A DNA stretch of 64,000 nucleotides from Nitrospirota bacterium. Its GTDB lineage: Bacteria > Nitrospirota > Thermodesulfovibrionia > Thermodesulfovibrionales > JdFR-88. Numbering within the stretch: the first letter of the stretch is position 1; every line of letters begins with the position of its first letter. A program made the position numbers and the translations under genes. The stretch covers positions 1 to 64,000 of the forward strand of contig JAJYIR010000012.1 of NCBI GenBank assembly GCA_021789935.1, in the 5' to 3' direction. This document shows, piece after piece, positions 1-64,000 of this stretch. Under the pieces are notes generated by a model, which was not told the origin of the DNA, did no database searches, and saw only the letters and a program-made list of their open reading frames with translations.

Positions 1-101
1 GTTCCGGAAAACATCGCCGGCAAAATTTTTTTGTTTCTCCGGCCATGCCGTTTTTTATCCGGACGAATAAAAAACCGTTTTGACAAAAAATCGTTTTTAT
101 C

Positions 102-131
102 TTGACACGGGGGCCCATTCCGCTTTATATT
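102..131 (+). promoter_or_regulatory. Sigma-70-type promoter for the transglycosylase gene
   Basis: TTGACA (102-107) is followed after 18 bases by TATATT (126-131). The site lies about 70 bases before the transglycosylase start in an AT-rich stretch. A short hairpin followed by six T residues near 36-56 could end transcription of a gene to the left of the window, but its stem is only about four pairs, so it is not listed separately. Confidence 0.5.
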
Positions 132-202
132 TACATACTGCTCCCGGATATCATCGGCTGGTCCTTTAGGGTCGAATAATAAACGAAAATGAGAATGTCG
201 AG

Positions 203-844
203 TTGAAAAATAAATTAAAAATGCGGACCGTCATTTCTTTAGTTGCCGCGATGTTTTTTATCATCACGGCAGTTGCCGTTACCATGCCGCGGGAAAAGAG
301 AAAGAGACCGGTCCCTTCCGCCATGACCGCTCATCAGGCGCCGTTTGCCAATGCGATCAGTGCGAAGGCTCGCAGGACGAATGAAAAACAGGCGGTTTTG
401 AAATGGATGAGCAAATACAGCAATATGCCTCTTAACATGATGGCCAGAATATACGATGAGGCACACAAGCACCGGTTTCCGGACCTGCTGCTCGCAATTG
501 CCAAAGTGGAATCCAACTTCAATCCGCAGGCGGTTTCAGATGCCGGAGCGTTTGGTCTTATGCAGGTGATGGGGAATACCTGGATGAACGAATTGAAGGA
601 CCAGGGGATCATCCGGAATGAGGACGACCTCTTCAGGATATCCAAATGCATGGACGCAAGTTCCTATATTCTGGATAAATACCTTGACTGGAAAAGAAAC
701 AATCTCAGAGACGCGCTCATCTGCTACGGAGGCCCCGATCGTGATTACTCTAAAAGGATTCTTGAAGCTCTGGGCGAGCTTGAAGCGGTGAAAGGAAACA
801 GATATATGGGTTTTTCCCAGGCAGGTACACCTTCCGCCCGTTGA
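203..844 (+). CDS. Membrane-anchored lytic transglycosylase (SLT family)
   Basis: This 213-residue protein should cleave the MurNAc-GlcNAc bond of peptidoglycan in the periplasm. One hydrophobic segment (about residues 8-26) would be a signal anchor or signal peptide. The SLT domain begins near residue 80. The catalytic glutamate is probably E103 in KVESNF, followed by the family motif AFGLMQVM (about 116-123) and a C-terminal CYGG segment. The start is uncertain: TTG at 203 or ATG at 221, neither with a convincing ribosome site. It is transcribed alone, ahead of pyruvate kinase. Its position before the flagellar cluster does not prove a flagellar role; general wall turnover is as likely. Confidence 0.85.
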   Translation: MKNKLKMRTVISLVAAMFFIITAVAVTMPREKRKRPVPSAMTAHQAPFANAISAKARRTNEKQAVLKWMSKYSNMPLNMMARIYDEAHKHRFPDLLLAIAKVESNFNPQAVSDAGAFGLMQVMGNTWMNELKDQGIIRNEDDLFRISKCMDASSYILDKYLDWKRNNLRDALICYGGPDRDYSKRILEALGELEAVKGNRYMGFSQAGTPSAR

Positions 845-943
845 TCCTCATCCACCTTTACGGCCTTGTCTTTTGCAGGCGCCATGCCCGTCTCCTTTCT
901 CCTTTGGTTTGCCAACTCAAAACCCTTGTGCTAACTTAATCTC

Positions 944-2353
944 ATGCGAAGGAAGGCAAAGATAATCTGCACCATCGGGCCTGCCTCCATAGACAGGCGG
1001 ATGATAAGCGGCCTCATAACGAGCGGCATGAACGTGGCCCGCCTGAACTTTTCTCACGGCACCCATGCGTTCCATGAAAGCGCGATAAGGACGATACGGG
1101 AAGAGGCCGAAAGGCTTAAAAAAACCGTTGCCATCATGCAGGACCTCCAGGGCATCAAGATACGCCTTGGCACCCTCAAGGGCGGGCAAATTGAGCTTAA
1201 GAAGGGGCGGAAACTAACGGTCAGACGGGGAGGTGGCCCCGGCAACGAAGATACCATATATATAAAATACCCGCATTTGATAGAAGCCTCCGAAGAAGGC
1301 AACCGTATATTGCTGAGCGACGGACTCATTGAGCTGCAAATAACGGAAAAGGGGACGGACTACCTGGGGACGGTTGTAAAGACGGGCGGCGTTCTAAAGG
1401 AAAAAAAGGGTGTGAACCTCCCAGGGCTGAAACCCATTGACACGTCGTTCACCAGAAAAGATGAAGCGGACTTGCGTCTTGGCCTCAGCATGGGCATTGA
1501 TTACGTGGCCCTTTCGTTCGTACGCACACGGAACGATGTGCTTGCGCTTCTGGATTTTCTGAAAAAGGAGAATGCGGAGGGACTCCCCATTATAGCCAAG
1601 ATAGAGACCCCGCAGGCGATAAAAAACCTGGATGATATCCTGCCGCTGGTTGAGGGGATAATGGTGGCCAGAGGGGACCTAGGGGTGGAGATACCGCCGG
1701 AAAACGTGCCAATAGCCCAAAAATCCCTTGTGGAGAAGGCCAACAAGGCGGGGAAATTCGTGATAATCGCCACGGAAATGCTCGAATCCATGACGGAACG
1801 CCCGCGCCCCACGAGGGCCGAGACTACCGACGTCTCCAATGCCATACTGGACGGGGCGGACGCCGTGATGTTATCTCAGGAGACATCGGTCGGGAAGTAC
1901 CCGCTTGAGACCGTGGAGATGATGGGCAGGATCATAGAGGAAACCGAACTGTCCCTGCCCGTCAAAAGCCGTTATCAACAGAAAGGGACTTTTTCAGAGG
2001 CCGTTGCGCGGGCCGCTGCCGATGCGGCGCAAAGCGTAAAGGCAAAATACATCATAGCCTTTACCCAGTCGGGGTCCACCGCGCGTATGGTCTCCATGCT
2101 GCGCCCGGAAGTGGAGATAATAGCCTTCAGCCCCTCCGATCCGGTATTGCGCAGAATGGCCCTTTACTGGGGCGTGCTCGCCCGCAAGATCCGAAGGGTC
2201 GCCAGCATGGAGGAGCAGTTCATGGAGGTTGAAAGAGCCCTTCTTTCAGAAAAGCTCGCCAAAAACGGCGATATAATCGTTATCACCGCCGGCATACCCA
2301 ATAAACAGGGCACTACCCGCCTGATGAAACTGCACGTTATAGGCAAAGAGTAA
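944..2353 (+). CDS. pyk: Pyruvate kinase
   Basis: The 469-residue protein matches the usual bacterial length. It should convert phosphoenolpyruvate and ADP to pyruvate and ATP, using Mg and K ions. The N-terminal barrel starts with CTIGPAS, then ARLNFSHG (about 32-39). The lysine of IIAKIETP and the loop MVARGDLGVE mark the active site, and ATEMLESM closes the signature region. The C-terminal domain (about 345-469) is the regulatory PK_C domain. The ATG at 944 has almost no Shine-Dalgarno sequence before it. No operon partner is seen: about 100 bases separate it from the gene before, and a sigma-54 site follows before fliL. Confidence 0.97.
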   Translation: MRRKAKIICTIGPASIDRRMISGLITSGMNVARLNFSHGTHAFHESAIRTIREEAERLKKTVAIMQDLQGIKIRLGTLKGGQIELKKGRKLTVRRGGGPGNEDTIYIKYPHLIEASEEGNRILLSDGLIELQITEKGTDYLGTVVKTGGVLKEKKGVNLPGLKPIDTSFTRKDEADLRLGLSMGIDYVALSFVRTRNDVLALLDFLKKENAEGLPIIAKIETPQAIKNLDDILPLVEGIMVARGDLGVEIPPENVPIAQKSLVEKANKAGKFVIIATEMLESMTERPRPTRAETTDVSNAILDGADAVMLSQETSVGKYPLETVEMMGRIIEETELSLPVKSRYQQKGTFSEAVARAAADAAQSVKAKYIIAFTQSGSTARMVSMLRPEVEIIAFSPSDPVLRRMALYWGVLARKIRRVASMEEQFMEVERALLSEKLAKNGDIIVITAGIPNKQGTTRLMKLHVIGKE

Positions 2354-2475
2354 CACCGCCGCTTTTCCGCCCGAACGCCCGGGAACCGCCATTAATTTCA
2401 GTCATTTTTTTGACAAACTGCTCCCCGGACTGACCTCTTTTTAATTTTATTCATATAAAACAGATACTTATGTTC

Positions 2476-2491
2476 TGGCATGGTATTTGTT
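2476..2491 (+). promoter_or_regulatory. Sigma-54-like promoter of the fliL operon
   Basis: TGGCATG-GTAT-TTGTT has the -24/-12 spacing of sigma-54 promoters and departs from consensus at the C of the -12 GC. The predicted start near 2502 gives a leader of about 47 bases to the fliL ATG. The longest open frame would start at 2480, inside this promoter, which argues for the later fliL start. Confidence 0.6.
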
Positions 2492-2548
2492 TATTATTCT
2501 CACGAAGCGCAATTGAAACCATTCAAACAATGGAGGATGTCAAAAAAA

Positions 2549-3034
2549 ATGCCTGACGAATTACAGAGTGAAGCCGCAGGCGGGCCCGCGGACCCCGGAA
2601 AAAAGAAATTTCCTCTTAAAATGGTGCTGATAGGGGTGATTGCGGTGGTTGTTATAGGAGGGGCCGGGCTTTATCTCTTCAAGGGGGGCAAAAGCTTCAG
2701 CCACTCTTCAGCTTCTGCTAAAAAGAAGGCGGATGCGGTCAGTCCTCTGGTTGCCCTGGAACCTTTCATCCTCAACCTGGCCGATCCCGGCAGGTTTTTA
2801 AAGATGACCTTGCAGTTTGAAGTGACGGACGCGGCGGGCGAGCAGCTTGTAAATATGAATAAACCCCAGCTCAGGGACGCCATAATTACCCTTTTGGGCA
2901 GCGAGACCGTCGACGATATTTCTTCGGCTGACGGAAAGATGCAGCTTAAGGACCAGATAATTCTCAGGGCCAACCAGGAGTTGGGGAAGCCAGTGGTCAA
3001 GAACGTTTACTTTACGGAATTCGTGATGCAATGA
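2549..3034 (+). CDS. fliL: Flagellar basal body-associated protein FliL
   Basis: FliL is a single-pass inner-membrane protein that sits around the stator units and helps motor torque. The chosen ATG (2549) gives 161 residues. It has GGAGG at 2532-2536 upstream, and longer frames would begin inside the promoter. A short charged cytoplasmic part is followed by a membrane segment (KMVLIGVIAVVVIGGAGLYL) and a periplasmic FliL domain with the typical sequence LEPFILNLADPGRFLKMTLQ. The stop overlaps the fliM start (ATGA). It is the first gene of the long fli-flh-che run. Confidence 0.93.
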   Translation: MPDELQSEAAGGPADPGKKKFPLKMVLIGVIAVVVIGGAGLYLFKGGKSFSHSSASAKKKADAVSPLVALEPFILNLADPGRFLKMTLQFEVTDAAGEQLVNMNKPQLRDAIITLLGSETVDDISSADGKMQLKDQIILRANQELGKPVVKNVYFTEFVMQ

Positions 3035-4023
3035 GCGACGTACTTTCACAGGAAGAAGTCGATGCCCTGTTAAAGGGGGTAGACGCCGGCGATATAGATA
3101 CGGAGGCGGTAGAGCGCAAGGTCTCCGGGGTCCACAGCTACGATTTTACCAGCCAGGAGAGAATAATCCGCGGACGCATGCCCGGCCTGGAGATAGTGAA
3201 CGAGCGGTTTTCAAGGCATTTCAGGAATTCGCTTTCCAACCTCATCATGAGGTTCGTGGACATCAGCGTAAACAATATGCAGATCGTAAAGTTCGGCGAG
3301 TTCATGAAGAGCATCCCGTTTCCATCAAACATAAACGTATTCAAAATGAACCCGCTAAAAGGCTATGCGCTTGCCGTGATGGAGGCGCCCCTTGTCTTCG
3401 GTCTCGTCGAGTTCTTCTTTGGGGGCAGGAGCACCCCTTATGTGAAGTCTGAGGGGAGGTCCTTCACATCGATAGAGAACATGGTCATAAAGAAGATAAC
3501 GAACCTTGTCCTTGCCGACATCGCCGAGGCATGGTCCATTATCCTCAAGGCCAATCCTGAGTATGTGTTCTCGGAGATGAACCCGCAATTTGTCACCATC
3601 GCCACTCCAAGCGAGATAGTGATCAAGGTGGAGATCAACGTGGAGGTCGAGGACTTCATGGGGAAACTATTTCTTGCATTCCCGTATTCGATGATCGAGC
3701 CGGTAAAGGACAAGCTCAATTCAGGCATACAGGGCGAAAAATTTGATATAGACGCCAGGTGGGTGTCCAAGCTCAAGGATACGCTGTTTGATTCAAAGGT
3801 GCTGGTGGCGGCCGAGCTGGGCCGGGCACAACTTACCTTCGGACAGGTACTGGACCTTGGGGTGGGCAGCGTCATAAAAATAGGCAAATCGGTTGAAGAC
3901 GAACTGGATGTACGCGTACAGGGCGTCCGTAAATTTATGGGCCGTCCCGGCCAATGCAGGGGCAATCAGGCGGTCAAGGTAACCAGGGTCATCGAGCCCA
4001 AGGCAAAAGAGGAGAGCTTATGA
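3031..4023 (+). CDS. fliM: Flagellar motor switch protein FliM
   Basis: FliM forms the middle of the C-ring and binds phosphorylated CheY. The N-terminal peptide [13 protein letters not shown] (about 5-17) is the CheY-binding EIDALL-type motif. The middle CheC-like domain covers roughly residues 45-230. The C-terminal SpoA domain (about 250-325, ending ...[16 protein letters not shown]) joins FliN. Length (330 residues) is normal. Start and stop overlap fliL and fliN by four bases each, so translation is probably coupled. FliG, its upper partner, is not in this window. Confidence 0.96.
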
Positions 4024-4355
4024 ACGAAGAAAGCAAATTAAAGGAGCTTCAGGAGGAGGCAGCCGCTCCGCAGGAGCCTGTTAAAGGCCAGCAGCCCAAA
4101 GACATAGATTTTCTGCTGGACATACCGCTTGAGGTTACAGTGGAGCTTGGCAATACGCGGATGCTGATAAGGGACTTGCTTCAGCTTGGGCAAGGGTCTG
4201 TAGTGGAGCTGGAAAAGCTTGCGGGAGAGCCTTTGGAGGTGCTTGTGAACGGCAAGCTGGTGGCCAGGGGAGAGGTCGTTGTGATCAACGAGAAATTCGG
4301 AGTCCGTCTTACGGACATAATAAGTCCCGTCGAGAGAATAAGGAATCTCAGATGA
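4020..4355 (+). CDS. fliN: Flagellar motor switch protein FliN
   Basis: FliN forms the bottom of the C-ring and docks the export ATPase complex. The ATG at 4020 overlaps the fliM stop and gives 111 residues, close to the family length; a longer in-frame start at 3954 would lie well inside fliM and is not used. Residues 1-35 are a charged, Pro/Gln-rich tail. The SpoA domain follows, with the core [21 protein letters not shown] and the closing [12 protein letters not shown]. It is coupled to fliO by an ATGA overlap. Confidence 0.95.
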
Positions 4356-4636
4356 TACTGACTTACTTAAGAATGTTCGCCGCGCTGGGCCTGGTCATAG
4401 GCCTCATATATGCGGCGGCCGCATTCGTAAGGAAACGCCAGGGCAAGCCCGGCATTCTCAGCATGCTGGCATACCAGGGGTTCGGGCCCAAAAAAGGGAT
4501 CGCCCTGATGAGACTCGGAAATGACGTCCTCCTGGTGGGCGTCACTCCAACGGAACTTAAGCTGATGAAGATATATTCCAGCCGGGAGCTGGAGCTTGAG
4601 AGCACGGAACCGCGGAAAAAGGACGGGACCCTATGA
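4352..4636 (+). CDS. fliO: Flagellar export protein FliO
   Basis: FliO is a small membrane protein that helps FliP assemble into the export gate. This version has 94 residues, with one membrane segment near the N-terminus (about 4-24) and a cytoplasmic FliO/MopB domain containing [21 protein letters not shown]. Identification rests on this motif and on its place between fliN and fliP. Overlaps of four bases link it to both neighbours. Confidence 0.88.
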
Positions 4637-5286
4637 GCTTCAATTCGCCAAACTCCATGGTCGGAGTCTTTTTCCTTATAAGCTTCCTGTCTGTCCTTCC
4701 GGCCATATTGATAATGTTCACATCCTTTACGAGGATAGTGATAGTGCTGTCATTCATGCGCCAGGCCATCGGCGGACAGCAGATACCGCCGAACCAGGTG
4801 ATAATAGGCCTTTCGATATTCCTGACGCTCTTCATCATGTCGCCTACTCTGAATACGATAACCAAGAACGCCCTTAACCCGTACATCGCGAAGCAGATAC
4901 CCATGCAGGAGGCCCTTGACAGGGCCGCTCCTCCCATAAAGACCTTCATGCTGAAACAAACCAGGCAGAAGGACCTGGCGCTGTTTGTGAAGATAGCCAG
5001 GCAGGACAATTTTGACGGGATGAACATAACGAACCCGCAGGGCCTGCCGTTGAGGGTAATAGTGCCGGCGTTTGTGATAAGCGAGCTTAAAACAGCATTC
5101 GAGATCGGGTTTCTGATTTATCTGCCCTTTCTGGTCATAGACATGATAGTCTCCAGTATCCTGCTTTCCATGGGTATGATGATGCTGCCGCCGTCGCTCA
5201 TATCCTTGCCCTTCAAGCTGCTGCTGTTCGTGCTTGTGGACGGATGGAACCTGGTTACCGGATCAATAATAAGGAGCTTCCATTGA
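4633..5286 (+). CDS. fliP: Flagellar export gate protein FliP
   Basis: FliP builds the central gate of the flagellar type III export apparatus with FliQ and FliR. The 217-residue sequence has several membrane helices and the family hallmarks MTSFTRIVIV-like (FTSFTRIVIVLSFMRQA), PPNQVIIGL and LTLFIMSP near the N-terminus, then FVISELKTAFEIGF and the conserved C-terminal LVDGWNLVTGSI. It lacks the cleavable signal peptide found in the enterobacterial protein and begins almost directly with the first membrane helix. The start overlaps the fliO stop. Confidence 0.96.
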   Translation: MSFNSPNSMVGVFFLISFLSVLPAILIMFTSFTRIVIVLSFMRQAIGGQQIPPNQVIIGLSIFLTLFIMSPTLNTITKNALNPYIAKQIPMQEALDRAAPPIKTFMLKQTRQKDLALFVKIARQDNFDGMNITNPQGLPLRVIVPAFVISELKTAFEIGFLIYLPFLVIDMIVSSILLSMGMMMLPPSLISLPFKLLLFVLVDGWNLVTGSIIRSFH

Positions 5287-5552
5287 ACGCGGACGTTTTA
5301 AGGGAAATATCTGCCCAGGCTTTCAAGACGATACTGCTTGCCTCGGGCCCTATGCTGCTCGTCAGTCTTATTACCGGGCTCCTGATAAGCATTTTCCAGG
5401 CCGTGACCCAGATACAGGAATTTACTCTCACTTTCGTGCCCAAGATAATAGCTGTCTTTGTATGCCTGTTTGTCATGGCCCCCTGGCTTACCAAGATCAT
5501 GGTCGATTACACGCACGACCTAATAACCAATATCCCCAATTACGTGAGGTGA
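5283..5552 (+). CDS. fliQ: Flagellar export gate protein FliQ
   Basis: FliQ is a small two-helix export-gate subunit. TTG at 5283 is the chosen start: it overlaps the fliP stop, has AAGGAG at 5271-5276 with a six-base spacer, and gives 89 residues, the usual FliQ length. An ATG at 5244 would add 13 non-conserved residues inside fliP. The helices (about 15-40 and 50-75) flank the conserved IFQAVTQIQEFTLTFVPKI segment. Confidence 0.95.
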   Translation: MNADVLREISAQAFKTILLASGPMLLVSLITGLLISIFQAVTQIQEFTLTFVPKIIAVFVCLFVMAPWLTKIMVDYTHDLITNIPNYVR

Positions 5553-5563
5553 AGGGTTTTTTT

Positions 5564-6334
5564 ATGCAGGCGGCAGACATGAACATATTCGCATCTTACC
5601 TCCCGGTTTTCCTCCTCGTGCTTTTACGCACCGGGACCGCGATCGCCTTTCTGCCCTTTTTCTCCAGCACCCTTTTCCCGCTTCGTATTCGCATAGTTTT
5701 CGCTGTTGTGCTTGCCCTTGTGCTCACGCCGGTTGTGAATTTTCCCATGCCATCAAGGCCCGAAATAGCGGGCGTGATCATAAGGGAGGTCATTTTCGGC
5801 ATGGCGATAGGGTTTTGTTTCAGGCTCGTGTTTTTCGCAGTGGAGATGGCCGCTCAGATCATGAGCGTTTCGATGGGGCTTTCCATGGCCACTATCCTTA
5901 ACCCGGAGCTCGGCCAGGCCACCGAGCTCACTACGCTGTACAGTATGCTGGCAATGCTTTTTTTTCTTAGTGTGAACGGGCACTATGAGCTTATATATGC
6001 CTTTGTAAGGAGCTTCGAGTGGGCCCCGCCGGGGAATGTCTCCATCAGCCGTTTGGCCCCCGCGGTTCTCGGCATGGCGGGCAAGATGTTCGTTATCTCT
6101 TTTAAGCTGGCCGCTCCTATTATCATAGCGGGGCTGGCGGTCAACCTTCTTCTTGGTTTTATGCAGAAGGCGGCCCCGCAGATGAATATCTTTTTCGTGG
6201 CCTATCCCTTGTATATGATTGTGGGTTTTGTGTTGCTGATACTGGGGCTTCCGGTATTCATGAACGTAATAGGTTCTTATTTTGACGGCGCAAGAAGCGA
6301 CGTGTTCAGGATCATTTCGCTGGCTAAAGGATAA
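5564..6334 (+). CDS. fliR: Flagellar export gate protein FliR
   Basis: FliR caps the FliPQR gate in the inner membrane. The ATG at 5564 gives 256 residues, the normal size; the longer frame from 5462 overlaps fliQ and adds unrelated sequence. About six membrane helices are visible, with the family segments RIVFAVVLAL, EVIFGMAIGF and FFLSVNGHYELI. The gene lies 11 bases after fliQ and 8 bases before flhB. Confidence 0.95.
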   Translation: MQAADMNIFASYLPVFLLVLLRTGTAIAFLPFFSSTLFPLRIRIVFAVVLALVLTPVVNFPMPSRPEIAGVIIREVIFGMAIGFCFRLVFFAVEMAAQIMSVSMGLSMATILNPELGQATELTTLYSMLAMLFFLSVNGHYELIYAFVRSFEWAPPGNVSISRLAPAVLGMAGKMFVISFKLAAPIIIAGLAVNLLLGFMQKAAPQMNIFFVAYPLYMIVGFVLLILGLPVFMNVIGSYFDGARSDVFRIISLAKG

Positions 6335-6342
6335 AGAGGGCA

Positions 6343-7377
6343 ATGGCCGAAAACGACGAACGAACAGAACAAGCGACGCCCCGGAAAAGGCAGCAGGCCA
6401 GGGAAAAGGGGCAGGTCGCAAAAAGCCGCGAACTTGGTCCGATGGCCGCCACAGCCGGCATCATCGCGGTGTTCTATTTCGACGGCCCCTCGGTAATTGC
6501 CAGGGTTTCCACGATGACCGGTAAATTCCTGTCGCTTAGTTACGGGACGGACCCCATCGCGGTGGCGAAGGTGGCCGCGATCGGCATGTTCTACATACTC
6601 ATGCCATTCCTCGGACTGGCCTTCGTGCTGGCCCTCGGCACCGGGTTTGCCCAGGGCGGGCTTGTGATTAAACCCCTGAGTTTCGAGGTAGACAAACTGA
6701 ACCCCGCTTCGGGGTTGTCCAGGATGTTTTCAATGAACGGTTTCATCGAGCTGGGAAAGAGCTTTTTTAAATTCCTGCTGGGGGGCGCGGTCCTTTATGC
6801 CGCCATAAAGAAGGCCTTTCGGGTACTGCCCGCCACTCAGGCCATGGGCGTTGGCGCCCTGGAGAAGACTGCCTTTTCCTTCATATCCAAGGCGGTGCTG
6901 GATGCATTCGGGATTTTCCTTGTCATAGCGTTGGCCGATTATGTTGTCGAGAGGTTCAGGTTCGAGCGCTCCATACGCATGAGCAAGGAGGAAATAAAGC
7001 AGGAATACAGGGAAAGCGAAGGCGACCCGGTAATAAAATCCAGGATCAAGAGCCTTCGCAGAGAGGCCGCAAGGAAGAGAATGATGCAGGAAGTGCCCAA
7101 GGCCACGGTTGTCATTACGAACCCCACTCATCTGGCAGTGGCACTTCTTTACGACAAAGAATCGACCCCTGCTCCGAAGGTAATAGCGAAAGGCGCCGGT
7201 TATGTGGCGGCAAGGATCAAGGAGATCGCAGCGGAGCACGGAGTGCCCATAGTGGAGGACAAGCCGGTCGCAAGGGCGTTGTTCAAACAGGATTTGAATT
7301 CCTACATCCCGGAGGAGCTTTACAAGGCGGTGGCAAAGATAATAGCCTACGTTTTCAAGCTCAAGAGAAAGGTCTGA
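6343..7377 (+). CDS. flhB: Flagellar export switch protein FlhB
   Basis: FlhB switches export from rod-hook to filament substrates by cutting itself. It has the N-terminal signature ERTEQATPRKRQQAREKGQV, four membrane helices (about 30-215), a linker with KEEIKQEYRESEGDP, and the autocleavage motif NPTH with Asn at residue 260. The 344-residue length is slightly short of common homologues because the C-terminal tail is brief. It lies 8 bases after fliR and 9 before flhA. Confidence 0.97.
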   Translation: MAENDERTEQATPRKRQQAREKGQVAKSRELGPMAATAGIIAVFYFDGPSVIARVSTMTGKFLSLSYGTDPIAVAKVAAIGMFYILMPFLGLAFVLALGTGFAQGGLVIKPLSFEVDKLNPASGLSRMFSMNGFIELGKSFFKFLLGGAVLYAAIKKAFRVLPATQAMGVGALEKTAFSFISKAVLDAFGIFLVIALADYVVERFRFERSIRMSKEEIKQEYRESEGDPVIKSRIKSLRREAARKRMMQEVPKATVVITNPTHLAVALLYDKESTPAPKVIAKGAGYVAARIKEIAAEHGVPIVEDKPVARALFKQDLNSYIPEELYKAVAKIIAYVFKLKRKV

Positions 7378-7386
7378 GGGCAAGAA

Positions 7387-9423
7387 ATGAAATTCCTTAC
7401 ACTGATCAAAGAAAGGTCTGACCTGGTGGTAGCCACAGGCGTGATGGGCATACTGGCCGTCATGATATTGCCGGTGCCGCCTTTCCTGCTGGACCTCTTC
7501 CTGTCCCTTTCCATCTGCCTGGCGATCATCATTCTTGTCACTGGGATCTACGTCAAGAGACCTCTGGATTTCTCGGTCTTTCCCTCCGTACTGCTCCTGG
7601 TCACTCTCTACAGGCTTTCCCTTGAGGTCGCCTCTACCAGGCTCATCCTTCTTAATGGAAGTGACGGGCCGGATGCCGCAGGAACCGTGATAAAGTCCTT
7701 CGGCAAGTTCATTGTGGGCGGCAACAGCGCCGTGGGTTTTATAGTTTTTCTTATCCTGATAGTAATAAATTTTGTCGTCATAACAAAGGGCTCCGGAAGA
7801 GTGGCCGAGGTGGCCGCACGGTTTACCCTTGATGCTATGCCCGGCAAGCAGATGGCTATAGACGCCGATTTGAATGCAGGACTCATAGACGAGGAGGAGG
7901 CCAGGAGAAGACGCTCCCAGATATCCAGAGAGGCGGATTTTTATGGCGCAATGGACGGCTCAAGCAAATTCGTCCGGGGCGACGCCATCGCCGGGCTCGT
8001 TATAACCGCCATAAACATTGTAGGGGGGCTTGTGATAGGGATATTCCAAAAGGGTATGCCTATCGCCCAGGCCGCAAATACATACACCATCCTGACCATA
8101 GGCGACGGACTTGTCTCCCAGATCCCCGCCCTGCTGGTGTCCACGGCGGCCGGTATAATCGTGACCCGCGCGGGCCAGGAGAGGGACCTTGCAAAAGAGA
8201 TAACGAACCAGCTCATATTTAACCCTAAGGCCCTGGGTAGCGCGGCCGGCATAATGGTCTTACTCGGATTGATACCCGGGTTGCCCCATGTGCCTTTTTT
8301 CCTTCTGTCCGTCTCCTCCGGGGCGCTCGCCTACGCGATAAACAAGGCCGAGCCGGATGAGAAACAGGACCCGGTCCTAAAACCCCAGGCGCCCCAGGAA
8401 AGCCCGCTGGAAAAGTTCCTTGAGATAGAACCGCTCACTCTGGAGATCGGCTACGGGATCATCCCGCTTGTGGAGTCAGAGGGCTCGGAGCTCCTTGGCA
8501 AGATCAAGGCCTTAAGAAGGCAGCTTGCGTCCGAGCTTGGCTTCATAGCCCCTTCCATTCATATAAAGGACAACCTGCAGCTGAGACCGCATGAATACAG
8601 TTTCCTCATCAGGGGTGTGGAGGTAGGCAAAGGCGAAGTCATGCCCGGCTATTATCTTGCCGTGACCAGCGCCGAGGCCACGAAAATAGAAGGCATACCC
8701 GCGAAGGAGCCCGCCTTCGGGCTTCCGGCCCTATGGATAAAGGAAGCCGGGAAGGAGAATGCCCGGATGAGCGGCTACACCGTCGTGGATCCGGCTACCG
8801 TCATAGCCACACACCTTACGGAGCTTATAAGAAGCCATGCATGGGAGCTGCTTACAAGGAGCGAGGTCCAGGGGCTCTTAAACACTCTGTCCAAGAACAA
8901 TCCCAAGATAGTCGACGAGCTTTTGCCCACGCACATCTCGCTTGGCGGAGTGCAGCGTGTGCTTCAGAACCTGCTGAAGGAGCGGGTACCCATAAACGAC
9001 ATGCTAACCATAGTGGAAACGCTGCTGGATTATGCGCCCACCACAAAAGACACCGAAATGCTGTCCGAGTTCGTAAGGCAGTCTCTGGCCAGGTTCATAA
9101 GCAGGCAGTACTTGTCGGAGACGGGCGATATCAAGGTCATGGCCCTTGATCCGCGTTTCGAAAAGGCCATCGCCCAGTCGGCCGAGGCCGGCGGGATTGT
9201 AAATCCGGAGACCGTTCACAGGCTGATAAAGGCCATCGAATCTGCCGTAAGGGACGGAAAGTTCCGCGGCATGCAGCCCATAATACTCTGCTCATCACAC
9301 GTAAGAAGGCTCGTAAGGAAAATCATGGAGAAGTTCATTCCTTCTCTCGTCGTCCTTTCTAATGCCGAAATAGCGCCATCCGTGAAAATCTATACAACCG
9401 GGGTCCTGAAATATGAAGATTAG
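7387..9423 (+). CDS. flhA: Flagellar export protein FlhA
   Basis: FlhA forms the cytoplasmic ring of the export gate that binds chaperone-substrate complexes. The 678-residue sequence has about eight N-terminal membrane helices (to roughly residue 320). The conserved cytoplasmic FHIPEP-like loop includes AARFTLDAMPGKQMAIDADLNAG and the block RRRSQISREADFYGAMDGSS. A linker leads to the C-terminal substrate domain. The flhF start lies 11 bases inside its 3' end. Confidence 0.97.
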   Translation: MKFLTLIKERSDLVVATGVMGILAVMILPVPPFLLDLFLSLSICLAIIILVTGIYVKRPLDFSVFPSVLLLVTLYRLSLEVASTRLILLNGSDGPDAAGTVIKSFGKFIVGGNSAVGFIVFLILIVINFVVITKGSGRVAEVAARFTLDAMPGKQMAIDADLNAGLIDEEEARRRRSQISREADFYGAMDGSSKFVRGDAIAGLVITAINIVGGLVIGIFQKGMPIAQAANTYTILTIGDGLVSQIPALLVSTAAGIIVTRAGQERDLAKEITNQLIFNPKALGSAAGIMVLLGLIPGLPHVPFFLLSVSSGALAYAINKAEPDEKQDPVLKPQAPQESPLEKFLEIEPLTLEIGYGIIPLVESEGSELLGKIKALRRQLASELGFIAPSIHIKDNLQLRPHEYSFLIRGVEVGKGEVMPGYYLAVTSAEATKIEGIPAKEPAFGLPALWIKEAGKENARMSGYTVVDPATVIATHLTELIRSHAWELLTRSEVQGLLNTLSKNNPKIVDELLPTHISLGGVQRVLQNLLKERVPINDMLTIVETLLDYAPTTKDTEMLSEFVRQSLARFISRQYLSETGDIKVMALDPRFEKAIAQSAEAGGIVNPETVHRLIKAIESAVRDGKFRGMQPIILCSSHVRRLVRKIMEKFIPSLVVLSNAEIAPSVKIYTTGVLKYED

Positions 9424-10495
9424 AAAATTCAAAGCAAAAAACTTTGCCGAGGCGCTGGAGCTTGTGCGCAAAGAGCTTAGCGAGGATGCCGTCATACTCT
9501 CAACTGAAGAAAAAAGCGGCATGAGGCCGTTTGTCGAGGTGACTGCTGCGGTGGATTTCGACCTGGACAGGGCTCCCGGGCAGGCGGCAGCCGCCGCGAC
9601 CGCCCCGGGCGACAGCGCGGAGGCCGGATTTCTGCGCTTCAGGGACGAGATGGCCGGACAGTTCAAATCGGAAATAAACGAGCTTAAGGCCGCAATCCAC
9701 GATATGAAGATCGGAGGTGTACTCAACTCTTCCATGGACCGCGGGAAAAAATCGCTCCTTAATTATCTCCGGGAAAGGAAGATAAAGGACGAGTTTGCGA
9801 TAAGGCTTTGCGAAAAGGCAAAGGACTTGAAAGATCTCCATCGGATTATAGCGGCGGACCTCAGGACGAAGCGCGAACGCGGCGGGAAAAAGGCGTTCAT
9901 GCTGATAGGGCCCACCGGCGTCGGGAAGACCACCACCGTGGCCAAGCTCTGCGCCAGGGCCATAAAGGAAGGCAAAAGGGCCGCCATCATAAACCTGGAC
10001 ACTTACAGGATAGGCGCGGGGGAACAGGCCAGGATCTATGCCCGCATAATGGGCATTCCGCTTGCGACCGCGTCGACCCCCGCGGAGCTGAGGAGCCATG
10101 CCGCCGGTTTCGCAAAGACCAGGGACGTTATATTTATAGACACTACCGGCAGAAACCCCAGGGATGATTCATATATCGAGTATATCGGCAATATGTGCGC
10201 CGCAGTCCCGGCGGACCTGGCGCCCATGGAGTTGCATCTGCTCATGAGCGCCTCAAGCGATGATGAATTCATGACCGAGGCTTACTCCAGCTACAAGAGG
10301 CTGCCTCTTGATTGCATATCGTTTACGAAGGTGGACGAGGCTGTCAGGTTCGGTTCCATATATAACCTGCAGATGGTCTACGGAAAGCCTGTGGCTTATA
10401 TTGCCACGGGGCAGAGAGTGCCTGATGACATAGAGTTCCTGAATGAGACGACCCTTGGGAACCTGATACTCGCGAAAGGATGCTATAAATGCTGA
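9413..10495 (+). CDS. flhF: SRP-type GTPase FlhF, flagellar placement
   Basis: FlhF is a signal-recognition-particle-like GTPase that sets the number and polar position of flagella. The start KIRKFKAKNFAEALELVRKE is the typical FlhF B domain. A helical N domain (about 105-155) precedes the G domain with P-loop GPTGVGKTT (about 166-174), DTYRIGAGEQ (G2), DTTGRNPRD (G3) and TKVDEA (G4). The length is 360 residues. It overlaps flhA before it and flhG after it. FlhF with FlhG suggests controlled, probably polar, flagella; polarity is an inference. Confidence 0.95.
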   Translation: MKIRKFKAKNFAEALELVRKELSEDAVILSTEEKSGMRPFVEVTAAVDFDLDRAPGQAAAAATAPGDSAEAGFLRFRDEMAGQFKSEINELKAAIHDMKIGGVLNSSMDRGKKSLLNYLRERKIKDEFAIRLCEKAKDLKDLHRIIAADLRTKRERGGKKAFMLIGPTGVGKTTTVAKLCARAIKEGKRAAIINLDTYRIGAGEQARIYARIMGIPLATASTPAELRSHAAGFAKTRDVIFIDTTGRNPRDDSYIEYIGNMCAAVPADLAPMELHLLMSASSDDEFMTEAYSSYKRLPLDCISFTKVDEAVRFGSIYNLQMVYGKPVAYIATGQRVPDDIEFLNETTLGNLILAKGCYKC

Positions 10496-11325
10496 AGAAA
10501 AACGGGAAGGGGCAGGTAAAAACGCTGGCCGTTGCGAGCGGAAAGGGTGGCGTTGGGAAGACCAACGTGGTGATTAACCTCGCGGTGGCCGCAAGCAGGC
10601 TCGGGAAAAAAGTGATAATCCTGGATGCTGACCTTGGATTGAGCAATGTGGACGTGATGTTGCAGCTCGCCCCCAGGTATAACATCCAGCACGTATTGTC
10701 CGGCGAGAAATCGCTGGCGGAAATAATGGCCGACGGGCCGCACGGGATAAAAGTCCTCCCGGCCAGCTCCGGCGTCCAGGAATTGACCTCCCTTGACGAG
10801 TTTCAAAGACTCAAGATAATGGAGGAGTTCGACGCCTATACGGGGGATTTCGACCTGCTCATCATAGACACGGCTGCGGGCATTTCGGAGAACGTGGCGT
10901 TTTTCTGTGTTGCGGCCCAGGAGACTGTGATCGTCACTTCGCCCGAACCCACGGCCCTCACAGACGCGTATGCGCTCATCAAGGTCCTTTTCACCCGCTA
11001 CCAGGAGCGCGAATTCAGCATAATGGTGAATTCCGTCAGGGGCCCGGAGGAGGCCTACGATGTGTTCAAAAGGCTGATGATGGTTACCGGGAAATTCCTG
11101 AACGTGTCGCTTAATTACCTCGGATACATTCCGTTCGACGGTTCAATCAGAAAGGCCGTAAGGGCGCAAAGGCCGTTCATAGACATGTTTCCCTCCAGCG
11201 ACGCCTCCCGGCAGGTCTGCGGAATGGCGGAAAAAATCATGGAATCCAATGGCAAGGTAAAGGGGTCGCTTCAGTTCTTCCTTGGCAATATGATATCCGG
11301 AACGGGTCCGGCGAGGTGCAAATGA
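10489..11325 (+). CDS. flhG: MinD-like ATPase FlhG (FleN/YlxH)
   Basis: FlhG is a MinD-type ATPase that counterbalances FlhF and limits flagellar number. The deviant Walker A GKGGVGKTN lies at residues 18-26, followed by DADLGLSNVDVML (switch I) and IIDTAAGIS (switch II). A short basic N-terminus before the P-loop matches the FlhF-activating region of the family. Length is 278 residues. It overlaps flhF by seven bases and fliA by four. Confidence 0.93.
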   Translation: MLKKNGKGQVKTLAVASGKGGVGKTNVVINLAVAASRLGKKVIILDADLGLSNVDVMLQLAPRYNIQHVLSGEKSLAEIMADGPHGIKVLPASSGVQELTSLDEFQRLKIMEEFDAYTGDFDLLIIDTAAGISENVAFFCVAAQETVIVTSPEPTALTDAYALIKVLFTRYQEREFSIMVNSVRGPEEAYDVFKRLMMVTGKFLNVSLNYLGYIPFDGSIRKAVRAQRPFIDMFPSSDASRQVCGMAEKIMESNGKVKGSLQFFLGNMISGTGPARCK

Positions 11326-12038
11326 TAAGCTATGCCTTGATGAACGAAGAGGAGAAGGAAGCCCTGATAAAGGAGTTCCTTCCGTTCATCAAGTATACGG
11401 CATACAGGCTTGCCTGGAGGCTCCCGGTACATCTTACGGCCGAGGACCTGATAAGCGTAGGGACCATGGGGCTGCTGGACGCGGTCAGGCGCTATGACCA
11501 GGAGAGGGCGAGGCTGAAGACATTCGTGGAATTCCGCATTAAGGGGGCCATGCTCGATGAAATAAGGGCAAACGATATGGTCCCCAAATCCATGAAGAAG
11601 AAGATAGACTCGCTAAGGAAGACCCACGCCAGGCTCGAAAAGGAGCTTTGCCGCCTGCCTTCGGAGGAAGAAATAGCCAAGGCGCTGGACATCACGGTGG
11701 AGGAATATCACCAGACTCTGCAGGACGCAAACAACTGCATCGTGCTGAGGTTTGAGGATTTCAAGGGCAACAATGATGACGGAGACCTGGACATCGCCGA
11801 TTGCCTTAGTGACAAGGAGGCAAAAAATCCGCTGGAGCTCCTGGAGGACACAAAGCTCAGGGAGGCGCTGGCGGGGGCCATTGACCGGCTTCAGGAGAAA
11901 GAAAAGAAGATACTTTCTCTTTATTACTGGGATGAACTGACCATGAAAGAGATAGCCAATGTGCTTGATCTGACCGAGGGGAGGGTCTCTCAGCTCCATA
12001 AACAGGCCCTTTTAAGGCTCAAGGCGCAGTTCGGGTAA
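11322..12038 (+). CDS. fliA: Flagellar sigma factor FliA (sigma-28)
   Basis: FliA directs RNA polymerase to late flagellar genes and is held inactive by FlgM, encoded at 26.5 kb. Region 2 contains TAEDLISVGTMGLLDAVRRYD and FVEFRIKGAMLDEIRAND; region 3 has VPKSMKKKIDSL; region 4 ends with LDLTEGRVSQLHKQALLRLK. The chosen ATG overlaps the flhG stop (ATGA) and has GAGGTG just upstream, giving 238 residues; a GTG at 11316 and an ATG at 11340 are possible alternatives. Two sites in the window (26432 and 40518) look like its targets. Confidence 0.95.
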   Translation: MISYALMNEEEKEALIKEFLPFIKYTAYRLAWRLPVHLTAEDLISVGTMGLLDAVRRYDQERARLKTFVEFRIKGAMLDEIRANDMVPKSMKKKIDSLRKTHARLEKELCRLPSEEEIAKALDITVEEYHQTLQDANNCIVLRFEDFKGNNDDGDLDIADCLSDKEAKNPLELLEDTKLREALAGAIDRLQEKEKKILSLYYWDELTMKEIANVLDLTEGRVSQLHKQALLRLKAQFG

Positions 12039-12092
12039 AGAAAAGGGCCAGGATTGACGATATATATATTTAAAACAGGAGAAAATTGAACA

Positions 12093-13286
12093 ATGACTTT
12101 GACGGACCAGAAGATAAGAGGCCTAATAAATGAGTTGGGGTCCGGCGGCGCTTCTGCCAGGCGCAGGGCGGCCGAGGAGCTATCAAGCGGAGATGAACGG
12201 GCGTTGCTGCCGCTCATTAAGGCCTTGGGAGACAAAAACCCCGGGGTCCAGGATGCCGCCATGCGCTCGCTCATAGACATTGGCGGAGAGGCCGCTGCGT
12301 ATATGGTGCTGCCGCTTCTGCGCGGGGACGCCTTTATAAGAAACACCGCAGTCATAATCCTGCAGGAGATCGGTGCGGACGCGGTCCCGATGCTTGGCCC
12401 CCTTTTAAACGACAAAGACGAAGACATTCGCAAATTCGCCATAGACATGATATACGAAATAGGTTCCTGCGACCGGCCGGATGTGCTGCTGGCCATTCTT
12501 AAGGGCGACCCTAATCCAAACGTCCGGGTTTCTGCCGCAAAGGCCCTGGGCGCTCTCCGGTACGAGCAGGCGGTCCCCGCTTTGATCGAGGCGCTGAGAG
12601 ACACTGAATGGGTCTGTTTTTCCGCTCTTGAGGCCCTCTCGCAGATTAAAGACAATTCATCTGTAGAGGCGGTGGCGGAACTGCTCTACAGCCCTTCGGA
12701 GGCCGTCAGAAGCGAGGCCATCCAGGCGGCCGCTGCCATCGGGACCGAAGATGCGCTTAACGCTCTAAGAGAGCATCTTGCGATGGAGGACTTGCCGGAA
12801 TCCGAGAAGCTTCTGACTGTAAGGGGCCTTCTTTCAGCCGGAGTTGTCCCGGAGTCAAAAGGGGCGGCCGAAACCATGCTCAATCTGCTTATGGAGGGCG
12901 ACTGGGACGACAAGCTGCTGGCCTTCATGGGACTTTCCGCCATCAAGGACGAGAGGGCGCTTTTTCATATCATCGATGCTGCCGGATCCATCAGTCCCTC
13001 CTCTCCGGATTCCGAGCACAAATTTCATGAGATAAAGAGCGCGCTCATGGGGTTCGGGTGCCAGGAGGCCCTCCTGACCCTGGTAAACGACGGGCGGCTG
13101 AAATTCAAGGGACTCGCTTTCCTTATAGAGCTTCTTGGCGAGATGAGGTGCGCAGAGGCGGCCCCTTTGATCAGGCCTTTGCTGGCAAGCAATCTACATG
13201 ACATAAAAAAGGCAAGCGCAAAGGCACTCTGGGAGCTTGAGGGCAATTCGGCCGGTCTTTCCGGGGAAGACAGGGAAAGCGCTTGA
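12093..13286 (+). CDS. HEAT-repeat protein in the chemotaxis operon
   Basis: The 397-residue protein is almost wholly made of HEAT/PBS-type helical repeats of about 30 residues, with recurring patterns such as LIKALGDKNPGVQDAAMRSL and LLNDKDEDIRKFAIDMI. No enzyme motif, signal peptide or membrane segment is visible, so it is probably a cytoplasmic scaffold. It lies between fliA and cheR, with an AGGAG about ten bases before the ATG, and its stop overlaps the cheR start. Its position implies a role with the chemotaxis or switch proteins, but no partner can be named from sequence. DNA repair-type HEAT proteins and phycobilin lyases share the fold but do not fit the context. Confidence 0.85.
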   Translation: MTLTDQKIRGLINELGSGGASARRRAAEELSSGDERALLPLIKALGDKNPGVQDAAMRSLIDIGGEAAAYMVLPLLRGDAFIRNTAVIILQEIGADAVPMLGPLLNDKDEDIRKFAIDMIYEIGSCDRPDVLLAILKGDPNPNVRVSAAKALGALRYEQAVPALIEALRDTEWVCFSALEALSQIKDNSSVEAVAELLYSPSEAVRSEAIQAAAAIGTEDALNALREHLAMEDLPESEKLLTVRGLLSAGVVPESKGAAETMLNLLMEGDWDDKLLAFMGLSAIKDERALFHIIDAAGSISPSSPDSEHKFHEIKSALMGFGCQEALLTLVNDGRLKFKGLAFLIELLGEMRCAEAAPLIRPLLASNLHDIKKASAKALWELEGNSAGLSGEDRESA

Positions 13287-14107
13287 TAGTCACGGGTGTC
13301 ATTCTACGGGATGAGAGCTTTAAGCAATTAAGGGATTTCATTTATGAACAATGCGGTATTTTTATACCCGACACCAAGAAATACCTGATTGAGAAAAGGC
13401 TTGCGGGCAGGCTTCAGGTAAACAGGCTGAATGATTTTGACCAATATATGGAACTTCTGCGCGGAAGCCGGCACGGGGAGGAGATCACTCCCCTTATAGA
13501 CGCCATCACTACGAACGAGACATATTTTTTCAGAGAGCCAGACCATTTCTCCGTTTTTTTGGATCATATCGTGCCGGAGCTGCTGCGGCCGGGGATGAAA
13601 AATATCAACGTTTGGTCCAGCGCCTGCTCTACGGGAGAGGAGCCCTACACGCTGGCAATTCTCCTTAAGGAGAAATACCCGGGTTTGAAGTTCGGCATTC
13701 TCGGCTCGGACATAAGCAACGCGACTTTGGAGGCCGCCAGGAAAGGGGTTTACAATTCCTATTCGGTCAGGAACACCCCGGAGCAGTATGCCGCAAGATA
13801 TTTCAGGCGGTGCGACAACTGCTATGAACTTTCTCCGGTCGTAAAAGAATGCGTGAGATTCATTAACATAAATCTTGTAAGCGATAGAAAAATCAATTTC
13901 CCTGTGGGCATGGACGTCATCTTTTGCCGGAACGTTCTCATATATTTTGACGTGAAGTCCAAGAGAAAGGCTGTTTCCAACCTTTATGACAGCCTTAACC
14001 CGGGAGGGTATCTGATTATCGGGAAATCCGAGGGGCTTCATGATATTACACGGGCTTTCAAGCCCGTGATCATTAATAATACATTAATCTACCAGAGGGC
14101 AATGTGA
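13283..14107 (+). CDS. cheR: Chemoreceptor methyltransferase CheR
   Basis: CheR transfers methyl groups from S-adenosylmethionine to glutamates on chemoreceptors. The N-terminal helical domain (about 10-75) contains ITTNETYFFREP near its end. The catalytic domain has WSSACSTGEEPYTLAI (SAM-binding motif I), LGSDISNATLEAAR and DVIFCRNVLIYFD. Length is 274 residues. The start is TTG at 13283, overlapping the HEAT gene stop; a slightly later start cannot be excluded. No chemoreceptor gene is in the window. Confidence 0.95.
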   Translation: MIVTGVILRDESFKQLRDFIYEQCGIFIPDTKKYLIEKRLAGRLQVNRLNDFDQYMELLRGSRHGEEITPLIDAITTNETYFFREPDHFSVFLDHIVPELLRPGMKNINVWSSACSTGEEPYTLAILLKEKYPGLKFGILGSDISNATLEAARKGVYNSYSVRNTPEQYAARYFRRCDNCYELSPVVKECVRFININLVSDRKINFPVGMDVIFCRNVLIYFDVKSKRKAVSNLYDSLNPGGYLIIGKSEGLHDITRAFKPVIINNTLIYQRAM

Positions 14108-14108
14108 T

Positions 14109-14489
14109 ATGAAAATCCTTATTGTCGATGACTGCCGTACCACCAGGAAGCTCCTGAGCCTTTACGTCAAGGCCAAGGGGTTCGAGGTCGCCACCGCGGA
14201 AAACGGCCTTGACGCAATGGAGAAGATCGCTCAAGGCAGCATAAATATGATAATAACGGACCTGAATATGCCGTTCATGGACGGGATAGAACTTACGAAG
14301 ACGCTGAGGGCGGACTCCGCATGCTCCCATATTCCCGTGCTGATGGTAACCACGGAGAAAGACGCCGATGAAAAAAGGAGGGCATGCGAGGCCGGGGTGA
14401 ACGGTTTCATGATGAAGCCGGTGAGCGCCGAGGACGTTGTAAAGAATGTCAGGAGCCTGATGAAAAACATGTTCGGACAGGAGGTATAG
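14109..14489 (+). CDS. Single-domain CheY-like response regulator
   Basis: This 126-residue protein is a receiver domain only. The acidic pair is D7-D8, the phosphoacceptor D51 (ITDLNMPFMDG), the switch Thr is in MVTTEKD and the Lys in FMMKPVS. It lies two bases after cheR and directly before the second, more classical CheY. It may be a second motor-binding CheY, a phosphate sink for CheA, or an adaptation regulator; the sequence alone does not decide. Confidence 0.9.
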   Translation: MKILIVDDCRTTRKLLSLYVKAKGFEVATAENGLDAMEKIAQGSINMIITDLNMPFMDGIELTKTLRADSACSHIPVLMVTTEKDADEKRRACEAGVNGFMMKPVSAEDVVKNVRSLMKNMFGQEV

Positions 14490-14888
14490 ATGAATTTAGA
14501 CACCAAGATGAAAATCCTCGTGGTGGACGATTTTTCCACGATGAGGCGCATTGTCAAAAATATCCTTAAGCAGCTTGGATTTGAAAGGATGGAGGAGGCC
14601 GAGGACGGCCAGCAGGCATATAACAAGCTGACGAGCGAGGGCGGTTTCCAGTTCGTCGTGAGCGACTGGAATATGCCGAACATGGACGGACTGGACCTGC
14701 TCAGGAAGGTCCGCGCGAACCCTGAGCTCAAGGACATGCCTTTTCTGATGATCACCGCGGAGGCGGAAAAACACAAGGTGATAGAGGCGATAAAAGCGGG
14801 TGTCAGCAATTATGTGGTGAAGCCGTTTACGGCCGAGGTCCTCAAGGAGAAGCTGGACAAGATCTTTGAAAAAAGGGCACAGGGGTAG
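14490..14888 (+). CDS. cheY: Chemotaxis response regulator CheY
   Basis: The 132-residue receiver closely follows the enterobacterial CheY pattern: [16 protein letters not shown] at the start (D13-D14), phosphoacceptor D59 in [14 protein letters not shown], the Thr of MITAEA and the Lys of [10 protein letters not shown]. Phospho-CheY should bind FliM and the C-terminal peptide of the CheW-CheZ protein encoded downstream. It abuts the previous receiver gene and lies three bases before cheA. Confidence 0.95.
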
Positions 14889-14891
14889 GCC

Positions 14892-16724
14892 ATGTCAGAT
14901 GATATGGAAGAGATAATAGCGGATTTCATCGTCGAGGGAGAGGAGACCCTCGACCGGATAGATCCGCTGTTTATTGAGCTGGAGGAGAAAGGTTTCGACC
15001 CGGGGATAATAAACGAGATATTCAGGGGCATGCACACCATGAAGGGGGCCGCGGGTTTTCTCGGCTTCCAAAAGATTGTGGATGTATCCCACAGGGCGGA
15101 GACGATCCTCAAAAAAGTGCGTGACAAAGAGATATCCCTGGAGCCCCGGCTTGTGGACGTGATCCTTAAGAGTTTCGACATGGTGAGGCTCCTTATCGGA
15201 AACATAAAGGCAAAGGACCATGCGGAGACGGATATCTCCCGGATGTTGGAAGACCTTGATGATGCCCTCAAGGCATCTGAAAAAAACCCGTCGAAGACGG
15301 TCGTAAAGGCAAGGCCGGCCGTGATCGAAGCGCCGGCATGCGGGACACCTGAGGCCCATGCCTGCCCGGAGCCCGTCCCGGACGGCGCCGGGAAAACGAA
15401 AACCGCGCATTTGCCTTCAGAAGAGGCCCGGACCCCGCAGAAGGAAATTAAAAATGAGGCCATCCAGAACCTGAGGATAGGCGTGGATAAAATAGACCAT
15501 GTCATGAACCTGACCGGCGAGGTGGTGCTTATCAGAAACAGGCTCCTCAACCTGGCGGGCGGCCTTGAACACAGGTACGCCTCAGATCAGCAGGTCGAGA
15601 GCCTTCTGGAGGCCGTCTCCTTTCTGGACCTGCTCACGTCCGACATGCAGCTTGCGGTGATGCGGATGAGGATGCAGCCGCTAAAAAAAGTGCTTGGCAA
15701 GTTCCCTCGCATGGTGAAGGAGATATCCGCTCCGCTCGGAAAGAATGTGGAGCTTAGGATCTCGGGTGAGGACACAGAAGTGGACAAGTCCGTTATAGAG
15801 CAGATAGGAGACCCTCTTGTCCACATAATCAGAAACTCCATCGACCATGCCATTGAGCCAACGGAGGAGAGGACCGCCATAGGGAAGCCGGAAAGGGGCG
15901 TTATATCGATAAACGCCAGCCAGAAGGGCAGCCAGATTATCATAGAGGTTTCGGATGACGGCCGGGGAATAGACGTTGAGAAGGTCAAGCGCAAGGCGAT
16001 AGACAAGGGACTCATAAGCGAGGAGGACGCGTCGGCCCTGGGCCGGGAGGGGGCAGTCAATCTCATATTCATGCCCGGTCTTTCCACAAACGACGTGGCC
16101 ACGGAGCTGTCCGGCCGGGGCGTCGGTATGGACGTCGTCAAGAACAATGTATCCAGGCTTAACGGGTTCATAGAGATAATGACTAAAAAAGGCGAAGGCA
16201 CTACCATCAGGATAAGCCTGCCGCTTACACTGGCCATAATCCATGCCCTGCTGGTGGAGGTAAAGGGCTCCGTTTACGCCATACCGCTTACACTCGTCGA
16301 TGAGACCCTTAAGGTGGCGAAAAGTGAAATACAGGGGCTTTTGCAAAAAAGGGTCCTCAATATCAGGGGGCGGGTATATCCATTTTTTGAGCTGTCCGAT
16401 CTCCTGGACGGACAATCCGGTTCTCCAGGTATTCATCTGCCCGGTTTCCCCGGGAATGTCACGCAGCAATCCTCTCCAGGGGCCGTGGAGGACTCCGCGG
16501 GCAGGTATGTTATCGTTGTCGCTGTCGCCGACAGCAGGTTCTGCATCGGGGTGGACAGCCTTCTTGGTCTTCAGGAGGTCGTCATCAAATCCATAACCGG
16601 CTCCAGCAACGTCGCTCCCTGCATACTCGGGGCCACCATATCGGGAGACGGAAAGGTGATATTGATAATGGACCTGGGTCATATCGCCCGCAGCCTGTTT
16701 GATAAGGAGCGCGCGCAGGTATGA
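14892..16724 (+). CDS. cheA: Chemotaxis histidine kinase CheA
   Basis: CheA phosphorylates CheY and CheB in response to receptors. Domains in order: Hpt (about 1-105) with phosphoacceptor H48 in FRGMHTMKGAAGF; a Pro/Ala-rich linker (about 125-190) with no clear CheY-binding P2 domain; dimerisation helices (KIDHVMNLTGEVVLIRNRL); HATPase with IRNSIDHAIE (N box), VSDDGRGID (G1), GLSTND (F) and GRGVGMDVV (G2); and a C-terminal CheW-like domain. The CheW-like part carries a Gly/Pro/Ser-rich insertion near residues 510-535. Length is 610 residues. It overlaps the next gene by four bases. Confidence 0.96.
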   Translation: MSDDMEEIIADFIVEGEETLDRIDPLFIELEEKGFDPGIINEIFRGMHTMKGAAGFLGFQKIVDVSHRAETILKKVRDKEISLEPRLVDVILKSFDMVRLLIGNIKAKDHAETDISRMLEDLDDALKASEKNPSKTVVKARPAVIEAPACGTPEAHACPEPVPDGAGKTKTAHLPSEEARTPQKEIKNEAIQNLRIGVDKIDHVMNLTGEVVLIRNRLLNLAGGLEHRYASDQQVESLLEAVSFLDLLTSDMQLAVMRMRMQPLKKVLGKFPRMVKEISAPLGKNVELRISGEDTEVDKSVIEQIGDPLVHIIRNSIDHAIEPTEERTAIGKPERGVISINASQKGSQIIIEVSDDGRGIDVEKVKRKAIDKGLISEEDASALGREGAVNLIFMPGLSTNDVATELSGRGVGMDVVKNNVSRLNGFIEIMTKKGEGTTIRISLPLTLAIIHALLVEVKGSVYAIPLTLVDETLKVAKSEIQGLLQKRVLNIRGRVYPFFELSDLLDGQSGSPGIHLPGFPGNVTQQSSPGAVEDSAGRYVIVVAVADSRFCIGVDSLLGLQEVVIKSITGSSNVAPCILGATISGDGKVILIMDLGHIARSLFDKERAQV

Positions 16725-17971
16725 AAACCGAAATAATAAAATCCGCACAAACAAAAACTGTTTCCGGAGGTGTAGGCATGCGGCAGTACATTGGCTTCAA
16801 GCTGGGCTCGATGGAATACACAATTCCAATACTGAAGGTCCGTGAGATCATAAATACCCCTGTAATCACGCGGATGCCGCAAGCCCCCGTTTACATCGAA
16901 GGGGTAACGAACCTGAGAGGAAGCATCATAGTCATAGTCAGTCTGAGGGCGCTCCTTAACATTAACGGTTCTCAGGATGAAGGCACCAGCGGAAAGATCA
17001 TCGTCGTGTCAAGCGGGAAGATCACCTTTGGCGTGCTCGTTGACGGGATAACCGGAGTTGTTGAGGTAGACGATTCGGCCGTCGAGCACCCCGAGAGGTT
17101 TTTCTCCGAAAGGATGGAGCAGATAAAGGGGGTTGCCAGGATAAATGACAAGCTGCTTGTGCTGCTGGACCCAAGGAAACTTATTCCCTTTGAGGATGCA
17201 TCGCTCTTCGAGGACGATGTCCTTGATGTCACCGAGATCGGGGATGGCCATGTGGAAGTAACGAAAAGAGTGCAGACCATGGCCGGAGAGGTGAAGATCA
17301 AGGAGGTCCAGGACGCCAAACAATTTTTTGAGAAAAAGCTGGCTGGCGGCGACTGTGACAGCATTGTGAGCGAGGTCATGGGATTTCTTGACGCCATAGG
17401 GAACCAGGATTACGAGAAAGCCGAAACCGTCATCCAGGGCATCATGACGAAAGGCCGCGGCGACTTGTACAACGAGGTGGGCAAGGTGACCCGCAAGCTC
17501 CATAACTCCATAAAGAATTTCAAGGAGGCAATTGACCCCAAGCTCAGGGGAATGGCCGAATTTGATATGCCCCAGGCGGTTGACCGCCTCCAGTTCGTTA
17601 TTGACAGGACGGAGGAGGCCGCCAACAAGACAATGAGTTTTGTCGAAGGCTATATACTCAGGATGGACGAGCTTTCCTCCCACATAAGGCAAATAAAAGA
17701 GCCCCAGGAATCGGCTGATTATCTTAAGGATTTCAAAAACAAACTGGAGGATGACCTGACCGAGGTACTGACGACGCAGTCATTCCAGGACCTGACCGGG
17801 CAGGCCCTCAAAAAGGTCATAGATCTGGTGGGAGATATCGAAAAGGAGCTAGTAGTGCTGATAACCAGTTTTGGCGGTAATTTGGAACAGCAGGGCTCCT
17901 CCCGGGCGCTCGTTTCAGAAAAGGTCACGCAGGAAGGCGTCGACAGCCTTCTTACCGAGCTGGGTTTTTAA
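16721..17971 (+). CDS. CheW-CheZ fusion protein
   Basis: The 416-residue protein joins two chemotaxis functions normally on separate proteins. Residues about 18-165 form a CheW coupling domain (QYIGFKLGSMEYTIPILKVR, GVTNLRGSIIVIV). After a linker, residues about 195-416 form a CheZ-type phosphatase: a long helical hairpin containing FQDLTGQALKKV, in which D357 and Q361 correspond to the catalytic Asp and Gln of CheZ, and a C-terminal CheY-binding peptide VDSLLTELGF (407-416). It should tie CheY-P hydrolysis to the receptor-CheA array. The frame is continuous and overlaps cheA by four bases. No separate cheW or cheZ is in the window. Confidence 0.93.
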   Translation: MKTEIIKSAQTKTVSGGVGMRQYIGFKLGSMEYTIPILKVREIINTPVITRMPQAPVYIEGVTNLRGSIIVIVSLRALLNINGSQDEGTSGKIIVVSSGKITFGVLVDGITGVVEVDDSAVEHPERFFSERMEQIKGVARINDKLLVLLDPRKLIPFEDASLFEDDVLDVTEIGDGHVEVTKRVQTMAGEVKIKEVQDAKQFFEKKLAGGDCDSIVSEVMGFLDAIGNQDYEKAETVIQGIMTKGRGDLYNEVGKVTRKLHNSIKNFKEAIDPKLRGMAEFDMPQAVDRLQFVIDRTEEAANKTMSFVEGYILRMDELSSHIRQIKEPQESADYLKDFKNKLEDDLTEVLTTQSFQDLTGQALKKVIDLVGDIEKELVVLITSFGGNLEQQGSSRALVSEKVTQEGVDSLLTELGF

Positions 17972-18011
17972 ATTGTTTACTTCATCAGGCAATGCAGGAG
18001 GGGGAATTTTA

Positions 18012-18101
18012 ATGACAACAGGCACTAAAAAGAAAATGAAGACCGGCGATTTCCCCGGGGGCGCTTTCTTCCGGCAAAGAAAGGCGGTTTTGCCTTGGTA
18101 A
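18012..18101 (+). CDS. Possible 29-residue leader ORF coupled to cheB
   Basis: An ATG at 18012 has the strongest ribosome site in this region, AGGAGGGGG at 17996-18004 with a seven-base spacer. The frame runs 29 codons, Lys/Gly-rich, and stops at 18101, overlapping the cheB TTG start at 18095. No homologue is recognised. It may serve translational coupling to cheB, whose own start has no clear ribosome site. It could also be chance. Confidence 0.35.
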   Translation: MTTGTKKKMKTGDFPGGAFFRQRKAVLPW

Positions 18102-19216
18102 CAGTCCTCGTTGTGGACGATTCCGCATTCATGCGCAACGTCCTTTCCAAGATGCTTGAATCGGACCCCGGCGTAAAGGTGGTTGGGACTGCCGGAGACG
18201 GGCTGGAGGCCGTGGAAAAGGCAGCGGCGCTCAGGCCGGACGTCATTACCATGGATGTCGAGATGCCGGGAATGGACGGCATTGAGGCACTGAAGAGGAT
18301 AATGGCTGAAAACCCGGTACCCGTTATAATGCTGAGCTCCCAGACCAGCGACGGGGCAAGGGTGACCCTGCATGCGCTTGAACTGGGGGCCATGGACTTC
18401 GTCTCTAAAAATCTCTCGGATTCCTCTCTGGACATAATGAAAATAAAGGGAGTGCTGGTTGAAAAAGTAAAGCATCTGGGGCAAAAAAAATTGTTCCCCA
18501 GGCCGGCAAGGCAACCCCAACGGGAAGTGCATGTTCCGGCCGATGCGTGCGGGGGCCGCATAAATGCCGACATAGTGGCCATTGGGACCTCAACGGGAGG
18601 GCCTAAATCGCTGCAGCAGATAATACCTTTTTTGCCGCGTAACTTCCCTGTGCCTGTGCTCGTCAGCCAGCACATGCCGGCCAATTTCACTAAGCCGTTT
18701 GCCGAAAGGCTGGACCAGCTTTCGGCCCTGGACGTGAAAGAGGCCGAGCACGGAGAGACGGTAAGAAGCGGCGTAGTCTATATAGCGCCAGGCGGAGGGC
18801 ACATGAGCCTTTCCTGTGGACTGCCAAGGCCGGCCATCACCATCAGCCACGGCGGGGACTTTATCTACAGGCCGTCTGTAGATGCCCTGATGTCCTCGGT
18901 TGCCCTTTATTTCCCGGAAAGGTCCATTGGCGTGATACTTACAGGCATGGGCAATGACGGATTAAAAGGGCTTGAAAGTCTTAAGCGGGCAGGCGGAAAA
19001 GTAATCGCGCAGGACGAGAAGACCTGTGTCATCTATGGGATGCCCAGAGCGGTTGTTGAGGCCGGTCTCGCCGACAGCGTGCTTCCTCTCGGGGAGATAC
19101 CGGAGGCCATTGTGAAATACGTATGCGGACCATATTGCCAGCCCGACCCCAGGATTGACCGGCTGAAGGACGGGTTGACGGGTGTCAGGGGCGGAAATTA
19201 TAATAGTCCAACCTAA
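18095..19216 (+). CDS. cheB: Chemoreceptor methylesterase/deamidase CheB
   Basis: CheB removes methyl groups from chemoreceptors when phosphorylated by CheA. The receiver domain (about 1-120) has VVDDSAFMRNVLSKML and MDVEMPGMDGIEAL with the phosphoacceptor Asp. The esterase domain (about 150-345) has the catalytic Ser in IGTSTGGPKSL, His in VSQHMPANFT and Asp in GMGNDGLKG. Length is 373 residues, slightly long through a C-terminal tail. The start is TTG at 18095, inside the end of the small upstream frame. Confidence 0.95.
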   Translation: MVTVLVVDDSAFMRNVLSKMLESDPGVKVVGTAGDGLEAVEKAAALRPDVITMDVEMPGMDGIEALKRIMAENPVPVIMLSSQTSDGARVTLHALELGAMDFVSKNLSDSSLDIMKIKGVLVEKVKHLGQKKLFPRPARQPQREVHVPADACGGRINADIVAIGTSTGGPKSLQQIIPFLPRNFPVPVLVSQHMPANFTKPFAERLDQLSALDVKEAEHGETVRSGVVYIAPGGGHMSLSCGLPRPAITISHGGDFIYRPSVDALMSSVALYFPERSIGVILTGMGNDGLKGLESLKRAGGKVIAQDEKTCVIYGMPRAVVEAGLADSVLPLGEIPEAIVKYVCGPYCQPDPRIDRLKDGLTGVRGGNYNSPT

Positions 19217-19218
19217 AG

Positions 19219-20439
19219 ATGGCCAGGATTTTAATCATAGATGACGATCTGGAGATTGCGGAGATACTCGACTTGTACTGCGATTTCCTGGGTTATGAGG
19301 CCGACACCGTATCCTCCGGAACGCAGGCGATGCAGAAACTTGCAGACAACGGCTTTTACAATGCCGTCTTCTGCGATCTCACGCTTCAGGACCTGAACGG
19401 GTTCAAGATCTTTGAAAAGATCAGCGAGTCGGACCCGGAACTGGCTGGCAGGTTCATACTTCTCACCGGGGCCTCCCTGGACGGGGAGGTTGGGCTACAG
19501 GTAAAGCTAAAGAAGATCAAGGTCATCCAAAAACCTTTCAATTTCGATGATATAAAAAATTCACTGGAGTCTATCGAAGGGCGGGGGGCCGATTCGAAGA
19601 ACATCCTTCTGCAGACGGGCAATCTGCCGGCCGTGCCCGCGGTCGCTGCCAGGATACTTGAACTTGTGGGTAATGAAAATACCGCCTTTGAAGAGCTTAA
19701 ACAGGCCATAATGGTGGACAATTCATTGACGTCACGGGTACTGCAGATGGCAAATTCGGTTTTTTTCCGGCTTCGGCAGAAAATTGACACTGTATCGGAC
19801 GCCATAGCAGTACTCGGGTTCAACACGATACAGACTATAGCCCTTGCCGTCTCCACTCGCAATATCTATAAGAACTTCGGGTTGATAGAACAAAAGCTAT
19901 GGGAGCACAGTCTTGGGGTTTCACTGGCGGCGGGGTTAATAGTGGACGAAGTGCGTTTCGGCAGGAATGTAAGGGAGGAGGCCGTTGTGGCCGGGCTTCT
20001 GCATGACGTCGGCAAGGTCATAATGAACAACGGCCAACCGGAGAAGTTCTTGCGTCTTGTTCAAATCGTTCATGAGGAGCGGGTGCCGTATCACACCGTT
20101 GAAAAGGATGTTTTCGGTTTCAGCCACGCTCAGCTTGGCTCGATGCTTGCTGAAAAATGGGGTTTTTCCGAGTCCCTTTCAAGCGTTATACTCCACCATC
20201 ATGGATGGAGGAAGCTGGACAAGGCCTCCATGGGCGGGGCGGACAGGCTCTGCCATGTTGTATCCCTTGCCGATGCGCTTTGCGCCAGGCTGGGCATCGG
20301 CTACAAGGAACCGATGCTCGATTTTGACCTGGGCGAGGAAGAGCTTAGAGGGCTGCTGAAGATCGAGGCCGGACCATATGGCGAGCTCGCATCTACCTTC
20401 AAGGAAACGTATCTTCTCGAAAAGATGCTTTTCACATAG
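19219..20439 (+). CDS. Response regulator with HDOD output domain
   Basis: The 406-residue protein has a receiver domain (about 1-120; IIDDDLEIAEIL, phosphoacceptor in AVFCDLTLQDLNGF) and an HDOD domain (about 135-335; LPAVPAVAARILELV, VDNSLTSRVLQMANSVFF). The degenerate HD segment reads VAGLLHDVGKVIM, so part of the HD metal site is kept. HDOD proteins are generally signalling adaptors, and no substrate can be assigned. It lies two bases after cheB, so it is probably co-transcribed with the chemotaxis genes. Confidence 0.88.
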   Translation: MARILIIDDDLEIAEILDLYCDFLGYEADTVSSGTQAMQKLADNGFYNAVFCDLTLQDLNGFKIFEKISESDPELAGRFILLTGASLDGEVGLQVKLKKIKVIQKPFNFDDIKNSLESIEGRGADSKNILLQTGNLPAVPAVAARILELVGNENTAFEELKQAIMVDNSLTSRVLQMANSVFFRLRQKIDTVSDAIAVLGFNTIQTIALAVSTRNIYKNFGLIEQKLWEHSLGVSLAAGLIVDEVRFGRNVREEAVVAGLLHDVGKVIMNNGQPEKFLRLVQIVHEERVPYHTVEKDVFGFSHAQLGSMLAEKWGFSESLSSVILHHHGWRKLDKASMGGADRLCHVVSLADALCARLGIGYKEPMLDFDLGEEELRGLLKIEAGPYGELASTFKETYLLEKMLFT

Positions 20440-20455
20440 GAGGAGGCAAAAGGAA

Positions 20456-20608
20456 ATGTCAATTGAACCCGTAGGCAGCGTGCCGCAGGCCCCTGCAATA
20501 ATAAGGCATGAGGACAATCCCCCGCGTAAAAAGAAAAAAGAAAAGGAAAAAGAGGACAGGTCTGACGATGAGAAAAAGGGAAAAAGAAAGATAGACATAA
20601 CCGTCTGA
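20456..20608 (+). CDS. Small Lys/Glu-rich protein of unknown function
   Basis: ATG at 20456 follows an AGGAGG (about 20439-20444) after the HDOD gene stop. The 50-residue product has an N-terminal Pro-containing part (MSIEPVGSVPQAPAIIRHED) and a strongly charged Lys/Glu/Asp stretch ending in IDITV. It has no membrane segment and no recognised domain. Small genes of this type are common in flagellar operons, but the function is unknown. Confidence 0.55.
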   Translation: MSIEPVGSVPQAPAIIRHEDNPPRKKKKEKEKEDRSDDEKKGKRKIDITV

Positions 20609-20634
20609 AGACTGACCGGTGGATAGGGGCTGAA

Positions 20635-21006
20635 ATGTTCTGGAAAAAGAAAAAGAGTTCTCAAAATGCGGCAAAGGGAATTAAATATCCAGATGGGAAA
20701 AAACGGACCTCCGGGAAACCGGGCATCGATATTGACGCCCTTAAGAAGCTGGAAGAAAGAATAGACGAGAAGATATCCCTCCTGACGGCCATTGAGGAAA
20801 AGGCCGGCAAAAAGCTAGAGGCCCTGGAGAAGCTTATGTATTCCTCCATGGCATCCAAACCGGCCTCCGGTATGATAAACCGCAGCGGCGAGATCCTGGC
20901 GCTTAAGGAAAAAGGGCTGGATGTACAGGAAATATCGAAGATACTTTCCGTCCCCGCAGGCGAAGTGGAGCTTATCCTCAGCCTGAAAGGAAGCGATCAG
21001 GCCTGA
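20635..21006 (+). CDS. Coiled-coil protein with C-terminal HTH-like segment
   Basis: The 123-residue protein has a basic N-terminus (FWKKKKSSQNAAKG), a coiled coil (about 30-68) and a C-terminal segment SGEILALKEKGLDVQEISKILSVPAG-like in pattern, ending EVELILSLK. It resembles the short DUF2802/DUF6115-type proteins of flagellar loci. The segment looks like a degenerate helix-turn-helix, but DNA binding is not shown. It is the last gene of the fli-flh-che run. Confidence 0.65.
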   Translation: MFWKKKKSSQNAAKGIKYPDGKKRTSGKPGIDIDALKKLEERIDEKISLLTAIEEKAGKKLEALEKLMYSSMASKPASGMINRSGEILALKEKGLDVQEISKILSVPAGEVELILSLKGSDQA

Positions 21007-21391
21007 AAAATTCTCCCCCCCATTTTCCCCTCTCATAATTCACTAATGGTGCCCCAACAGTTTTTCCCGGATTCCGCCTTCTCTTAGCCACGTCTTCTTT
21101 CATTCTTCATTGCCCGAAAGCCTTAACCGGCGTCCAAAAATTTTACCTGCATCCCGCTAAAGACATGCGGAATAACCAAACCCGGGACAACTGACCCTCA
21201 ACCGTTAAATAATTGGCGCTGCCGGTAAATATTGCCAGCAGGGAATTTTTTTCCTGCCACGGTTTTTATGTCCTTCCGGATAGGCCCCGCAGGGGACTTT
21301 ATCCGTCCGGATGAGGAAAGGCCTTGTGAATATTGGCTTTTCGGCCTTTTCCCACACCTGTTGAAAAAGCCATGGGGGGTATTTTCTTTAA
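21007..21391 (+). other. Intergenic region between the che and flg blocks
   Basis: No gene is supported here. It holds a terminator-like hairpin with a T-run (21219-21253, listed separately) and a second inverted repeat, AAAGGCC (21317-21323) with GGCCTTT (21343-21349), before the sigma-54 site of flgF. A sigma-54 activator should bind within roughly 100-200 bases upstream of that site, but no convincing repeated activator motif was identified. Confidence 0.6.
21219..21253 (+). terminator. Possible terminator of the fli-flh-che operon
   Basis: CTGCCGG (21219-21225) pairs with a downstream CC-A-GCAG ending at 21241, with one mismatch, followed by GGAATTTTTTT. An alternative pairing of GCAGG with CCTGC around the T-run is also possible. 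It is the only terminator-like structure after the long operon. Confidence 0.4.
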
Positions 21392-21407
21392 TGGCATTGA
21401 AATTGCT
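21392..21407 (+). promoter_or_regulatory. Sigma-54 promoter of the flgF operon
   Basis: TGGCATT-GAAA-TTGCT matches the -24/-12 consensus at all key positions with correct spacing. The GG and GC pairs place the transcript start at about 21418, one base before the flgF ATG, so the message would be nearly leaderless. Confidence 0.85.
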
Positions 21408-21418
21408 TTAGTTGAGGC

Positions 21419-22126
21419 ATGTACAAAGGAATATACATAGCTCTATCAGGTGCGGTGCTGAAGCAGCTTCAAATGGACGGAGTAACGGAGAATCTTGCAA
21501 ACGCAAACACGCCGGGCTACAAGAAGGAAGGTTTATCATTCCGGGATTATTTGATAAACCCGCCGGCAACCACGCTTGAACAGGAGGATAGGGTTTTGAG
21601 CACATTATCCAGCCAACGGACCGACATGTCCCAGGGGACCGTTTTCAAGACGTCAAACCCCATGGATATCTCCATCGACGGGCAGGGTTTCATAGCGCTG
21701 GAGGGAAACCGCTATACGAGGCGGGGAGATTTAAAAAGGAGCAGCGACGGTTTTTTGACATCGTTTAACGGAATAAAGGTCCTCGGAGAAAAAGGGCCCA
21801 TAAAGCTCCCCAAAGGGAGCGTATCGATAGACTCCAGCGGAGGAGTGTTCGTAAACGGGGAGCAGGTGGACACGATCAAGCTGGTGGATCTGTCAAGCCA
21901 GACGGGGCTGGCGAGGATGGGGTCCGGCATCTTCTATTCAAAGGCCGCGGTGGTCAGTTCGGATGCTACGGTGAAGCAGGGTTATCTTGAGGCCAGTAAT
22001 GTGGATGTGATCAAGGAGATGGTCGGGATGATCGACGCTCTCAGGGAGTATGAGACCTTCCAGAAGGCCATCCAGACATTCGATTCGGCTGCCAGTAAAG
22101 TAGTAAACGATATGGCGCAGATGTAG
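21419..22126 (+). CDS. flgF: Proximal rod protein FlgF
   Basis: FlgF is a rod subunit of the basal body. The 235-residue protein begins with the family start MYKGIYIALSGAVLKQLQMD, has the rod signature NLANANTPGYKKEG, and ends with the conserved C-terminal helix NVDVIKEMVGMIDALREYETF. The conserved N-terminus fixes the ATG at 21419, even though the sigma-54 promoter predicts transcription beginning at about that base. TTGAGG just upstream is too close to act as a normal ribosome site. It begins flgFGAHIJ. Confidence 0.95.
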   Translation: MYKGIYIALSGAVLKQLQMDGVTENLANANTPGYKKEGLSFRDYLINPPATTLEQEDRVLSTLSSQRTDMSQGTVFKTSNPMDISIDGQGFIALEGNRYTRRGDLKRSSDGFLTSFNGIKVLGEKGPIKLPKGSVSIDSSGGVFVNGEQVDTIKLVDLSSQTGLARMGSGIFYSKAAVVSSDATVKQGYLEASNVDVIKEMVGMIDALREYETFQKAIQTFDSAASKVVNDMAQM

Positions 22127-22173
22127 TTCTCAAAAAAGATTTATTTGCTGAAAAAACAAGGAGGTTTTGAGGG

Positions 22174-22968
22174 ATGTTAAGATCGTTGATGATTGCCGCA
22201 ACCGGCATGGAGGCGCAGCAGATCAACATAGACGTGATATCCAACAATCTGGCGAACGTCAATACCACGGGTTTCAAAAGGAGCAGGGCGGACTTCCAGG
22301 ACCTGATATACGAAGATATGAGCGCTCCGGGGACTTCCTCCTCCAGCAATACACAGCTGCCCACAGGCATACAGATAGGGCTAGGCGTCAAGCCGGCGGC
22401 GGTGCAGAAGATATTTCAGCAGGGTGATTTGTCTCAAACCAGCAACCCCCTGGATCTGGCAATACAGGGAGACGGCCTTTTCCAGGTGGACATGCCCGAT
22501 GGCACAATCGCGTACACGAGGGCAGGTTCATTCAAGCTGGACAACAACGGGCGCATTGTGAACTCGAATGGATATCCGCTGGAACCCAACATCTCGATAC
22601 CCCTTAATACTACCCAGATAAACATAGGAGCTGACGGCACGGTCACGGTGGTGCAGGCGGGCAGCACGACCCCTGTCAACGTTGGCCAGTTGCAGCTGGC
22701 CAAGTTCACCAATGAGAGCGGCCTCCAGGCCATGGGGGACGGGCTTTATACTACCAGCGGTTCCTCCGGGGACCCTATCCTGGCCAACCCGTCAGTGGAT
22801 GGGATGGGCACTATTCAGCAGGGATATCTCGAACTTAGCAACGTAAACGTTGTTGAAGAGATGGTCAATATGATAGCGAGCGAGAGGGCGTACGAGATAA
22901 ATTCCAAGGCGGTCCAGGCGTCTGACCAGATGCTGATGGATACCAATAATATGAGAGCGGCCGCATAG
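22174..22968 (+). CDS. flgG: Distal rod protein FlgG
   Basis: FlgG builds the distal rod. The 264-residue length is normal. It has [20 protein letters not shown] at the start, the signature [21 protein letters not shown], a central domain, and the C-terminal helix [23 protein letters not shown]-type sequence. A good ribosome site (AAGGAGG) precedes the ATG. It follows flgF by 47 bases. Confidence 0.97.
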
Positions 22969-22973
22969 AAGCC

Positions 22974-23690
22974 ATGAAGAAAAGAGTCGCCATCTCGTTA
23001 GTGTTTCTGCTCCTGGCGGCCCCGGCCTGCATGGCGGACGGCCCCGCCAACGTGAAGGCCGTGCTTAAGGCGTATGTCGAGGGGCGGTACCACTGGAGCA
23101 ACGTCCGGATAGAGGACCTTGTCATGGGTAACGCCCAGCCTGGCGGGCTTCCGGAGTCCATAAGCATTATCAAAGAGCCACCCGGCAAAACGGTCTTCGG
23201 GCTTGGTTTTGCCGGCGGGCTCAATGTGACGGCAACCGCGGTGGTCACCGGGTACGTAAATGTAGTGAAGAGCGCGCATCTGCTCAGGATAAACTCCGTT
23301 GTCGGGCCGGGTGATGTGGCATCCTCTCCGGTAGAGGCGTCCAGGCTCCCCAAAGACGGTTTTTTCAAGGAAGACTCCCAGGTGGTGGGCCAGGTGCTTA
23401 CGTGTTCGGTTGGGTCTGGGGTCACTATCATGAGCACGATGGTGAGCAAAGCCCCTCTGGTGAACAGAGGGCACAGGGTGACGATAATGGTGGATTCCCC
23501 CGGCTTCAGGATTACCACGGCGGGGGAACTGGTGGAAAGCGCCCGCGTGGGGGGCAACGCCAAGGTCATGAACCTGTCTTCAAGGAAGATGCTGTCAGGA
23601 ATTCTGGTGGATGAAAATACTGTACGCATCCGGGAAGTCCCATTCCTTGGGGAAGGCCGTAGCGCGGAAGCATATCAGGCGGCAAGATGA
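22974..23690 (+). CDS. flgA: P-ring assembly chaperone FlgA
   Basis: FlgA is a periplasmic chaperone for FlgI. The 238-residue protein has a clear signal peptide (about 1-22, ending near PACMADG) and a C-terminal SAF-like domain (about 115-235). The conserved stretch ...VVGQVLTCSVGSGVTIMSTM and the pattern GHRVTIMVDSPGFRITTAGE are typical. It overlaps flgH by four bases. Clustering of A, H and I is consistent with joint assembly of the P- and L-rings. Confidence 0.88.
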   Translation: MKKRVAISLVFLLLAAPACMADGPANVKAVLKAYVEGRYHWSNVRIEDLVMGNAQPGGLPESISIIKEPPGKTVFGLGFAGGLNVTATAVVTGYVNVVKSAHLLRINSVVGPGDVASSPVEASRLPKDGFFKEDSQVVGQVLTCSVGSGVTIMSTMVSKAPLVNRGHRVTIMVDSPGFRITTAGELVESARVGGNAKVMNLSSRKMLSGILVDENTVRIREVPFLGEGRSAEAYQAAR

Positions 23691-24418
23691 AAAAGAGTTT
23701 TTTTATGTTAAAAGATGATTTTTTTGCGGCCCGGGCGATGCCGGTGTTTCTGCTGCTGCTGCCTTTTGCGGCGTGCGCCACGGTCCCCAAGCTTCCTCCT
23801 CCACCCCCAAAGTACGTATATCATGAAAAGAGCAGTCCGGAGGCCTCGCATTACGCCAACAACTCGCTCTTTACGGACCAGGCAAGCCTTTTCGAGGATC
23901 TGCGTGCCAGGCGGCTCAATGATCTTGTGACGATCAATGTCCTGGAAAATATAACAGGTTCCGGGCAGGCCGATACAAATACATCGAGGAATTCAACCCT
24001 TGACGCGAATGTGACCGGCTTTTTCGGGGCACCCCTGAACCTTGGCATGACCAACCTTTACGGCAACGGGAATACCTTTTCGCCTTCCGTGTCCGGCAAC
24101 ATGTCGGACAGCTTCAAGGGGAGCGGCGCCACCACAAGGGCCGGCACACTGGCAGGCACTATAACGGCCAAAGTCGTCCAGGTATTGCCGAACGGGAACC
24201 TGGTGCTTCAGTCGAGGAAAGAGATAACCATAAACAACGAAAAACAGATACTTATTTTCGAAGGGATATGCCGCCCATACGATATAGCCTCTGACAACAC
24301 CATAGCAAGCAGCAGGATCACGGACGCCAAGGTGTACTTTGTCGGGGACGGTGTGGTGCAGGAGAAGCAGGGGCCGGGATGGCTGGTCAGTTTCCTGGAT
24401 AAGGTATGGCCGTTCTGA
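23687..24418 (+). CDS. flgH: L-ring lipoprotein FlgH
   Basis: FlgH forms the L-ring in the outer membrane. The N-terminus has a hydrophobic signal segment and the lipobox-like LPFAACAT, with Cys near residue 29 as the likely lipid-modified residue. The FlgH domain shows SLFEDLRARRLNDLVTINVLE and ends with ISSNTIASSRI-like sequence (SDNTIASSRITDAKVYFVGDG). Length is 243 residues. It overlaps flgA and flgI. An N-terminal extension of about ten residues precedes the signal core. Confidence 0.94.
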   Translation: MKKSFFMLKDDFFAARAMPVFLLLLPFAACATVPKLPPPPPKYVYHEKSSPEASHYANNSLFTDQASLFEDLRARRLNDLVTINVLENITGSGQADTNTSRNSTLDANVTGFFGAPLNLGMTNLYGNGNTFSPSVSGNMSDSFKGSGATTRAGTLAGTITAKVVQVLPNGNLVLQSRKEITINNEKQILIFEGICRPYDIASDNTIASSRITDAKVYFVGDGVVQEKQGPGWLVSFLDKVWPF

Positions 24419-25569
24419 TGGCAGGCACGGATACGAAAAGAACCACGGGGAAAAAGGCAATGCCTTTTACGAGAAGGACATTGTTTATAGTCCCGCTCCT
24501 TTCATTATTGCTGCTGTCATTCTCGGCGGCGGCCGTGGCGGAGCGAATAGAGGACATAGCCACTTTTCAGGGGATGACGGAAAACCAGGTGGTGGGTTAC
24601 GGTCTTGCGGTCGGGCTTGCCAGCACCGGAGACACCGGGAACGCCACCATGGAGGCAATTGCGAATGTTCTTGAGAGGATGGGGCTTACCGTCGCGCCAA
24701 CTGACATAAGGGCAAAGGACACGGCCGCCGTAATCGTAACGGCGACACTGCCTCCTTTTCCAAAAGCGGGCATGAAGATAGACGTTAACGTCTCGGCCCT
24801 GGCCGATGCAAAAAACATACAGGGAGGCACTCTGCTGCTTACGCCTCTTTATGGGCCGGACGGCAAGGTTTACGCCCTTGCCCAGGGGCCGGTATCCATA
24901 GGCGGTTTTGTAGGGGGCGGCGGGGGAACAAGCGTTCAGAAAAACCATCCAACCGCAGGAAGGATACCCGAGGGCGCTATTATCCAGAAAAACCTGCCCT
25001 TCACGCTGGGCAACGGGAAGACGATAAAGCTTTTCCTTCATGATCCGGACTTTACCACTGCGGCCGGAATAGCAACCAAGATAAACACCTCGTTCGGGCC
25101 GGACTGCGCGGAGGCCTCGGACCCCTCAACCATATCGATAAACATACCCGCCGCTTACTCGGACCGTGTCGTGGAGTTCATCAGCATGGTCGGGGAACTG
25201 GACGTCTCCGTGGACGAGCCGGCTAAAGTCGTGATAAACGAAAGGACAGGCACCATAATAATAGGGGAAAATGTCAGGATAGCGCCTGTTGCCATCGCGA
25301 ACGGGAACCTGACCGTGGAGATAAAGACCACTTACAATGTCTCCCAGCCGCCGCCTTTTTCCCCGGCTGGCTCCCAGACCCTGGTGGTGCCCAATACAAA
25401 CGTAAAAGTGCGGGAGCAAAAGGCGAGTCTGATGGAGGCCTCCGGGTCTACCCTTGGCGAAGTGGTGAGCGCCCTTAACGCACTCGGGGTCACTCCGCGG
25501 GACCTCATCTCGATCATGCAGGCGCTGAAGGCTTCAGGCGCCCTCAGGGCAGAACTGGAGATAATTTAA
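24418..25569 (+). CDS. flgI: P-ring protein FlgI
   Basis: FlgI forms the periplasmic P-ring around the rod. The mature part starts at ERIEDIATFQGMTENQVVGYG, a hallmark of the family, after a signal peptide with core FIVPLLSLLLLSFSAAAVA. The ATG at 24418 overlaps the flgH stop; 24406 and 24460 are other possible starts, and the latter would give the most ordinary signal peptide. The mature length of about 350 residues is normal, ending with the conserved LNALGVTPRDLISIMQALKA region. Confidence 0.95.
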   Translation: MAGTDTKRTTGKKAMPFTRRTLFIVPLLSLLLLSFSAAAVAERIEDIATFQGMTENQVVGYGLAVGLASTGDTGNATMEAIANVLERMGLTVAPTDIRAKDTAAVIVTATLPPFPKAGMKIDVNVSALADAKNIQGGTLLLTPLYGPDGKVYALAQGPVSIGGFVGGGGGTSVQKNHPTAGRIPEGAIIQKNLPFTLGNGKTIKLFLHDPDFTTAAGIATKINTSFGPDCAEASDPSTISINIPAAYSDRVVEFISMVGELDVSVDEPAKVVINERTGTIIIGENVRIAPVAIANGNLTVEIKTTYNVSQPPPFSPAGSQTLVVPNTNVKVREQKASLMEASGSTLGEVVSALNALGVTPRDLISIMQALKASGALRAELEII

Positions 25570-25578
25570 TCTTAAGAA

Positions 25579-26367
25579 ATGAATATAGACGACGCTATAA
25601 GCCCTGAAAGCCTTAAAAAATATATCGGTCAAAAAGGCCCGGACGCCATGAAGGCCGTAGCGGAGAATATGGCGATGATCTTTTCCAATGAACTCGTAAA
25701 AGAGATGCGTGACACAACCATGGAGGACAACCAGGATTATGGCCAGAAGACCTATACGAGCATGTTCGATATGGAGCTTGCCCGCCTCCTGGCGGACAAA
25801 GAGACTGGGCTAAGGGACATGATACTTAAGCAGCTGGAGCAAATAAATAATAAAGTAACGCATGAAGAATCACCGTATAACTCATCGAATTCAAATGGAA
25901 AAACAAAAACCTCTGTGCAATCAACAGGCGTTGGACCGGCGATCCAAAGGGAGCTTCCAGCTGCAGGCAGCATGAAGAGCATTATGGATAAAAAAATAAG
26001 AAGCATGATAAAGTCCGCATTCGGCGGCCAGGCTTCCAACGCGGTGGCTGTCGCCTTTGCTGAAAGCTCGGGAAATCCCGGCGCCACTCACTATAATGCG
26101 CCTTATGGAAGCACGGATTACGGTCTATTTCAAATAAACGATAAATTTTGGGCGGACCGGCTTATGAAAAAAGGCATTATAAACAGCGTTTCTGATCTGT
26201 TCGATCCGCAAAAGAATATCCAGGCCGCCGCGTGGATATATAAACAGGGCGGCTGGAACCTGTGGACATCAGTCCGGCAAGGGAGGGTGCAGCTTGGTTC
26301 CCCGGACATTATGGAGGCGGATAACGTTCAGGGCGGTTCCGGAAGCGCGGATTCGACGAATTTTTAA
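25579..26367 (+). CDS. flgJ: FlgJ-type rod cap protein with lysozyme-like domain
   Basis: The 262-residue protein joins a rod-binding FlgJ N-domain (about 15-95; AENMAMIFSNELVKEMRDTT, ...YTSMFDMELARLLADKETGL) to a C-terminal lysozyme/SLT-like domain (about 135-240). The likely catalytic Glu is in AFAESSGNPGA, followed by TDYGLFQIND. Enterobacterial FlgJ instead carries a glucosaminidase domain. The linker is Ser/Asn-rich. It should open peptidoglycan for rod growth. It is the last gene of flgFGAHIJ; AT-rich sequence follows, with no clear terminator. Confidence 0.87.
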   Translation: MNIDDAISPESLKKYIGQKGPDAMKAVAENMAMIFSNELVKEMRDTTMEDNQDYGQKTYTSMFDMELARLLADKETGLRDMILKQLEQINNKVTHEESPYNSSNSNGKTKTSVQSTGVGPAIQRELPAAGSMKSIMDKKIRSMIKSAFGGQASNAVAVAFAESSGNPGATHYNAPYGSTDYGLFQINDKFWADRLMKKGIINSVSDLFDPQKNIQAAAWIYKQGGWNLWTSVRQGRVQLGSPDIMEADNVQGGSGSADSTNF

Positions 26368-26431
26368 TTTTTTAAAAAAACTTGAAATTATAAAAAAAAG
26401 GGGGCATGGAGGGCAGGCCGAGTTGAAAAAC

Positions 26432-26459
26432 TAAAGATTTCCTTCTGGATTTACGATAA
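26432..26459 (+). promoter_or_regulatory. Sigma-28 (FliA) promoter of flgM
   Basis: TAAAGATT (26432-26439), 12 bases, then TACGATAA (26452-26459). Both boxes match the FliA pattern (TAAAGTTT / GCCGATAA), with one base more spacing than the enterobacterial consensus. The flagellin promoter at 40518 has the same spacing. Confidence 0.75.
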
Positions 26460-26504
26460 TAAGATAATAGCGGCACACATAAATCGCCGCGCGGAGGAAA
26501 TTTA

Positions 26505-26795
26505 GTGAAAATAAACAATAACAAGCCGCCAGACGGGCCTGAACCTCACAACATAAAAAAGCCTATTGAAACCCCCAGGGCGGGACCTCCGGCAAGCGGG
26601 TCCGGGACGGGTCCGTCGGACAGTATCAGGATATCAAAGCAGGGTAAGGAAGCGGCCCAGCTTATCGATGCCATAGGGAAACTTCCGGATGTAAGGACGG
26701 ACAAGGTGAGTGAGGTAAAGCAGGCTATGGAATCGGGAAATTACAAGGTGGATGCCTCTAAAGTGGCACAAAAGATGATAAGCGAGATAGTTTAA
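26505..26795 (+). CDS. flgM: Anti-sigma-28 factor FlgM
   Basis: FlgM binds FliA until the hook is complete and is then exported. The 96-residue protein has a disordered Pro/Gly-rich N-half and a C-half with DSIRISKQGKEA and the anti-sigma helices VRTDKVSEVKQAMESGNYKVDASKVAQKMI. The start is GTG at 26505 with GGAGGAAA upstream. A sigma-28 site lies about 45 bases before it, which fits autoregulation. flgN follows after seven bases. Confidence 0.93.
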   Translation: MKINNNKPPDGPEPHNIKKPIETPRAGPPASGSGTGPSDSIRISKQGKEAAQLIDAIGKLPDVRTDKVSEVKQAMESGNYKVDASKVAQKMISEIV

Positions 26796-26802
26796 AAAAC
26801 CA

Positions 26803-27270
26803 ATGACCAGCGCGCCGGAAAAAATAAAGAGTGTGCTTGGGGAGCAGATAAAGGAGTATAAAAATCTGCTCGCCCTGTTGAGGATGGAGAGGAAGCACCT
26901 CATCGACTTCGACCAGGAAGGAGTTGAGGACCTCGCCAAACAAAAAGACACCGCGGTGCTCAAGTTGCGGCTCCTCGAACAGGAGAGGCTCCGGCTTATG
27001 GAAGAGTTTTCACGCGTCAGCGGGCGCAGGGACGGCATGAGTCTGCAGGATGTCTCAAGCATGACCGGCGATGGCAGTTTCCTCGATATCCGCCGCCAGT
27101 TGATATCTCTGCTGCAGGGTATACAGGAACTGAACGAGTTCAACCGGATATTAATAGACAGGTCGCTGCAATATATCGGGGATTCTATCGATTTCCTGGG
27201 AAAAGCCGGCGCCAGGACAGGCCGCGTTGACGGCAGGACCAAGGGCCTGGTGGTATCGAGGCAGATCTGA
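26803..27270 (+). CDS. flgN: Hook-filament junction chaperone FlgN
   Basis: FlgN-type chaperones escort FlgK and FlgL to the export gate. The 155-residue protein is almost entirely helical, with heptad-like patterns such as LLALLRMERKHLIDFDQEGVE and IQELNEFNRILIDRSLQYI. It has no membrane segment. The assignment rests on this pattern and on its place between flgM and flgK. Its stop overlaps the flgK start by one base. Confidence 0.85.
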   Translation: MTSAPEKIKSVLGEQIKEYKNLLALLRMERKHLIDFDQEGVEDLAKQKDTAVLKLRLLEQERLRLMEEFSRVSGRRDGMSLQDVSSMTGDGSFLDIRRQLISLLQGIQELNEFNRILIDRSLQYIGDSIDFLGKAGARTGRVDGRTKGLVVSRQI

Positions 27271-28892
27271 TGAGCGGGCTGAATGACATCCTGAATATCG
27301 CGCAATCGGGCCTGTTTGCAAGCCAGACAGCCTTAAACACGACAAGCAATAATATCTCCAACGTAAACACGCCGGGTTATTCCGTTGAAACCACACAGCT
27401 TGAACCCGTTGATTATATCGATTTAAGCGGCAGCTCTGGCAGCCCGGGGGGCGTAACCGTTGCCGGGATACAAAGACAGAACAATTCTTTTCTTCAGGCC
27501 CAGATATATCAGGCGCAGCAGAACATGAGCGGCGCGGACTCTTCCAGTAATACGCTGGGACAGGTCGAGCAGGCATTCAATGAGACCGGGCAAACCGGGC
27601 TGTCGACGTACTTCAGTAATTTTGTGAATGATTGGCAGCAAGTCGCGTCGAACCCGTCCGATTCCGCCGGCAGGACCGCCCTTTTGGGAGACGCTCAAAC
27701 GCTGGTTTCCGCGGCCAAGGACACTCAAGGCGCCATCCAGGACGCCGTAAAACAGGCAAACGATGCGATTTCCGGCACTGTGAAGACGGTAAACTCCCTG
27801 GCCGCGAACATCGCACAGCTTAACAATCAGATTGCCGAAGCCCAGGGGGACACTACGGGCGGCCTGAGCCAGCTGCTGGATGAACGCGATAACCTCATGA
27901 ACCAGCTTTCCCAGTCCATCAGTTTCAACTTCTATACGGACAACACCGGCCAGGTGACCATTATAAGCGGAATGCAGAACCTGGTCAGCGGAAGCCAGGC
28001 CAACACGCTTTCCGCCCAGCAGGATGCCAATGGCGATTACCAGCTTTATCTTGCCGGGACGAATATCACCTCGGATGTTACGGGAGGTTCCATGGGCGGG
28101 GTCATATCCGCCAGGAACGCCGCTGAGACGCAGGGGCTATTGCCTCTAAACCGGTTCGTGGCGGCCCTTACCCAGCAGGTAAACATAACCCAGGAACAGG
28201 GCTACGGGCTTGACGGCAGCACAGGAAACTCTTTTTTCAGTCCGCTAACTCTTGCCACAAGCGCCGATTCCAGCGCCTCTATAGCGGCTTCGGTCACTAA
28301 CGAAAGCCAGCTTACCCTGGACCAATACAATATAAAAATAGACGGAAGCGGGAACTATAACGTTTATGACACCCAGACTGGCTCGCTTGTGACATCCGGT
28401 ACATATACATCGGGCGGGGCAATCAATTTTGAAGGCATACAGGCCACTATAACCGGGGCGCCCGCCGCCGGAGATACCTTTACGATTGACCCGCTTAAAA
28501 ACGCGGTAAGCGGTTTCCAGGTGGCCCTCACGGACGGCAGCCAGGTGGCAGCCGCATCTTCATCATCCGGGGTGCCCGGGGACAACTCAAATGCTCTCGC
28601 CATGTTGAACACGCTGAACAACACGCAGGTTTCCGGCCTCGGCGGGCAGACCCTTATGGGTTATTATCAGGGCATCGTTTCTACCACCGGGACCGCAAGC
28701 GCATCCGCCTCTGACAGCCAGACTTTCGAGAGCAACCTTCTGGCCCAGTTAAACCAGCAGCGAGACTCCATATCCGGGGTCTCTATTGATGAGGAGTCCG
28801 TAAATCTCATAAAATACCAGCAGGCGTACCAGGCTGCGGCGAAGGTCGTAGAAACGACGAGTCAACTTTTTCAGACCCTGATGAGCATATGA
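27270..28892 (+). CDS. flgK: Hook-filament junction protein FlgK
   Basis: FlgK is the first junction protein between hook and filament. The 540-residue sequence starts SGLNDILNIAQSGLFASQTA, has NNISNVNTPGYSVE near the N-terminus, and ends with the conserved D0 helix VNLIKYQQAYQAAAKVVETT. The middle is Ser/Thr/Gly-rich and variable, as in the family. It is coupled to flgN and followed after 13 bases by flgL. Confidence 0.96.
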   Translation: MSGLNDILNIAQSGLFASQTALNTTSNNISNVNTPGYSVETTQLEPVDYIDLSGSSGSPGGVTVAGIQRQNNSFLQAQIYQAQQNMSGADSSSNTLGQVEQAFNETGQTGLSTYFSNFVNDWQQVASNPSDSAGRTALLGDAQTLVSAAKDTQGAIQDAVKQANDAISGTVKTVNSLAANIAQLNNQIAEAQGDTTGGLSQLLDERDNLMNQLSQSISFNFYTDNTGQVTIISGMQNLVSGSQANTLSAQQDANGDYQLYLAGTNITSDVTGGSMGGVISARNAAETQGLLPLNRFVAALTQQVNITQEQGYGLDGSTGNSFFSPLTLATSADSSASIAASVTNESQLTLDQYNIKIDGSGNYNVYDTQTGSLVTSGTYTSGGAINFEGIQATITGAPAAGDTFTIDPLKNAVSGFQVALTDGSQVAAASSSSGVPGDNSNALAMLNTLNNTQVSGLGGQTLMGYYQGIVSTTGTASASASDSQTFESNLLAQLNQQRDSISGVSIDEESVNLIKYQQAYQAAAKVVETTSQLFQTLMSI

Positions 28893-28905
28893 GAGGTATG
28901 AACAC

Positions 28906-29913
28906 ATGAGAGTCAGTTCTTTTTCGATCTACAACCAGGTCTCCAGCTCCCTGGACCAGGACATGTCCACCATAACCCAGCTTGAAAACCAGCTTTCCTC
29001 CGGAAAGAAGTTCAGCAAGAACTCCGATGATGTAACCGGCGTCATAAGCGCCATGGACTATAACCTGGACCTGAACCAGGACAGCCGTTACTTAAGCAAC
29101 ATCGACAGCGCAAATGCCCTCATGGGCGATGAGGCGACCGCAATGTCTTCTACAATGGATGCGCTCAACAACGCCAAGGAGATCGCGCTTGAGGGAGTAA
29201 GCGGCACAACAAACAGCCAGGATATGGCGGCGTTGGCCCAGCAGGTGTACCAGATAAGGGACGAACTGCTTGGATACGCGAACACGAAGACCGCGGACGG
29301 CTCAAGCGTGTTTGCCGGTTATCAGACGCAAACTGACGCATTCAACAATTCTACTTATGCATACCAGGGGGATTCCGGAATCGTAAACGCGAAGATATCG
29401 AATTCCCAGCTTATGCCGGTGAACGTGACAGGAAGTGACGCCTTCTCTTTTACCCTTTCAGCCCCAGTGACCGTCACGCAGGCAGACGGTTCGTCTTTTA
29501 CCTATACGCAGGGCAGCGGCACCACTATAAACGTCCAGATAACGGACAGTAGCAATAATGTCGTGGACAGCTTCAGCTTCTCCAACTTCATGCAGCTTAC
29601 CAACCTGCTGGGAAATGCGCTTAATAGCGGCGACACCAGGAGGGTCAGCGCGCTGATGACCCCGCTTGACGACGCCGTCAACCAGGCCGCAAGCGTAAGC
29701 TCAGAAATAGGCTCGAGGCAAGACAGGCTTACCAACCAGCAAAGCTCCATCCAACAGGACCAGGCCAACACTCAAGTCCTCCTTTCGGGCGTTCAGGACG
29801 ACGATTTGGCTCAAACCGCAACCCAGTTGGCAAAGTATCAGGCGGCCATGCAGGCCCTGGAACAATCAACGGCAAATATATCCTCTCAGACCCTGCTTGA
29901 TTTTCTGAAGTGA
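28906..29913 (+). CDS. flgL: Hook-filament junction protein FlgL
   Basis: FlgL is the second junction protein and is flagellin-like at both ends. The 335-residue sequence begins MRVSSFSIYNQVSSSLDQDM, contains LENQLSSGKKFSKNSDDVTG, and ends with a helix rich in Gln and Ala. Length is normal. A weak hairpin (GCCCC...GGGGC) and a GAGAATTCTC palindrome lie in the 105 bases before csrA; neither is convincing as a terminator. Confidence 0.94.
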   Translation: MRVSSFSIYNQVSSSLDQDMSTITQLENQLSSGKKFSKNSDDVTGVISAMDYNLDLNQDSRYLSNIDSANALMGDEATAMSSTMDALNNAKEIALEGVSGTTNSQDMAALAQQVYQIRDELLGYANTKTADGSSVFAGYQTQTDAFNNSTYAYQGDSGIVNAKISNSQLMPVNVTGSDAFSFTLSAPVTVTQADGSSFTYTQGSGTTINVQITDSSNNVVDSFSFSNFMQLTNLLGNALNSGDTRRVSALMTPLDDAVNQAASVSSEIGSRQDRLTNQQSSIQQDQANTQVLLSGVQDDDLAQTATQLAKYQAAMQALEQSTANISSQTLLDFLK

Positions 29914-30018
29914 TTATCCAATAAAATATAGCCAGGTCCCCTTTTTTTGAATGCCCCCGTCAGAAAGAGGAGCGGGGCAGGGGAGAATTCTCAGAAAGTC
30001 TTTTGAAAGGCGGGCAGG

Positions 30019-30258
30019 ATGCTTGTATTGACGAGAAAATCCGGGGAGGCCGTAAGGATAGGGGAAGACATCACCGTTACTGTGGTCGAGGTCAGGGAGG
30101 GGCAGGTCCGGCTGGGTATCAATGCGCCGCAGGGCATCAGGATATATCGCGAGGAGGTCTATGAACGGATAGTCAAGGACAACCTCGTGTCCTCCTCCAT
30201 CTCCATTGACGAGTTCAGTAAAATAAGAGAGGCGGTGAAAGGTGAAGATAAAATTTAA
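30019..30258 (+). CDS. csrA: Translational regulator CsrA
   Basis: CsrA is an RNA-binding dimer that recognises GGA in hairpin loops and blocks ribosome binding. The 79-residue protein starts MLVLTRKSGEAVRIGEDI and has the RNA-contact segment IRIYREEVYERI. The longer C-terminus is typical of FliW-dependent CsrA types. It overlaps fliW by 17 bases, so the pair is made together. The likely target is the flagellin leader at 40.55-40.66 kb. Confidence 0.97.
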   Translation: MLVLTRKSGEAVRIGEDITVTVVEVREGQVRLGINAPQGIRIYREEVYERIVKDNLVSSSISIDEFSKIREAVKGEDKI

Positions 30259-30631
30259 GACCTCCCGTTTTGGAGACCTGGAGGTTGAAGACTCCAGGGT
30301 AATAGATTTTCCGCATGGGATACCCGGGTTTTCCTCCCTTAAGCGGTATGTCCTTATGGACTACAAGGACACCCCTTTAAAATGGCTCCAGTCTGTGGAT
30401 GACCCGCATGTGGCCTTCATTGTTGCGTCACCCGAGACCGTGACAACCGGATATCAGGTAAATGTGGACGAACCGGCCAGGCGTTCCCTGGCCCTTGCGC
30501 GGGAGGAGGACCTTGCCGTGCTTCTTATCCTCAGGGTGCAGACAGGCAAGGTGATTGCCAACCTGAAGGCCCCTCTGCTTTTAAACTCATCATTGATGAG
30601 AGGCATTCAGTTCCTGCCTGAGAGGCTTTAA
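30242..30631 (+). CDS. fliW: Flagellar assembly factor FliW
   Basis: FliW binds CsrA and flagellin. When cytoplasmic flagellin is low, FliW is freed, binds CsrA and relieves repression of flagellin translation. The 129-residue protein has the family pattern RFGDLEVEDSRVIDFPHGIPGF and VASPETVTTGYQVNV. Start is GTG at 30242, inside the csrA 3' end. Normal length. Confidence 0.95.
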   Translation: MKIKFKTSRFGDLEVEDSRVIDFPHGIPGFSSLKRYVLMDYKDTPLKWLQSVDDPHVAFIVASPETVTTGYQVNVDEPARRSLALAREEDLAVLLILRVQTGKVIANLKAPLLLNSSLMRGIQFLPERL

Positions 30632-30660
30632 AAGAGTCTGGGGAAAAAACCTTTTTTTGA

Positions 30661-30694
30661 TGGATGCCCTATTAAGGTCCCGCGGCATGACGAA
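30661..30694 (+). repeat. REP-like repeat copy
   Basis: This 34-base unit begins TGGATGCCC and ends GCATGACGA. It aligns without gaps to 50282-50315 inside the MITE-like element, with about 26 of 34 positions identical. The arms ATGCC and GGCAT can pair. Its 14-base part GTCCCGCGGCATGA (30677-30690) recurs exactly at 40451-40464. Confidence 0.6.
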
Positions 30695-30846
30695 TAAAGA
30701 CAAAATCTGTAAAAATTAAAAATACTATTTATGAGAAGCGTCAAAAGACCGTCAGGACCGATCTTCCATGCGCCTTTTTTGCCATTCTCTTCCGTCAAAT
30801 CCCCTGTATTAAGCCCCCTTATCATTAAAATTAAATCTCTTTTTGT

Positions 30847-30862
30847 TGGCATAGTAATTGCT
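30847..30862 (+). promoter_or_regulatory. Sigma-54 promoter of the giant glycosyltransferase operon
   Basis: TGGCATA-GTAA-TTGCT is a full match to the conserved positions of sigma-54 promoters. Transcription should start near 30873. It places the two giant genes in the same promoter class as flgF and fliL. Confidence 0.82.
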
Positions 30863-30938
30863 TTTTAAGACTGCATTGAAGTAATTGACGGATGTTTGAC
30901 ATCCGCGTTAAGGCGGGTTTTGAGACAAAAGGGGGAAA

Positions 30939-33900
30939 ATGCTGGACTATTTGACGAATGGCAAAGCGGTCGTTACGATTGTCGAGCCTCCGGGGTATCC
31001 TCACAGCGCTGCATTCCGGGAGATTGCCGAGACCGTTTATTACGGGCTTAAGGCGCAAATAAAAAAAATCGGGGTAAACAACTTTCTTGATGACGGTTTG
31101 AACATTATTTTTGGGGCACATCTGCTTACCCCGAAGCAGATGAACTCTCTGCCCGAATGCTCGGTGATATACAACCTTGAACAGGTAGATCCCTCTTCCA
31201 TGTGGAAGGGGATAAAACCCCTGCTCGGACGCTTTCCGGTCTGGGATTACAGCCTTCGCAACATAGAGGCGTTCAGATCCATGGGGTATGGGGGTGCCGT
31301 TTTCCATGTGCCTGTCGGGCACCGTCCGGAGATGACGCGCATCCAGCCTGCTCCCGTTCAGGATATAGATGTTCTTTTTTATGGCTCCATAAACGAACGC
31401 AGGGAAAAAATACTGGCGGCGTTAAGGCGCCAGGGACTCCGGGTGGAGGCGCTTTTCGGCGTTTACGGCGCGGCGCGCGATGCCCGCATCTCAAGGGCAA
31501 AAGTGGTCCTCAATCTCCATTTTTACGAGTCCAGCATATTTGAGCTGGTGAGGGTCTCCTATCTGCTTTCAAACGGGAAGGCCGTAGTTGCCGAATGCAA
31601 TGAGAATACGGAAATAGACCGGGACATTGAGGGAGCGTTCATCTCTGCCCGCTATGACCGGCTTGTCCACGAATGCAAAGCTCTTGTTAAGGATGGCGAA
31701 AGAAGAAAGGCGCTTGAAACCTCTGCCCTGAAGAGGTTTTCCGCCAGGGATGAGGACGTTTATCTGGATGCGGGCCTGGCGTGGGCAAATTCTTTCCTGG
31801 AAAAGAAGATGAAAAGCGGAGGCCGCGGTTTTTCCCTTTCTTCGACCGAAGATGCGCCAAAACGTATGAATCTGGGTAGCGGCAAGGATTTTCGACCTGA
31901 ATTTCTTAACGTGGACTGGAATGATTACTGGTGCCCCGATATAATCCTGAACCTGAATGAGCCAATCCCGTTCGGTAAGGCGCTGCCCTCCACCCGGTTC
32001 GGAGATCTGGTTCTCGAGGAAAACAGTTTTGACGAGATCATGGCAAATGATCTTTTTGAGCACATACGAGAGCTTCAGGCCCTGATGACGTCGTGCCTTA
32101 AACTGCTCAAGGATGGGGGAGAGCTGAAACTGAAAGTCCCTTACGACTTAAGCTATGGCGCATGGCAGGACCCCACTCATATCCGGGCTTTCAATGAGAA
32201 GAGCTGGCTTTATTACACGGATTGGTTCTGGTATATGGGCTGGACGGACGCAAGGTTCGATCTGGCCTCCATGAAATTAAATCTGAGCGATTATGGGAAC
32301 ACATTGCGGGAAAAGATGCCGGATGAGTCCCTGGTGCGGCAGCCGCGGGCGGTTGACAATATGGAGGTCGTATTGCGCAAACGCCCATTGACACCCCAGG
32401 AGCTCGATTTTGAAAAAGAACAAAACAAAGGCATCAAACCTTACGTGTTGGCTGAAGGGAAGAAGGCTGCCGCTGATTCCCATGGCGGACCAGGGGCCAG
32501 CTTTTCCGGCCATAGTGAAGAAAAAATATCCGCTGGTTCAGACGTCCCCGATGCGGCTTCAGTAGAGAATGAGTTTTTTGTTGAGAGGAAGGAGGCCGCC
32601 GGCACGAACGGGCTCGTCTCTATTGTGCTCCCGGTGCCGGACCGGCTGAAAGAGATACAGAAGTGCCTTCAAAACATTGAGAAGCATACCCCTGAACAGC
32701 ATGAGATAATCCTGGCCGCCCATGGATTAGGGAGCGGTGCCGCAAGGTGGATAAAAAAGCAGGCGGAAGCCAATCCCGGATACAAAATCGTTGAAACAAG
32801 CGGGGCCGGCTTTGCGACCATGTGCAATGAGGGCGTCAGGGCATCATCGGGCGGGTACATAGTTTTTCTGGACAGCGGCGTGGAAGTGACCGAGGGCTGG
32901 CTTGCCGGGATGCTTGCCTGCATGGAAAATATTGAGGGCGGCCCCGCAGAGGATGTCATTGGCGGCCCCCCCATAGTGGGCCCGATGTGCAACGTTGCGG
33001 AAGGGTTTCAGAAAGCCGGCTGGTTGGAGGCAACAAAGACGGGTGGAGGCGAAAAGAAGGGCAGCTCTGGCTGGCAGGAGTACGCGCCGGCCTTCAGGGC
33101 CGATAATCTGCACCGCCGGGTCCCCGCGCAGAGACTGGACGATTTTTGCATAATGGCCGGCCGCACGTTATTTAAGAAAACCGGTTTTTTTGATGAGGCA
33201 TTAGTGTCCCGGCCCTATGCCGTGCTGGATTTCATTCAGCGCGCGGTGCTCGGAGGCTCAAGGTGCTTCATAGCTGCAGATACGCTTGTTTACAGGGACC
33301 CGCAGGAGGCTGAAAAAGGATCGCAAGAGGAAAAAGACGACGGCAGAAAAGCCTTCGATGAGAAATGGAGTCCCATGGATCCTCAAAGCCCGGAGGCGAA
33401 AAAGCTGGGAGCTATAAGACTTTTTGAATCCGGAGTGCAGGCGGACCACATGGGCGACCTTGGAAAGGCGGTGGAGAACTTTGTCGAGGCCATAAAGAAT
33501 TCCCCCATGGATAATTCGCCGTTCGTTAAGGGGCTTTATTACCGGTTCGCGCGTATGCTCATCCGGGGCGGGGAGTTCAGGCACGCGCTGGAAGTCCTCT
33601 CGAAGTTGCCAGAGGGGCCCGGTACAGGGACGGCTGAACCGGACTTTTTTGACCCGGTGCTTGATAAAAAAGAGGCCGCAGGGCTTGAACTTGCGGGATA
33701 TTGCAGAGACGGCCTTGGAGAATCTTTGGAAGCGGATGAACTCGCCCGAGGCGCGCTTAAGCTGCACGGGGGGGCGGGGGCCCTTAACCTGATGGGCCTT
33801 ATTGAGTTCAAAAAAAATTCGCCGGCAAACGCCGCTTCATATTTTGAGGAGGCGATAAAGGCCGATGCTGGTTACGGCGAGGCGTATGCCAATCTCGGTG

Positions 33901-36900
33901 CGCTCAGATGGACGGAAGGCAGGAAGGAAGAGGCGTTTGGTTTTTTTGAAAAGGCTTTTGTCCTGTCCCCCGCTGCGGAAGATATAATCACCAACTATTA
34001 CAGCGCTCTTACCGAGATGTGTTCCGTTAAAAAGGACATTCTGGACAAGGCCATACCGATCGTAAAACAGGCCATCGTCTTTTATCCGGCAAAAAAACGT
34101 TTAAGGCATATTCTAGCGGAGTTTTACTTCAGGAGCGGCCGAAACAGGGATGCGCTCGAAGTGCTTGAAGATGGCTTTTTGTCCTTCGGGGTTGATGATG
34201 AATCGCTTTCCATCGCTCTGAAGATAAGAGACCTGCTTGGGCCGGAAGATATCGTTCCCGGCGACGGCAAGGGCGAAAAAACTCTGTCCATCTGCATGAT
34301 AGTAAAAAACGAGGAAAAAAACATCGTGCGCACTCTCCTGAATCTGAGGCCGCTTGCGGACGAACTGATAGTTGTGGATACGGGCTCTTCCGACCGAACG
34401 AAGGATATCTCCAGGGCGCTTGGGGCACGGGTCTTTGATTTCGACTGGACGGGAGATTTCTCGGCCGCGAGGAACTTCTCCATCTCAATGGCAAGGGGCG
34501 GCTGGATATTGGTGATGGACGCGGATGAGGTCATATCCCCGTCAGACCGCAAGGAGCTGAGGGCGCTTATCAGGGGCCACAGGCAGGCCTATGGCATCAC
34601 AACAAGAAATTACGTCCTTTCTCCGGGCGCCTGGGGATGGACGGAAAACGATGGCGCATATCCGGAGCAGGCCGGAACGGGCTGGATACCCAGCACGAAG
34701 GCAAGGCTCTTTCCCAACGATGAGAAGATACGTTTCAGAAACCCCGTGCACGAACTGGTGGAGGTCTCGCTTGAGGAAGCCGGCATAAAAGTTGTGCTCT
34801 CGGGAATACCAATTCACCATTATGGGAAACTGGTCGCGGGCAAGGTTAAGGAAAAAGGCACCGATTATTACGAGATGGGCAAGGCGAAGCTTTCCGGCAA
34901 GGGCAGTGATGATTTTAAGGCGGCCATGGAACTTGCAGTACAGGCGGGAGAGCTTGGCAGGTGGGAAGAATGTCTCGAAAACTGGAGGAAGGTCTCAGAC
35001 ATCAGACCCGGTTACAAGGCGGCGTACCTGGGGATGGCGGACGCATTGTGGGGGCTCGGCCGCTATGAAGAGGCCATGCAGGCCATAGACAAGGGTTTCG
35101 AGTCGCCGCTTGACCGGATGGAGACAAGTCATTTATATGCGCGCTGCCAGGTATTGTCAGGCAAGGCTGAGGCCGCGGTCTCATTGCTTGAAAAAAGCAG
35201 GAGCAAGCACCCCATGGTCCTGTCCACACTGGCCCTGGCGTATCTTTGCACAGGCAGGAAGGAAAGGGCAAAAGAGCTTGCAAAACAGGCTGGCCGGGTC
35301 CTGAATATGTCCGCCCTGTTTGCCAATTATGCCAAGAAATTGATAGAAACAGGCAGGCCGGATTATGCGGCCCCGATTATTGAATATCTGACGGGAAAAA
35401 AGATCGCGGACCCCGCAATGCTGGCCCACGGTTATCTTAAGGAAGCGAGTTCAGGCAACCCGGAACTTGCCCTGTCCGGCGGACCGGACCAAAAAGATGA
35501 AAAAAATCCGGTTTCTTTGTGCAAGGACCCTTCTGCCTCCGCCGGAAATGTGGTCCCCGGCGGAAGTCCTCAAAAAGGCAATATTTTGATAATAGACCCG
35601 CGTTTGCCTTGGTTTGACAAAACATCGGGGTCATTAAGGCTCTTTTCCATCCTGCGGCTTCTGAGAAAACAGGACTATCATGTTACGTACATTGCGCGCG
35701 ACGGCATGGACCAGGATGATTACACAAGGGTGTTACAAAAGATGGGAATTGAGGTCTATGCCACAGATCCGCAAAAGTTGCGCCAAATCGGGGTGGGAAT
35801 ACAGGGCAAGAATTTTCCCGATATCGATTTAAAGCGAATACTGACCGAACGGTCTTATGACATAGCAATATTGTCCTTTTATGATGTCGCGCTTCAATAT
35901 CTGCCTGAAATACGGGCACATTCCCCAAAAACAAAGATACTGATAGACACTGTTGACATCCATTTTGTCCGGGAACAGAGAATGGCCCAATTAAACAACA
36001 GTAAAAAATTGCTGGAAAAGGCGAAGGAGACAAAGGACAAGGAACTGAGTATTTACGGCAAGGCCGACGCCGTTATAACGGTCACCGAAAATGACTGGGA
36101 ACATATAAAGGGTTATCTCCCATCGGTTGCGCACTATGTAATACCAAATATCCATGCCTCCGATAACGGCCCTGTGGAATTGAATGATCGGGCCGGCCTG
36201 GCATTTGTGGGGAATTTCAATCATTTGCCAAATGTAGACGCTGTAAGTTATTTCCTGCGCGAGATATTCCCAAAGGTCAGGGAAAAGCTGCCGGATATAA
36301 CATTAACGATTATTGGACCATACCTCCCAAAAGATATTGTCTCTCTGAAGAGCGACGATATTATTGTGGCGGGCTATGTGCCGAAAACTGAACCATACCT
36401 GAAGAAGGCCAGGGTCTCCATCGCCCCGCTTAGATACGGCGCAGGCATGAAGGGGAAGATAGGGGAGGCAATGGCGCACGGGGTGCCCGTGGTCACAACT
36501 TCCGTTGGCGCCGAGGGCATGGGCCTCACTCACGGCGCAACGGCCATGATAGCGGATTCGCCTGAAAGTTTCACGGAGTGCATTGTTAAATTGTGCTCCG
36601 ATGACCGGCTCTGGCACAAAATATCGGCCGATTCAAAGAAATTTATAGCGCAGAACTACTCGTTTGAAAAAGTTGGCGCGCAATTGGCCCACATGTTGAG
36701 AAATGTGACAGGTGAAGGACGGACGTCTCCCGGGGCAGGCGTGGACATTGCGCGGGCGGGGGGCAATGTGCTTGTGCTTGGCATATATCTGGCTGACCAG
36801 ATGAACAACGTTGATGAGATCGTAAGACAGTTCAATGCGCCAGGCAAATGGCGTGTGGTCCAGAAATGGGCGGCGATAGGGGAGAGAAGGGTTAATGGAC

Positions 36901-37466
36901 ATGTTCAAAAAGTTACATGCAAACAATTTCAAAAGGGCCTTCCAAAATTCACCCTTTTAAACGGGATGCTCTCAGGTGAAGATCTGCGGAAATATGATTA
37001 TATAATTATTTGCGACGATGATATAAAAATGGAAGAAGGTTTCCTGGACAAATATCTCGACCTCGTAGCCAAACATGATTTTGCCCTCGCCCAGCCGGCC
37101 AGGACCCATAACAGTTATATAGACCACCATTTTGTGGAACAATTGCAGGGGCTCCAGGCCAGGCAGACGCGCTTTGTCGAGATCGGCCCGTTTTTTTCCA
37201 TCCGCAAGGACATTTACTCTGATATCTTCCCGTTTGATGAGACCTCGCCCATGGGATGGGGCTATGATTTTGTGTGGCCATGCCTTATAGAGCGCCTAGG
37301 GCTGAGGATGGGGATAGTGGATGCCGCTCCGGTGGAGCATAGCATGCGAAAGCCTGTTAAGAACTACAGCTATGAGGAGGCCCGCTCCTCCATGGAAAAA
37401 TACCTTTCCAAAAACAGAAATATGCCCAAAACCGAGGCTTTTAAGATATTGGAGTCCTATGCGTAA
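30939..37466 (+). CDS. Giant multidomain glycosyltransferase with TPR segments
   Basis: One unbroken frame encodes 2175 residues. Modules in order, with approximate residues: a CgeB/GT-B-like module (1-295; FYESSIFELVRVSYLLSNGK); a methyltransferase-like module (308-490; RMNLGSGKDFRPEFLNVDW); a GT2-like module (557-790; FLDSGVEVTEGW, without a clear DxD); TPR repeats (820-1090); a GT2 module (1115-1310; SICMIVKNEEKNI, VMDADEV); more TPR (1320-1490); a GT4 module (1547-1925; FVGNFNHLPNVDA, GEAMAHGVPVVTTSVGAEG); and a last GT-A-like module (1940-2175; IICDDDIKMEEGF). No signal peptide or membrane helix is seen, so it is cytoplasmic. A sigma-54 promoter and its place between fliW and flagellin suggest flagellin glycan assembly; surface polysaccharide synthesis is the alternative. 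Confidence 0.85.
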   Translation: MLDYLTNGKAVVTIVEPPGYPHSAAFREIAETVYYGLKAQIKKIGVNNFLDDGLNIIFGAHLLTPKQMNSLPECSVIYNLEQVDPSSMWKGIKPLLGRFPVWDYSLRNIEAFRSMGYGGAVFHVPVGHRPEMTRIQPAPVQDIDVLFYGSINERREKILAALRRQGLRVEALFGVYGAARDARISRAKVVLNLHFYESSIFELVRVSYLLSNGKAVVAECNENTEIDRDIEGAFISARYDRLVHECKALVKDGERRKALETSALKRFSARDEDVYLDAGLAWANSFLEKKMKSGGRGFSLSSTEDAPKRMNLGSGKDFRPEFLNVDWNDYWCPDIILNLNEPIPFGKALPSTRFGDLVLEENSFDEIMANDLFEHIRELQALMTSCLKLLKDGGELKLKVPYDLSYGAWQDPTHIRAFNEKSWLYYTDWFWYMGWTDARFDLASMKLNLSDYGNTLREKMPDESLVRQPRAVDNMEVVLRKRPLTPQELDFEKEQNKGIKPYVLAEGKKAAADSHGGPGASFSGHSEEKISAGSDVPDAASVENEFFVERKEAAGTNGLVSIVLPVPDRLKEIQKCLQNIEKHTPEQHEIILAAHGLGSGAARWIKKQAEANPGYKIVETSGAGFATMCNEGVRASSGGYIVFLDSGVEVTEGWLAGMLACMENIEGGPAEDVIGGPPIVGPMCNVAEGFQKAGWLEATKTGGGEKKGSSGWQEYAPAFRADNLHRRVPAQRLDDFCIMAGRTLFKKTGFFDEALVSRPYAVLDFIQRAVLGGSRCFIAADTLVYRDPQEAEKGSQEEKDDGRKAFDEKWSPMDPQSPEAKKLGAIRLFESGVQADHMGDLGKAVENFVEAIKNSPMDNSPFVKGLYYRFARMLIRGGEFRHALEVLSKLPEGPGTGTAEPDFFDPVLDKKEAAGLELAGYCRDGLGESLEADELARGALKLHGGAGALNLMGLIEFKKNSPANAASYFEEAIKADAGYGEAYANLGALRWTEGRKEEAFGFFEKAFVLSPAAEDIITNYYSALTEMCSVKKDILDKAIPIVKQAIVFYPAKKRLRHILAEFYFRSGRNRDALEVLEDGFLSFGVDDESLSIALKIRDLLGPEDIVPGDGKGEKTLSICMIVKNEEKNIVRTLLNLRPLADELIVVDTGSSDRTKDISRALGARVFDFDWTGDFSAARNFSISMARGGWILVMDADEVISPSDRKELRALIRGHRQAYGITTRNYVLSPGAWGWTENDGAYPEQAGTGWIPSTKARLFPNDEKIRFRNPVHELVEVSLEEAGIKVVLSGIPIHHYGKLVAGKVKEKGTDYYEMGKAKLSGKGSDDFKAAMELAVQAGELGRWEECLENWRKVSDIRPGYKAAYLGMADALWGLGRYEEAMQAIDKGFESPLDRMETSHLYARCQVLSGKAEAAVSLLEKSRSKHPMVLSTLALAYLCTGRKERAKELAKQAGRVLNMSALFANYAKKLIETGRPDYAAPIIEYLTGKKIADPAMLAHGYLKEASSGNPELALSGGPDQKDEKNPVSLCKDPSASAGNVVPGGSPQKGNILIIDPRLPWFDKTSGSLRLFSILRLLRKQDYHVTYIARDGMDQDDYTRVLQKMGIEVYATDPQKLRQIGVGIQGKNFPDIDLKRILTERSYDIAILSFYDVALQYLPEIRAHSPKTKILIDTVDIHFVREQRMAQLNNSKKLLEKAKETKDKELSIYGKADAVITVTENDWEHIKGYLPSVAHYVIPNIHASDNGPVELNDRAGLAFVGNFNHLPNVDAVSYFLREIFPKVREKLPDITLTIIGPYLPKDIVSLKSDDIIVAGYVPKTEPYLKKARVSIAPLRYGAGMKGKIGEAMAHGVPVVTTSVGAEGMGLTHGATAMIADSPESFTECIVKLCSDDRLWHKISADSKKFIAQNYSFEKVGAQLAHMLRNVTGEGRTSPGAGVDIARAGGNVLVLGIYLADQMNNVDEIVRQFNAPGKWRVVQKWAAIGERRVNGHVQKVTCKQFQKGLPKFTLLNGMLSGEDLRKYDYIIICDDDIKMEEGFLDKYLDLVAKHDFALAQPARTHNSYIDHHFVEQLQGLQARQTRFVEIGPFFSIRKDIYSDIFPFDETSPMGWGYDFVWPCLIERLGLRMGIVDAAPVEHSMRKPVKNYSYEEARSSMEKYLSKNRNMPKTEAFKILESYA

Positions 37467-40401
37467 AGGGACTGAACAGGCCCGCCTCGCCCCCGGTCCA
37501 AATCCGTTTCAGGGGCTTGCAAATACCGTTGCCTTAAGCGTGATAATCTGCACGTACAACCGCGCTGAGCTGTTAGGAAAGGCCCTTGAAGGGTTTGAAA
37601 GGCAGACGCTTGGCAGGGATAAATTCGAGGTCATCATCATAGATGACGGATCATCCGATCAAACAAGGCAGGTTGCGGAGGCGTTTGCCGGCAGGCTGAC
37701 GTTAAGGTATTTCTACCAGAAAAACGCCGGGCTGGCCGCGGCCAGAAACCATGGCGTATATGTTTCAAGGGGCAGGATACTCTTTTTCTCCGATGATGAT
37801 GATGTCGCGGCGCCGTCACTGCTTGAAGAGCATCTCGATACGCATATGCGGTATCCGAAGCCAAATTTTGCCGTCCTGAACTATACCGGGTGGGCTCCCG
37901 GACTTCATGTGACGCCTCTTATGCATTTTGTTACCGAGGTGGGCTGTTTTTTATTCTCATACCCGCACATAAAGCATGGCAGCATATTGGACTATACCTA
38001 TTTCTGGGGCGGGCGGACTTCGTGCAAGAGGGATTTCCTGATAGAGAACGGTGTTTTTAACTCTGTGTTCCGCTTCGGATGCGAGGACATTGAGCTTGGC
38101 TACCGGCTCTCCAAAGCAGGCCTCAAGGTCGTCTTTAATAAAAACGCCGTGTCTTACATGGCCCGCCCCGTGAGTTTCGAAGAATTTTGCAACAGGCTGA
38201 TAAAGCAGGGCAGGTCGCAATACATTTTTAGCGAAATGCATAGCGATCCCGCCGTTCAAAGCTGGGCCGAGATACCGATGGCCGGAAAATGGCCGGAAAT
38301 AGAAGGCTCATTCGACAGCATGAAAAAAGCCGCGATGGAGCTTGATACATTTGCAAACAATGAATTGAAAAAAGGCGTGGTAATAGACGTTACTGCCAGA
38401 GAGCATCTTTTCAAGGCCTACTGGTGGGTCTTCAGAGCCTGCAAGATAAAGGGCATGGCCCAGGCCAAGGCGGAGCAGGAAGGCGGCCATTGCAAGGCGC
38501 TGAAGCAGGTGCCGGATGCGGCGCAGCTCCCTTCTGAACAAAAAGCCGTAGTCTCATCTGGAACCGGGCAAAACGAGGCATTGGCGCTGCCGTTTGACCA
38601 GTATCAAAGATACAGAATGGTCGCCGATATAATAAACAGGTTCAGAGGCGGGGATGAAAGATTCAGCATAATTGATGTGGGCGCGGGTTATGAGGAAAAT
38701 CTGAAAAAATTTCTGCCTGGGGACAATATATACTGCCTTGACAAAGATTATCCGGAATCTCTTCTGCAGAAGGGCAATTTTATTTCAGGAGGGTTCACCA
38801 GGTTAAGCACGGAGGAAAAATATGATTTTGTTGTCTCGATGGACTGCTATGAGCATATAGCGCCGGCAGACAGGGAATTGTTTATAGACAGACTGGCCGG
38901 CACCTCCAAAATGGCCACGATCATCGCGGCACCATTCGATACCGAAGGCGTCAGTGAGATGGAGATGCGCGCCAACGAATTATACAGAGTGGCACGTGGC
39001 ACAGACTACAAATGGTTGAAGGAACACATTCAAAACGGGCTTCCGTCGCTGGATTTCACTTTGCGGCTTGTGAAAAGCCGGGGTTTTGAACCCGCCATTG
39101 TCCCAAATGGATATCTTGAGCGCTGGATTGAGATGATGCCCATATACCTGCTTGCAGGGGAAAGGAGCGAGTTTTCAGAGATCCTGCGCGCTCTTTCGAT
39201 TTTTTACAATGTGAATTTTTATCTGGATGACAACAAAGGCCCTGCATACAGGCATGTACTGATTATAAATAAAATGAAATGGCCTGAAACGTCTTCTTTC
39301 GATGATCTGGTTTCTCCGCGGCCGGAAACTGATGAAGATATGGACTTCAAAAAACAATTGCTTAATGCCTACCTTGGGCAAATAAAATGTCTGTTCCAGA
39401 TGGTCGAATCCGAAGACAAGGAATCTTTTTTGGGAGAACTGGACCAGAGAAATAATGAAGTTAAAAATCTGGAGGCCGAACTTAAGGAGAAAATCGCTCG
39501 TAAGACCTCCATAAGGGACAATGATGGCCGGTTTCTGACCAAGTGGGTCAATTTTGAGTTTTGTTCTTCATGCAATTTGCGCTGTAAATGGTGTTCCCTG
39601 GACCACTCGAAAAAAAAATGGCTCATGACCGGTGAAATACTGGCCAAGGCCCTGGATGAACTTGCGGAGAGCACAAATTTCGATATAGACCGAATCGATT
39701 TGCATAATGCCGGAGAAGTGCTGCTGCATCCGGACCTGGAAAGAATGCTCCTCGTTATCAAAGAGAAAAAGGAGGCATTCCGCCGTAAGCCGACTGTCCA
39801 CCTTCTGACCAATGCAATGCTTCTTGATGAAAGGCGGTCTGCAATAATCACCGGATCGGACGCCCTGGATGAGATAAGGTTCAGTGTCGACGGCGGGAAT
39901 CCGGAAAATTATAAAGAAATAAGGCGCGGGGGCGATTGGAACACAGTAAAAAATAATGTTTTGAATTTCATCGGTCAAAACAGGGAAAAAGGGAACAAGA
40001 TCAAAACCGGGGTGATCTGTATCGTGCCGCCCGGGATGCCTCTTAAAACAGATTGGATGGATGATGATTTCCGCGCCCTTTTTTCCCGGATTGACAACGT
40101 TGAACTCAGGCATCCCCACAATTGGGATGGCAGCAAGGACTTGCATCTGGAAAGTAATATCCATAAAACCGAAGGCCAGTTATGCAAGTTTCTTCTAAAA
40201 AACCTTGTCGTTCTGCCAAACGGGGATGTGACAGTGTGCTGCGCGGACCTCAATTCGCGTGGAGTCGTCGGAAATATAGCGGAAAATTCACTTGAGGAGA
40301 TATATCTTTCAGCGCGGCGTTTGAGCATGCTCGATCTGTACAGAAACGGAGAGATGGAGAATATAGTTTTATGCAAGAATTGCGCCGGTTATTATGAATA
40401 A
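37459..40401 (+). CDS. Glycosyltransferase-methyltransferase-radical SAM/SPASM fusion
   Basis: ATG at 37459 (GGAG at 37451-37454) overlaps the previous stop by eight bases and gives 980 residues. A longer in-frame start at 37321 lies inside the upstream gene. Modules: a GT2 domain (about 24-300; LSVIICTYNRAELL, FFSDDDDVAAPS, FGCEDIELGYRL); a SAM-dependent methyltransferase-like domain (about 400-560; IIDVGAGYEENL, SMDCYEHI); a coiled linker; and a radical SAM domain with C705-x3-C709-x2-C712. A SPASM-like C-terminus follows (about 908-976; VVLPNGDVTVCCADLN, CKNCAGYYE). The combination suggests sugar transfer plus radical modification of a sugar or peptide. Substrate unknown; flagellin is the best positional candidate. 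Codon use looks somewhat more AT-rich than in neighbouring flagellar genes by eye. Confidence 0.87.
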   Translation: MRKGTEQARLAPGPNPFQGLANTVALSVIICTYNRAELLGKALEGFERQTLGRDKFEVIIIDDGSSDQTRQVAEAFAGRLTLRYFYQKNAGLAAARNHGVYVSRGRILFFSDDDDVAAPSLLEEHLDTHMRYPKPNFAVLNYTGWAPGLHVTPLMHFVTEVGCFLFSYPHIKHGSILDYTYFWGGRTSCKRDFLIENGVFNSVFRFGCEDIELGYRLSKAGLKVVFNKNAVSYMARPVSFEEFCNRLIKQGRSQYIFSEMHSDPAVQSWAEIPMAGKWPEIEGSFDSMKKAAMELDTFANNELKKGVVIDVTAREHLFKAYWWVFRACKIKGMAQAKAEQEGGHCKALKQVPDAAQLPSEQKAVVSSGTGQNEALALPFDQYQRYRMVADIINRFRGGDERFSIIDVGAGYEENLKKFLPGDNIYCLDKDYPESLLQKGNFISGGFTRLSTEEKYDFVVSMDCYEHIAPADRELFIDRLAGTSKMATIIAAPFDTEGVSEMEMRANELYRVARGTDYKWLKEHIQNGLPSLDFTLRLVKSRGFEPAIVPNGYLERWIEMMPIYLLAGERSEFSEILRALSIFYNVNFYLDDNKGPAYRHVLIINKMKWPETSSFDDLVSPRPETDEDMDFKKQLLNAYLGQIKCLFQMVESEDKESFLGELDQRNNEVKNLEAELKEKIARKTSIRDNDGRFLTKWVNFEFCSSCNLRCKWCSLDHSKKKWLMTGEILAKALDELAESTNFDIDRIDLHNAGEVLLHPDLERMLLVIKEKKEAFRRKPTVHLLTNAMLLDERRSAIITGSDALDEIRFSVDGGNPENYKEIRRGGDWNTVKNNVLNFIGQNREKGNKIKTGVICIVPPGMPLKTDWMDDDFRALFSRIDNVELRHPHNWDGSKDLHLESNIHKTEGQLCKFLLKNLVVLPNGDVTVCCADLNSRGVVGNIAENSLEEIYLSARRLSMLDLYRNGEMENIVLCKNCAGYYE

Positions 40402-40450
40402 TTTTGAAATCGTCCGTCTTAATCTTTCCGGACGCTCAGCCCGGGTCAGC

Positions 40451-40464
40451 GTCCCGCGGCATGA
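40451..40464 (+). repeat. 14-base direct repeat flanking the glycosyltransferase block
   Basis: GTCCCGCGGCATGA is identical to 30677-30690, so one copy lies just before and one just after the two-gene block. It is part of the REP-like sequence family also seen at 50.28 kb. It may be residual repeat sequence or a recombination footprint. Confidence 0.5.
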
Positions 40465-40476
40465 GACAAGAAAGTG

Positions 40477-40497
40477 AAATCAATAACCTATTGATTT
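40477..40497. promoter_or_regulatory. Perfect inverted repeat upstream of the flagellin promoter
   Basis: Arms AAATCAATA (40477-40485) and TATTGATTT (40489-40497) are perfectly complementary with a three-base centre. It lies about 20 bases upstream of the sigma-28 -35 box, where an activator or repressor dimer could bind. No T-run follows that would make it a terminator. Confidence 0.45.
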
Positions 40498-40517
40498 TAT
40501 TGCTTTATTTTTCCGAT

Positions 40518-40545
40518 TAAAGTTTTCCCCCTCCTATTCCGATAA
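40518..40545 (+). promoter_or_regulatory. Sigma-28 (FliA) promoter of flagellin
   Basis: TAAAGTTT (40518-40525), 12 bases, TCCGATAA (40538-40545). The -35 box is perfect and the -10 box has one mismatch to the enterobacterial FliA consensus. The spacing is the same as at the flgM promoter. The transcript would start near 40552. Confidence 0.8.
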
Positions 40546-40551
40546 ATAACC

Positions 40552-40662
40552 TAAAGGTTCAGAGCGGCTCCAGAAGGAGGTGACCCGCAAGACTTTCGGA
40601 GCTCAGCAAAGGACCGTTAAACGGCAAGGATGCCGGAACTAAAATTCATGGAGGAAGAACAA
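40552..40662 (+). promoter_or_regulatory. Structured flagellin mRNA leader with CsrA-type sites
   Basis: The roughly 110-base leader has several GGA triplets. One sits in the loop of a perfect hairpin, CGGCA-AGGA-TGCCG (40622-40635), which is the classic CsrA target form. Another pair lies in the flagellin ribosome site GGAGGA (40650-40655). An upstream hairpin CTCC-AGAA-GGAG (40568-40579) overlaps AAGGAGGTGA (40574-40583), a perfect match to the 16S 3' end with no start codon at usable distance. CsrA binding at the ribosome site would block flagellin translation; FliW would relieve it. Confidence 0.65.
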
Positions 40663-41481
40663 ATGTCATTAGTAATCAACACGAACCTTTCATCGATCGA
40701 CGCACAGCGGAACCTGACTGTGACCGGGCAGGACCTTAAAGTAGCAATGCAGAGGCTTTCTTCGGGCCTCAGGGTCAACTCGGCAAAAGACGACTCCGCC
40801 GGTTTTCAGATCGCAAGCAGCATGACCTCACAGATAAACGGTCTGAACCAGGCGGTAAGCAACACCAACAACGCGAACTCCATGGTGCAGACCATGATGG
40901 GCGCCATGAACCAGATCCAGGACTCCCTGCAGAGGATGAACGAGCTTGCGGTAGAAGCCTCTGACGGCAGCACCCAGAACGACCTCACATCAATCAACGA
41001 CGAGTACCAGGCGCTCATGTCGGAAATAGACACTATCGCCAACCAGACCAAGTTCAACGGCACGAACGTGCTCAACGGCTCTACTGCGATAACATTCCAG
41101 ATAGGTTATGAAAACAGCTCGAACGACCAGCTGGCAGTGACCACTGTCAACGAGACGTCCACCGCTCTGACCATAAACAGTACGGATCTGTTATCACAGG
41201 CGAACGCCCAATCGGCCATCAGCTCGATTTCGAGCGCTCTCAACAAGCTCAGCCTGGATGATGGAGCGCTGGGCGCGGTCAGCAACAGGCTGGACACCCA
41301 GGCGGCCAACCTCCAGAACGTTTCAGAGAACACCACGGCCGCACGGTCCCAGATAGTAGACGCAGACTTCGCCGCGGAGACCGCTGAAATGACGAAAGAT
41401 ACGGTCTTGCAGCAGGCCGGTATATCGGTCCTGGCTCAGGCCAACCAGCAGCCGCAGATGGTGCTTAAACTGTTGCAGTAA
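40663..41481 (+). CDS. fliC: Flagellin
   Basis: Flagellin is the filament subunit. ATG at 40663 has GGAGGA with a seven-base spacer and gives the usual start MSLVINTNLSSIDAQRNL; an in-frame ATG at 40630 lies inside the leader hairpin and is rejected. The N-terminal D0/D1 (about 1-135) contains LSSGLRVNSAKDDSAGFQIA, and the C-terminal D1/D0 (about 190-272) ends SVLAQANQQPQMVLKLLQ. The 272-residue length leaves only a short variable middle, rich in Thr, Ser and Asn, where modification sites might lie. It is followed by a strong terminator. Confidence 0.96.
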   Translation: MSLVINTNLSSIDAQRNLTVTGQDLKVAMQRLSSGLRVNSAKDDSAGFQIASSMTSQINGLNQAVSNTNNANSMVQTMMGAMNQIQDSLQRMNELAVEASDGSTQNDLTSINDEYQALMSEIDTIANQTKFNGTNVLNGSTAITFQIGYENSSNDQLAVTTVNETSTALTINSTDLLSQANAQSAISSISSALNKLSLDDGALGAVSNRLDTQAANLQNVSENTTAARSQIVDADFAAETAEMTKDTVLQQAGISVLAQANQQPQMVLKLLQ

Positions 41482-41490
41482 AAGAAACCT

Positions 41491-41532
41491 GGTGGAAGGC
41501 GATTTGAAAAAATCTCCTTCCACCCCTTTTTT
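41491..41532 (+). terminator. Intrinsic terminator of flagellin
   Basis: GGTGGAAGG (41491-41499) pairs fully with CCTTCCACC. The inner arms GATTT and AAATC pair around a GAAA tetraloop, after one mismatch. CCTTTTTT follows. It lies ten bases after the fliC stop. Confidence 0.92.
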
Positions 41533-41544
41533 AAGGGGTGAGTT

Positions 41545-41865
41545 ATGGAAATCAAGCCGTCTAATCAGTCTGGGGTGAACCCTGCTTCCGGATTGGCGAA
41601 AGCTGCAACGGAGGCTGAACGGACGCAATCCGCCGGCAAGGGGCAAAAGGCAGCAGAGGAAAGCTCGAGGAAGAAGGCCGTGCAGCAGACCGCGACGCAG
41701 GCGCAGGACAAGACGATTTTTGCATTGGACAGCGAAAACAGGGTGGTCATACAAAGGCTTGACGCAAATGGCAAGGTCCTCCAGCAGATACCGCCGGAGG
41801 AGTTCGGCCCGGTGGCCAAGGAGCTTAAGGCGCTTATGAAAAACATTTTCAGCAGGGAGGCGTAA
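41545..41865 (+). CDS. flaG: FlaG family protein
   Basis: FlaG proteins influence filament length in several bacteria. The 106-residue protein has a low-complexity Ala/Lys/Gln N-half and a conserved C-half, TIFALDSENRVVIQRLDANGKVLQQIPPEEF, typical of FlaG. It lies between the flagellin terminator and fliD, the usual position. AGGGGTGAG just upstream serves as a ribosome site. Confidence 0.9.
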   Translation: MEIKPSNQSGVNPASGLAKAATEAERTQSAGKGQKAAEESSRKKAVQQTATQAQDKTIFALDSENRVVIQRLDANGKVLQQIPPEEFGPVAKELKALMKNIFSREA

Positions 41866-41868
41866 AAA

Positions 41869-43374
41869 ATGGCCGAATGGACGGGTCTGGTATCAAGTTC
41901 CACCGGTATGTATTCGGGGCTTAACATCTCCCAGATAGTCAGTACTATTGTGCAGGCGGACAGCCAGCCCCTGACCGACCTGCAACACAAGGTTAGCGCG
42001 GACAACGCCCAGATAAGCGCATACGGAAGCCTGGCAAGCTCCCTTTCGAGCTTGAATACGCTGTCGCAGAGCATGAGTCTACCCACCATTTACGGGATGG
42101 CGGCCACCTCCTCGGACAGTTCCGTACTTACGGCAACGGCAAGCTCTACCGCAGCTTCCGGCACTTACAGCATAACGGTAAACCAGCTCGCGCAGTCGCA
42201 GAGCATATATTCGGCGGGTCTGGCCTCGGAGACTTCCACGGCTGTAGCCAACTCAGGAGACACGGGGTTTCAAATCCAGGCAGGTAACGGGAATTCAGCC
42301 TCCATAACATACGATTCGGCAAATAACGTCTTTGACTTTGGAGGACAGACGTACTCCAATAGCCTCGATGGAGTGATGAACGCAATCAACGCGGCAAGCC
42401 AGGCTGACAGCCTTGGGGTGGCCGCATCAATCATAAATAACGGGTCCACATACCAGCTTGTCTTATCCTCAAACAGTGCCGGTGCGGCAAACAGAATGAA
42501 GATAATGGTCGAGCCGTCGGGAAGCTCATCATATGGTGACGCCACCGGCGCATCCGGAATCAACCAGCTCGCCTTCGACCCGACCTATAATACCGGCGGC
42601 AGTGTAAGCGGCTACGGATCGTACACGAACATGCAGCAGTCCATGGCCGGCCTTGATGCCAGCTTCTCATTAAACGGCATCAGCGTAACCCGGCCCACGA
42701 ATGACATTACCGATCTTGTAAGCGGGGTGACGATAAACCTTCTTCAGTCCAGCTCAAACCCGGTCAACCTGACCGTAGCTAACGACAACGCCGGGTTCAC
42801 CACCCAGATAAACAGCTTTATCTCCACTTACAACACGGTCATGAGCGCAATAAACGGGGCCATAGGCAACCAGTCCAAGCAGGGCGCGCTTTACGGTGAC
42901 AGCCTTACAAAAGATCTTCGCGGCACGCTCTATGACATGACTACGAATCCGTATAACGGGACCTCACTTGCGGCCCTTGGCTTAACGCACGATGATACCG
43001 GCAATCTTGCGCTCAATACGACAGCATGGAATGCCGCGCTCGCCGCGGACCCAAACCAGGTGCTTGGCGCGATAAACCAGATGGCCTCATCGCTCCAGTC
43101 CACGATGAATTCTTACATAAACAATATTATTCCTAATGCCGAATCAGGGTTGAACAGCCAGATATCGCTCTACCAGCAGCAGGAGCAGCAGCAGCAAAAC
43201 GAGCTCAATACCATACAGCAGGCGCTGACGCTGGAGTTCCAGAACATGGAGCAGACCCTCAGCACGATTGACTCGCAAAGCAGCGCCATGTCAAACATGT
43301 TGAGTTCAGGCTCGACTTCCTCATCCACATCGACCGGCACAAGTTCAAGCAGCAGCGGAGGGACCACGGCATGA
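41869..43374 (+). CDS. fliD: Filament cap protein FliD
   Basis: FliD caps the filament and folds flagellin at the tip. The 501-residue protein has the N-terminal pattern SGLNISQIVSTIVQADSQPLTDLQ and a C-terminal coiled helix rich in Gln (YQQQEQQQQNELNTIQQAL). Unusually, the protein ends in about 27 residues of almost only Ser, Thr and Gly after SSAMSNML. Such a tail is disordered and could be a glycosylation target. It overlaps fliS by four bases. Confidence 0.95.
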   Translation: MAEWTGLVSSSTGMYSGLNISQIVSTIVQADSQPLTDLQHKVSADNAQISAYGSLASSLSSLNTLSQSMSLPTIYGMAATSSDSSVLTATASSTAASGTYSITVNQLAQSQSIYSAGLASETSTAVANSGDTGFQIQAGNGNSASITYDSANNVFDFGGQTYSNSLDGVMNAINAASQADSLGVAASIINNGSTYQLVLSSNSAGAANRMKIMVEPSGSSSYGDATGASGINQLAFDPTYNTGGSVSGYGSYTNMQQSMAGLDASFSLNGISVTRPTNDITDLVSGVTINLLQSSSNPVNLTVANDNAGFTTQINSFISTYNTVMSAINGAIGNQSKQGALYGDSLTKDLRGTLYDMTTNPYNGTSLAALGLTHDDTGNLALNTTAWNAALAADPNQVLGAINQMASSLQSTMNSYINNIIPNAESGLNSQISLYQQQEQQQQNELNTIQQALTLEFQNMEQTLSTIDSQSSAMSNMLSSGSTSSSTSTGTSSSSSGGTTA

Positions 43375-43742
43375 TAAGTCAGCAGTATGCAAGCAACGCG
43401 TACATGAAAACCATGGTAAACACATCGGCATCCAAGCTGGATCTGGTCATAATGCTCTATGACGGCTCGATAGAGTTCCTCAAAAAGTCCGTGTTTTACA
43501 TGAACCAGAAGGACGTTGGTAAAAAGCTCCTTTATATGGACAAGGCCATGGCCATAATACATCACCTTATGGCGACCCTGAACATGGAGGCGGGCGGCGA
43601 GATAGCCCAAAATCTGCAAAAGCTGTATATGTACATGCTTACGGAGCTTACCATTGCGAATATAAGGAACGACGCAGAGAAGATAAACCGTGTGGAGGGG
43701 CTCCTTAACACTCTCCGGGAAGGCTGGAAAGGGATAAGATGA
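43371..43742 (+). CDS. fliS: Flagellin chaperone FliS
   Basis: FliS binds the flagellin C-terminus and prevents early polymerisation. The 123-residue protein has the family pattern YASNAYMKTMVNTSASKLDLVIMLYDGSIEFL and ends with the helix NRVEGLLNTLREGWKGI. It overlaps fliD before it and the next small gene after it by four bases each. Confidence 0.95.
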   Translation: MISQQYASNAYMKTMVNTSASKLDLVIMLYDGSIEFLKKSVFYMNQKDVGKKLLYMDKAMAIIHHLMATLNMEAGGEIAQNLQKLYMYMLTELTIANIRNDAEKINRVEGLLNTLREGWKGIR

Positions 43743-43933
43743 CCATAAATCCGTTCCAGATAAACCAGATGATGCAGACGTACGGAAGGACGCTCAAGCT
43801 GTCCCCGGGGACTCTGCTTGAAAAAGACCAGCCCGAGCCCGAGGATGTCGTAATGATCTCATCGGAGGCCAAGAAAAAGCAGATTCTCGAGGAGGCCAAG
43901 AGCGCGGTCCTTGAAAGGATAAGACGTGCCTGA
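43739..43933 (+). CDS. Small protein downstream of fliS, unknown function
   Basis: The 64-residue frame starts with an ATG overlapping the fliS stop (ATGA), which supports real translation. The N-half is MTINPFQINQMMQTYGRTLKL-like and the C-half has EDVVMISSEAKKKQILEEAKSAVLERI, an amphipathic helix. The ISSEAKKKQI pattern loosely recalls FlgM-like or flagellar accessory proteins, but no domain can be named. It may be a FliS- or FliT-type accessory factor. Confidence 0.65.
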   Translation: MTINPFQINQMMQTYGRTLKLSPGTLLEKDQPEPEDVVMISSEAKKKQILEEAKSAVLERIRRA

Positions 43934-43981
43934 TAAAAAACACCGGACAGTTGTCGCCGGAATTTTTTTGGGCTTGCGATT

Positions 43982-44578
43982 GTGAATAAAAAGGATTTCA
44001 GGATCCTGATCGTAGACGATGACGATATAGCCCGCGAGGTTGTGGGCTCCGTCTTGTCCAGGGAGGGATATTCCGTGCTGTCCTCGCGAGACGGGCTTCA
44101 GGCCATAAGCACGCTTATGACGGAGGAGGTTGGAATGGTCATAACGGATTACCGGATGCCGGGAGCCGACGGGCTGGAGGTCCTCAAATCCGCTGTCAGG
44201 GCAAGCCCCGACATCTCTGTGGTCATAATAACCGCTTACGGGACACTTGATGGCACTTTGGAGGCCATTGCGGAGGGCGCTTATGATTATCTCACCAAGC
44301 CCTTCAAGATACAGCAGATAATCATAGTGGCCGACAGGGCTTTCCGCAGAGCGAGGCTGATAAAGGAGAACCACGATCTGAGGCAGCAGCTCAGGGAAAC
44401 TTACAGGGACATAAAACTCCTCAAGACCGTCTCTGACGGCGGAAATCCCTGCATCACGGCGGATTGGATAGAGAAGGTTGAAAGGCTGAAGTCCAGCAAC
44501 ATACTCAGCCTTGCGGAAGCGGAAATCCTGAAAGAAAGGTTGATCAGGGGGGATGGAAGGCAGGATTTTAATAGTTGA
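43982..44578 (+). CDS. NtrC-type receiver protein without an output domain
   Basis: The 198-residue protein has a receiver domain (about 5-125; LIVDDDDIAREVVGS, phosphoacceptor in VITDYRMPGADG, ITAYGT, LTKPFK) of the kind found in sigma-54 activators. The linker NHDLRQQLRETYRD is also NtrC-like. No AAA+ or DNA-binding domain follows; the last 50 residues are short helices. GTG at 43982 has no clear ribosome site. It overlaps the HD-GYP gene by 26 bases. It may relay phosphate within the following two-component set. Confidence 0.85.
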   Translation: MNKKDFRILIVDDDDIAREVVGSVLSREGYSVLSSRDGLQAISTLMTEEVGMVITDYRMPGADGLEVLKSAVRASPDISVVIITAYGTLDGTLEAIAEGAYDYLTKPFKIQQIIIVADRAFRRARLIKENHDLRQQLRETYRDIKLLKTVSDGGNPCITADWIEKVERLKSSNILSLAEAEILKERLIRGDGRQDFNS

Positions 44579-46037
44579 CGACGATCCCGTAGTCCGGGAA
44601 GTCCTGGATCAGATAATAGCGCGAGTGGCCGCGCAAAAGCCTGACGTGGCCCGTGACGGCATGGAGGGGCTCCAGAAGGCGCAAGAAAATGATTACGACA
44701 TAATCTTCACGGACCTGAAGATGCCCCGTCTGGGCGGGATGGACTTTCTCAAGGAGATAAAAAAGATAAGGCCGGACATTTCGGTGGTGGTGATCACCGG
44801 GTTCCCGACGGTGGAAAACGCTGTCAGCGCGATGAAGGAGGGCGCCGATGATTTCATAACCAAGCCCTTCAGCATAGATGCCGTCCAGAACGTGATCGGC
44901 AGATTGCAGGGCGCAAGGAAACTCAGCCGGGAAAGCGGCGGGCAAAACCTTTCTCCCGAATCGGTAAAACGGTTGAACTCGGACCTTTTTTCGAAGATAC
45001 AAAAGATAAACCTCCTTCATTCCGTCAGCTCCGAGCTGGACGGGATAAGCAGCAACCTCGAGGTCTATGAGAAGGTTGTTGGCATGACATCAAAACTCCT
45101 TTTCGCAAGGGAGGTCTCATTCGGTATCGTGGAGTCCGGATACCTGAAGATAAAGAAATCGAAGGGCACCGGGGAAAGTGACGTGCCCATAGCGGGCAGT
45201 TTCCTGGAGAAGGTCATCAGGAACGGGAGGCATTACCTGGCGCCTGCCGGGGAGATCAACCCGCATTCGGGCAACCTCCTTACAGCCCCCATGCTTTCGA
45301 TCCCATTTTCCATAAATGGAGAGGTCTATGGCATCCTTAGCGCCTCGGACAAGACCGATGGGACGTGTTTCAGCGAGGACGAGATAGGGCTGGTCCTGAC
45401 GTTCGCCAAAAAGGTGGGCCTTAGGATAGAGAACAATGCCCTCTACGACGTTTTCTACTCAAGCATGGTCAGCGCGCTTAAATCGCTTGTAATCAGCATA
45501 GAGGCAAGGGACTCCTATACCAAACAGCATTCCGAGCGCGTGACCGGATACGCTCTTCAGATAGCGGAGGTCATGAATCTGAGTCAGGAGGAAAAAGACG
45601 CCATAGGCTTTGGCGGATACCTGCATGACATTGGGAAAATAGGCGTGCGGGACAAAGTCCTGACGAAGCCCGGCGTTCTGGACGATGACGAGCTGGCGGA
45701 GATAAAGCTTCATCCCATCATAGGGGACAACATAATGGCGCCGCTCAGGTTCCTCCCCAGGGAAAAAGCCCTCATCCGGCATCACCATGAAAGATTTGAC
45801 GGCAAGGGTTACCCGGACGGACTTGCCGGGGAGCAGATCCCTATTATAGTGCGGATACTTTCGGTTGCGGACACCTATGACGCCATGACCAGCGTGAGAC
45901 CCTACAGATCTGCAAAGCCCCACCAGTCCGCAATGAAAGAGCTTATAAGGTGTTCCAATACCCAGTTCGACGGCGAGGTCGTCCAGGCATTCATCCGGAC
46001 CCCGGCTGGCAAGGGCGTAAAACTAACGACTCCATGA
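44553..46037 (+). CDS. REC-GAF-HD-GYP cyclic-di-GMP phosphodiesterase
   Basis: The 494-residue protein has a receiver (about 1-120; FTDLKMPRLGGMDFL), a GAF-like sensor (about 155-295) and an HD-GYP domain (about 305-480). The HD-GYP core is intact: GGYLHDIGKIGVRD, RHHHERFDGKGYPDGL, VADTYDAMTS. It should hydrolyse cyclic di-GMP when signalled. It lies between a lone receiver and a histidine kinase, all overlapping, and before motAB and a PilZ protein, so it probably tunes motility through cyclic di-GMP. Confidence 0.93.
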   Translation: MEGRILIVDDDPVVREVLDQIIARVAAQKPDVARDGMEGLQKAQENDYDIIFTDLKMPRLGGMDFLKEIKKIRPDISVVVITGFPTVENAVSAMKEGADDFITKPFSIDAVQNVIGRLQGARKLSRESGGQNLSPESVKRLNSDLFSKIQKINLLHSVSSELDGISSNLEVYEKVVGMTSKLLFAREVSFGIVESGYLKIKKSKGTGESDVPIAGSFLEKVIRNGRHYLAPAGEINPHSGNLLTAPMLSIPFSINGEVYGILSASDKTDGTCFSEDEIGLVLTFAKKVGLRIENNALYDVFYSSMVSALKSLVISIEARDSYTKQHSERVTGYALQIAEVMNLSQEEKDAIGFGGYLHDIGKIGVRDKVLTKPGVLDDDELAEIKLHPIIGDNIMAPLRFLPREKALIRHHHERFDGKGYPDGLAGEQIPIIVRILSVADTYDAMTSVRPYRSAKPHQSAMKELIRCSNTQFDGEVVQAFIRTPAGKGVKLTTP

Positions 46038-47623
46038 GCGCGCTGGATGATATAATGGAGAAATTCCATAATAATATGCCGGTCGCAACAGTTGCCGGTG
46101 CGGACAGGAAAGGCCAAAAACGTGCGGATATGGCTTCAAACGACAGAAAAAATATAGTTTTCATAGGCGGACCGCTTCCGGCCGGGGCGATCAGGTCTGC
46201 GTTCAGGTCCAGAAGAAGGAACTTCAGGCTCAGATTCGTCCCTGAGGCGGAGGCCACCGAGATATCAAGGGATGAGACCATTAGGGGTCTGTTCATAACC
46301 GCTCCGCTGCCCGGGGCGGACTGGCGTGAATTCATAAAGAAACTCAAGTTCCTGAACGGCCAGATCCCGGTGATCGTTTTGCAGGAGCAGGAGGACGAGG
46401 CCATGGCCTTGCAGGCGCTGGCCGAAGGGGCATATGACTGTGTTGCCATGGATTGGCCGGAGTTTGCGGAGAGGCTCCCGCATGTGTTTGAAAAGGCGGC
46501 TGCCCGCAGCGCATACGACGCAAACAGGCACTGGCTTGAAAGCATAGTCTTCGAAAACCACACCAGATGGCTGGCTTTTTTCGACGCGATCACCGATTTC
46601 ATTTTTATGGTGGATGAGAACGAAAGGATTTTGAAAATAAACTCGGCCCTGGCAAGTGCGTACGGAAAACACCCGAAAGACGTGACCGGTATGAAGTGGC
46701 ATGATTTTCTAGGAGGTGAGCTTGCTGCGGAGCTTAAGGCGCTCAAGAGAAAAAAAGGGTCCCAGCCGGCGGAACGGAAGATAAAGGACGATTATTATCT
46801 TGTAAGCGTTTTCCCTTTGCGCTATGAGGAACAGGACCTGACCATCTATTTTCTCAAGAACATAACCGAGATGAGGCGGCTCAAGGACCAGCTCTTCTAT
46901 TCCGACAAACTGGCATCCATAGGGCTGCTGGTCTCCGGGGTCGCCCATGAGATAAACAACCCGCTTACCGGGATAATCGCTTACACGGAACTTTTAAAGA
47001 TGAGGGCCGTTGACGAGGATCAGCACGTGGTCGCAGGCAAGATAATGGCGAGCGCGGAGAGGTGCAGGAAGATCGTGGAAAACCTGCTCACTTTCTCGAG
47101 ACAGCGCACCCTTGCAAAGAGCTTCGAGTGCATAAACGACATTATAGACCGCACGGTAGAGCTTCGCAGTTACTGGCTCAGGCTGGGCGGGGTTGAGATA
47201 GTCAGGGACTTTGAAGCCGTGCCCGCCCTGTTCATGGACACGCAGCAGATGCAGCAGATGCTTTTAAATGTCCTGATAAACGCCGAACAGGCCATCGCCG
47301 GCGCCGGGGTGGAAAAAGGCAGGATAGAGTTCAAGACATCATTTGATCCTGGCAGCCGGAAAATGACCGTCAGGGTAACGGACAACGGCACCGGCATACC
47401 GGAGCAGATAATTGACAAGATATTTGATCCTTTTTTTACCACCAAGCCGGTGGGCATCGGAACCGGCCTTGGCCTTTCCATTTCCCACGGCATCATAGGG
47501 GAGCACGGAGGCAGCATCAGGGTGGAGAGGCCGCCGGAAGGTGGATGCCGCTTCATAATAGAGGTGCCCCAAAAGCAGACCGATGAGATCATGAAGGAAC
47601 AGGCAAAAGAGGATACCCGGTGA
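46034..47623 (+). CDS. Sensor histidine kinase with pseudo-receiver and PAS domain
   Basis: ATG at 46034 overlaps the HD-GYP stop and gives 529 residues; the longer frame from 45950 overlaps coding sequence and is rejected. An N-terminal receiver-like domain (about 30-145) lacks a clear acidic phosphorylation site. A PAS domain (about 170-285) is followed by HisKA with the phospho-His in [13 protein letters not shown] and HATPase with [18 protein letters not shown] and GTGLGLSI. No membrane segment is seen, so it is a cytoplasmic kinase. Its targets may be the two receivers encoded just upstream. Confidence 0.92.
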
Positions 47624-47639
47624 TGGAAAGGGCAGAGAA

Positions 47640-48494
47640 ATGCTGATCATAATCGGCGCCATAGTGGTCCTGGTATCGGTAGGCGGCGGGTTCCTGATTG
47701 AACATGGCAACCCCAGCATACTGTGGGACCCGGCCGAGTTGCTGATAATCTGTGGGGCGGCCCTGGGCTCGTTCGTGCTGGCCTCCCCCTCCAAGCTCCT
47801 TGCGGAAGTGCTGAAAAATGTGCGCGGCTCAGTGGGGGGTGGCAGGAAACAGAGCAAGAAGAAGCAGCTCGACCTGCTCATCCTGCTGTACAGGCTTTTT
47901 CACAAGGTAAGGAAAGAGGGGCTGGTTTCCATAGAGTCCGACATAGAGAAGCCGGGTGAAAGCCCGATATTCAAGACCTACGAAACGGGGCACTCAAACC
48001 AGGATGTTATCGATTTCATATGCGACAACCTGAAGGTGATAATAACCACGAACGTGCCCGCGCATGAGCTTGAGACCCTTATGGAACTGGAGATAGAGAC
48101 CCGGCAGCACGAGGCCATGGGGCCGTCAAGGGGCCTGGCCAAGCTGGCCGACGCCCTTCCGGGTTTTGGCATAGTGGCGGCGGTCCTTGGGGTCGTCCTT
48201 ACGATGGGCCAGATAGACCAGCCCCCGGCCGTGTTGGGGCATGATATAGGCTCAGCGCTCACCGGGACCTTCCTGGGGGTCCTCTTGAGCTACGGTTTTG
48301 TGGGCCCGTTGGCCACCAACCTCGAACACATGGCGCAAAGCGAAGAGATAGATTTTCAGGTGGTAAAAGTTGCGATAGTGGCCTTCGTGGGCGGCGCGGC
48401 CCCGCAGATAGCCGTCGAGTTTGGCCGGAGGGCCATCCCCGGGGATAACTGCCCCTCATTCAACGAGCTGGAAAAGGAGCTCAGAGGCAAATGA
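47640..48494 (+). CDS. motA: Flagellar motor stator protein MotA
   Basis: MotA forms the ion channel of the stator with MotB. The 284-residue protein has four membrane helices, with the family segments [29 protein letters not shown]-type sequence at the start and [21 protein letters not shown] in helix 3. The cytoplasmic loop carries the charged residues that touch FliG. It overlaps motB by four bases. Confidence 0.95.
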
Positions 48495-49288
48495 ACGACG
48501 GCGGCAAGATTATTATCAGGAAAAAAGTGAAGAGTAGACACGCGGAGGGGCATAGCGGCGCATGGAAGGTGGCGTATGCCGACTTCGTGACCGCTATGAT
48601 GGCCTTTTTCCTCCTGATGTGGCTCATAACGATGGTCTCCCCCGAAAAGAGGGCCAGGGTCGCCCAGTATTTCAAGCAGTTCAGCATCTTTACTAAAACC
48701 GGGGAGTCCTTCATGAACAAATCCAGCAGCGTCTTCGACGAATCCGGCTCCAATGCATCGAAGATAGACCTGGATATGAAAAAAAATTTTCAGGCCCAGA
48801 GGGGCGGCATGGACAGCCCCCAGCAGATAATGAAAAATCTGCAGCTTGCTATCCATAAGCAGCTGGGGACTGCCAATGACCAGATAAAGGTGGATATCTA
48901 TGAAGGCGGAGTGCGCATCCAGATAATGGACAGTAAGGGCAGGCCGATGTTCGATTCAGGGTCTGCAAACCCGACCCCCTATGCCAAAAAAGTGCTGGAG
49001 GTTATCGGGGAATACATAAAGGCCATGCCAAACAGGGTGGCCATTGAAGGCCATACGGACGCCCTCCCATATGTAAAAGGCGACCGGACGAACTGGGACC
49101 TTTCCACCGAAAGGGCGCTCTCCACAAGGAGGGTGCTTCAGGTTTACGGCCTTGAGCCGGCGCGCGTATCGAGGGTTGCGGGATATGCGGACACCGTCCC
49201 GCTTGTCAAGGGGGACCCCCTGGACCCGAGAAACAGAAGGATCAGTATCATACTGCTCTTTGGCGGTACCTATCACAAGCCGGGCTGA
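48491..49288 (+). CDS. motB: Flagellar motor stator protein MotB
   Basis: MotB anchors the stator to peptidoglycan. The 265-residue protein has one membrane helix with the ion-binding Asp in AYADFVTAMMAFFLLMWL; Asp after the Ala-Tyr pattern is typical of proton-type stators but does not prove the ion. The C-terminal OmpA-like domain (about 135-260) has AIEGHTDALPY and NWDLSTERALSTRRVL. Start overlaps motA stop. Confidence 0.95.
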   Translation: MNDGGKIIIRKKVKSRHAEGHSGAWKVAYADFVTAMMAFFLLMWLITMVSPEKRARVAQYFKQFSIFTKTGESFMNKSSSVFDESGSNASKIDLDMKKNFQAQRGGMDSPQQIMKNLQLAIHKQLGTANDQIKVDIYEGGVRIQIMDSKGRPMFDSGSANPTPYAKKVLEVIGEYIKAMPNRVAIEGHTDALPYVKGDRTNWDLSTERALSTRRVLQVYGLEPARVSRVAGYADTVPLVKGDPLDPRNRRISIILLFGGTYHKPG

Positions 49289-49310
49289 CATACAGAAATT
49301 TTTTAATTGA

Positions 49311-50186
49311 ATGGACAAAAACAGAAGGTTTTACCTTAGGATATATCCGTCAAAAACGGACCCTGTCAAACTCGCCTTCAAGAGGGAGGAACTAAGGCAG
49401 GTAATCCCTTACGTTCGCGTAAAGGACATCAGCATCGGCGGTATCGGCATCGAGATTTCCGATTCGGTGCCTGGGCACGAAGGTCTTTTTCTTCCTGGCA
49501 CAAAAATAGAGGAAATCGGCATTGCCCTCCCTTTCGAAGGGCCGTGCATTTTTTCGGGCGTTGTGCGGTTCATGTATGAGGCATTAAGGGGAATAGAGTT
49601 TCTCCTGGACCATGTAGAGCAGAAAAAGATTGCCAGGTACATATATATGAGGGAAATGGAGATGCTTGGAAGAAACACCTCCAAATGGGCAGGAGAGCCC
49701 GAAACGGGCCTTTTTAATGAGAAGCGGTACAAGTGGATAATGGATATGGAAGCCCTCAATGCCGGCAACCCCTTGCTTAAGCATGAGGCCGGAAAGAAAA
49801 AGATACTCGTGATAGACCACAGCCCGGAAAGTATTGGGAATTACTGCTCGCTTCTGTCCACATGCAAGGCGTTTGAGGTATATTCCAGCGACTTTGCGAA
49901 GGCTGCGGAAATGGCGCTTGAGATAAAGCCGGACCTGATCCTGATGGATTTATCGGCTTCTGACCGGGAGGGGCTCCAGTGCCATACCATGAAACGGCTG
50001 AAGAGATACCCGGCAATCAGCCAGGTGCCTGTATTCATGGTGACTACCGGGAACAGGAAGGAAGCGGTGCTCACCGCCATGCGGTACGGGGCCGATGATT
50101 TTATAATCAAAACGGTCGGGGAGGAGTTCATCCTGGACAGGATAAAGACCTTCCTGGACGGGGATAAAGAGAAAAAACCCTGCTAG
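49311..50186 (+). CDS. PilZ-REC protein, possible cyclic-di-GMP motor effector
   Basis: The 291-residue protein has a PilZ-type N-domain with RxxxR (R6-x3-R10) and VKDISIGGIGIE, the cyclic-di-GMP binding pair. A receiver domain (about 165-285) follows, with VIDHSPESIGNY and the phosphoacceptor in LILMDLSASD and Lys in FIIKTV. It lies 22 bases after motB, so a YcgR-like brake on the stator is plausible. The stop codon TAG sits in the CTAG at the left end of the MITE-like element. Confidence 0.85.
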   Translation: MDKNRRFYLRIYPSKTDPVKLAFKREELRQVIPYVRVKDISIGGIGIEISDSVPGHEGLFLPGTKIEEIGIALPFEGPCIFSGVVRFMYEALRGIEFLLDHVEQKKIARYIYMREMEMLGRNTSKWAGEPETGLFNEKRYKWIMDMEALNAGNPLLKHEAGKKKILVIDHSPESIGNYCSLLSTCKAFEVYSSDFAKAAEMALEIKPDLILMDLSASDREGLQCHTMKRLKRYPAISQVPVFMVTTGNRKEAVLTAMRYGADDFIIKTVGEEFILDRIKTFLDGDKEKKPC

Positions 50187-50388
50187 TGTAGTGTCCCTAA
50201 CAGTTCTTTATATTTGGCTCTGGAATGTTTTGGGCCGTCATTCCCGCGCAGGCGGGAATCCAATTTACAAAAACGTCAAAATGGATGCCCGATTAAGACA
50301 CTCGGGCATGACGACCTTAGAGATGCTTATGTTTCTAAACCTTACTTGAAAGCTGTTATGTAAAGCTATTTACGGGACAGGACACTAG
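50183..50388. mobile_element. MITE-like element with terminal inverted repeats
   Basis: The 206-base unit starts CTAGTGTAGTGTCCC (50183-50197) and ends GGGACAGGACACTAG (50374-50388); 13 of 15 end bases are complementary. The inverted similarity continues weakly inward. Inside are two hairpins: ATTCCCGC/GCGGGAAT (50240-50259) and ATGCCCGA/TCGGGCAT (50285-50309). No transposase is encoded. CTAG at both ends could be a target duplication, or TA with a Tc/IS630-type element. Confidence 0.7.
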
Positions 50389-50752
50389 ATGTGTCTTGTC
50401 TTTTTATAGCGGATTGATAATTTTTAATAAAAACGCTTCGTTGGCCCTGCGCGCAAATTTGTTTTTCCTTATGAGTTCATTTAAAATAAAAATCAAAAAA
50501 AGGCGGTCGCGGGTATAAAATAAGACCTGTTTTCTCCGCTCTGCGGGCATATGCGGCTGGATCCTTTGTTTTATTGGATTCAGGGCTGTTGAAAGCGGCG
50601 TGCTTTCATGAAATAACAGGATTTTTTAAAGTTGGTGGCCATTCAAAACGGACCGTTTCTAATATGGCCCGCCGGTTTTTTGTGGATTCGTATCTTTTTG
50701 TTGCGTCCGGAAGGAAAGTTCAGCAATTTCTTCTTAGAGGGAGGTTATCAAA
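50389..50752 (+). other. Non-coding stretch before the MFS gene
   Basis: The region is AT-rich and without a recognised gene. An 82-codon frame (50574-50822) runs through it but has no conserved features and overlaps the MFS gene. No promoter was identified with confidence. Confidence 0.5.
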
Positions 50753-52252
50753 TTGGGTAAGGGTTTTTCTTTTCCGCATCCTTTTTTTTCCTCGAAGTCC
50801 AGCTGGAAGTGGTTCATACTGACCACAGTTCTGGTTGGCGCGACGATGTCGGCGCTGGATGTGAGCATCGTGAATGTGGCGATGCCTACGCTCCAGCACA
50901 GCTTTAATGTATCGCTGGCGCTCATAGAGTGGGTTGCGATGGCCTATATGCTGACGCTAACCATATTCCTTCCCCTGTTTGGAAGGCTTGCCGACATGTA
51001 TGGACGGACAAAGCTCTATACAACGGGCTTTGTGGTCTTTACCATAGGCTCGGTCCTTTGCGGGATGTCGCCGACGGCTTCTTTTCTTATTTTTTCCCGT
51101 GTGCTGCAGGCGGTGGGCGCCGGGCTTCTGCAGGCCAACTCGGTGGCAATCATTACCGCTGCGTTTCCCGGCAACGAGCGTGGAAAAGCCATAGGCATTC
51201 AGGGCGCGGTCCAGGCGGTTGCCATGTCCATAGGGCCATTTGTTGGCGGGCTGCTTATCAAGGCGGTAAGCTGGAGGGCCATATTCTATGTAAACCTTCC
51301 CATCGGCATAATCGGCGTTTTAATGGCGCTTCTGATACTGCCCAAAAGCGAAAGCAGCGGCAAAAAGGAGAAGATCGATTTTTTTGGCATACTTACCTTC
51401 TCCCCGGGGCTTGCCTGCATGGTCCTTGCCCTGAACAAGGGTGAGAAACTGGGCTGGACATCGAACACCATACTGGCGTATTTCGCCCTTGCGGCTGTGT
51501 TGCTCACCGCGTTCGTCATTACCGAGCTGAAGGTTGAACACCCAATGATAGACCTGAAGCTGTTCAAAAGCTACACCTTCAGCGCGGGAAACATCACCGG
51601 CATGCTTTCCTATTATGTTCTGTTCGCGATACTCTTCCTCATGCCTTTTTACATGGAGGAGGTCCTTCACTACGGGGTCGCCCTGACAGGCAGTCTTCTT
51701 ACACCCATTCCTCTTGCGATGGCGTTCGTGGCGCCGGTTGCGGGCTCTATCTCGGACAAGCACGGCTCCAGGGTAATGACCACCTCCGGGATGCTTGTTT
51801 GCGCACTTGCAACGTTCTTCCTCATGTTCATGGGCGAGTCCGCCCACCTTACCTGGCTTGTGCTGGATTTGGTCGTCCTCGGCATAGGGATGGGAATGTT
51901 CACGCCGCCAAACAACAGCGCAATAATGGGCGCCGCTCCCAGGGAGAAGCTTGGTCTTGCCGGCGGCATCCTCAACATGACGAGGTCTCTTGGCCTTATT
52001 TTCGGTGTGGACATCTCGGGCCTCATCTTTACCAGTCTTAAGCATAGCTACTATGTTTCCAAGGGCTTCAGTCTGGCCGACACAAAGACCATCCCTGCAG
52101 AAGTAAGGAATGATGCCTTCATGCACGGGTTCATGGTGGTGATGGGCGTGCTCGTGGGAATAAACATAATTGCCGCAATCCTTTCGGTTGCCAAGAAGGA
52201 TGAAGGTCTCCTGAGCGCCGAGGAGATGAAGGAGTTTGCTGCCGGGGACTGA
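50753..52252 (+). CDS. MFS multidrug exporter, DHA2 (EmrB/QacA) family
   Basis: The 499-residue membrane protein has about 14 helices and the family motifs LDVSIVNVAMPTLQ in helix 1, LFGRLADMYGRTKLY (motif A) and RVLQAVGAGLLQANS. It should use the proton gradient to export drugs or other lipophilic compounds. Start is TTG at 50753 with GAGGGAGG at 50737-50744. It is transcribed alone and ends at a strong terminator. The substrate cannot be predicted; no EmrA or TolC partner is adjacent. Confidence 0.93.
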   Translation: MGKGFSFPHPFFSSKSSWKWFILTTVLVGATMSALDVSIVNVAMPTLQHSFNVSLALIEWVAMAYMLTLTIFLPLFGRLADMYGRTKLYTTGFVVFTIGSVLCGMSPTASFLIFSRVLQAVGAGLLQANSVAIITAAFPGNERGKAIGIQGAVQAVAMSIGPFVGGLLIKAVSWRAIFYVNLPIGIIGVLMALLILPKSESSGKKEKIDFFGILTFSPGLACMVLALNKGEKLGWTSNTILAYFALAAVLLTAFVITELKVEHPMIDLKLFKSYTFSAGNITGMLSYYVLFAILFLMPFYMEEVLHYGVALTGSLLTPIPLAMAFVAPVAGSISDKHGSRVMTTSGMLVCALATFFLMFMGESAHLTWLVLDLVVLGIGMGMFTPPNNSAIMGAAPREKLGLAGGILNMTRSLGLIFGVDISGLIFTSLKHSYYVSKGFSLADTKTIPAEVRNDAFMHGFMVVMGVLVGINIIAAILSVAKKDEGLLSAEEMKEFAAGD

Positions 52253-52278
52253 TGTCTCCTGAACCTTTACATATCTTC

Positions 52279-52318
52279 AAAACGGGCCGGAGAACAGCAG
52301 AATCCTCCGGCCCGTTTT
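52279..52318. terminator. Intrinsic terminator after the MFS gene
   Basis: AAAACGGGCCGGAG (52279-52292) pairs perfectly over 14 bases with CTCCGGCCCGTTTT (52305-52318) around a 12-base loop. The U-run is GTTTTGC on the plus strand, and the A-run on the other side could make it bidirectional. Confidence 0.93.
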
Positions 52319-52384
52319 GCATTGACCGGCGCCAGGATTTTCTCCCGGCTTTATTTTCAGATGGTTTTTCTGTAAACTTAGCGT

Positions 52385-53338
52385 ATGATGAATTTTAAAG
52401 ATCTCCTGGATGAATCCGTTAAGCTTCACGGGCATCTTTGCGCCGGACAGGTGCTTGGGGTGCGGATGTCCATGGCGGGATTAAGAGAGGCCGGTATTTT
52501 CGCCCCCAGGGGGGCCGACAGGAAAAACCTTATTGTCTTTGTCGAGATAGACAGGTGCGCGACTGACGCCATACAGTCCGTAACCGGGTGCAGCCTGGGC
52601 AAAAGGACTATGAAATTCGCGGACTATGGCAAGATGGCTGCAAGCTTCCTGAACCTGAAAAACGGGAAGGCCGTAAGAGTGCTGGCCAAAGAGGAATCCA
52701 GGCAAAGGGCAAAGGAATACTTCCCCGAAATTGAAAATCGTTACGAGGCGCAGCTTGAGGCTTACAAGATAATGCCGGAGCAGGAGCTTTTCGAGATTTC
52801 AGAGGTCGTCATAAAGATTAAGCCGGAAGACATGCCTGGCCGCCCGACCGGCAGGGTGCCCTGCGCAAGGTGCGGAGAATATGTGCAGGACTCCAGGGAA
52901 GTAACGCACGGGGATATTAATTTGTGCCGGCCGTGCTCAACGGAGGCCGGTTATTACGAGGGTCCTTTTTTTTCATCTAGCGTTATGCACAAATTGCATA
53001 ACGATTTTGAAATCAAATCGAAGCTCTGGATTGAGTCAGGGGGAGGGCCTTTTTTTGGCCGGGGCAAGGTGCTTCTGCTGAAGGCCATAGACAGGCACGG
53101 TTCCATAAGCCAGGCGGCGAAAGAGGTGAACATCCCGTACAGGAAGGCATGGGGCTATATCAAGGCAATGGAAGAAAGACTCGGCATCCCTCTTGTGGAG
53201 TGCAAGGCTGGAGGGAAAAACGGCGGCGGCGCGACCCTGACTCCAGAGATAAGGGATTTCCTTGCCAAGTATGACCGGATTGAAAAAGAGATGCGGCTGA
53301 AGACGGATGAAAAGTTCAGGGAGATATTCGGATTATAA
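52385..53338 (+). CDS. FmdE domain fused to a ModE-like DNA-binding domain
   Basis: The 317-residue protein has an FmdE domain (about 1-150) with FHGHLCAGQ-type metal motif (HGHLCAGQVLGVRM), DRCATDAIQSVTGCS and KFADYGKMA. A zinc-ribbon-like segment follows, VPCARCGEYV then LCRPC. The C-terminal winged helix (about 208-317) is of the ModE/LysR-like type: GRGKVLLLKAIDRHGSISQAAKEV, IPYRKAWGYI. FmdE proteins are linked to molybdenum/tungsten enzymes, and ModE regulates molybdate genes. The context (moeA-like, moaA, modABC) supports a molybdenum-responsive regulator. Confidence 0.88.
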   Translation: MMNFKDLLDESVKLHGHLCAGQVLGVRMSMAGLREAGIFAPRGADRKNLIVFVEIDRCATDAIQSVTGCSLGKRTMKFADYGKMAASFLNLKNGKAVRVLAKEESRQRAKEYFPEIENRYEAQLEAYKIMPEQELFEISEVVIKIKPEDMPGRPTGRVPCARCGEYVQDSREVTHGDINLCRPCSTEAGYYEGPFFSSSVMHKLHNDFEIKSKLWIESGGGPFFGRGKVLLLKAIDRHGSISQAAKEVNIPYRKAWGYIKAMEERLGIPLVECKAGGKNGGGATLTPEIRDFLAKYDRIEKEMRLKTDEKFREIFGL

Positions 53339-53380
53339 TTTTTTTTAGGGAAAAATATGGGGATATGAGGTATTCAATCC

Positions 53381-54475
53381 ATGTGCGATGAGTTTTTTCC
53401 CCCGATAGGAAAAGGCGGCAGCGGGGGTGGAAGCAAAAAGAAAAAGACCGTTCCGGTATCACTGGCAGCCGGAATGGTGCTTGCCCACGATATTACCGAG
53501 GTACGTCCGGATTTTAAGGGGCGGGCGTTCAGGAAGGGGCACATCGTCAAACAAGAGGATATCGCCCACCTGATGAGGCTGGGAAAGGAACACCTTTATG
53601 TCCTTGCTCTGGCCCCTGAGGAGATGCACGAGGACGAAGCGGCGTCAGTGATGGCGGCAGCCGTTATGGGCAAGGGCGTGGAAGCGGGGGAGTGCCGCGA
53701 AGGGAAGATCAATGTGTCCGCCTCTATTGACGGGCTTTTAAAAGTAGACAAAGAGGCGCTGATGGAGTTCAACATGCAAGGCGAAATAATGTGCGCCACC
53801 TTGCACGATGGCACCGTTGTGCGGAAAGGGCAGACGGTAGCGGCCACACGAGCAATACCGCTTGTCGTGGACCGCCGGGCTGTGGAGCTGGCTGCCGGCA
53901 TTGCACGCGAAAAAGGAGGCATCGTAAAGGTCCTGCCGGTCAGAAAGCCCAAAACAGGTGTTGTGATTACCGGCGAAGAGGTGTTTTCGGGACGGATAAA
54001 GGACGCCTTTGCCCCCGTCATCAGGGGGAAAATAGAGGCATTGGGCGGGGAAATAATCGGTATCGCCTATGCCCCCGATGATGAAAACTTCATCGCGGCA
54101 AGGCTAAGGGAATTCCTGAATAAGGGGGCGGACCTGCTTATCGCGACAGGTGGAATGTCCGTGGATCCGGACGACGTCACCAGGTTTGCCATAAGGGATT
54201 TAGGCGCCCGGGACATCACATATGGGGCGGCGGTGCTGCCAGGCTCGATGTTCCTTTCGGCCACCATAGAGAACGCGAAGGGTGCTGTTGTGCCAGTCTT
54301 AGGAGTACCTACCTGTGCCATGTACGGCAAGACAACCATATTGGACCTCATGCTGCCAAGGATACTTGCGGGAGAGGAGATTGGCAGGAGGCAGCTGGCG
54401 GAACTTGGGCACGGGGGCCTGTGTCTCCACTGCAGCGTGTGCCGCTGGCCCGTTTGTCCTTTTGGAAAATTTTGA
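53381..54475 (+). CDS. MoeA-like molybdopterin-binding protein
   Basis: The 364-residue protein is related to MoeA/MogA proteins of molybdenum cofactor synthesis. An N-terminal MoeA-like part has VSLAAGMVLAHDITEV and FRKGHIVKQEDI. The MoCF-binding domain (about 190-330) has GVVITGEEVFSGRIKD and LLIATGGMSVDPDD. The C-terminus ends in a Cys-rich tail, CLHCSVCRWPVCPFGKF, unlike classic MoeA and able to bind metal. It lies 20 bases before moaA. True insertase activity is not certain. Confidence 0.85.
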   Translation: MCDEFFPPIGKGGSGGGSKKKKTVPVSLAAGMVLAHDITEVRPDFKGRAFRKGHIVKQEDIAHLMRLGKEHLYVLALAPEEMHEDEAASVMAAAVMGKGVEAGECREGKINVSASIDGLLKVDKEALMEFNMQGEIMCATLHDGTVVRKGQTVAATRAIPLVVDRRAVELAAGIAREKGGIVKVLPVRKPKTGVVITGEEVFSGRIKDAFAPVIRGKIEALGGEIIGIAYAPDDENFIAARLREFLNKGADLLIATGGMSVDPDDVTRFAIRDLGARDITYGAAVLPGSMFLSATIENAKGAVVPVLGVPTCAMYGKTTILDLMLPRILAGEEIGRRQLAELGHGGLCLHCSVCRWPVCPFGKF

Positions 54476-54495
54476 CCTGTTCCCGGAGATCCATC

Positions 54496-55449
54496 ATGGA
54501 ACTTAGAGACTCTTTTGGCAGGAAGATAGACTATATAAGACTCTCCGTAACGGACAGGTGCAATCTTCGCTGCATATACTGCAACCCGGGTAACGCTTCG
54601 AGGTGTTCTTTAAATCCGGGCAAGATGCCGAAATTCGAAAAAATAACCCGTTTTTTGCGTGTTGCCAGGAAATACGGGTTAAAAAAGGTAAGGCTCACGG
54701 GGGGCGAACCTCTTTTAAGGAAGGATATAGTCCATCTGGTCCGTGAGATCAAGGCCATTGGTATAGAGGACCTCAGCCTTACCACAAACGGCCTTCTGCT
54801 TCCGTTTTTTGCAACGGAGCTCAAGATGGCGGGGCTGGACAGGGTAAATATAAGCCTTGACTCCCTGAATCCGGACCGCTACGGATCAATAACCGGCGGC
54901 GGCAGACTGGGCGATGCTCTTCGGGCCATCAGGGAGGCCGAAAAGGTCTTTTGGCCGGCCCCGGTCAAGATAAACATGGTCCCTATAAAGGGCGTAAACG
55001 GAGACGAAATACGCGGTTTTGCTCAAATGACCCTGGAGAACCTTTTTCATGTCAGGTTCATAGAGCTTATGCCGGTTGGCGGCAGTGCCTTTGAGGAAAT
55101 GAGAATCACGTCCGGGGAAGCCAAGGATGCGATATCCTCCATGGGCGGGCTTCTTCCTCTTGGCCGTTCCGGCTCTTCAGACAACTACGCGCTTCCGGGC
55201 GCCAAGGGAGTGATAGGTTTCATAAGTCCCATGAGCGGCCATTTATGCGATTCCTGCAACAGGCTGCGCATAACGCCGGCGGGCAAAATAAGGCCCTGTC
55301 TTTTCTCGGACCATGAGCAGGACCTGAATACGGCTTCCACCGAAGATGAGATGGAACGGTTATTGCTCATTTCAGTATTGAGCAAAGAGAAAGGGAGTCT
55401 TCTTAAGAGGGCTGTACAGTTCGATACCATGCAACAGGTTGGGGGTTAA
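54496..55449 (+). CDS. moaA: GTP 3',8-cyclase MoaA
   Basis: MoaA is the radical SAM enzyme that begins molybdopterin synthesis from GTP. ATG at 54496 (CGGAG upstream) gives 317 residues. The N-terminal cluster is C22-x3-C26-x2-C29 in RCNLRCIYC, followed by RLTGGEPLLRKDI. The C-terminal cluster region reads CDSCNRLRITPAGKIRPCLF. The protein ends in Gly-Gly, the tail needed by the family. A longer in-frame start at 54421 lies inside the previous gene. Confidence 0.95.
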   Translation: MELRDSFGRKIDYIRLSVTDRCNLRCIYCNPGNASRCSLNPGKMPKFEKITRFLRVARKYGLKKVRLTGGEPLLRKDIVHLVREIKAIGIEDLSLTTNGLLLPFFATELKMAGLDRVNISLDSLNPDRYGSITGGGRLGDALRAIREAEKVFWPAPVKINMVPIKGVNGDEIRGFAQMTLENLFHVRFIELMPVGGSAFEEMRITSGEAKDAISSMGGLLPLGRSGSSDNYALPGAKGVIGFISPMSGHLCDSCNRLRITPAGKIRPCLFSDHEQDLNTASTEDEMERLLLISVLSKEKGSLLKRAVQFDTMQQVGG

Positions 55450-55452
55450 GGC

Positions 55453-56277
55453 ATGTTCAGAAAGGGTTTTCCCCAGATTTTTGTTAAAAGGTTTTTGGCC
55501 GTTCCAGTGATTTTTTTGTTGGCCGCCGCCTTTTTTGTAACTTTTTGTCCGCTGGAGGGACACGCCGCCGCTCAAAACAATCAAGATATCACCGTCTCGG
55601 CGGCAATAAGTCTTAAAAACGCCTTCAACGAGATAGCAAAGATATACGAGGAAAGGAACCCGGGCGTAAAAATACTATTCAACTTCGGGGCTTCGGGCAA
55701 CCTGATGATGCAGATAGAGGAGGGCGCGCCGGTGGATGTCTTTGCCTCCGCAGCCGAAAAACAGATGGACGATCTGGCGGGAAAAGGGCTCATAGCGCCA
55801 GGCTCCAGGGTGGATTTCGCCGAAAATACCGTTGTCCTCATCGTTCCATCGGGACAAAAGAGCGCATTTGTCAAAGGCTTCATGGACCTTACGGACCCTC
55901 GCATAAAAAGGATCGCCATAGGCAACCCCAAGTCCGTGCCCGCCGGAATGTACTCGGAAGAGACTCTCAAATATTTTGGGCTTGGGACTTCCGTAAGTAA
56001 AAAAATTATATACGGCGAGCATGTGAGGCAGGTGCTTGAATACGTTGCAAGGGGAGAGGTGGACGCTGGTCTCGTTTACTCCACGGATGCCAGGATTGAG
56101 GCGGGGCAGGTGAGGGTGGCGGCTGTCGCGCCGCCCGCCAGCCACAAACCGGTCGTGTACCCCATAACGGTCGTCAGAGGGTCGGCAAACGAAAAACTCG
56201 CGCGGACTTTCGTGTCTCTGGTTACATCACCGGAAGGTAAGAAAATCCTCCGGAAATACGGGTTTGAATCGAAATGA
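55453..56277 (+). CDS. modA: Molybdate ABC transporter binding protein ModA
   Basis: ModA captures molybdate or tungstate in the periplasm. A signal peptide (about 1-36) precedes the mature sequence ITVSAAISLKNAFNEIAKIYE. Conserved blocks include NFGASGNLMMQIEEGAPVDVFASA and KSVPAGMYSEETLKYFGL, and the C-terminus resembles ModA (YPITVVRG). Length is 274 residues. It lies three bases after moaA. Confidence 0.94.
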   Translation: MFRKGFPQIFVKRFLAVPVIFLLAAAFFVTFCPLEGHAAAQNNQDITVSAAISLKNAFNEIAKIYEERNPGVKILFNFGASGNLMMQIEEGAPVDVFASAAEKQMDDLAGKGLIAPGSRVDFAENTVVLIVPSGQKSAFVKGFMDLTDPRIKRIAIGNPKSVPAGMYSEETLKYFGLGTSVSKKIIYGEHVRQVLEYVARGEVDAGLVYSTDARIEAGQVRVAAVAPPASHKPVVYPITVVRGSANEKLARTFVSLVTSPEGKKILRKYGFESK

Positions 56278-56352
56278 TTTTTTGTCCCCTTTTATTTTTT
56301 CTTTTTTCTTTCTCTTTTACGCCTTTGACCGGCTGGGAGACTTGGTGAACCT

Positions 56353-57018
56353 ATGAGCGCTAACGGGATGTTTTCGCTCAGGCTGTCGTTTCAGGTTGCC
56401 CTGGTAGTGACATTTTTCATACTGCTTGCCGGTGTCCCGGTCTCTTACATTCTGGCGAGGAAAAAATTCCGTGGCAAGGAACTTCTGGACGCGCTTTTTA
56501 CGCTTCCCCTGGTGCTCCCGCCGACGGTAACGGGATATTACCTGATAGTCCTTTTGGGCCGGAACGGGTTTTTTGGCCGTCCGCTTTACAACCTCACCGG
56601 CTGGACTGCCATGTTCACCTGGTGGGCGGCGGCGGCGGCCTCCTTCGTGGTGTCCATACCGCTTATGATAAGGACCTCCAGGGCCGCGATAGAATCCGTG
56701 GATGAAAACCTTGTGAACGCTTCCTATACACTGGGACATGGAGAGCTCAAGACCGCGCTCAGGGTGGTGCTCCCTCTTGCGAAAAAGGGAATAATGGCCG
56801 GGGCAGTGCTTTCCTTCGCAAGGGCGATAGGCGAGTTCGGCGCAACTCTGATGTTTGCCGGCGACATACCCGGCAAGACGGAGACCATGCCGCTTGCCAT
56901 CTACAATTACCTTGAAAACGGAGAGTGGGACAGGGCGCGGGCCATGGCCATCATACTTACCGTTTTGTCAGTGTCGGTCATATATATCGCCAACAGGTTA
57001 AGCAAGAGGATATTTTGA
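56353..57018 (+). CDS. modB: Molybdate ABC transporter permease ModB
   Basis: ModB is the membrane channel of the molybdate importer. The 221-residue protein has about five helices, with the family sequence LPLVLPPTVTGYYLIVLLGRNG and the cytoplasmic EAA loop (SYTLGHGELKTALRVVLPLA). Length is normal. modC follows after two bases. Confidence 0.95.
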   Translation: MSANGMFSLRLSFQVALVVTFFILLAGVPVSYILARKKFRGKELLDALFTLPLVLPPTVTGYYLIVLLGRNGFFGRPLYNLTGWTAMFTWWAAAAASFVVSIPLMIRTSRAAIESVDENLVNASYTLGHGELKTALRVVLPLAKKGIMAGAVLSFARAIGEFGATLMFAGDIPGKTETMPLAIYNYLENGEWDRARAMAIILTVLSVSVIYIANRLSKRIF

Positions 57019-57020
57019 AA

Positions 57021-57779
57021 ATGGGGCTTTCGGTCAACATCAGGAAGAGGCTCAACGGGTTTTCCATGGACGTCAACTGGCGCATGGAAAACGAGTTTGC
57101 GGTATTGTTCGGGCGCTCCGGAGCCGGAAAGTCACTTACTCTAAGGTCCGTGGCAGGGCTCATCAGGCCGGATGCCGGAACGATAATTTCGTCTGGAGAG
57201 GTGCTTTTTGACTATGCGGCGCGGATAGATATCTCACCGCAAAAAAGGGGGTTCGGTTACGTTTCCCAGGACCCGGCGCTGTTTCCTCATATGACAGTGC
57301 GCGGGAATATTGAATATGGGATAAAGAAAAATAAAAATAAAAAACCTGTCCTCAAGGGAAAAGACAAAGACCCGGAGGAAAGCTTGAATTATATTCTGGA
57401 TGCCTTCGGGATAAAAAAACTCGGGGACAACCGCCCGGACGAGATATCAGGAGGGCAAAAGCAGCGTGTCGCCCTGGCAAGGGCCCTCATCGGCAGGCCC
57501 AGGGCCCTTTTGCTCGATGAGCCTTTTTCGGCGCTTGATGCCCCGCTGCGCGCTGAGATGGGAAGGCTTCTCGTGGAAATAAGACGGGAGTTTAATATCC
57601 CCGTAGTGCTGGTTACGCACGATCTTGCAGAGGCCCGCGGACTGGCCGGAAGACTTATCATTTACCATGGAGGGAAGGTCATCCAGGAGGGTTCGCCTGA
57701 AGATGTTATCAGAAGCCCGGCCAGCGAAGATGTTGCCTCGCTGCTGATGCTGCCGGAAAACAGGGCCGTTTTTTATTGA
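57021..57779 (+). CDS. modC: Molybdate ABC transporter ATPase ModC (short form)
   Basis: ModC drives molybdate import. ATG at 57021 gives 252 residues. Walker A is GRSGAGKSLTL, the signature is ISGGQKQRVALARAL, Walker B is ALLLDEPFSALDAP and the H-loop is VTHDLAEA. It lacks the C-terminal TOBE (Mop) domain of the standard ~350-residue ModC, so direct molybdate feedback through this subunit is unlikely. The longer frame from 56925 overlaps modB. Confidence 0.94.
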   Translation: MGLSVNIRKRLNGFSMDVNWRMENEFAVLFGRSGAGKSLTLRSVAGLIRPDAGTIISSGEVLFDYAARIDISPQKRGFGYVSQDPALFPHMTVRGNIEYGIKKNKNKKPVLKGKDKDPEESLNYILDAFGIKKLGDNRPDEISGGQKQRVALARALIGRPRALLLDEPFSALDAPLRAEMGRLLVEIRREFNIPVVLVTHDLAEARGLAGRLIIYHGGKVIQEGSPEDVIRSPASEDVASLLMLPENRAVFY

Positions 57780-57819
57780 TCCATCACAATAGAGCAATAG
57801 AGCTTAAAAAGAAAGTTAT

Positions 57820-60525
57820 TTAGAGCTTCTCTATCCTCACGGCGCAGGACTTGTACTCCGGAGTGCCCGTTATGGGGTCCCTGTGCGGCGAAGTGAGCAG
57901 GTTTGTGAGAACGTCCTGGTGATGGAATGCCAAAAAGACGTTTCCCTCCTGGGAGCGTTCGAATACTCTCACCTTTACTTTTATTTCCCCCCGCCTGGAG
58001 CTGACCTTCACCATCTCACCGTGTTTGATGCCCAGCTTCGCTGCATCGGCCGGGCTAAGCTCCAGCAGCTCTTCAGGGAACATCTCCATGATCCCCTTTG
58101 AGCGCCTGGTCATCGATCCGTTGTTGTAGTGTTCGCGCCTGCGGCCTGTGATGAGCACAAATGGATAATCCGCGTCAGGGACTTCTCCTGATCCCTTGTG
58201 CTCAAGCGCGATGAACCTGGCGCGCCCGCCGGGCCGGGAGAACATTTCCTGGTAAAGAGTGGCTGTCCCCGGATGGTCCTTGGTGGGGCAGGGCCACTGT
58301 ATGCTGCCCTGATCAAGCCGCGCATAGCTTATGCCCCCGTAAATGGGAGCCAGCGACGCTATTTCATCCATGATTTCCGAAGGATGGTTGTATTTCATTT
58401 GATAGCCCATCCTTGAGGCTATCTCGCAGAAGACCTCCCATTCGGCCTTGCCGGAGACGGGTTCCACAGCCTTCCTGATTCTCTGCACTCTTCGCTCTCC
58501 GTTTGTGAACGTGCCTTCTTTTTCAGCGAAGCTGGCGCCAGGCAGCACCACATGGGCAAAACGCGTGGTCTCGGTGTGGAAGATGTCCTGCACGACCAGA
58601 AACTCCACTGAGGCAAGCGCCTGGCGTATGTGGGAGATATCCGGGTCCGTATGGGCCGGGTCCTCGCCGAGGATGAAAAGTCCTTTGAAAGTGCCTTTTT
58701 TTGCCTCATCGAGCATCTCTACTGATTTGAGCCCCGGTTTTGAGGGCAGTTTTACTCCCCAGGCTTTTTCGAATTTCTCCCTGACCTTGGGGTCGGTTAC
58801 CGGTTGGTATCCGGTAAAAGCGGCCGGTGCAGGCCCCATGTCCGAAGCGCCCTGGACATTGTTTTGCCCCCTGAGCGCCATTATGCCGGTGGCGGGTCTG
58901 CCTATATGGCCGCAGACGAGGGCCAGGTTGGCCACGGCCATGGCGTTTTCCGTGCCGGTCTGGTGCTCGGTCACTCCCAAACCGTAAAGGATCATGGCGT
59001 TTTTTGCCCCGGCGTATATCCTGGCAGCCTCTACCAGCTTCTCGGGGGAAACGCCGGTCAGTTCGTGAACATGAGCGGGTGTGTATTTCTCCACTGCGTC
59101 CTTCAGATCTTCGAACCCTTCGGTCCTTTTTTCGATGAAATCCCTGTTATAAAGGCCTTCCTTGAGTATTACATGCACAAGTCCGTTCAGAAGGGCGATA
59201 TTGGAGCCGGGTTTCAGGTTGAGCCAGACGTCAGCCCATTTGACCAGCTCTATCTTCCTGGGGTCTGCGACGATTATTCGGGCCCCGTTTTTTATCGCCT
59301 TGTTCACATGAATGGAGATCACCGGATGTCCTTCGGTGGTGTTCGATCCGAAGATCAAAAGCGCATCCGCCTCCGATATCTGGTCGAAGGAATTGCTCGC
59401 GGCTCCCGCCCCTAAAGATGTGGCCAGACCGGCCACAGTTGGGGCGTGTCAAACCCGGGCGCAGTTATCTACGTTATTGCTGCCCAGGACCGTGCGGACC
59501 CATTTGGAGACCAGGTAATTTTCCTCGTTGGTGCAGCGCGAAGAGGAAAAGGCCCCCACGGCATCCGGACCATACTTTTCCTTAATCGCTCCAAAGCGGC
59601 TTGCTATGAGGTCCAGGGCCTCATCCCATGTGGCTTCGCGGAATTTCCCGCCTTCTTTTATAAGAGGGGTTTTTATCCGGTCCTCATGATGTATGAACTC
59701 ATAGCCGAAGCGCCCTTTTATGCACAGGTTCCCTTTGTTGACGGGAGAATCGTAGTCAGAGGTGACCTTCGTCACCTTGCCATGCTTTACATTCAGGAAG
59801 AAGGAACAACCCGTCCCGCAGTAAGAGCAAGTGGTTTTAACCTTTTTTACGGAAAGGTGCCGGCCCGTTCTGGCGGAGGGCTTTTCCACAAGGGCTCCTG
59901 TGGGGCACGTGGAGACGCACTGGCCGCAGAAAAGGCAGTTTTCAGGGGATAGGGGTTTGCCGAAAGCGGTGTCCGGTTTCGCGTGAAAGCCTCTGCCGGT
60001 CATATCTATGGCTCCCTTGAGCATCACGTTTTTGCAGATGTTCACGCACCTGCCGCAAAGGATGCATTTGTTCGGGTCGAAAGTTATGAAAGGGTTGTCT
60101 TCCCTTTTTGGGAGGTCCCACCGTTCGCCTTCGTACCTGGCGGGGGCCGCATCATATATAAAGGCTAATTCCTGCAAGGAGCAGTCTCCGGCCTTTTCGC
60201 AGCGCAGGCAGTCATTCGGGTGGTTGGAGAGAATGAGGGAAAGCATCGTCCTTCTAAGTTCAGTGAGGTTCTCGCTTTCCGTCGTGATCTCCATACCGTC
60301 TTGTATCGGGGTCGTGCAGGAAGAAAGCGGCCTGTTTATCCCTTTTACTTCCACCAGGCACAGCCTGCAGCCGCCATAAGGTTCCAGGCGAGGGTCAAAG
60401 CAGAGGGTGGGGATGAATATGCCCGCCTCCCTGCAGACCTCAAGGATGGTCTTACCTTCTTCACAATCGATCTGTTTTTGATTTATAAGGATCTTAATCA
60501 ACTTCCCAGCCTGTTTACCATCCAA
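57820..60525 (-). CDS. fdhA: Selenocysteine formate dehydrogenase, catalytic subunit
   Basis: One gene is split by an in-frame TGA (59449-59451) read as selenocysteine. The full product is 901 residues with Sec359 in CARVU-HAPTVAG. Domains: a 2Fe-2S part (CFDPRLEPYGGCRLC), HPNDCLRCEKAGDC, two 4Fe-4S sites (CILCGRCVNIC, CLFCGQCVSTC), then the Mo-bisMGD domain with CSYCGTGC. The C-terminal molydopterin dinucleotide domain ends near the stop. TTG at 60525 follows AGGAGAGG. There is no Tat signal, so it is cytoplasmic. It oxidises formate or reduces CO2. No fdhB or hydrogenase partner is adjacent. Confidence 0.95.
59407..59451 (-). promoter_or_regulatory. Bacterial SECIS element with UGA (Sec) codon
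   Basis: Directly after the TGA, the minus-strand RNA can fold with a lower stem CGCCCC/GGGGCG and an upper seven-pair stem TGTGGCC/GGCCACA. The loop is GGTCT, the same loop type as in E. coli fdhF. The TGA is at 59449-59451. This matches a bacterial SECIS recognised by SelB. Confidence 0.93.
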
Positions 60526-60582
60526 TTTTTTGCCTCTCCTTTCGCCGCAAAAAACTTTCCCAAAAAGACATGTTTGTTTCTT

Positions 60583-60612
60583 ATTTTACCCTGCGGCTGG
60601 TAAATTTCTCAA
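60583..60612 (-). promoter_or_regulatory. Candidate promoter of fdhA
   Basis: On the minus strand, TTGAGA (60607-60612) and TAAAAT (60583-60588) are separated by 18 bases, about 55 bases before the TTG start. No ModE- or FNR-type site was identified with confidence. Confidence 0.45.
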
Positions 60613-60698
60613 ACATTTATCTATAAATAATAATAATGCCGTTATCACCCGGGTATGTCGCGAAGGTCCGCAGTGAAGGGGCGCGATGAAAAGACATG

Positions 60699-60740
60699 TT
60701 GACTATATTTTTTTTGTCCTTTAAAATGTGCATATGCACA
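60699..60740 (+). promoter_or_regulatory. Promoter and 14-base palindromic operator of the DUF134 gene
   Basis: TTGACT (60699-60704) and TAAAAT (60722-60727) have 17-base spacing. The perfect palindrome TGTGCATATGCACA (60727-60740) overlaps the end of the -10 box and the likely start site, so a bound dimer would repress. The product of the next gene is the natural candidate. Confidence 0.7.
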
Positions 60741-60764
60741 AAATCAAAATATCCAGGGGTGTTT

Positions 60765-61064
60765 ATGTCTCCAAGGCCTAAGAAAGAGCGGGTTTGCGGG
60801 TGCAGCTTCATGGGTAGGGCATTCAAGCCCACCGGCATCCCGATGACCAGGATAGAGAAGATAACACTTTTAAGGGACGAACTTGAAGCGATTAAGCTCT
60901 GCGATATGGACGGACTGACCCAGGAGCAGGCAGGGCTTAAGATGGGTATTTCGAGGGGGACTGTTCAGCGGATATTGACGAGTGCAAGGAAGAAAGTGGC
61001 GGAGGCCCTGTCCGGATGCAAGGCCATCGTGCTTGAAAACATTATTTGCAAAGAGGAGGAATAA
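60765..61064 (+). CDS. DUF134 family DNA-binding protein
   Basis: ATG at 60765 with AGGGGTG upstream gives 99 residues, the usual family size. The sequence opens SPRPKKERVCGCSFMGRAFKPTGIP, with Cys residues that could hold metal. A sigma-like HTH follows: DELEAIKLCDMDGLTQEQAGLKMGIS then RGTVQRIL. The longer frame from 60696 overlaps the promoter. DUF134 genes are often next to NifX-type genes, as here. It probably binds the palindrome before it. Confidence 0.87.
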   Translation: MSPRPKKERVCGCSFMGRAFKPTGIPMTRIEKITLLRDELEAIKLCDMDGLTQEQAGLKMGISRGTVQRILTSARKKVAEALSGCKAIVLENIICKEEE

Positions 61065-61065
61065 G

Positions 61066-61437
61066 ATGAAACTGTGTTTTCCCGTAAGTGAGCCTCAGTC
61101 GCTTGGCAGCAGGGTGTACGGGCATTTCGGCTCGGCCCCGGCATTTATCGTGTTTGATACTGAAACCAAAAAGGAAAAGCCTGTCCTGAACGCCGACTCG
61201 CATCATGCCCACGGGATGTGCAGCCCCCTTAAGGCGCTGGCGGGCGAGCAGGTGGACGCCGTTGTGGTAGGGGGAATAGGCAGGGGCGCGCTTATGAGAC
61301 TGAACGGGGCCGGCATAAAGGTTTATAAGGCCTTCGAAGGGACGGTCGCTGAGAATATAAAACTTTTTGAGGACGGGCGCTTGCCTCTTTTCAGCCCCCT
61401 GGCAGTCTGCTCCGGACAGGAAGGCTGCGCGCACTAA
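61066..61437 (+). CDS. NifX/NifB-C-terminal-like iron-molybdenum-binding protein
   Basis: The 123-residue protein is of the dinitrogenase iron-molybdenum cofactor biosynthesis family: FPVSEPQSLGSRVYGHFGSAPAF, HAHGMCSPLKAL, VVGGIGRGALMRL. ATG at 61066 (GAGGAGGA upstream) follows the DUF134 stop by one base. Many such proteins occur without nitrogenase; no nif genes are in the window. A role in handling iron-sulfur or molybdenum clusters is possible. The C-terminus has Cys and His (CSGQEGCAH). Confidence 0.87.
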   Translation: MKLCFPVSEPQSLGSRVYGHFGSAPAFIVFDTETKKEKPVLNADSHHAHGMCSPLKALAGEQVDAVVVGGIGRGALMRLNGAGIKVYKAFEGTVAENIKLFEDGRLPLFSPLAVCSGQEGCAH

Positions 61438-61453
61438 AAAGACTTCAGCGGAA

Positions 61454-61512
61454 TGCCTGAAGAAAATTCAGGCATCAGACCGGTAAGGACCCGGACACAA
61501 TAAATTGTCCGG
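61454..61512 (+). other. Two tandem perfect hairpins between NifX-like and DsrE genes
   Basis: TGCCTGAA/TTCAGGCA (61454-61474) has an eight-pair stem and a five-base loop. CCGGACA/TGTCCGG (61491-61512) has a seven-pair stem and an eight-base loop. Neither is followed by a T-run. They may stabilise mRNA or bind a regulator. Confidence 0.5.
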
Positions 61513-61534
61513 ATACAAGGAAACCAGGAGAAAA

Positions 61535-61918
61535 ATGGAAAACAAAAATAAAAATAAAAAATTCGTTTTCATCATTACGCATTCCTACGATAACCCGGAC
61601 GTGGTGGCCGGGGCGATGCAGCTTGCCACAAACATGAAGGCCTTTGACATGGAGCTCGATTTCTTCTTTATGGACAAAGGCGTACTGCTTGCGAAAAAGG
61701 GATTTGCAGAAACGCTCTCATGGCAGAAAAAGGACGAATTTTCACCTGTAGGGGAGCTCTTGAAGACGCTCATGGATTTCGGCGCCAGGTTCTACATCTG
61801 CGCTTCCTGCGTTAAGCACTATGAGCTGGACAAAGCGGAACTCATAGAAAATTCCGAGATAAAACCCGGCTCTTTTTTGGCGGAGATGCTTCTGGAGCGG
61901 CAGAGCCTCAGCTTCTAA
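61535..61918 (+). CDS. DsrE-family protein
   Basis: ATG at 61535 with CAGGAG gives 127 residues. A Lys/Asn-rich start precedes KFVFIITHSYDNPDVVAGAMQL, and the conserved Cys region reads YICASCVKHYELD. DsrE/DsrF proteins carry sulfur or act in redox signalling. The exact partner is unknown. It may be co-transcribed with the NifX-like gene across the two hairpins, or read from its own start. Confidence 0.83.
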   Translation: MENKNKNKKFVFIITHSYDNPDVVAGAMQLATNMKAFDMELDFFFMDKGVLLAKKGFAETLSWQKKDEFSPVGELLKTLMDFGARFYICASCVKHYELDKAELIENSEIKPGSFLAEMLLERQSLSF

Positions 61919-61933
61919 CGTAGTTTTTATTTT

Positions 61934-61973
61934 TTAAAAAAAGAGGGGCTCCTTTCATCTGAGCGGAGCCCCT
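61934..61973 (-). terminator. Terminator of the minus-strand DsrE2 gene
   Basis: AGGGGCTCC (61944-61952) pairs perfectly with GGAGCCCCT (61965-61973). On the minus strand the stem is followed by CTTTTTTT. It lies about 40 bases after the minus-strand stop. It may also slow plus-strand reading from the other side. Confidence 0.85.
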
Positions 61974-62014
61974 GGACAAGTGGGAAGATTAAATATCTCA
62001 AATAGAGGAATGCG

Positions 62015-62428
62015 CTATATAAATAAACTGCTCTGGGATTCCTGTGCGTATTCTATGAACCTGTCCGCATCGGCCACTTCCACATCTTCCACCAGGTCTT
62101 CTTTCTTGTACCCCATCATTTGCATCGTCGCCGAGCACGCCACGAACTTGACCCCCGCGTCCCTGCACATCTGCAACATCTCGGGGATACCCGCCCAGTT
62201 TATATTTTTTGCCATTTGAGGCAGCATTTCCATTCCCGAAGGCGGTGGTATCTGTTTGTTCTTCTCTTTATGCAGGATGTTAAGGCCGCCGAACGCGAAG
62301 AATATCCTTACTTCCGTATCCATGGCCGCTGCCGTGGAACCGATGACCAGTGGTGCATATGCCATGTCCAGAGTGCCTTTACTGGCGATTATGGCCATCA
62401 TCTTCTTTGAGTCGCCGTTTCCTGCCAT
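62015..62428 (-). CDS. DsrE/DsrF/DrsH-like (DsrE2) protein
   Basis: The 137-residue protein has KKMMAIIASKGTLDMAYAPL at the start, FFAFGGLNILHK in the middle and the Cys motif VACSATMQMMGYKKEDL. DsrE2-type proteins bind persulfide sulfur and associate with TusA or membrane partners. AGGAGG lies before the ATG. It is transcribed alone from a strong promoter and ends at a good terminator. Confidence 0.88.
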   Translation of the reverse strand: MAGNGDSKKMMAIIASKGTLDMAYAPLVIGSTAAAMDTEVRIFFAFGGLNILHKEKNKQIPPPSGMEMLPQMAKNINWAGIPEMLQMCRDAGVKFVACSATMQMMGYKKEDLVEDVEVADADRFIEYAQESQSSLFI

Positions 62429-62457
62429 TTGCCGAATCCTCCTTCTCGGAAGAAGTC

Positions 62458-62486
62458 ATATTACCAAGAAGGAATATACTTGTCAA
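62458..62486 (-). promoter_or_regulatory. Sigma-70 promoter of the DsrE2 gene
   Basis: On the minus strand, TTGACA (62481-62486) and TAATAT (62458-62463) are separated by exactly 17 bases, about 30 bases before the ATG. Nearly consensus. Confidence 0.8.
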
Positions 62487-62607
62487 TTAATAATGAAACT
62501 CTTAAATAAATTCCTAAACTCTATGATTGATATTACCTAAAATTGCAATTATAAAGCAAACTCAATATTCCCAAAAAACCAAAATACTCAGGCTTTTTTT
62601 GTGGCCC

Positions 62608-62637
62608 TTGACAGTGAACTATCGTTCACCCTAGAAT
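62608..62637 (+). promoter_or_regulatory. lexA promoter with SOS operator in its spacer
   Basis: TTGACA (62608-62613) and TAGAAT (62632-62637) are 18 bases apart. The spacer holds a perfect dyad GTGAAC-TATC-GTTCAC (62614-62629), a GAAC-N4-GTTC type SOS box as known from Gram-positive LexA. A LexA dimer here would block RNA polymerase. Confidence 0.85.
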
Positions 62638-62643
62638 AGGGGC

Positions 62644-63261
62644 GTGAGGGATACCAGGGAAGAGCTGCTCAGGTCACGGGCGGAAGATATAGCAGGGTTT
62701 TACCGGCGGAAAGGCAGGATGCCCAGTTTTTCTGAGATCGGGCAGCTGGCAAACCTGGCCTCCAAAAACGCGGTCTTCAAGCTGGTTGGAAGGCTTGAAA
62801 GGCTGGGTGTTCTCATGCGGGATGAAAAAGGCAGGCTCATACCACTGGGGCCGATGTCAGACGAGAAAATGGCATATGGAAAAAAGCCTGTAAAGGTGCT
62901 TGGCACCGTTGAAGCGGGTTTTCCCAGTCCGGCCGAGGAGGAGCTTTCAGGCAACCTGTCTCTGGATGAGCTTTTGATACAGAACCGGGAAGCCACTTTC
63001 CTCCTGAAGGTCTCCGGAGATTCCATGTCCGGGGCGGGAATACTGCCCGGTGACATGGTGATTGTGGACAGGGGGCTTGCGCCCAAAAGCGGTGACATAG
63101 TCATTGCCCAGGTAGATGGCGACTGGACGATGAAGTACCTCAGAAAAAGGGGAAGCGATGTCCAGCTTATTCCGGCAAACCCCGCATATAAACCCATCAG
63201 GCCCAAAAGCGAGCTCAAGATAGCCGGGGTTGTGACCGCTGTTGTAAGGAAGTACAGGTAA
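62644..63261 (+). CDS. lexA: LexA-family SOS repressor
   Basis: The 205-residue protein has an N-terminal winged helix (about 1-65; MPSFSEIGQLANLASKNAVFKLVGRLE) and an S24 peptidase domain. The self-cleavage site is Ala-Gly in VEAGFPSP, the Ser is in SGDSMSGAG and the Lys in WTMKYL. Cleavage with RecA filaments would release the SOS genes. The GTG at 62644 is at the predicted transcript start, and an in-frame stop lies just upstream. dinB follows, so this is an SOS mutagenesis pair. Confidence 0.93.
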   Translation: MRDTREELLRSRAEDIAGFYRRKGRMPSFSEIGQLANLASKNAVFKLVGRLERLGVLMRDEKGRLIPLGPMSDEKMAYGKKPVKVLGTVEAGFPSPAEEELSGNLSLDELLIQNREATFLLKVSGDSMSGAGILPGDMVIVDRGLAPKSGDIVIAQVDGDWTMKYLRKRGSDVQLIPANPAYKPIRPKSELKIAGVVTAVVRKYR

Positions 63262-63339
63262 ACGGGCTGGATTTTCCCGGCCTGCCGCAGCTGGCGTATG
63301 TCAAGCTGGCAGATATCAAACTGATTGGAGACCCGATCC

Positions 63340-64000
63340 ATGAACCTTGAAACACAACAACAACAAAAAGAACAAAAACCCCTTACAGTCCATTCATGGC
63401 CGCAGGCAATACTCCATTTGGATGCTGACGCCTTTTTTGCCTCATGCGAACAGGCCATACACCCCGAACTCAGGGGCAGGCCGGTCATAACGGGCAAAGA
63501 GCGGGGCATTGTGGCCGCTGCAAGCTATGAGGCCAAGTCCAGGGGGGTTGGCCGGGGGATGAGGCTTTCCGAGGTAAAGAGGGTCTGTCCCGATGCTGTC
63601 ATAGTGCCATCCGATTATGAGACGTACAGTCTTTTTTCGTTAAGGATGTTCGAGATAATGAGGCGCTTTTCTCCGGACGTTGAGGAGTACTCTATAGATG
63701 AGGCCTTCATGGACTTGACAGGGTTCAGGCGGAGTTTCCATGGTCCTTATGAAATGATAGCAGGGAAAATGCAGGCTGCCATCGAGGCCGAACTTGGCAT
63801 AACGGTCTCCATCGGCGTAAGCCTCTCGAAGGTGCTTGCGAAGGTGGGCTCAAAACACGGAAAGCCAAAAGGGCTTACGATAATACCCGGAAGGGACATC
63901 CACCTGTATCTTCAGAATCTGCCTGTCGGGAAGCTCTGGGGAATCGGGCCAAATACCGCCGCCTATCTTAATAAATTCGGCATCCAAACGGCGCTGGAGT
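63340..64000 (+). CDS. dinB: DNA polymerase IV (DinB), partial at window end
   Basis: ATG at 63340 with GGAG upstream opens a frame that runs off the window after 220 codons. After a Gln-rich start of about 20 residues, the Y-family signatures appear: LHLDADAFFASCEQ (metal site), YSIDEAFMDLTG (catalytic acidic pair) and SIGVSLSKVLAKVGSKHGKPKG. The thumb begins LPVGKLWGIG. It copies damaged DNA under SOS control. It shares the lexA promoter, 78 bases after the lexA stop. The 3' end is missing. Confidence 0.94.
   Translation, partial: MNLETQQQQKEQKPLTVHSWPQAILHLDADAFFASCEQAIHPELRGRPVITGKERGIVAAASYEAKSRGVGRGMRLSEVKRVCPDAVIVPSDYETYSLFSLRMFEIMRRFSPDVEEYSIDEAFMDLTGFRRSFHGPYEMIAGKMQAAIEAELGITVSIGVSLSKVLAKVGSKHGKPKGLTIIPGRDIHLYLQNLPVGKLWGIGPNTAAYLNKFGIQTALE

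Follow-up and report, generated by a model that had tools for sequence, protein, structure and literature searches.

Flagellar locus and gene pair

The two overlapping genes that lie between csrA-fliW and the flagellin gene in the analysed stretch of Nitrospirota DNA (64,000 nucleotides, here called the window) very probably encode a cytoplasmic flagellin O-glycosylation system, combining GmaR-like initiation with fast-evolving add-on modules. A role in flagellin modification had been proposed in an earlier note on the grounds of gene position. The flagellar assignment now goes beyond position, because it is supported independently by homology to Listeria GmaR, by a conserved sigma-54 promoter and by its presence or absence together with flagella in the genomes of the family; that flagellin itself is the substrate is still what we infer. 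The locus comprises the following features:

30019..30258, + strand, csrA
30242..30631, + strand, fliW (PF02623, 101.7 bits)
30846..30862, + strand, sigma-54 (-24/-12) promoter TTGGCATAGTAATTGCT, a perfect consensus match 77 nt before ORF1
30939..37466, + strand, ORF1 (GTx), multi-module glycosyltransferase of 2175 aa (open frame; 76% identical homologue in genome G003)
37459..40401, + strand, ORF2 (GTy), 980 aa (ATG at 37459; 8-nt overlap with ORF1)
40518..40545, + strand, sigma-28 promoter of flagellin
40630..41481, + strand, flagellin, the presumed substrate (PF00669/PF00700; start probably at 40663, giving 272 aa, by family alignment)
41545..43742, + strand, flaG (by homology), fliD and fliS

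Both reading frames are open at the lengths first described, and the stop codon of ORF1 and the ATG of ORF2 overlap in ATGCGTAA, which suggests translational coupling. Taken mechanically, the ORF2 frame begins at 37321 and is 1026 aa long; from the ATG it is 980 aa. A second species has the whole pair conserved, 76-78% identical, so that a chance ORF is excluded. The placement of the pair between csrA-fliW and flagellin-flaG-fliD-fliS was likewise confirmed: Pfam recovers flgM, flgN, flgK, flgL and fliW upstream and flagellin, fliD and fliS downstream, and csrA and flaG are identified by sequence and homology only. There is a single flagellin in the genome; the other Flagellin_N match is FlgL. 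An Rfam search of the window returned no RNA families. Downstream of the flagellar cluster, at 54421-60525, the window contains ORFs that read as MoaA-like radical SAM, ModA/ModB-like and formate-dehydrogenase-like.

Module content

Eight modules were distinguished in ORF1 (X1 to X8) and three in ORF2 (Y1 to Y3):

30939..31838, + strand, X1, GT-B-like module, tentative (Foldseek best matches are GT-B/GT4 enzymes)
31839..32573, + strand, X2, SAM methyltransferase-like, LNLGSG motif (Methyltransf_11, 23.7 bits, cut-off 21.2)
32589..33488, + strand, X3, GT2 fold with catalytic motifs lost (GT-A fold in model; motif alignment)
33489..34268, + strand, X4, TPR block (Pfam TPR; helical-repeat model)
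34269..34928, + strand, X5, GmaR-like GT2 (phmmer and profile matches to GmaR)
34929..35498, + strand, X6, TPR block after X5 (Pfam TPR)
35541..36728, + strand, X7, GT4 (GT-B) module, TIGR03087-like
36741..37463, + strand, X8, GT-A, DUF707-like, with DDD and GWGYD (DUF707, 29.1 bits, cut-off 24.1)
37513..38520, + strand, Y1, GT2 (EpsD-like), DDDD motif intact
38548..39525, + strand, Y2, methyltransferase-like, weak, IIDVGAGYE (Methyltransf_23, 19.9 bits against a cut-off of 27; Gly-rich motif by eye)
39526..40398, + strand, Y3, radical SAM (CNLRCKWC) plus SPASM (Radical_SAM 48.4 bits, SPASM 38.6 bits, both above cut-off)

Pfam assigns to ORF1 two GT2 stretches, a GT4 domain (Glyco_trans_1_4), TPRs, a DUF707-like GT-A C-terminus and Methyltransf_11, and to ORF2 a GT2 domain, a weak Methyltransf_23, Radical_SAM and SPASM. 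Together with the fold matches, this gives six glycosyltransferase-like modules, two methyltransferase-like modules, two TPR blocks and one radical SAM-SPASM module. The module count of the earlier note is thereby borne out as a count, with the qualification that X3 is probably inactive and X1 tentative. The N-terminal 300 aa forming X1 had no Pfam or NCBIfam match, and because the AlphaFold model of X1-X2 has a pLDDT of 48, the tentative GT-B call for X1 is a lead only.

Kinship of X5 with Listeria GmaR

For the whole of ORF1 the best solved relative is Listeria GmaR (3.5e-25). With X5-X6 alone, phmmer gives 1.4e-26 against GmaR (22ao) and a profile search reaches 2.7e-39, far better than SunS; the likeness is limited to X5-X6, at about 28% identity. 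A structure search for the X5 part of X3-X6 placed the S-glycosyltransferases SunS and ThuS at the top, both of which are protein-modifying GT2 enzymes. X5 is the best-conserved module, and its motifs VDTGS and DAD/DGD are kept in 10/10 aligned homologues. In the plasmid collection, the matches of X5-X6 include a Listeria GT2 gene located two genes upstream of flagellin. X5 is a GmaR-homologous GT2 with intact motifs and a TPR block on its C-terminal side, and it is probably the flagellin-initiating transferase.

GmaR transfers GlcNAc to flagellin and consists of glycosyltransferase, TPR, linker and antirepressor domains, being a bifunctional protein (PMC9638930). This bifunctionality would speak for a giant protein whose main task is the control of flagellar genes, glycosylation being a secondary activity. 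According to Pfam, X6 is followed by a GT4 domain, which speaks against such a regulator; we consider it very improbable.

X3 as a probable pseudo-glycosyltransferase

The motif alignment of X3-X6 covers ten homologues, six of them from the window's own family. In X3, the NDP-binding D and the DxD-type motif are both missing in 6/6 of these family members. Among the other homologues, VDNG/IDNG and NND are retained in G052, G050 and G059, and G020 retains NDD only. The AlphaFold model of X3-X6 (pLDDT 80.6, pTM 0.74) shows X3 as a GT-A fold, with a best VIA Z of 20.6 to GalNAc-T2; since most of the VIA rows concern the X3 part, nothing can be concluded from the absence of other folds there. Sequence divergence is likewise faster in X3 (50-60% identity versus 72-86% in X5; in G004 38% versus 52%). 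X3 is probably a non-catalytic pseudo-glycosyltransferase, whose fold may be retained for structure or acceptor binding. Because X3 is without the NDP-binding and DxD-type residues, it is not likely that all six glycosyltransferase modules are active.

Promoters and expression

The region as delimited by the earlier note begins at 30847, which coincides with the sigma-54-type site at 30846-30862. A site without mismatch is found in G000, G003, G007, G009 and G011, and in the last four of these it lies 53-82 nt before the homologue. One mismatch is seen in G001, G050, G052, G059 and G078, at 27-90 nt before the gene or an operon mate. In total, a site with 0-1 mismatch precedes the gene in 10/14 homologues from flagellated genomes; as background, 68 of 8806 search windows of the same size contain a site at ≤1 mismatch (0.8%, homologue sites included). 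No good match was present in the flagellated G004, G305, G168 and G151, and no site in the flagellum-less G020 and G090. In G011 the site is kept although csrA-fliW is not upstream. Within the window, flgF also has a sigma-54 site, with one mismatch. Near-consensus sigma-28 sites were found before most of the flagellins compared. Judged by its promoter, the glycosyltransferase operon resembles the mid-class operons of flagellar systems and would be made before flagellin.

Distribution and genomic context

The widely shared part of the pair is X3-X6, here referred to as the core. It is present in 20/296 genomes of the phylum sample. In the window's own family (f1), the core and X1 occur in 7/7 genomes with flagellin (G000, G001, G003, G004, G007, G009, G011). 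The near-complete G005, G006, G008 and G010 are without the core and also without flagellin and FlhA; G002, which is only 76% complete, is without flagellin and FlhA as well. The order csrA-fliW-glycosyltransferase and/or glycosyltransferase-flagellin is seen in G000, G001, G003, G007 and G009. A search of genome contigs with ORF2 gave no close relatives beyond WY3.bin97, which matches G003, and WY1.bin133, which matches G001.

Among the flagellated carriers that could be resolved, 11/14 have the core at most about 15 kb from flagellin or flgKL (G000, G007, G050, G059, G052, G078, G305, G124, G156, G151, G171); G168, with a contig of 7.6 kb, was left out of this count. In the flagellated G214, G277 and G308, no flagellar genes lay close to the core within the stretches retrieved. 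Flagellin is present in 15/20 core carriers versus a base rate of 183/296 in the phylum, which hardly separates the two; it is distance and promoter, not flagellin presence alone, that set the core carriers apart. A different observation concerns G063, a Nitrospirota genome of 6 Mb in which Flagellin_N is matched 13 times, several of the matches sharing contig C59.

One alternative is that the two genes serve to make a polysaccharide of the cell surface (O-antigen, capsule or EPS) and owe their place in the flagellar cluster to chance. Some tail modules do belong to families common in such loci, namely the EpsD-like Y1 and the TIGR03087-like X7, and also WbsX and GT9 in G009. The location next to flagellin or flgKL is shared by several families, though; the sigma-54 promoter is conserved, the core is missing from flagellum-less members of the window's own family, and the nearest solved structure is a flagellin transferase. 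We consider a polysaccharide function quite improbable. Homologues lying mostly in O-antigen or capsule loci had been named as the finding that would speak against the flagellar proposal; of those in flagellated genomes, most are located near flagellin or flgKL. Across species, the glycosyltransferase genes are linked to flagellin, with G214, G277, G308 and the f10 genomes that lack flagella as exceptions.

These exceptions from family f10 are five genomes (G020, G032, G041, G090, G097) that carry the core elsewhere and have no FlhA or flagellin match, so that the core module is not exclusively flagellar. A partial scan of the neighbours showed TPR-GT41 proteins (OGT/SPINDLY-type) in G020 and G032, a UDP-galactopyranose mutase and a glycosyltransferase-methyltransferase in G041, and one sulfotransferase-like neighbour in G090, which points to glycosylation of other targets in the flagellum-less f10 genomes. 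Three f10 loci, L056:6345-15338 (G020), L063:7201-14649 (G041) and L089:7322-16237 (G090), encode chains of 2.5-3 kaa with repeated GT2-TPR-GT2-TPR units, a candidate protein O-glycosylation system.

The same chemistry could also be directed in flagellated species at FliD, at hook-associated or at several exported proteins rather than mainly at flagellin, and at other surface proteins in the flagellum-less relatives. This is favoured by G050 and G059, where the gene directly follows flgK-flgL, and by the five f10 genomes without FlhA, two of them with TPR-GT41 neighbours. In the window's family, in contrast, the genes abut flagellin, and the precedents GmaR and FlmG act on flagellin (PMC9638930, PMC7591256). 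We regard another main target as unlikely, and flagellin as the preferred one.

Mosaic evolution of the tail modules

Within family f1, X1, X4 and X5 are retained; to judge from the contigs, which are fragmented in G001, G003 and G011, X2, X7, X8 and Y1-Y3 are present in some members and missing in others. G009 has WbsX, GT9 and another methyltransferase in place of the tail modules, and both G007 and G009 distribute the modules over their genes in another way. In G001, a UDP-galactopyranose mutase gene (L054:2029-3447) lies two genes upstream of flagellin, which suggests that its flagellar glycan contains galactofuranose. In G011, RmlD is encoded upstream; RmlD was rejected as a discriminating marker, since RmlD_sub_bind matches occur in 12/12 family genomes and are uninformative.

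Further additions are WbsX in G305, a sulfotransferase-like domain in G059 and an FkbM methyltransferase and GT10 in G124. Between flgKL and flagellin of G078 (L087:5835-11709), a radical SAM-SPASM module is fused to hexapeptide repeats, and its gene overlaps one encoding a methyltransferase plus the core glycosyltransferase; a sigma-54-like site is present there. In G171 (L097:741-4652), PF01973 (MptE-like, formerly DUF115/Maf) is part of a multi-glycosyltransferase protein adjoining the core; the distance to flagellin is about 5 kb. The sugar genes of G001 and G011, the radical SAM-SPASM module of G078 and the PF01973 domain of G171 speak for a role in flagellin glycosylation. The tail modules vary while the flagellar proteins of G001, G007 and G009 are 64-79% identical to those of the window; by this comparison, the set of modules evolves more rapidly than the flagellum. 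Gain, loss and swapping of tail modules between species would alter the glycan at the filament surface, and variable filament glycans are the expected result of such an exchange.

Proposed mechanism and comparison with known systems

In the proposed mechanism, the sigma-54 promoter would switch on ORF1-ORF2 alongside mid-stage flagellar genes and before the sigma-28-driven flagellin. The TPR blocks X4 and X6 may hold flagellin in the cytoplasm, by analogy to Caulobacter FlmG, and X5 would add the first sugar to Ser/Thr, as its homology to GmaR implies. X1, X7, X8 and Y1 are predicted to extend the glycan, X2 and Y2 to methylate it, and Y3 may introduce a further chemical change in the sugar or peptide. 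A methylated glycan is plausible, given the two methyltransferase-like modules and the precedent in C. difficile (PMC5207246).

The earlier note had also pictured a single-chain assembly line with TPR segments as scaffolds. This picture is weakened by the probably dead X3, with its motifs lost in 6/6 family members so that not all glycosyltransferase modules appear competent, by tails swapped or lost between close relatives and by the different division of modules in G007 and G009. A full megasynthase, in which TPR arms hold flagellin for a GmaR-like start, extension, methylation and a final radical SAM step, a retired glycosyltransferase serves as dock and tails are exchanged between species, is conceivable, but we consider it rather doubtful.

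Flagellin glycosylation loci with multi-domain glycosyltransferases are already familiar. Listeria monocytogenes GmaR shares with X5, of which it is the best solved match, a GT2 followed by TPRs and a gene near flagellin. It differs in being a protein of 637 aa with a single glycosyltransferase and an antirepressor, whereas here GT2-TPR is embedded in a chain of 2175 aa with more glycosyltransferase and methyltransferase modules. The C. difficile type B flagellin cluster encodes GT1, GT2 and GT3, and GT2 combines PF00535 with PF08241, for which rhamnose addition and methylation were proposed (PMC5207246). Several glycosyltransferases beside flagellin, one fused to a methyltransferase, are common to both systems; in C. 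difficile they are separate genes, and the available part of that report describes no TPR or radical SAM fusion. PA1091 (FgtA) of Pseudomonas aeruginosa PAO1 unites a GT2 and a phosphotransferase for the flagellin glycan (PMC11833859), thus resembling the present case as a multi-domain protein with GT2, with another second activity and far fewer modules. In Caulobacter FlmG the TPR binds flagellin (PMC7591256); it likewise joins TPR and glycosyltransferase, but has a GT-B domain, acts with pseudaminic acid and comprises 596 aa.

Literature searches on flagellin islands with radical SAM, on Nitrospirae flagellin glycosyltransferases and on multi-glycosyltransferase polypeptides, in which subscription literature was thinly covered, gave no description of the system. 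The fused, partly mosaic layout appears to be undescribed, as none of GmaR, C. difficile GT2 (as far as described) and FlmG has such a fusion. GmaR-type flagellin glycosylation would extend to uncultured Nitrospirota as a fused mosaic with a conserved core and a rapidly changing tail. Should the chain function as one unit, it might become a compact tool for producing defined methylated glycoproteins and allow glycan structure to be tested against module content. The radical SAM-SPASM module, which in G078 likewise lies next to the core, suggests a chemistry on flagellar sugars or peptides that the literature found does not describe.

Follow-up and report, generated by a model that had tools for sequence, protein, structure and literature searches.

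Flagellins commonly receive glycans in the cytoplasm, ahead of export, and enzymes of the GT2 type use nucleotide donors to transfer sugars. A single gene in front of the flagellin gene of an uncultured Nitrospirota bacterium combines a GT2 domain with a methyltransferase (MT) domain and a radical SAM (rSAM) domain. The window, i.e. the whole stretch of 64,000 nucleotides that was analysed, displays the gene order flgK, flgL, fliW, giant glycosyltransferase, fusion gene, flagellin, flaG-like, fliD and fliS (Table 1). An original prediction, made from the sequence alone, had proposed a GT2-MT-rSAM fusion in this flagellin locus, and both frame and fusion were borne out: the gene starts with an ATG that has GGAG a short way upstream, runs to its stop codon (40399-40401) as one open frame without internal stops, and overlaps by eight bases with the giant glycosyltransferase gene, whose stop (37464-37466) sits inside its start. 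Elsewhere in the window, a formate-dehydrogenase-like gene (57820-60525, minus strand) has one interruption only, an in-frame TGA codon (residue 359, NCARV-U-HAPTVAGL), and hence probably encodes a selenocysteine enzyme; a tRNA-Sec candidate in the genome scores just over the cut-off.

Table 1. Features of the flagellar locus and of the fusion gene, in positions of the window.
Feature	Position	Strand	Remarks
FlgK, FlgL	27270..29913	+	FlgK 27270-28892, FlgL 28906-29913
FliW	30242..30631	+	PF02623
Giant glycosyltransferase	30939..37466	+	2175 aa; N-terminal GT-like part, MT-like, GT2, TPR, GT2, TPR, GT4, GT2/DUF707-like
GT2-MT-rSAM-Twitch fusion gene	37459..40401	+	980 aa
GT2 domain	37534..38208	+	residues 26-250; PF00535 E 3.3e-26, PF13641 5e-12
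DDDD, DxD-type metal/nucleotide-sugar motif of GT2	37792..37803	+	residues 112-115; invariant across three species
Putative class I SAM-dependent MT domain	38587..39333	+	residues about 377-625; D406-V-G-A-G, D428, D462..E465-H466
Predicted long helix joining MT to rSAM	39418..39507	+	residues 654-683; block pLDDT mostly 80-91
rSAM core	39544..40173	+	residues 696-905; PF04055; model pLDDT 81.8; BtrN best PDB match
C705-x3-C709-x2-C712, predicted SAM-binding [4Fe-4S] cluster site	39571..39594	+	in all homologues aligned there
C854, candidate hydrogen-atom donor	40018..40020	+	end of strand 849-855; conserved across the genus (three species), missing in most relatives
Twitch domain	40174..40398	+	residues 906-980; C909-x17-C927-x44-C972-x2-C975, one predicted auxiliary cluster
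Flagellin	40630..41481	+	283 aa; PF00669, PF00700; D0/D1 only; no cysteine
FlaG-like, FliD, FliS	41545..43742	+	

Along the chain a GT2 domain is followed by a putative class I MT, the rSAM core and an auxiliary Fe-S domain. Both marks of the GT2 family, the PF00535 fold and a DxD motif, are present: Glycos_transf_2 matches best over residues 27-133 (92.6 bits; cut-off 23.3), the DDDD pointed out originally is D112-D115, and by sequence the closest solved relative of this part is chondroitin synthase. The predicted methyltransferase-like domain scores poorly in Pfam (Methyltransf_23, 20.2 bits, below the cut-off of 27) and its profile gave one marginal match alone in the PDB (1ve3, E 0.005). 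Motif I (D-x-G-x-G), the acidic D428 and D462..E465-H466 (D..EHI) are invariant in five homologues, some at only 33-35% identity. As a full-length AlphaFold2 model from a three-sequence alignment reached a pLDDT of 37.4, the folds of the MT and GT2 domains and the contacts between domains are read from the sequence. Scans of viral sequences for homologues of the GT2 and MT domains found none.

The rSAM part was modelled separately (AlphaFold2, residues 641-980, with 12 relatives, encoded on related and viral contigs, in the alignment), with a mean pLDDT of 81.8 and a pTM of 0.80. Lack of an rSAM barrel in a predicted structure had been named as an outcome that would speak against the fusion; the model comprises a barrel and an auxiliary-cluster domain. 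The cysteines of the CxxxCxxC motif stand at residues 705, 709 and 712 as predicted, within this barrel as in BtrN-type enzymes, and Radical_SAM (PF04055) matches residues 701-843 above its cut-off (E 1.4e-12). BtrN was the top match in Foldseek (E 7e-13), in VIA-align 2 (Z 23.6, rmsd 2.5, 234 of 246 residues) and in a sequence profile search of the PDB (E 3e-22; next 9e-14); ChlB, CteB, DesII, SuiB and anSME followed in VIA-align 2 with Z of 20-21, and the Twitch dehydrogenase SpeY matched the model with Z 14.8. Essentially all of the 52 homologues aligned over these positions retain the three rSAM and four Twitch cysteines, G922 and G752-E753 (exceptions: two at G752, one at E753).

The cysteine-rich end had been described as SPASM-like, which holds in so far as an auxiliary-cluster domain is present: SPASM (PF13186) matches residues 909-975 above its cut-off (E 1e-9), and cysteines occur near the C-terminus at positions 909, 927, 928, 972 and 975. 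A SPASM domain binds two clusters and is defined by CX9-15GX4C-gap-CX2CX5CX3C-gap-C, whereas Twitch is a shortened SPASM with one cluster (PMC6231123, PMC9012708). A two-cluster SPASM was rejected, as only C909-x12-G922-x4-C927 and C972-x2-C975 are found and the chain ends five residues on with no more cysteines, so that the seven-cysteine motif is absent and the domain is a one-cluster Twitch with four cysteines, in a pattern shared by all homologues aligned over this region. A profile alignment shows their spacing, C-x17-C-x44-C-x2-C, to be identical to that of BtrN. An ordinary Twitch-type relative, MoaA (radical SAM and Mob_synth_C), is encoded 14 kb off in the window (54421-55449).

BtrN, the butirosin 2-DOIA dehydrogenase (PDB 4m7t), thus resembles this part in barrel, Twitch domain and auxiliary cysteine spacing, but it is free-standing, about 250 aa long and part of antibiotic synthesis, whereas here the matching region, at about 20% identity, forms the C-terminus of a 980-aa chain in a flagellin locus. 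SpeY and the epimerases HygY and NeoN also belong to the rSAM-Twitch or rSAM enzymes and act on sugars or aminocyclitols, but they are free-standing natural-product enzymes without GT or MT fusion. The auxiliary cluster of BtrN has four cysteine ligands and is the proposed electron acceptor in 2-DOIA oxidation (PMC9012708). Since the clustering of Twitch and SPASM enzymes does not follow function (PMC6231123), the match to BtrN leaves the reaction unfixed, and the chemistry is not decidable from sequence.

We assign roughly even chances to the fusion being a cytoplasmic multi-activity enzyme of the flagellin glycan, which adds a sugar, methylates and carries out a radical modification, most likely a BtrN-like oxidation; flagellin glycosylation, a sugar as substrate, the order of the steps and oxidation over epimerisation are what we infer. 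The GT2 domain would transfer a sugar to the flagellin glycan or to flagellin itself and so extend the product of the upstream giant glycosyltransferase, and the MT domain would methylate. The rSAM-Twitch domain would remove a hydrogen bound to a sugar carbon and, most likely, oxidise a hydroxyl to a ketone as in BtrN, with the auxiliary cluster accepting the second electron. Oxidation is favoured because of the BtrN-like fold and the predicted, fully cysteine-ligated cluster site. A flagellin locus of genome G028 (L100, 5386-13169), which came from a separate flagellin search (G028:C138) apart from the 43 rSAM regions discussed below, was also counted for oxidation, since its rSAM-Twitch gene overlaps an aminotransferase-sulfotransferase fusion and a ketone would be expected to go to an aminotransferase next. 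A carbamoyltransferase lies nearby, and between it and the rSAM-Twitch gene a WbqC-like gene was recognised by eye. No aminotransferase was found in the window's own island.

The main rival to oxidation is epimerisation, in which the same flagellin-glycan role is kept and the rSAM-Twitch domain, like HygY or NeoN, inverts a sugar carbon, with C854 or C702 perhaps returning the hydrogen. C854 lies near the expected active site, where it could act as donor, and each of the genus's three species retains both residues. Precedents are HygY, a Twitch epimerase that, going by the title of Besandre 2021 (cited in PMC10991966), becomes a dehydrogenase once a single cysteine is lost, and NeoN, which uses Cys249 (PMC10991966). 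However, C854 and C702 are both absent from the flagellin-linked sister clade introduced below, and we regard epimerisation as rather unlikely.

The original prediction allowed the radical chemistry to act on a glycan or directly on flagellin. A sugar is the more likely substrate, because relatives of the rSAM domain occupy sugar-biosynthesis neighbourhoods. Most regions around these relatives, other than those at flagellin loci, are surface-sugar clusters; a glycosyltransferase match was present in 29 of 40 regions versus none of 20 control regions from the same genomes, and at least two such matches in 12 of 40 versus none of 20 (Fisher p 0.005), while some rSAM regions were shorter than the controls, a bias that runs counter to the observed difference. 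Direct modification of the flagellin polypeptide in the manner of RiPP maturases, e.g. crosslinking or alpha-carbon epimerisation, could account for a gene that adjoins flagellin and for the RiPP enzymes SuiB, CteB, ChlB and SkfB among the fold matches (Z 19-21). We consider it improbable, for the relatives reside mainly in sugar clusters, BtrN, which matches best, is a sugar-alcohol enzyme, Pfam reports no peptide-recognition domain in the fusion, and the flagellin has no cysteine, which excludes thioethers on flagellin altogether.

The distribution of the MT and rSAM domains bears on whether a sugar modified by the fusion would belong to flagellin. This type of MT occurs in seven of 395 Nitrospirota genomes: three of the window's genus, two of another family in the same class (G188 and G369) and two distant ones. 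In all five same-class genomes a matching rSAM is fused to the MT or encoded beside it. G188 and G369 carry an rSAM-Twitch gene, directly after it a carbamoyltransferase-MT-TPR fusion gene and then a gene for a B12-binding rSAM protein, a cassette that lies downstream of fliW-flagellin-fliD-fliS in G188 and beside fliS in G369. The carbamoyltransferase-fused MT of the neighbour gene at these flagellin/FliS loci (L058/L059) is the best-matching MT outside the genus, and in a midpoint-rooted tree of 52 rSAM domains the L058/L059 pair is sister to the window's genus (local support 0.97). MT and rSAM, two independent domains, thus each lead to the same pair of loci, and they are fused in one lineage and neighbours in the other. 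At L059 (7442-17889) and L058 (1-8867) the B12-binding rSAM protein has TPR and the cassette also includes a GT2-GT4 fusion; two radical SAM enzymes stand together in this island. More distant rSAM-Twitch relatives near flagellin were found in G381, beside a pyruvyltransferase-MT fusion, and in G379, with NeuB and a cytidylyltransferase.

In the window itself, the fusion sits between fliW and flagellin. At the same spot G007, of another genus in the same family, has a giant glycosyltransferase with a differing domain set and then a stand-alone GT2 of 368 aa, which is 72% identical to the GT2 part and overlaps the upstream gene by the same eight bases; in G009 the GT2 is missing from that spot. 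The domain set of the giant glycosyltransferase varies between close genera, a WbsX domain having been gained in G007 and G009. Flagellin glycosylation by Maf and nonulosonic acid was rejected as a model for this locus, as Maf (PF01973) had no match in the source genome and the NeuB family matched weakly (43.8 bits).

Synthesis of another surface polysaccharide (O-antigen or exopolysaccharide), with an accidental adjacency to flagellin, would agree with the general surface-sugar clusters in which most rSAM relatives lie and with the presence of flagellin or FliS in only four of 43 rSAM regions outside the genus. Against it, the spot directly before flagellin is kept in two genera, in one of them by the GT2 alone, and flagellin/FliS loci of a distant family again hold the MT-rSAM pair, so that this reading, too, has little probability.

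The fusion is most simply explained by the addition of MT and rSAM to a GT2 that was already resident. The metagenome-assembled genome (MAG) WY3.bin97 (G003/L009), a sister species, encodes the whole chain at 77-78% identity over residues 13-980, and it is flanked, as in the window, by the giant glycosyltransferase and the flagellin. In MAG WY1.bin133 (G001/L010), a second sister species, the chain is encoded at 67-76% identity up to a contig end within the rSAM domain; the terminal bases of this public MAG assembly (L010 3479-3486, AGATCGGA) resemble residual Illumina adapter. Between window and L009, dN was 0.13 and dS 0.89 overall, and dN was well below dS in both linkers too; the fusion, linkers included, is under purifying selection. 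The architecture differs among relatives through added modules, L009 having an extra N-terminal methyltransferase (Methyltransf_24) and L010 a further one (Methyltransf_11) between GT2 and MT. A frameshift or misassembly joining separate genes, the second outcome named in advance as adverse, is next to impossible in view of independent MAGs at 67-78% identity and purifying selection in both linkers, even though the known carriers of the fusion are MAGs only.

With more reserve than for the enzyme's general role, we propose that the chain may be an assembly line in which GT, MT and Twitch rSAM act in turn on the same flagellin sugar, yielding a radical-derived (keto, epimerised or rearranged) sugar, with exchangeable modules that vary by species. 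All of its domains are already known; the apparently new part is their order in one chain and the placement of an rSAM enzyme at a flagellin island. Islands already described for flagellin glycosylation (Maf/nonulosonic acid; viosamine with GTs and methyltransferases) likewise place sugar genes including methyltransferases beside flagellin, but here Maf is lacking, the NeuB match is weak and an rSAM-Twitch enzyme is present. Phage proteins from IMG/VR (L154 128-2272, L156 3300-5831, L192 3129-5222) resemble the fusion in an MT ahead of rSAM and a SPASM-like auxiliary-cluster domain in one chain, but their MT is of the FkbM family (PF05050), no GT2 was found in them and they stem from viral contigs; an rSAM of this kind is therefore not unique in being fused to an MT. 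Annotated phages yielded no MT-rSAM fusion, and no plasmid record matched the fusion with 80% coverage. The full domain order was not found outside the genus among the 395 Nitrospirota genomes, plasmids and annotated phages; beyond Nitrospirota, the contig scan used short near-exact patterns, which would miss distant fusions. The domain order, originally noted as unfamiliar from flagellar systems, was likewise not found in the open-licence literature, nor was any rSAM enzyme linked to flagellin glycosylation, which, from open-licence papers only, is weak evidence.

Antibiotic synthesis already provides examples of radical SAM enzymes that rework sugars. Should the proposed function be true, radical sugar chemistry of this type would also serve to decorate a bacterial organelle, and the locus would offer a ready test case, with donor, methylation and radical steps in one chain beside one small flagellin. 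The comparison of species indicates that flagellin islands swap tailoring domains as fusions, which could explain the diversification of flagellar surface chemistry.
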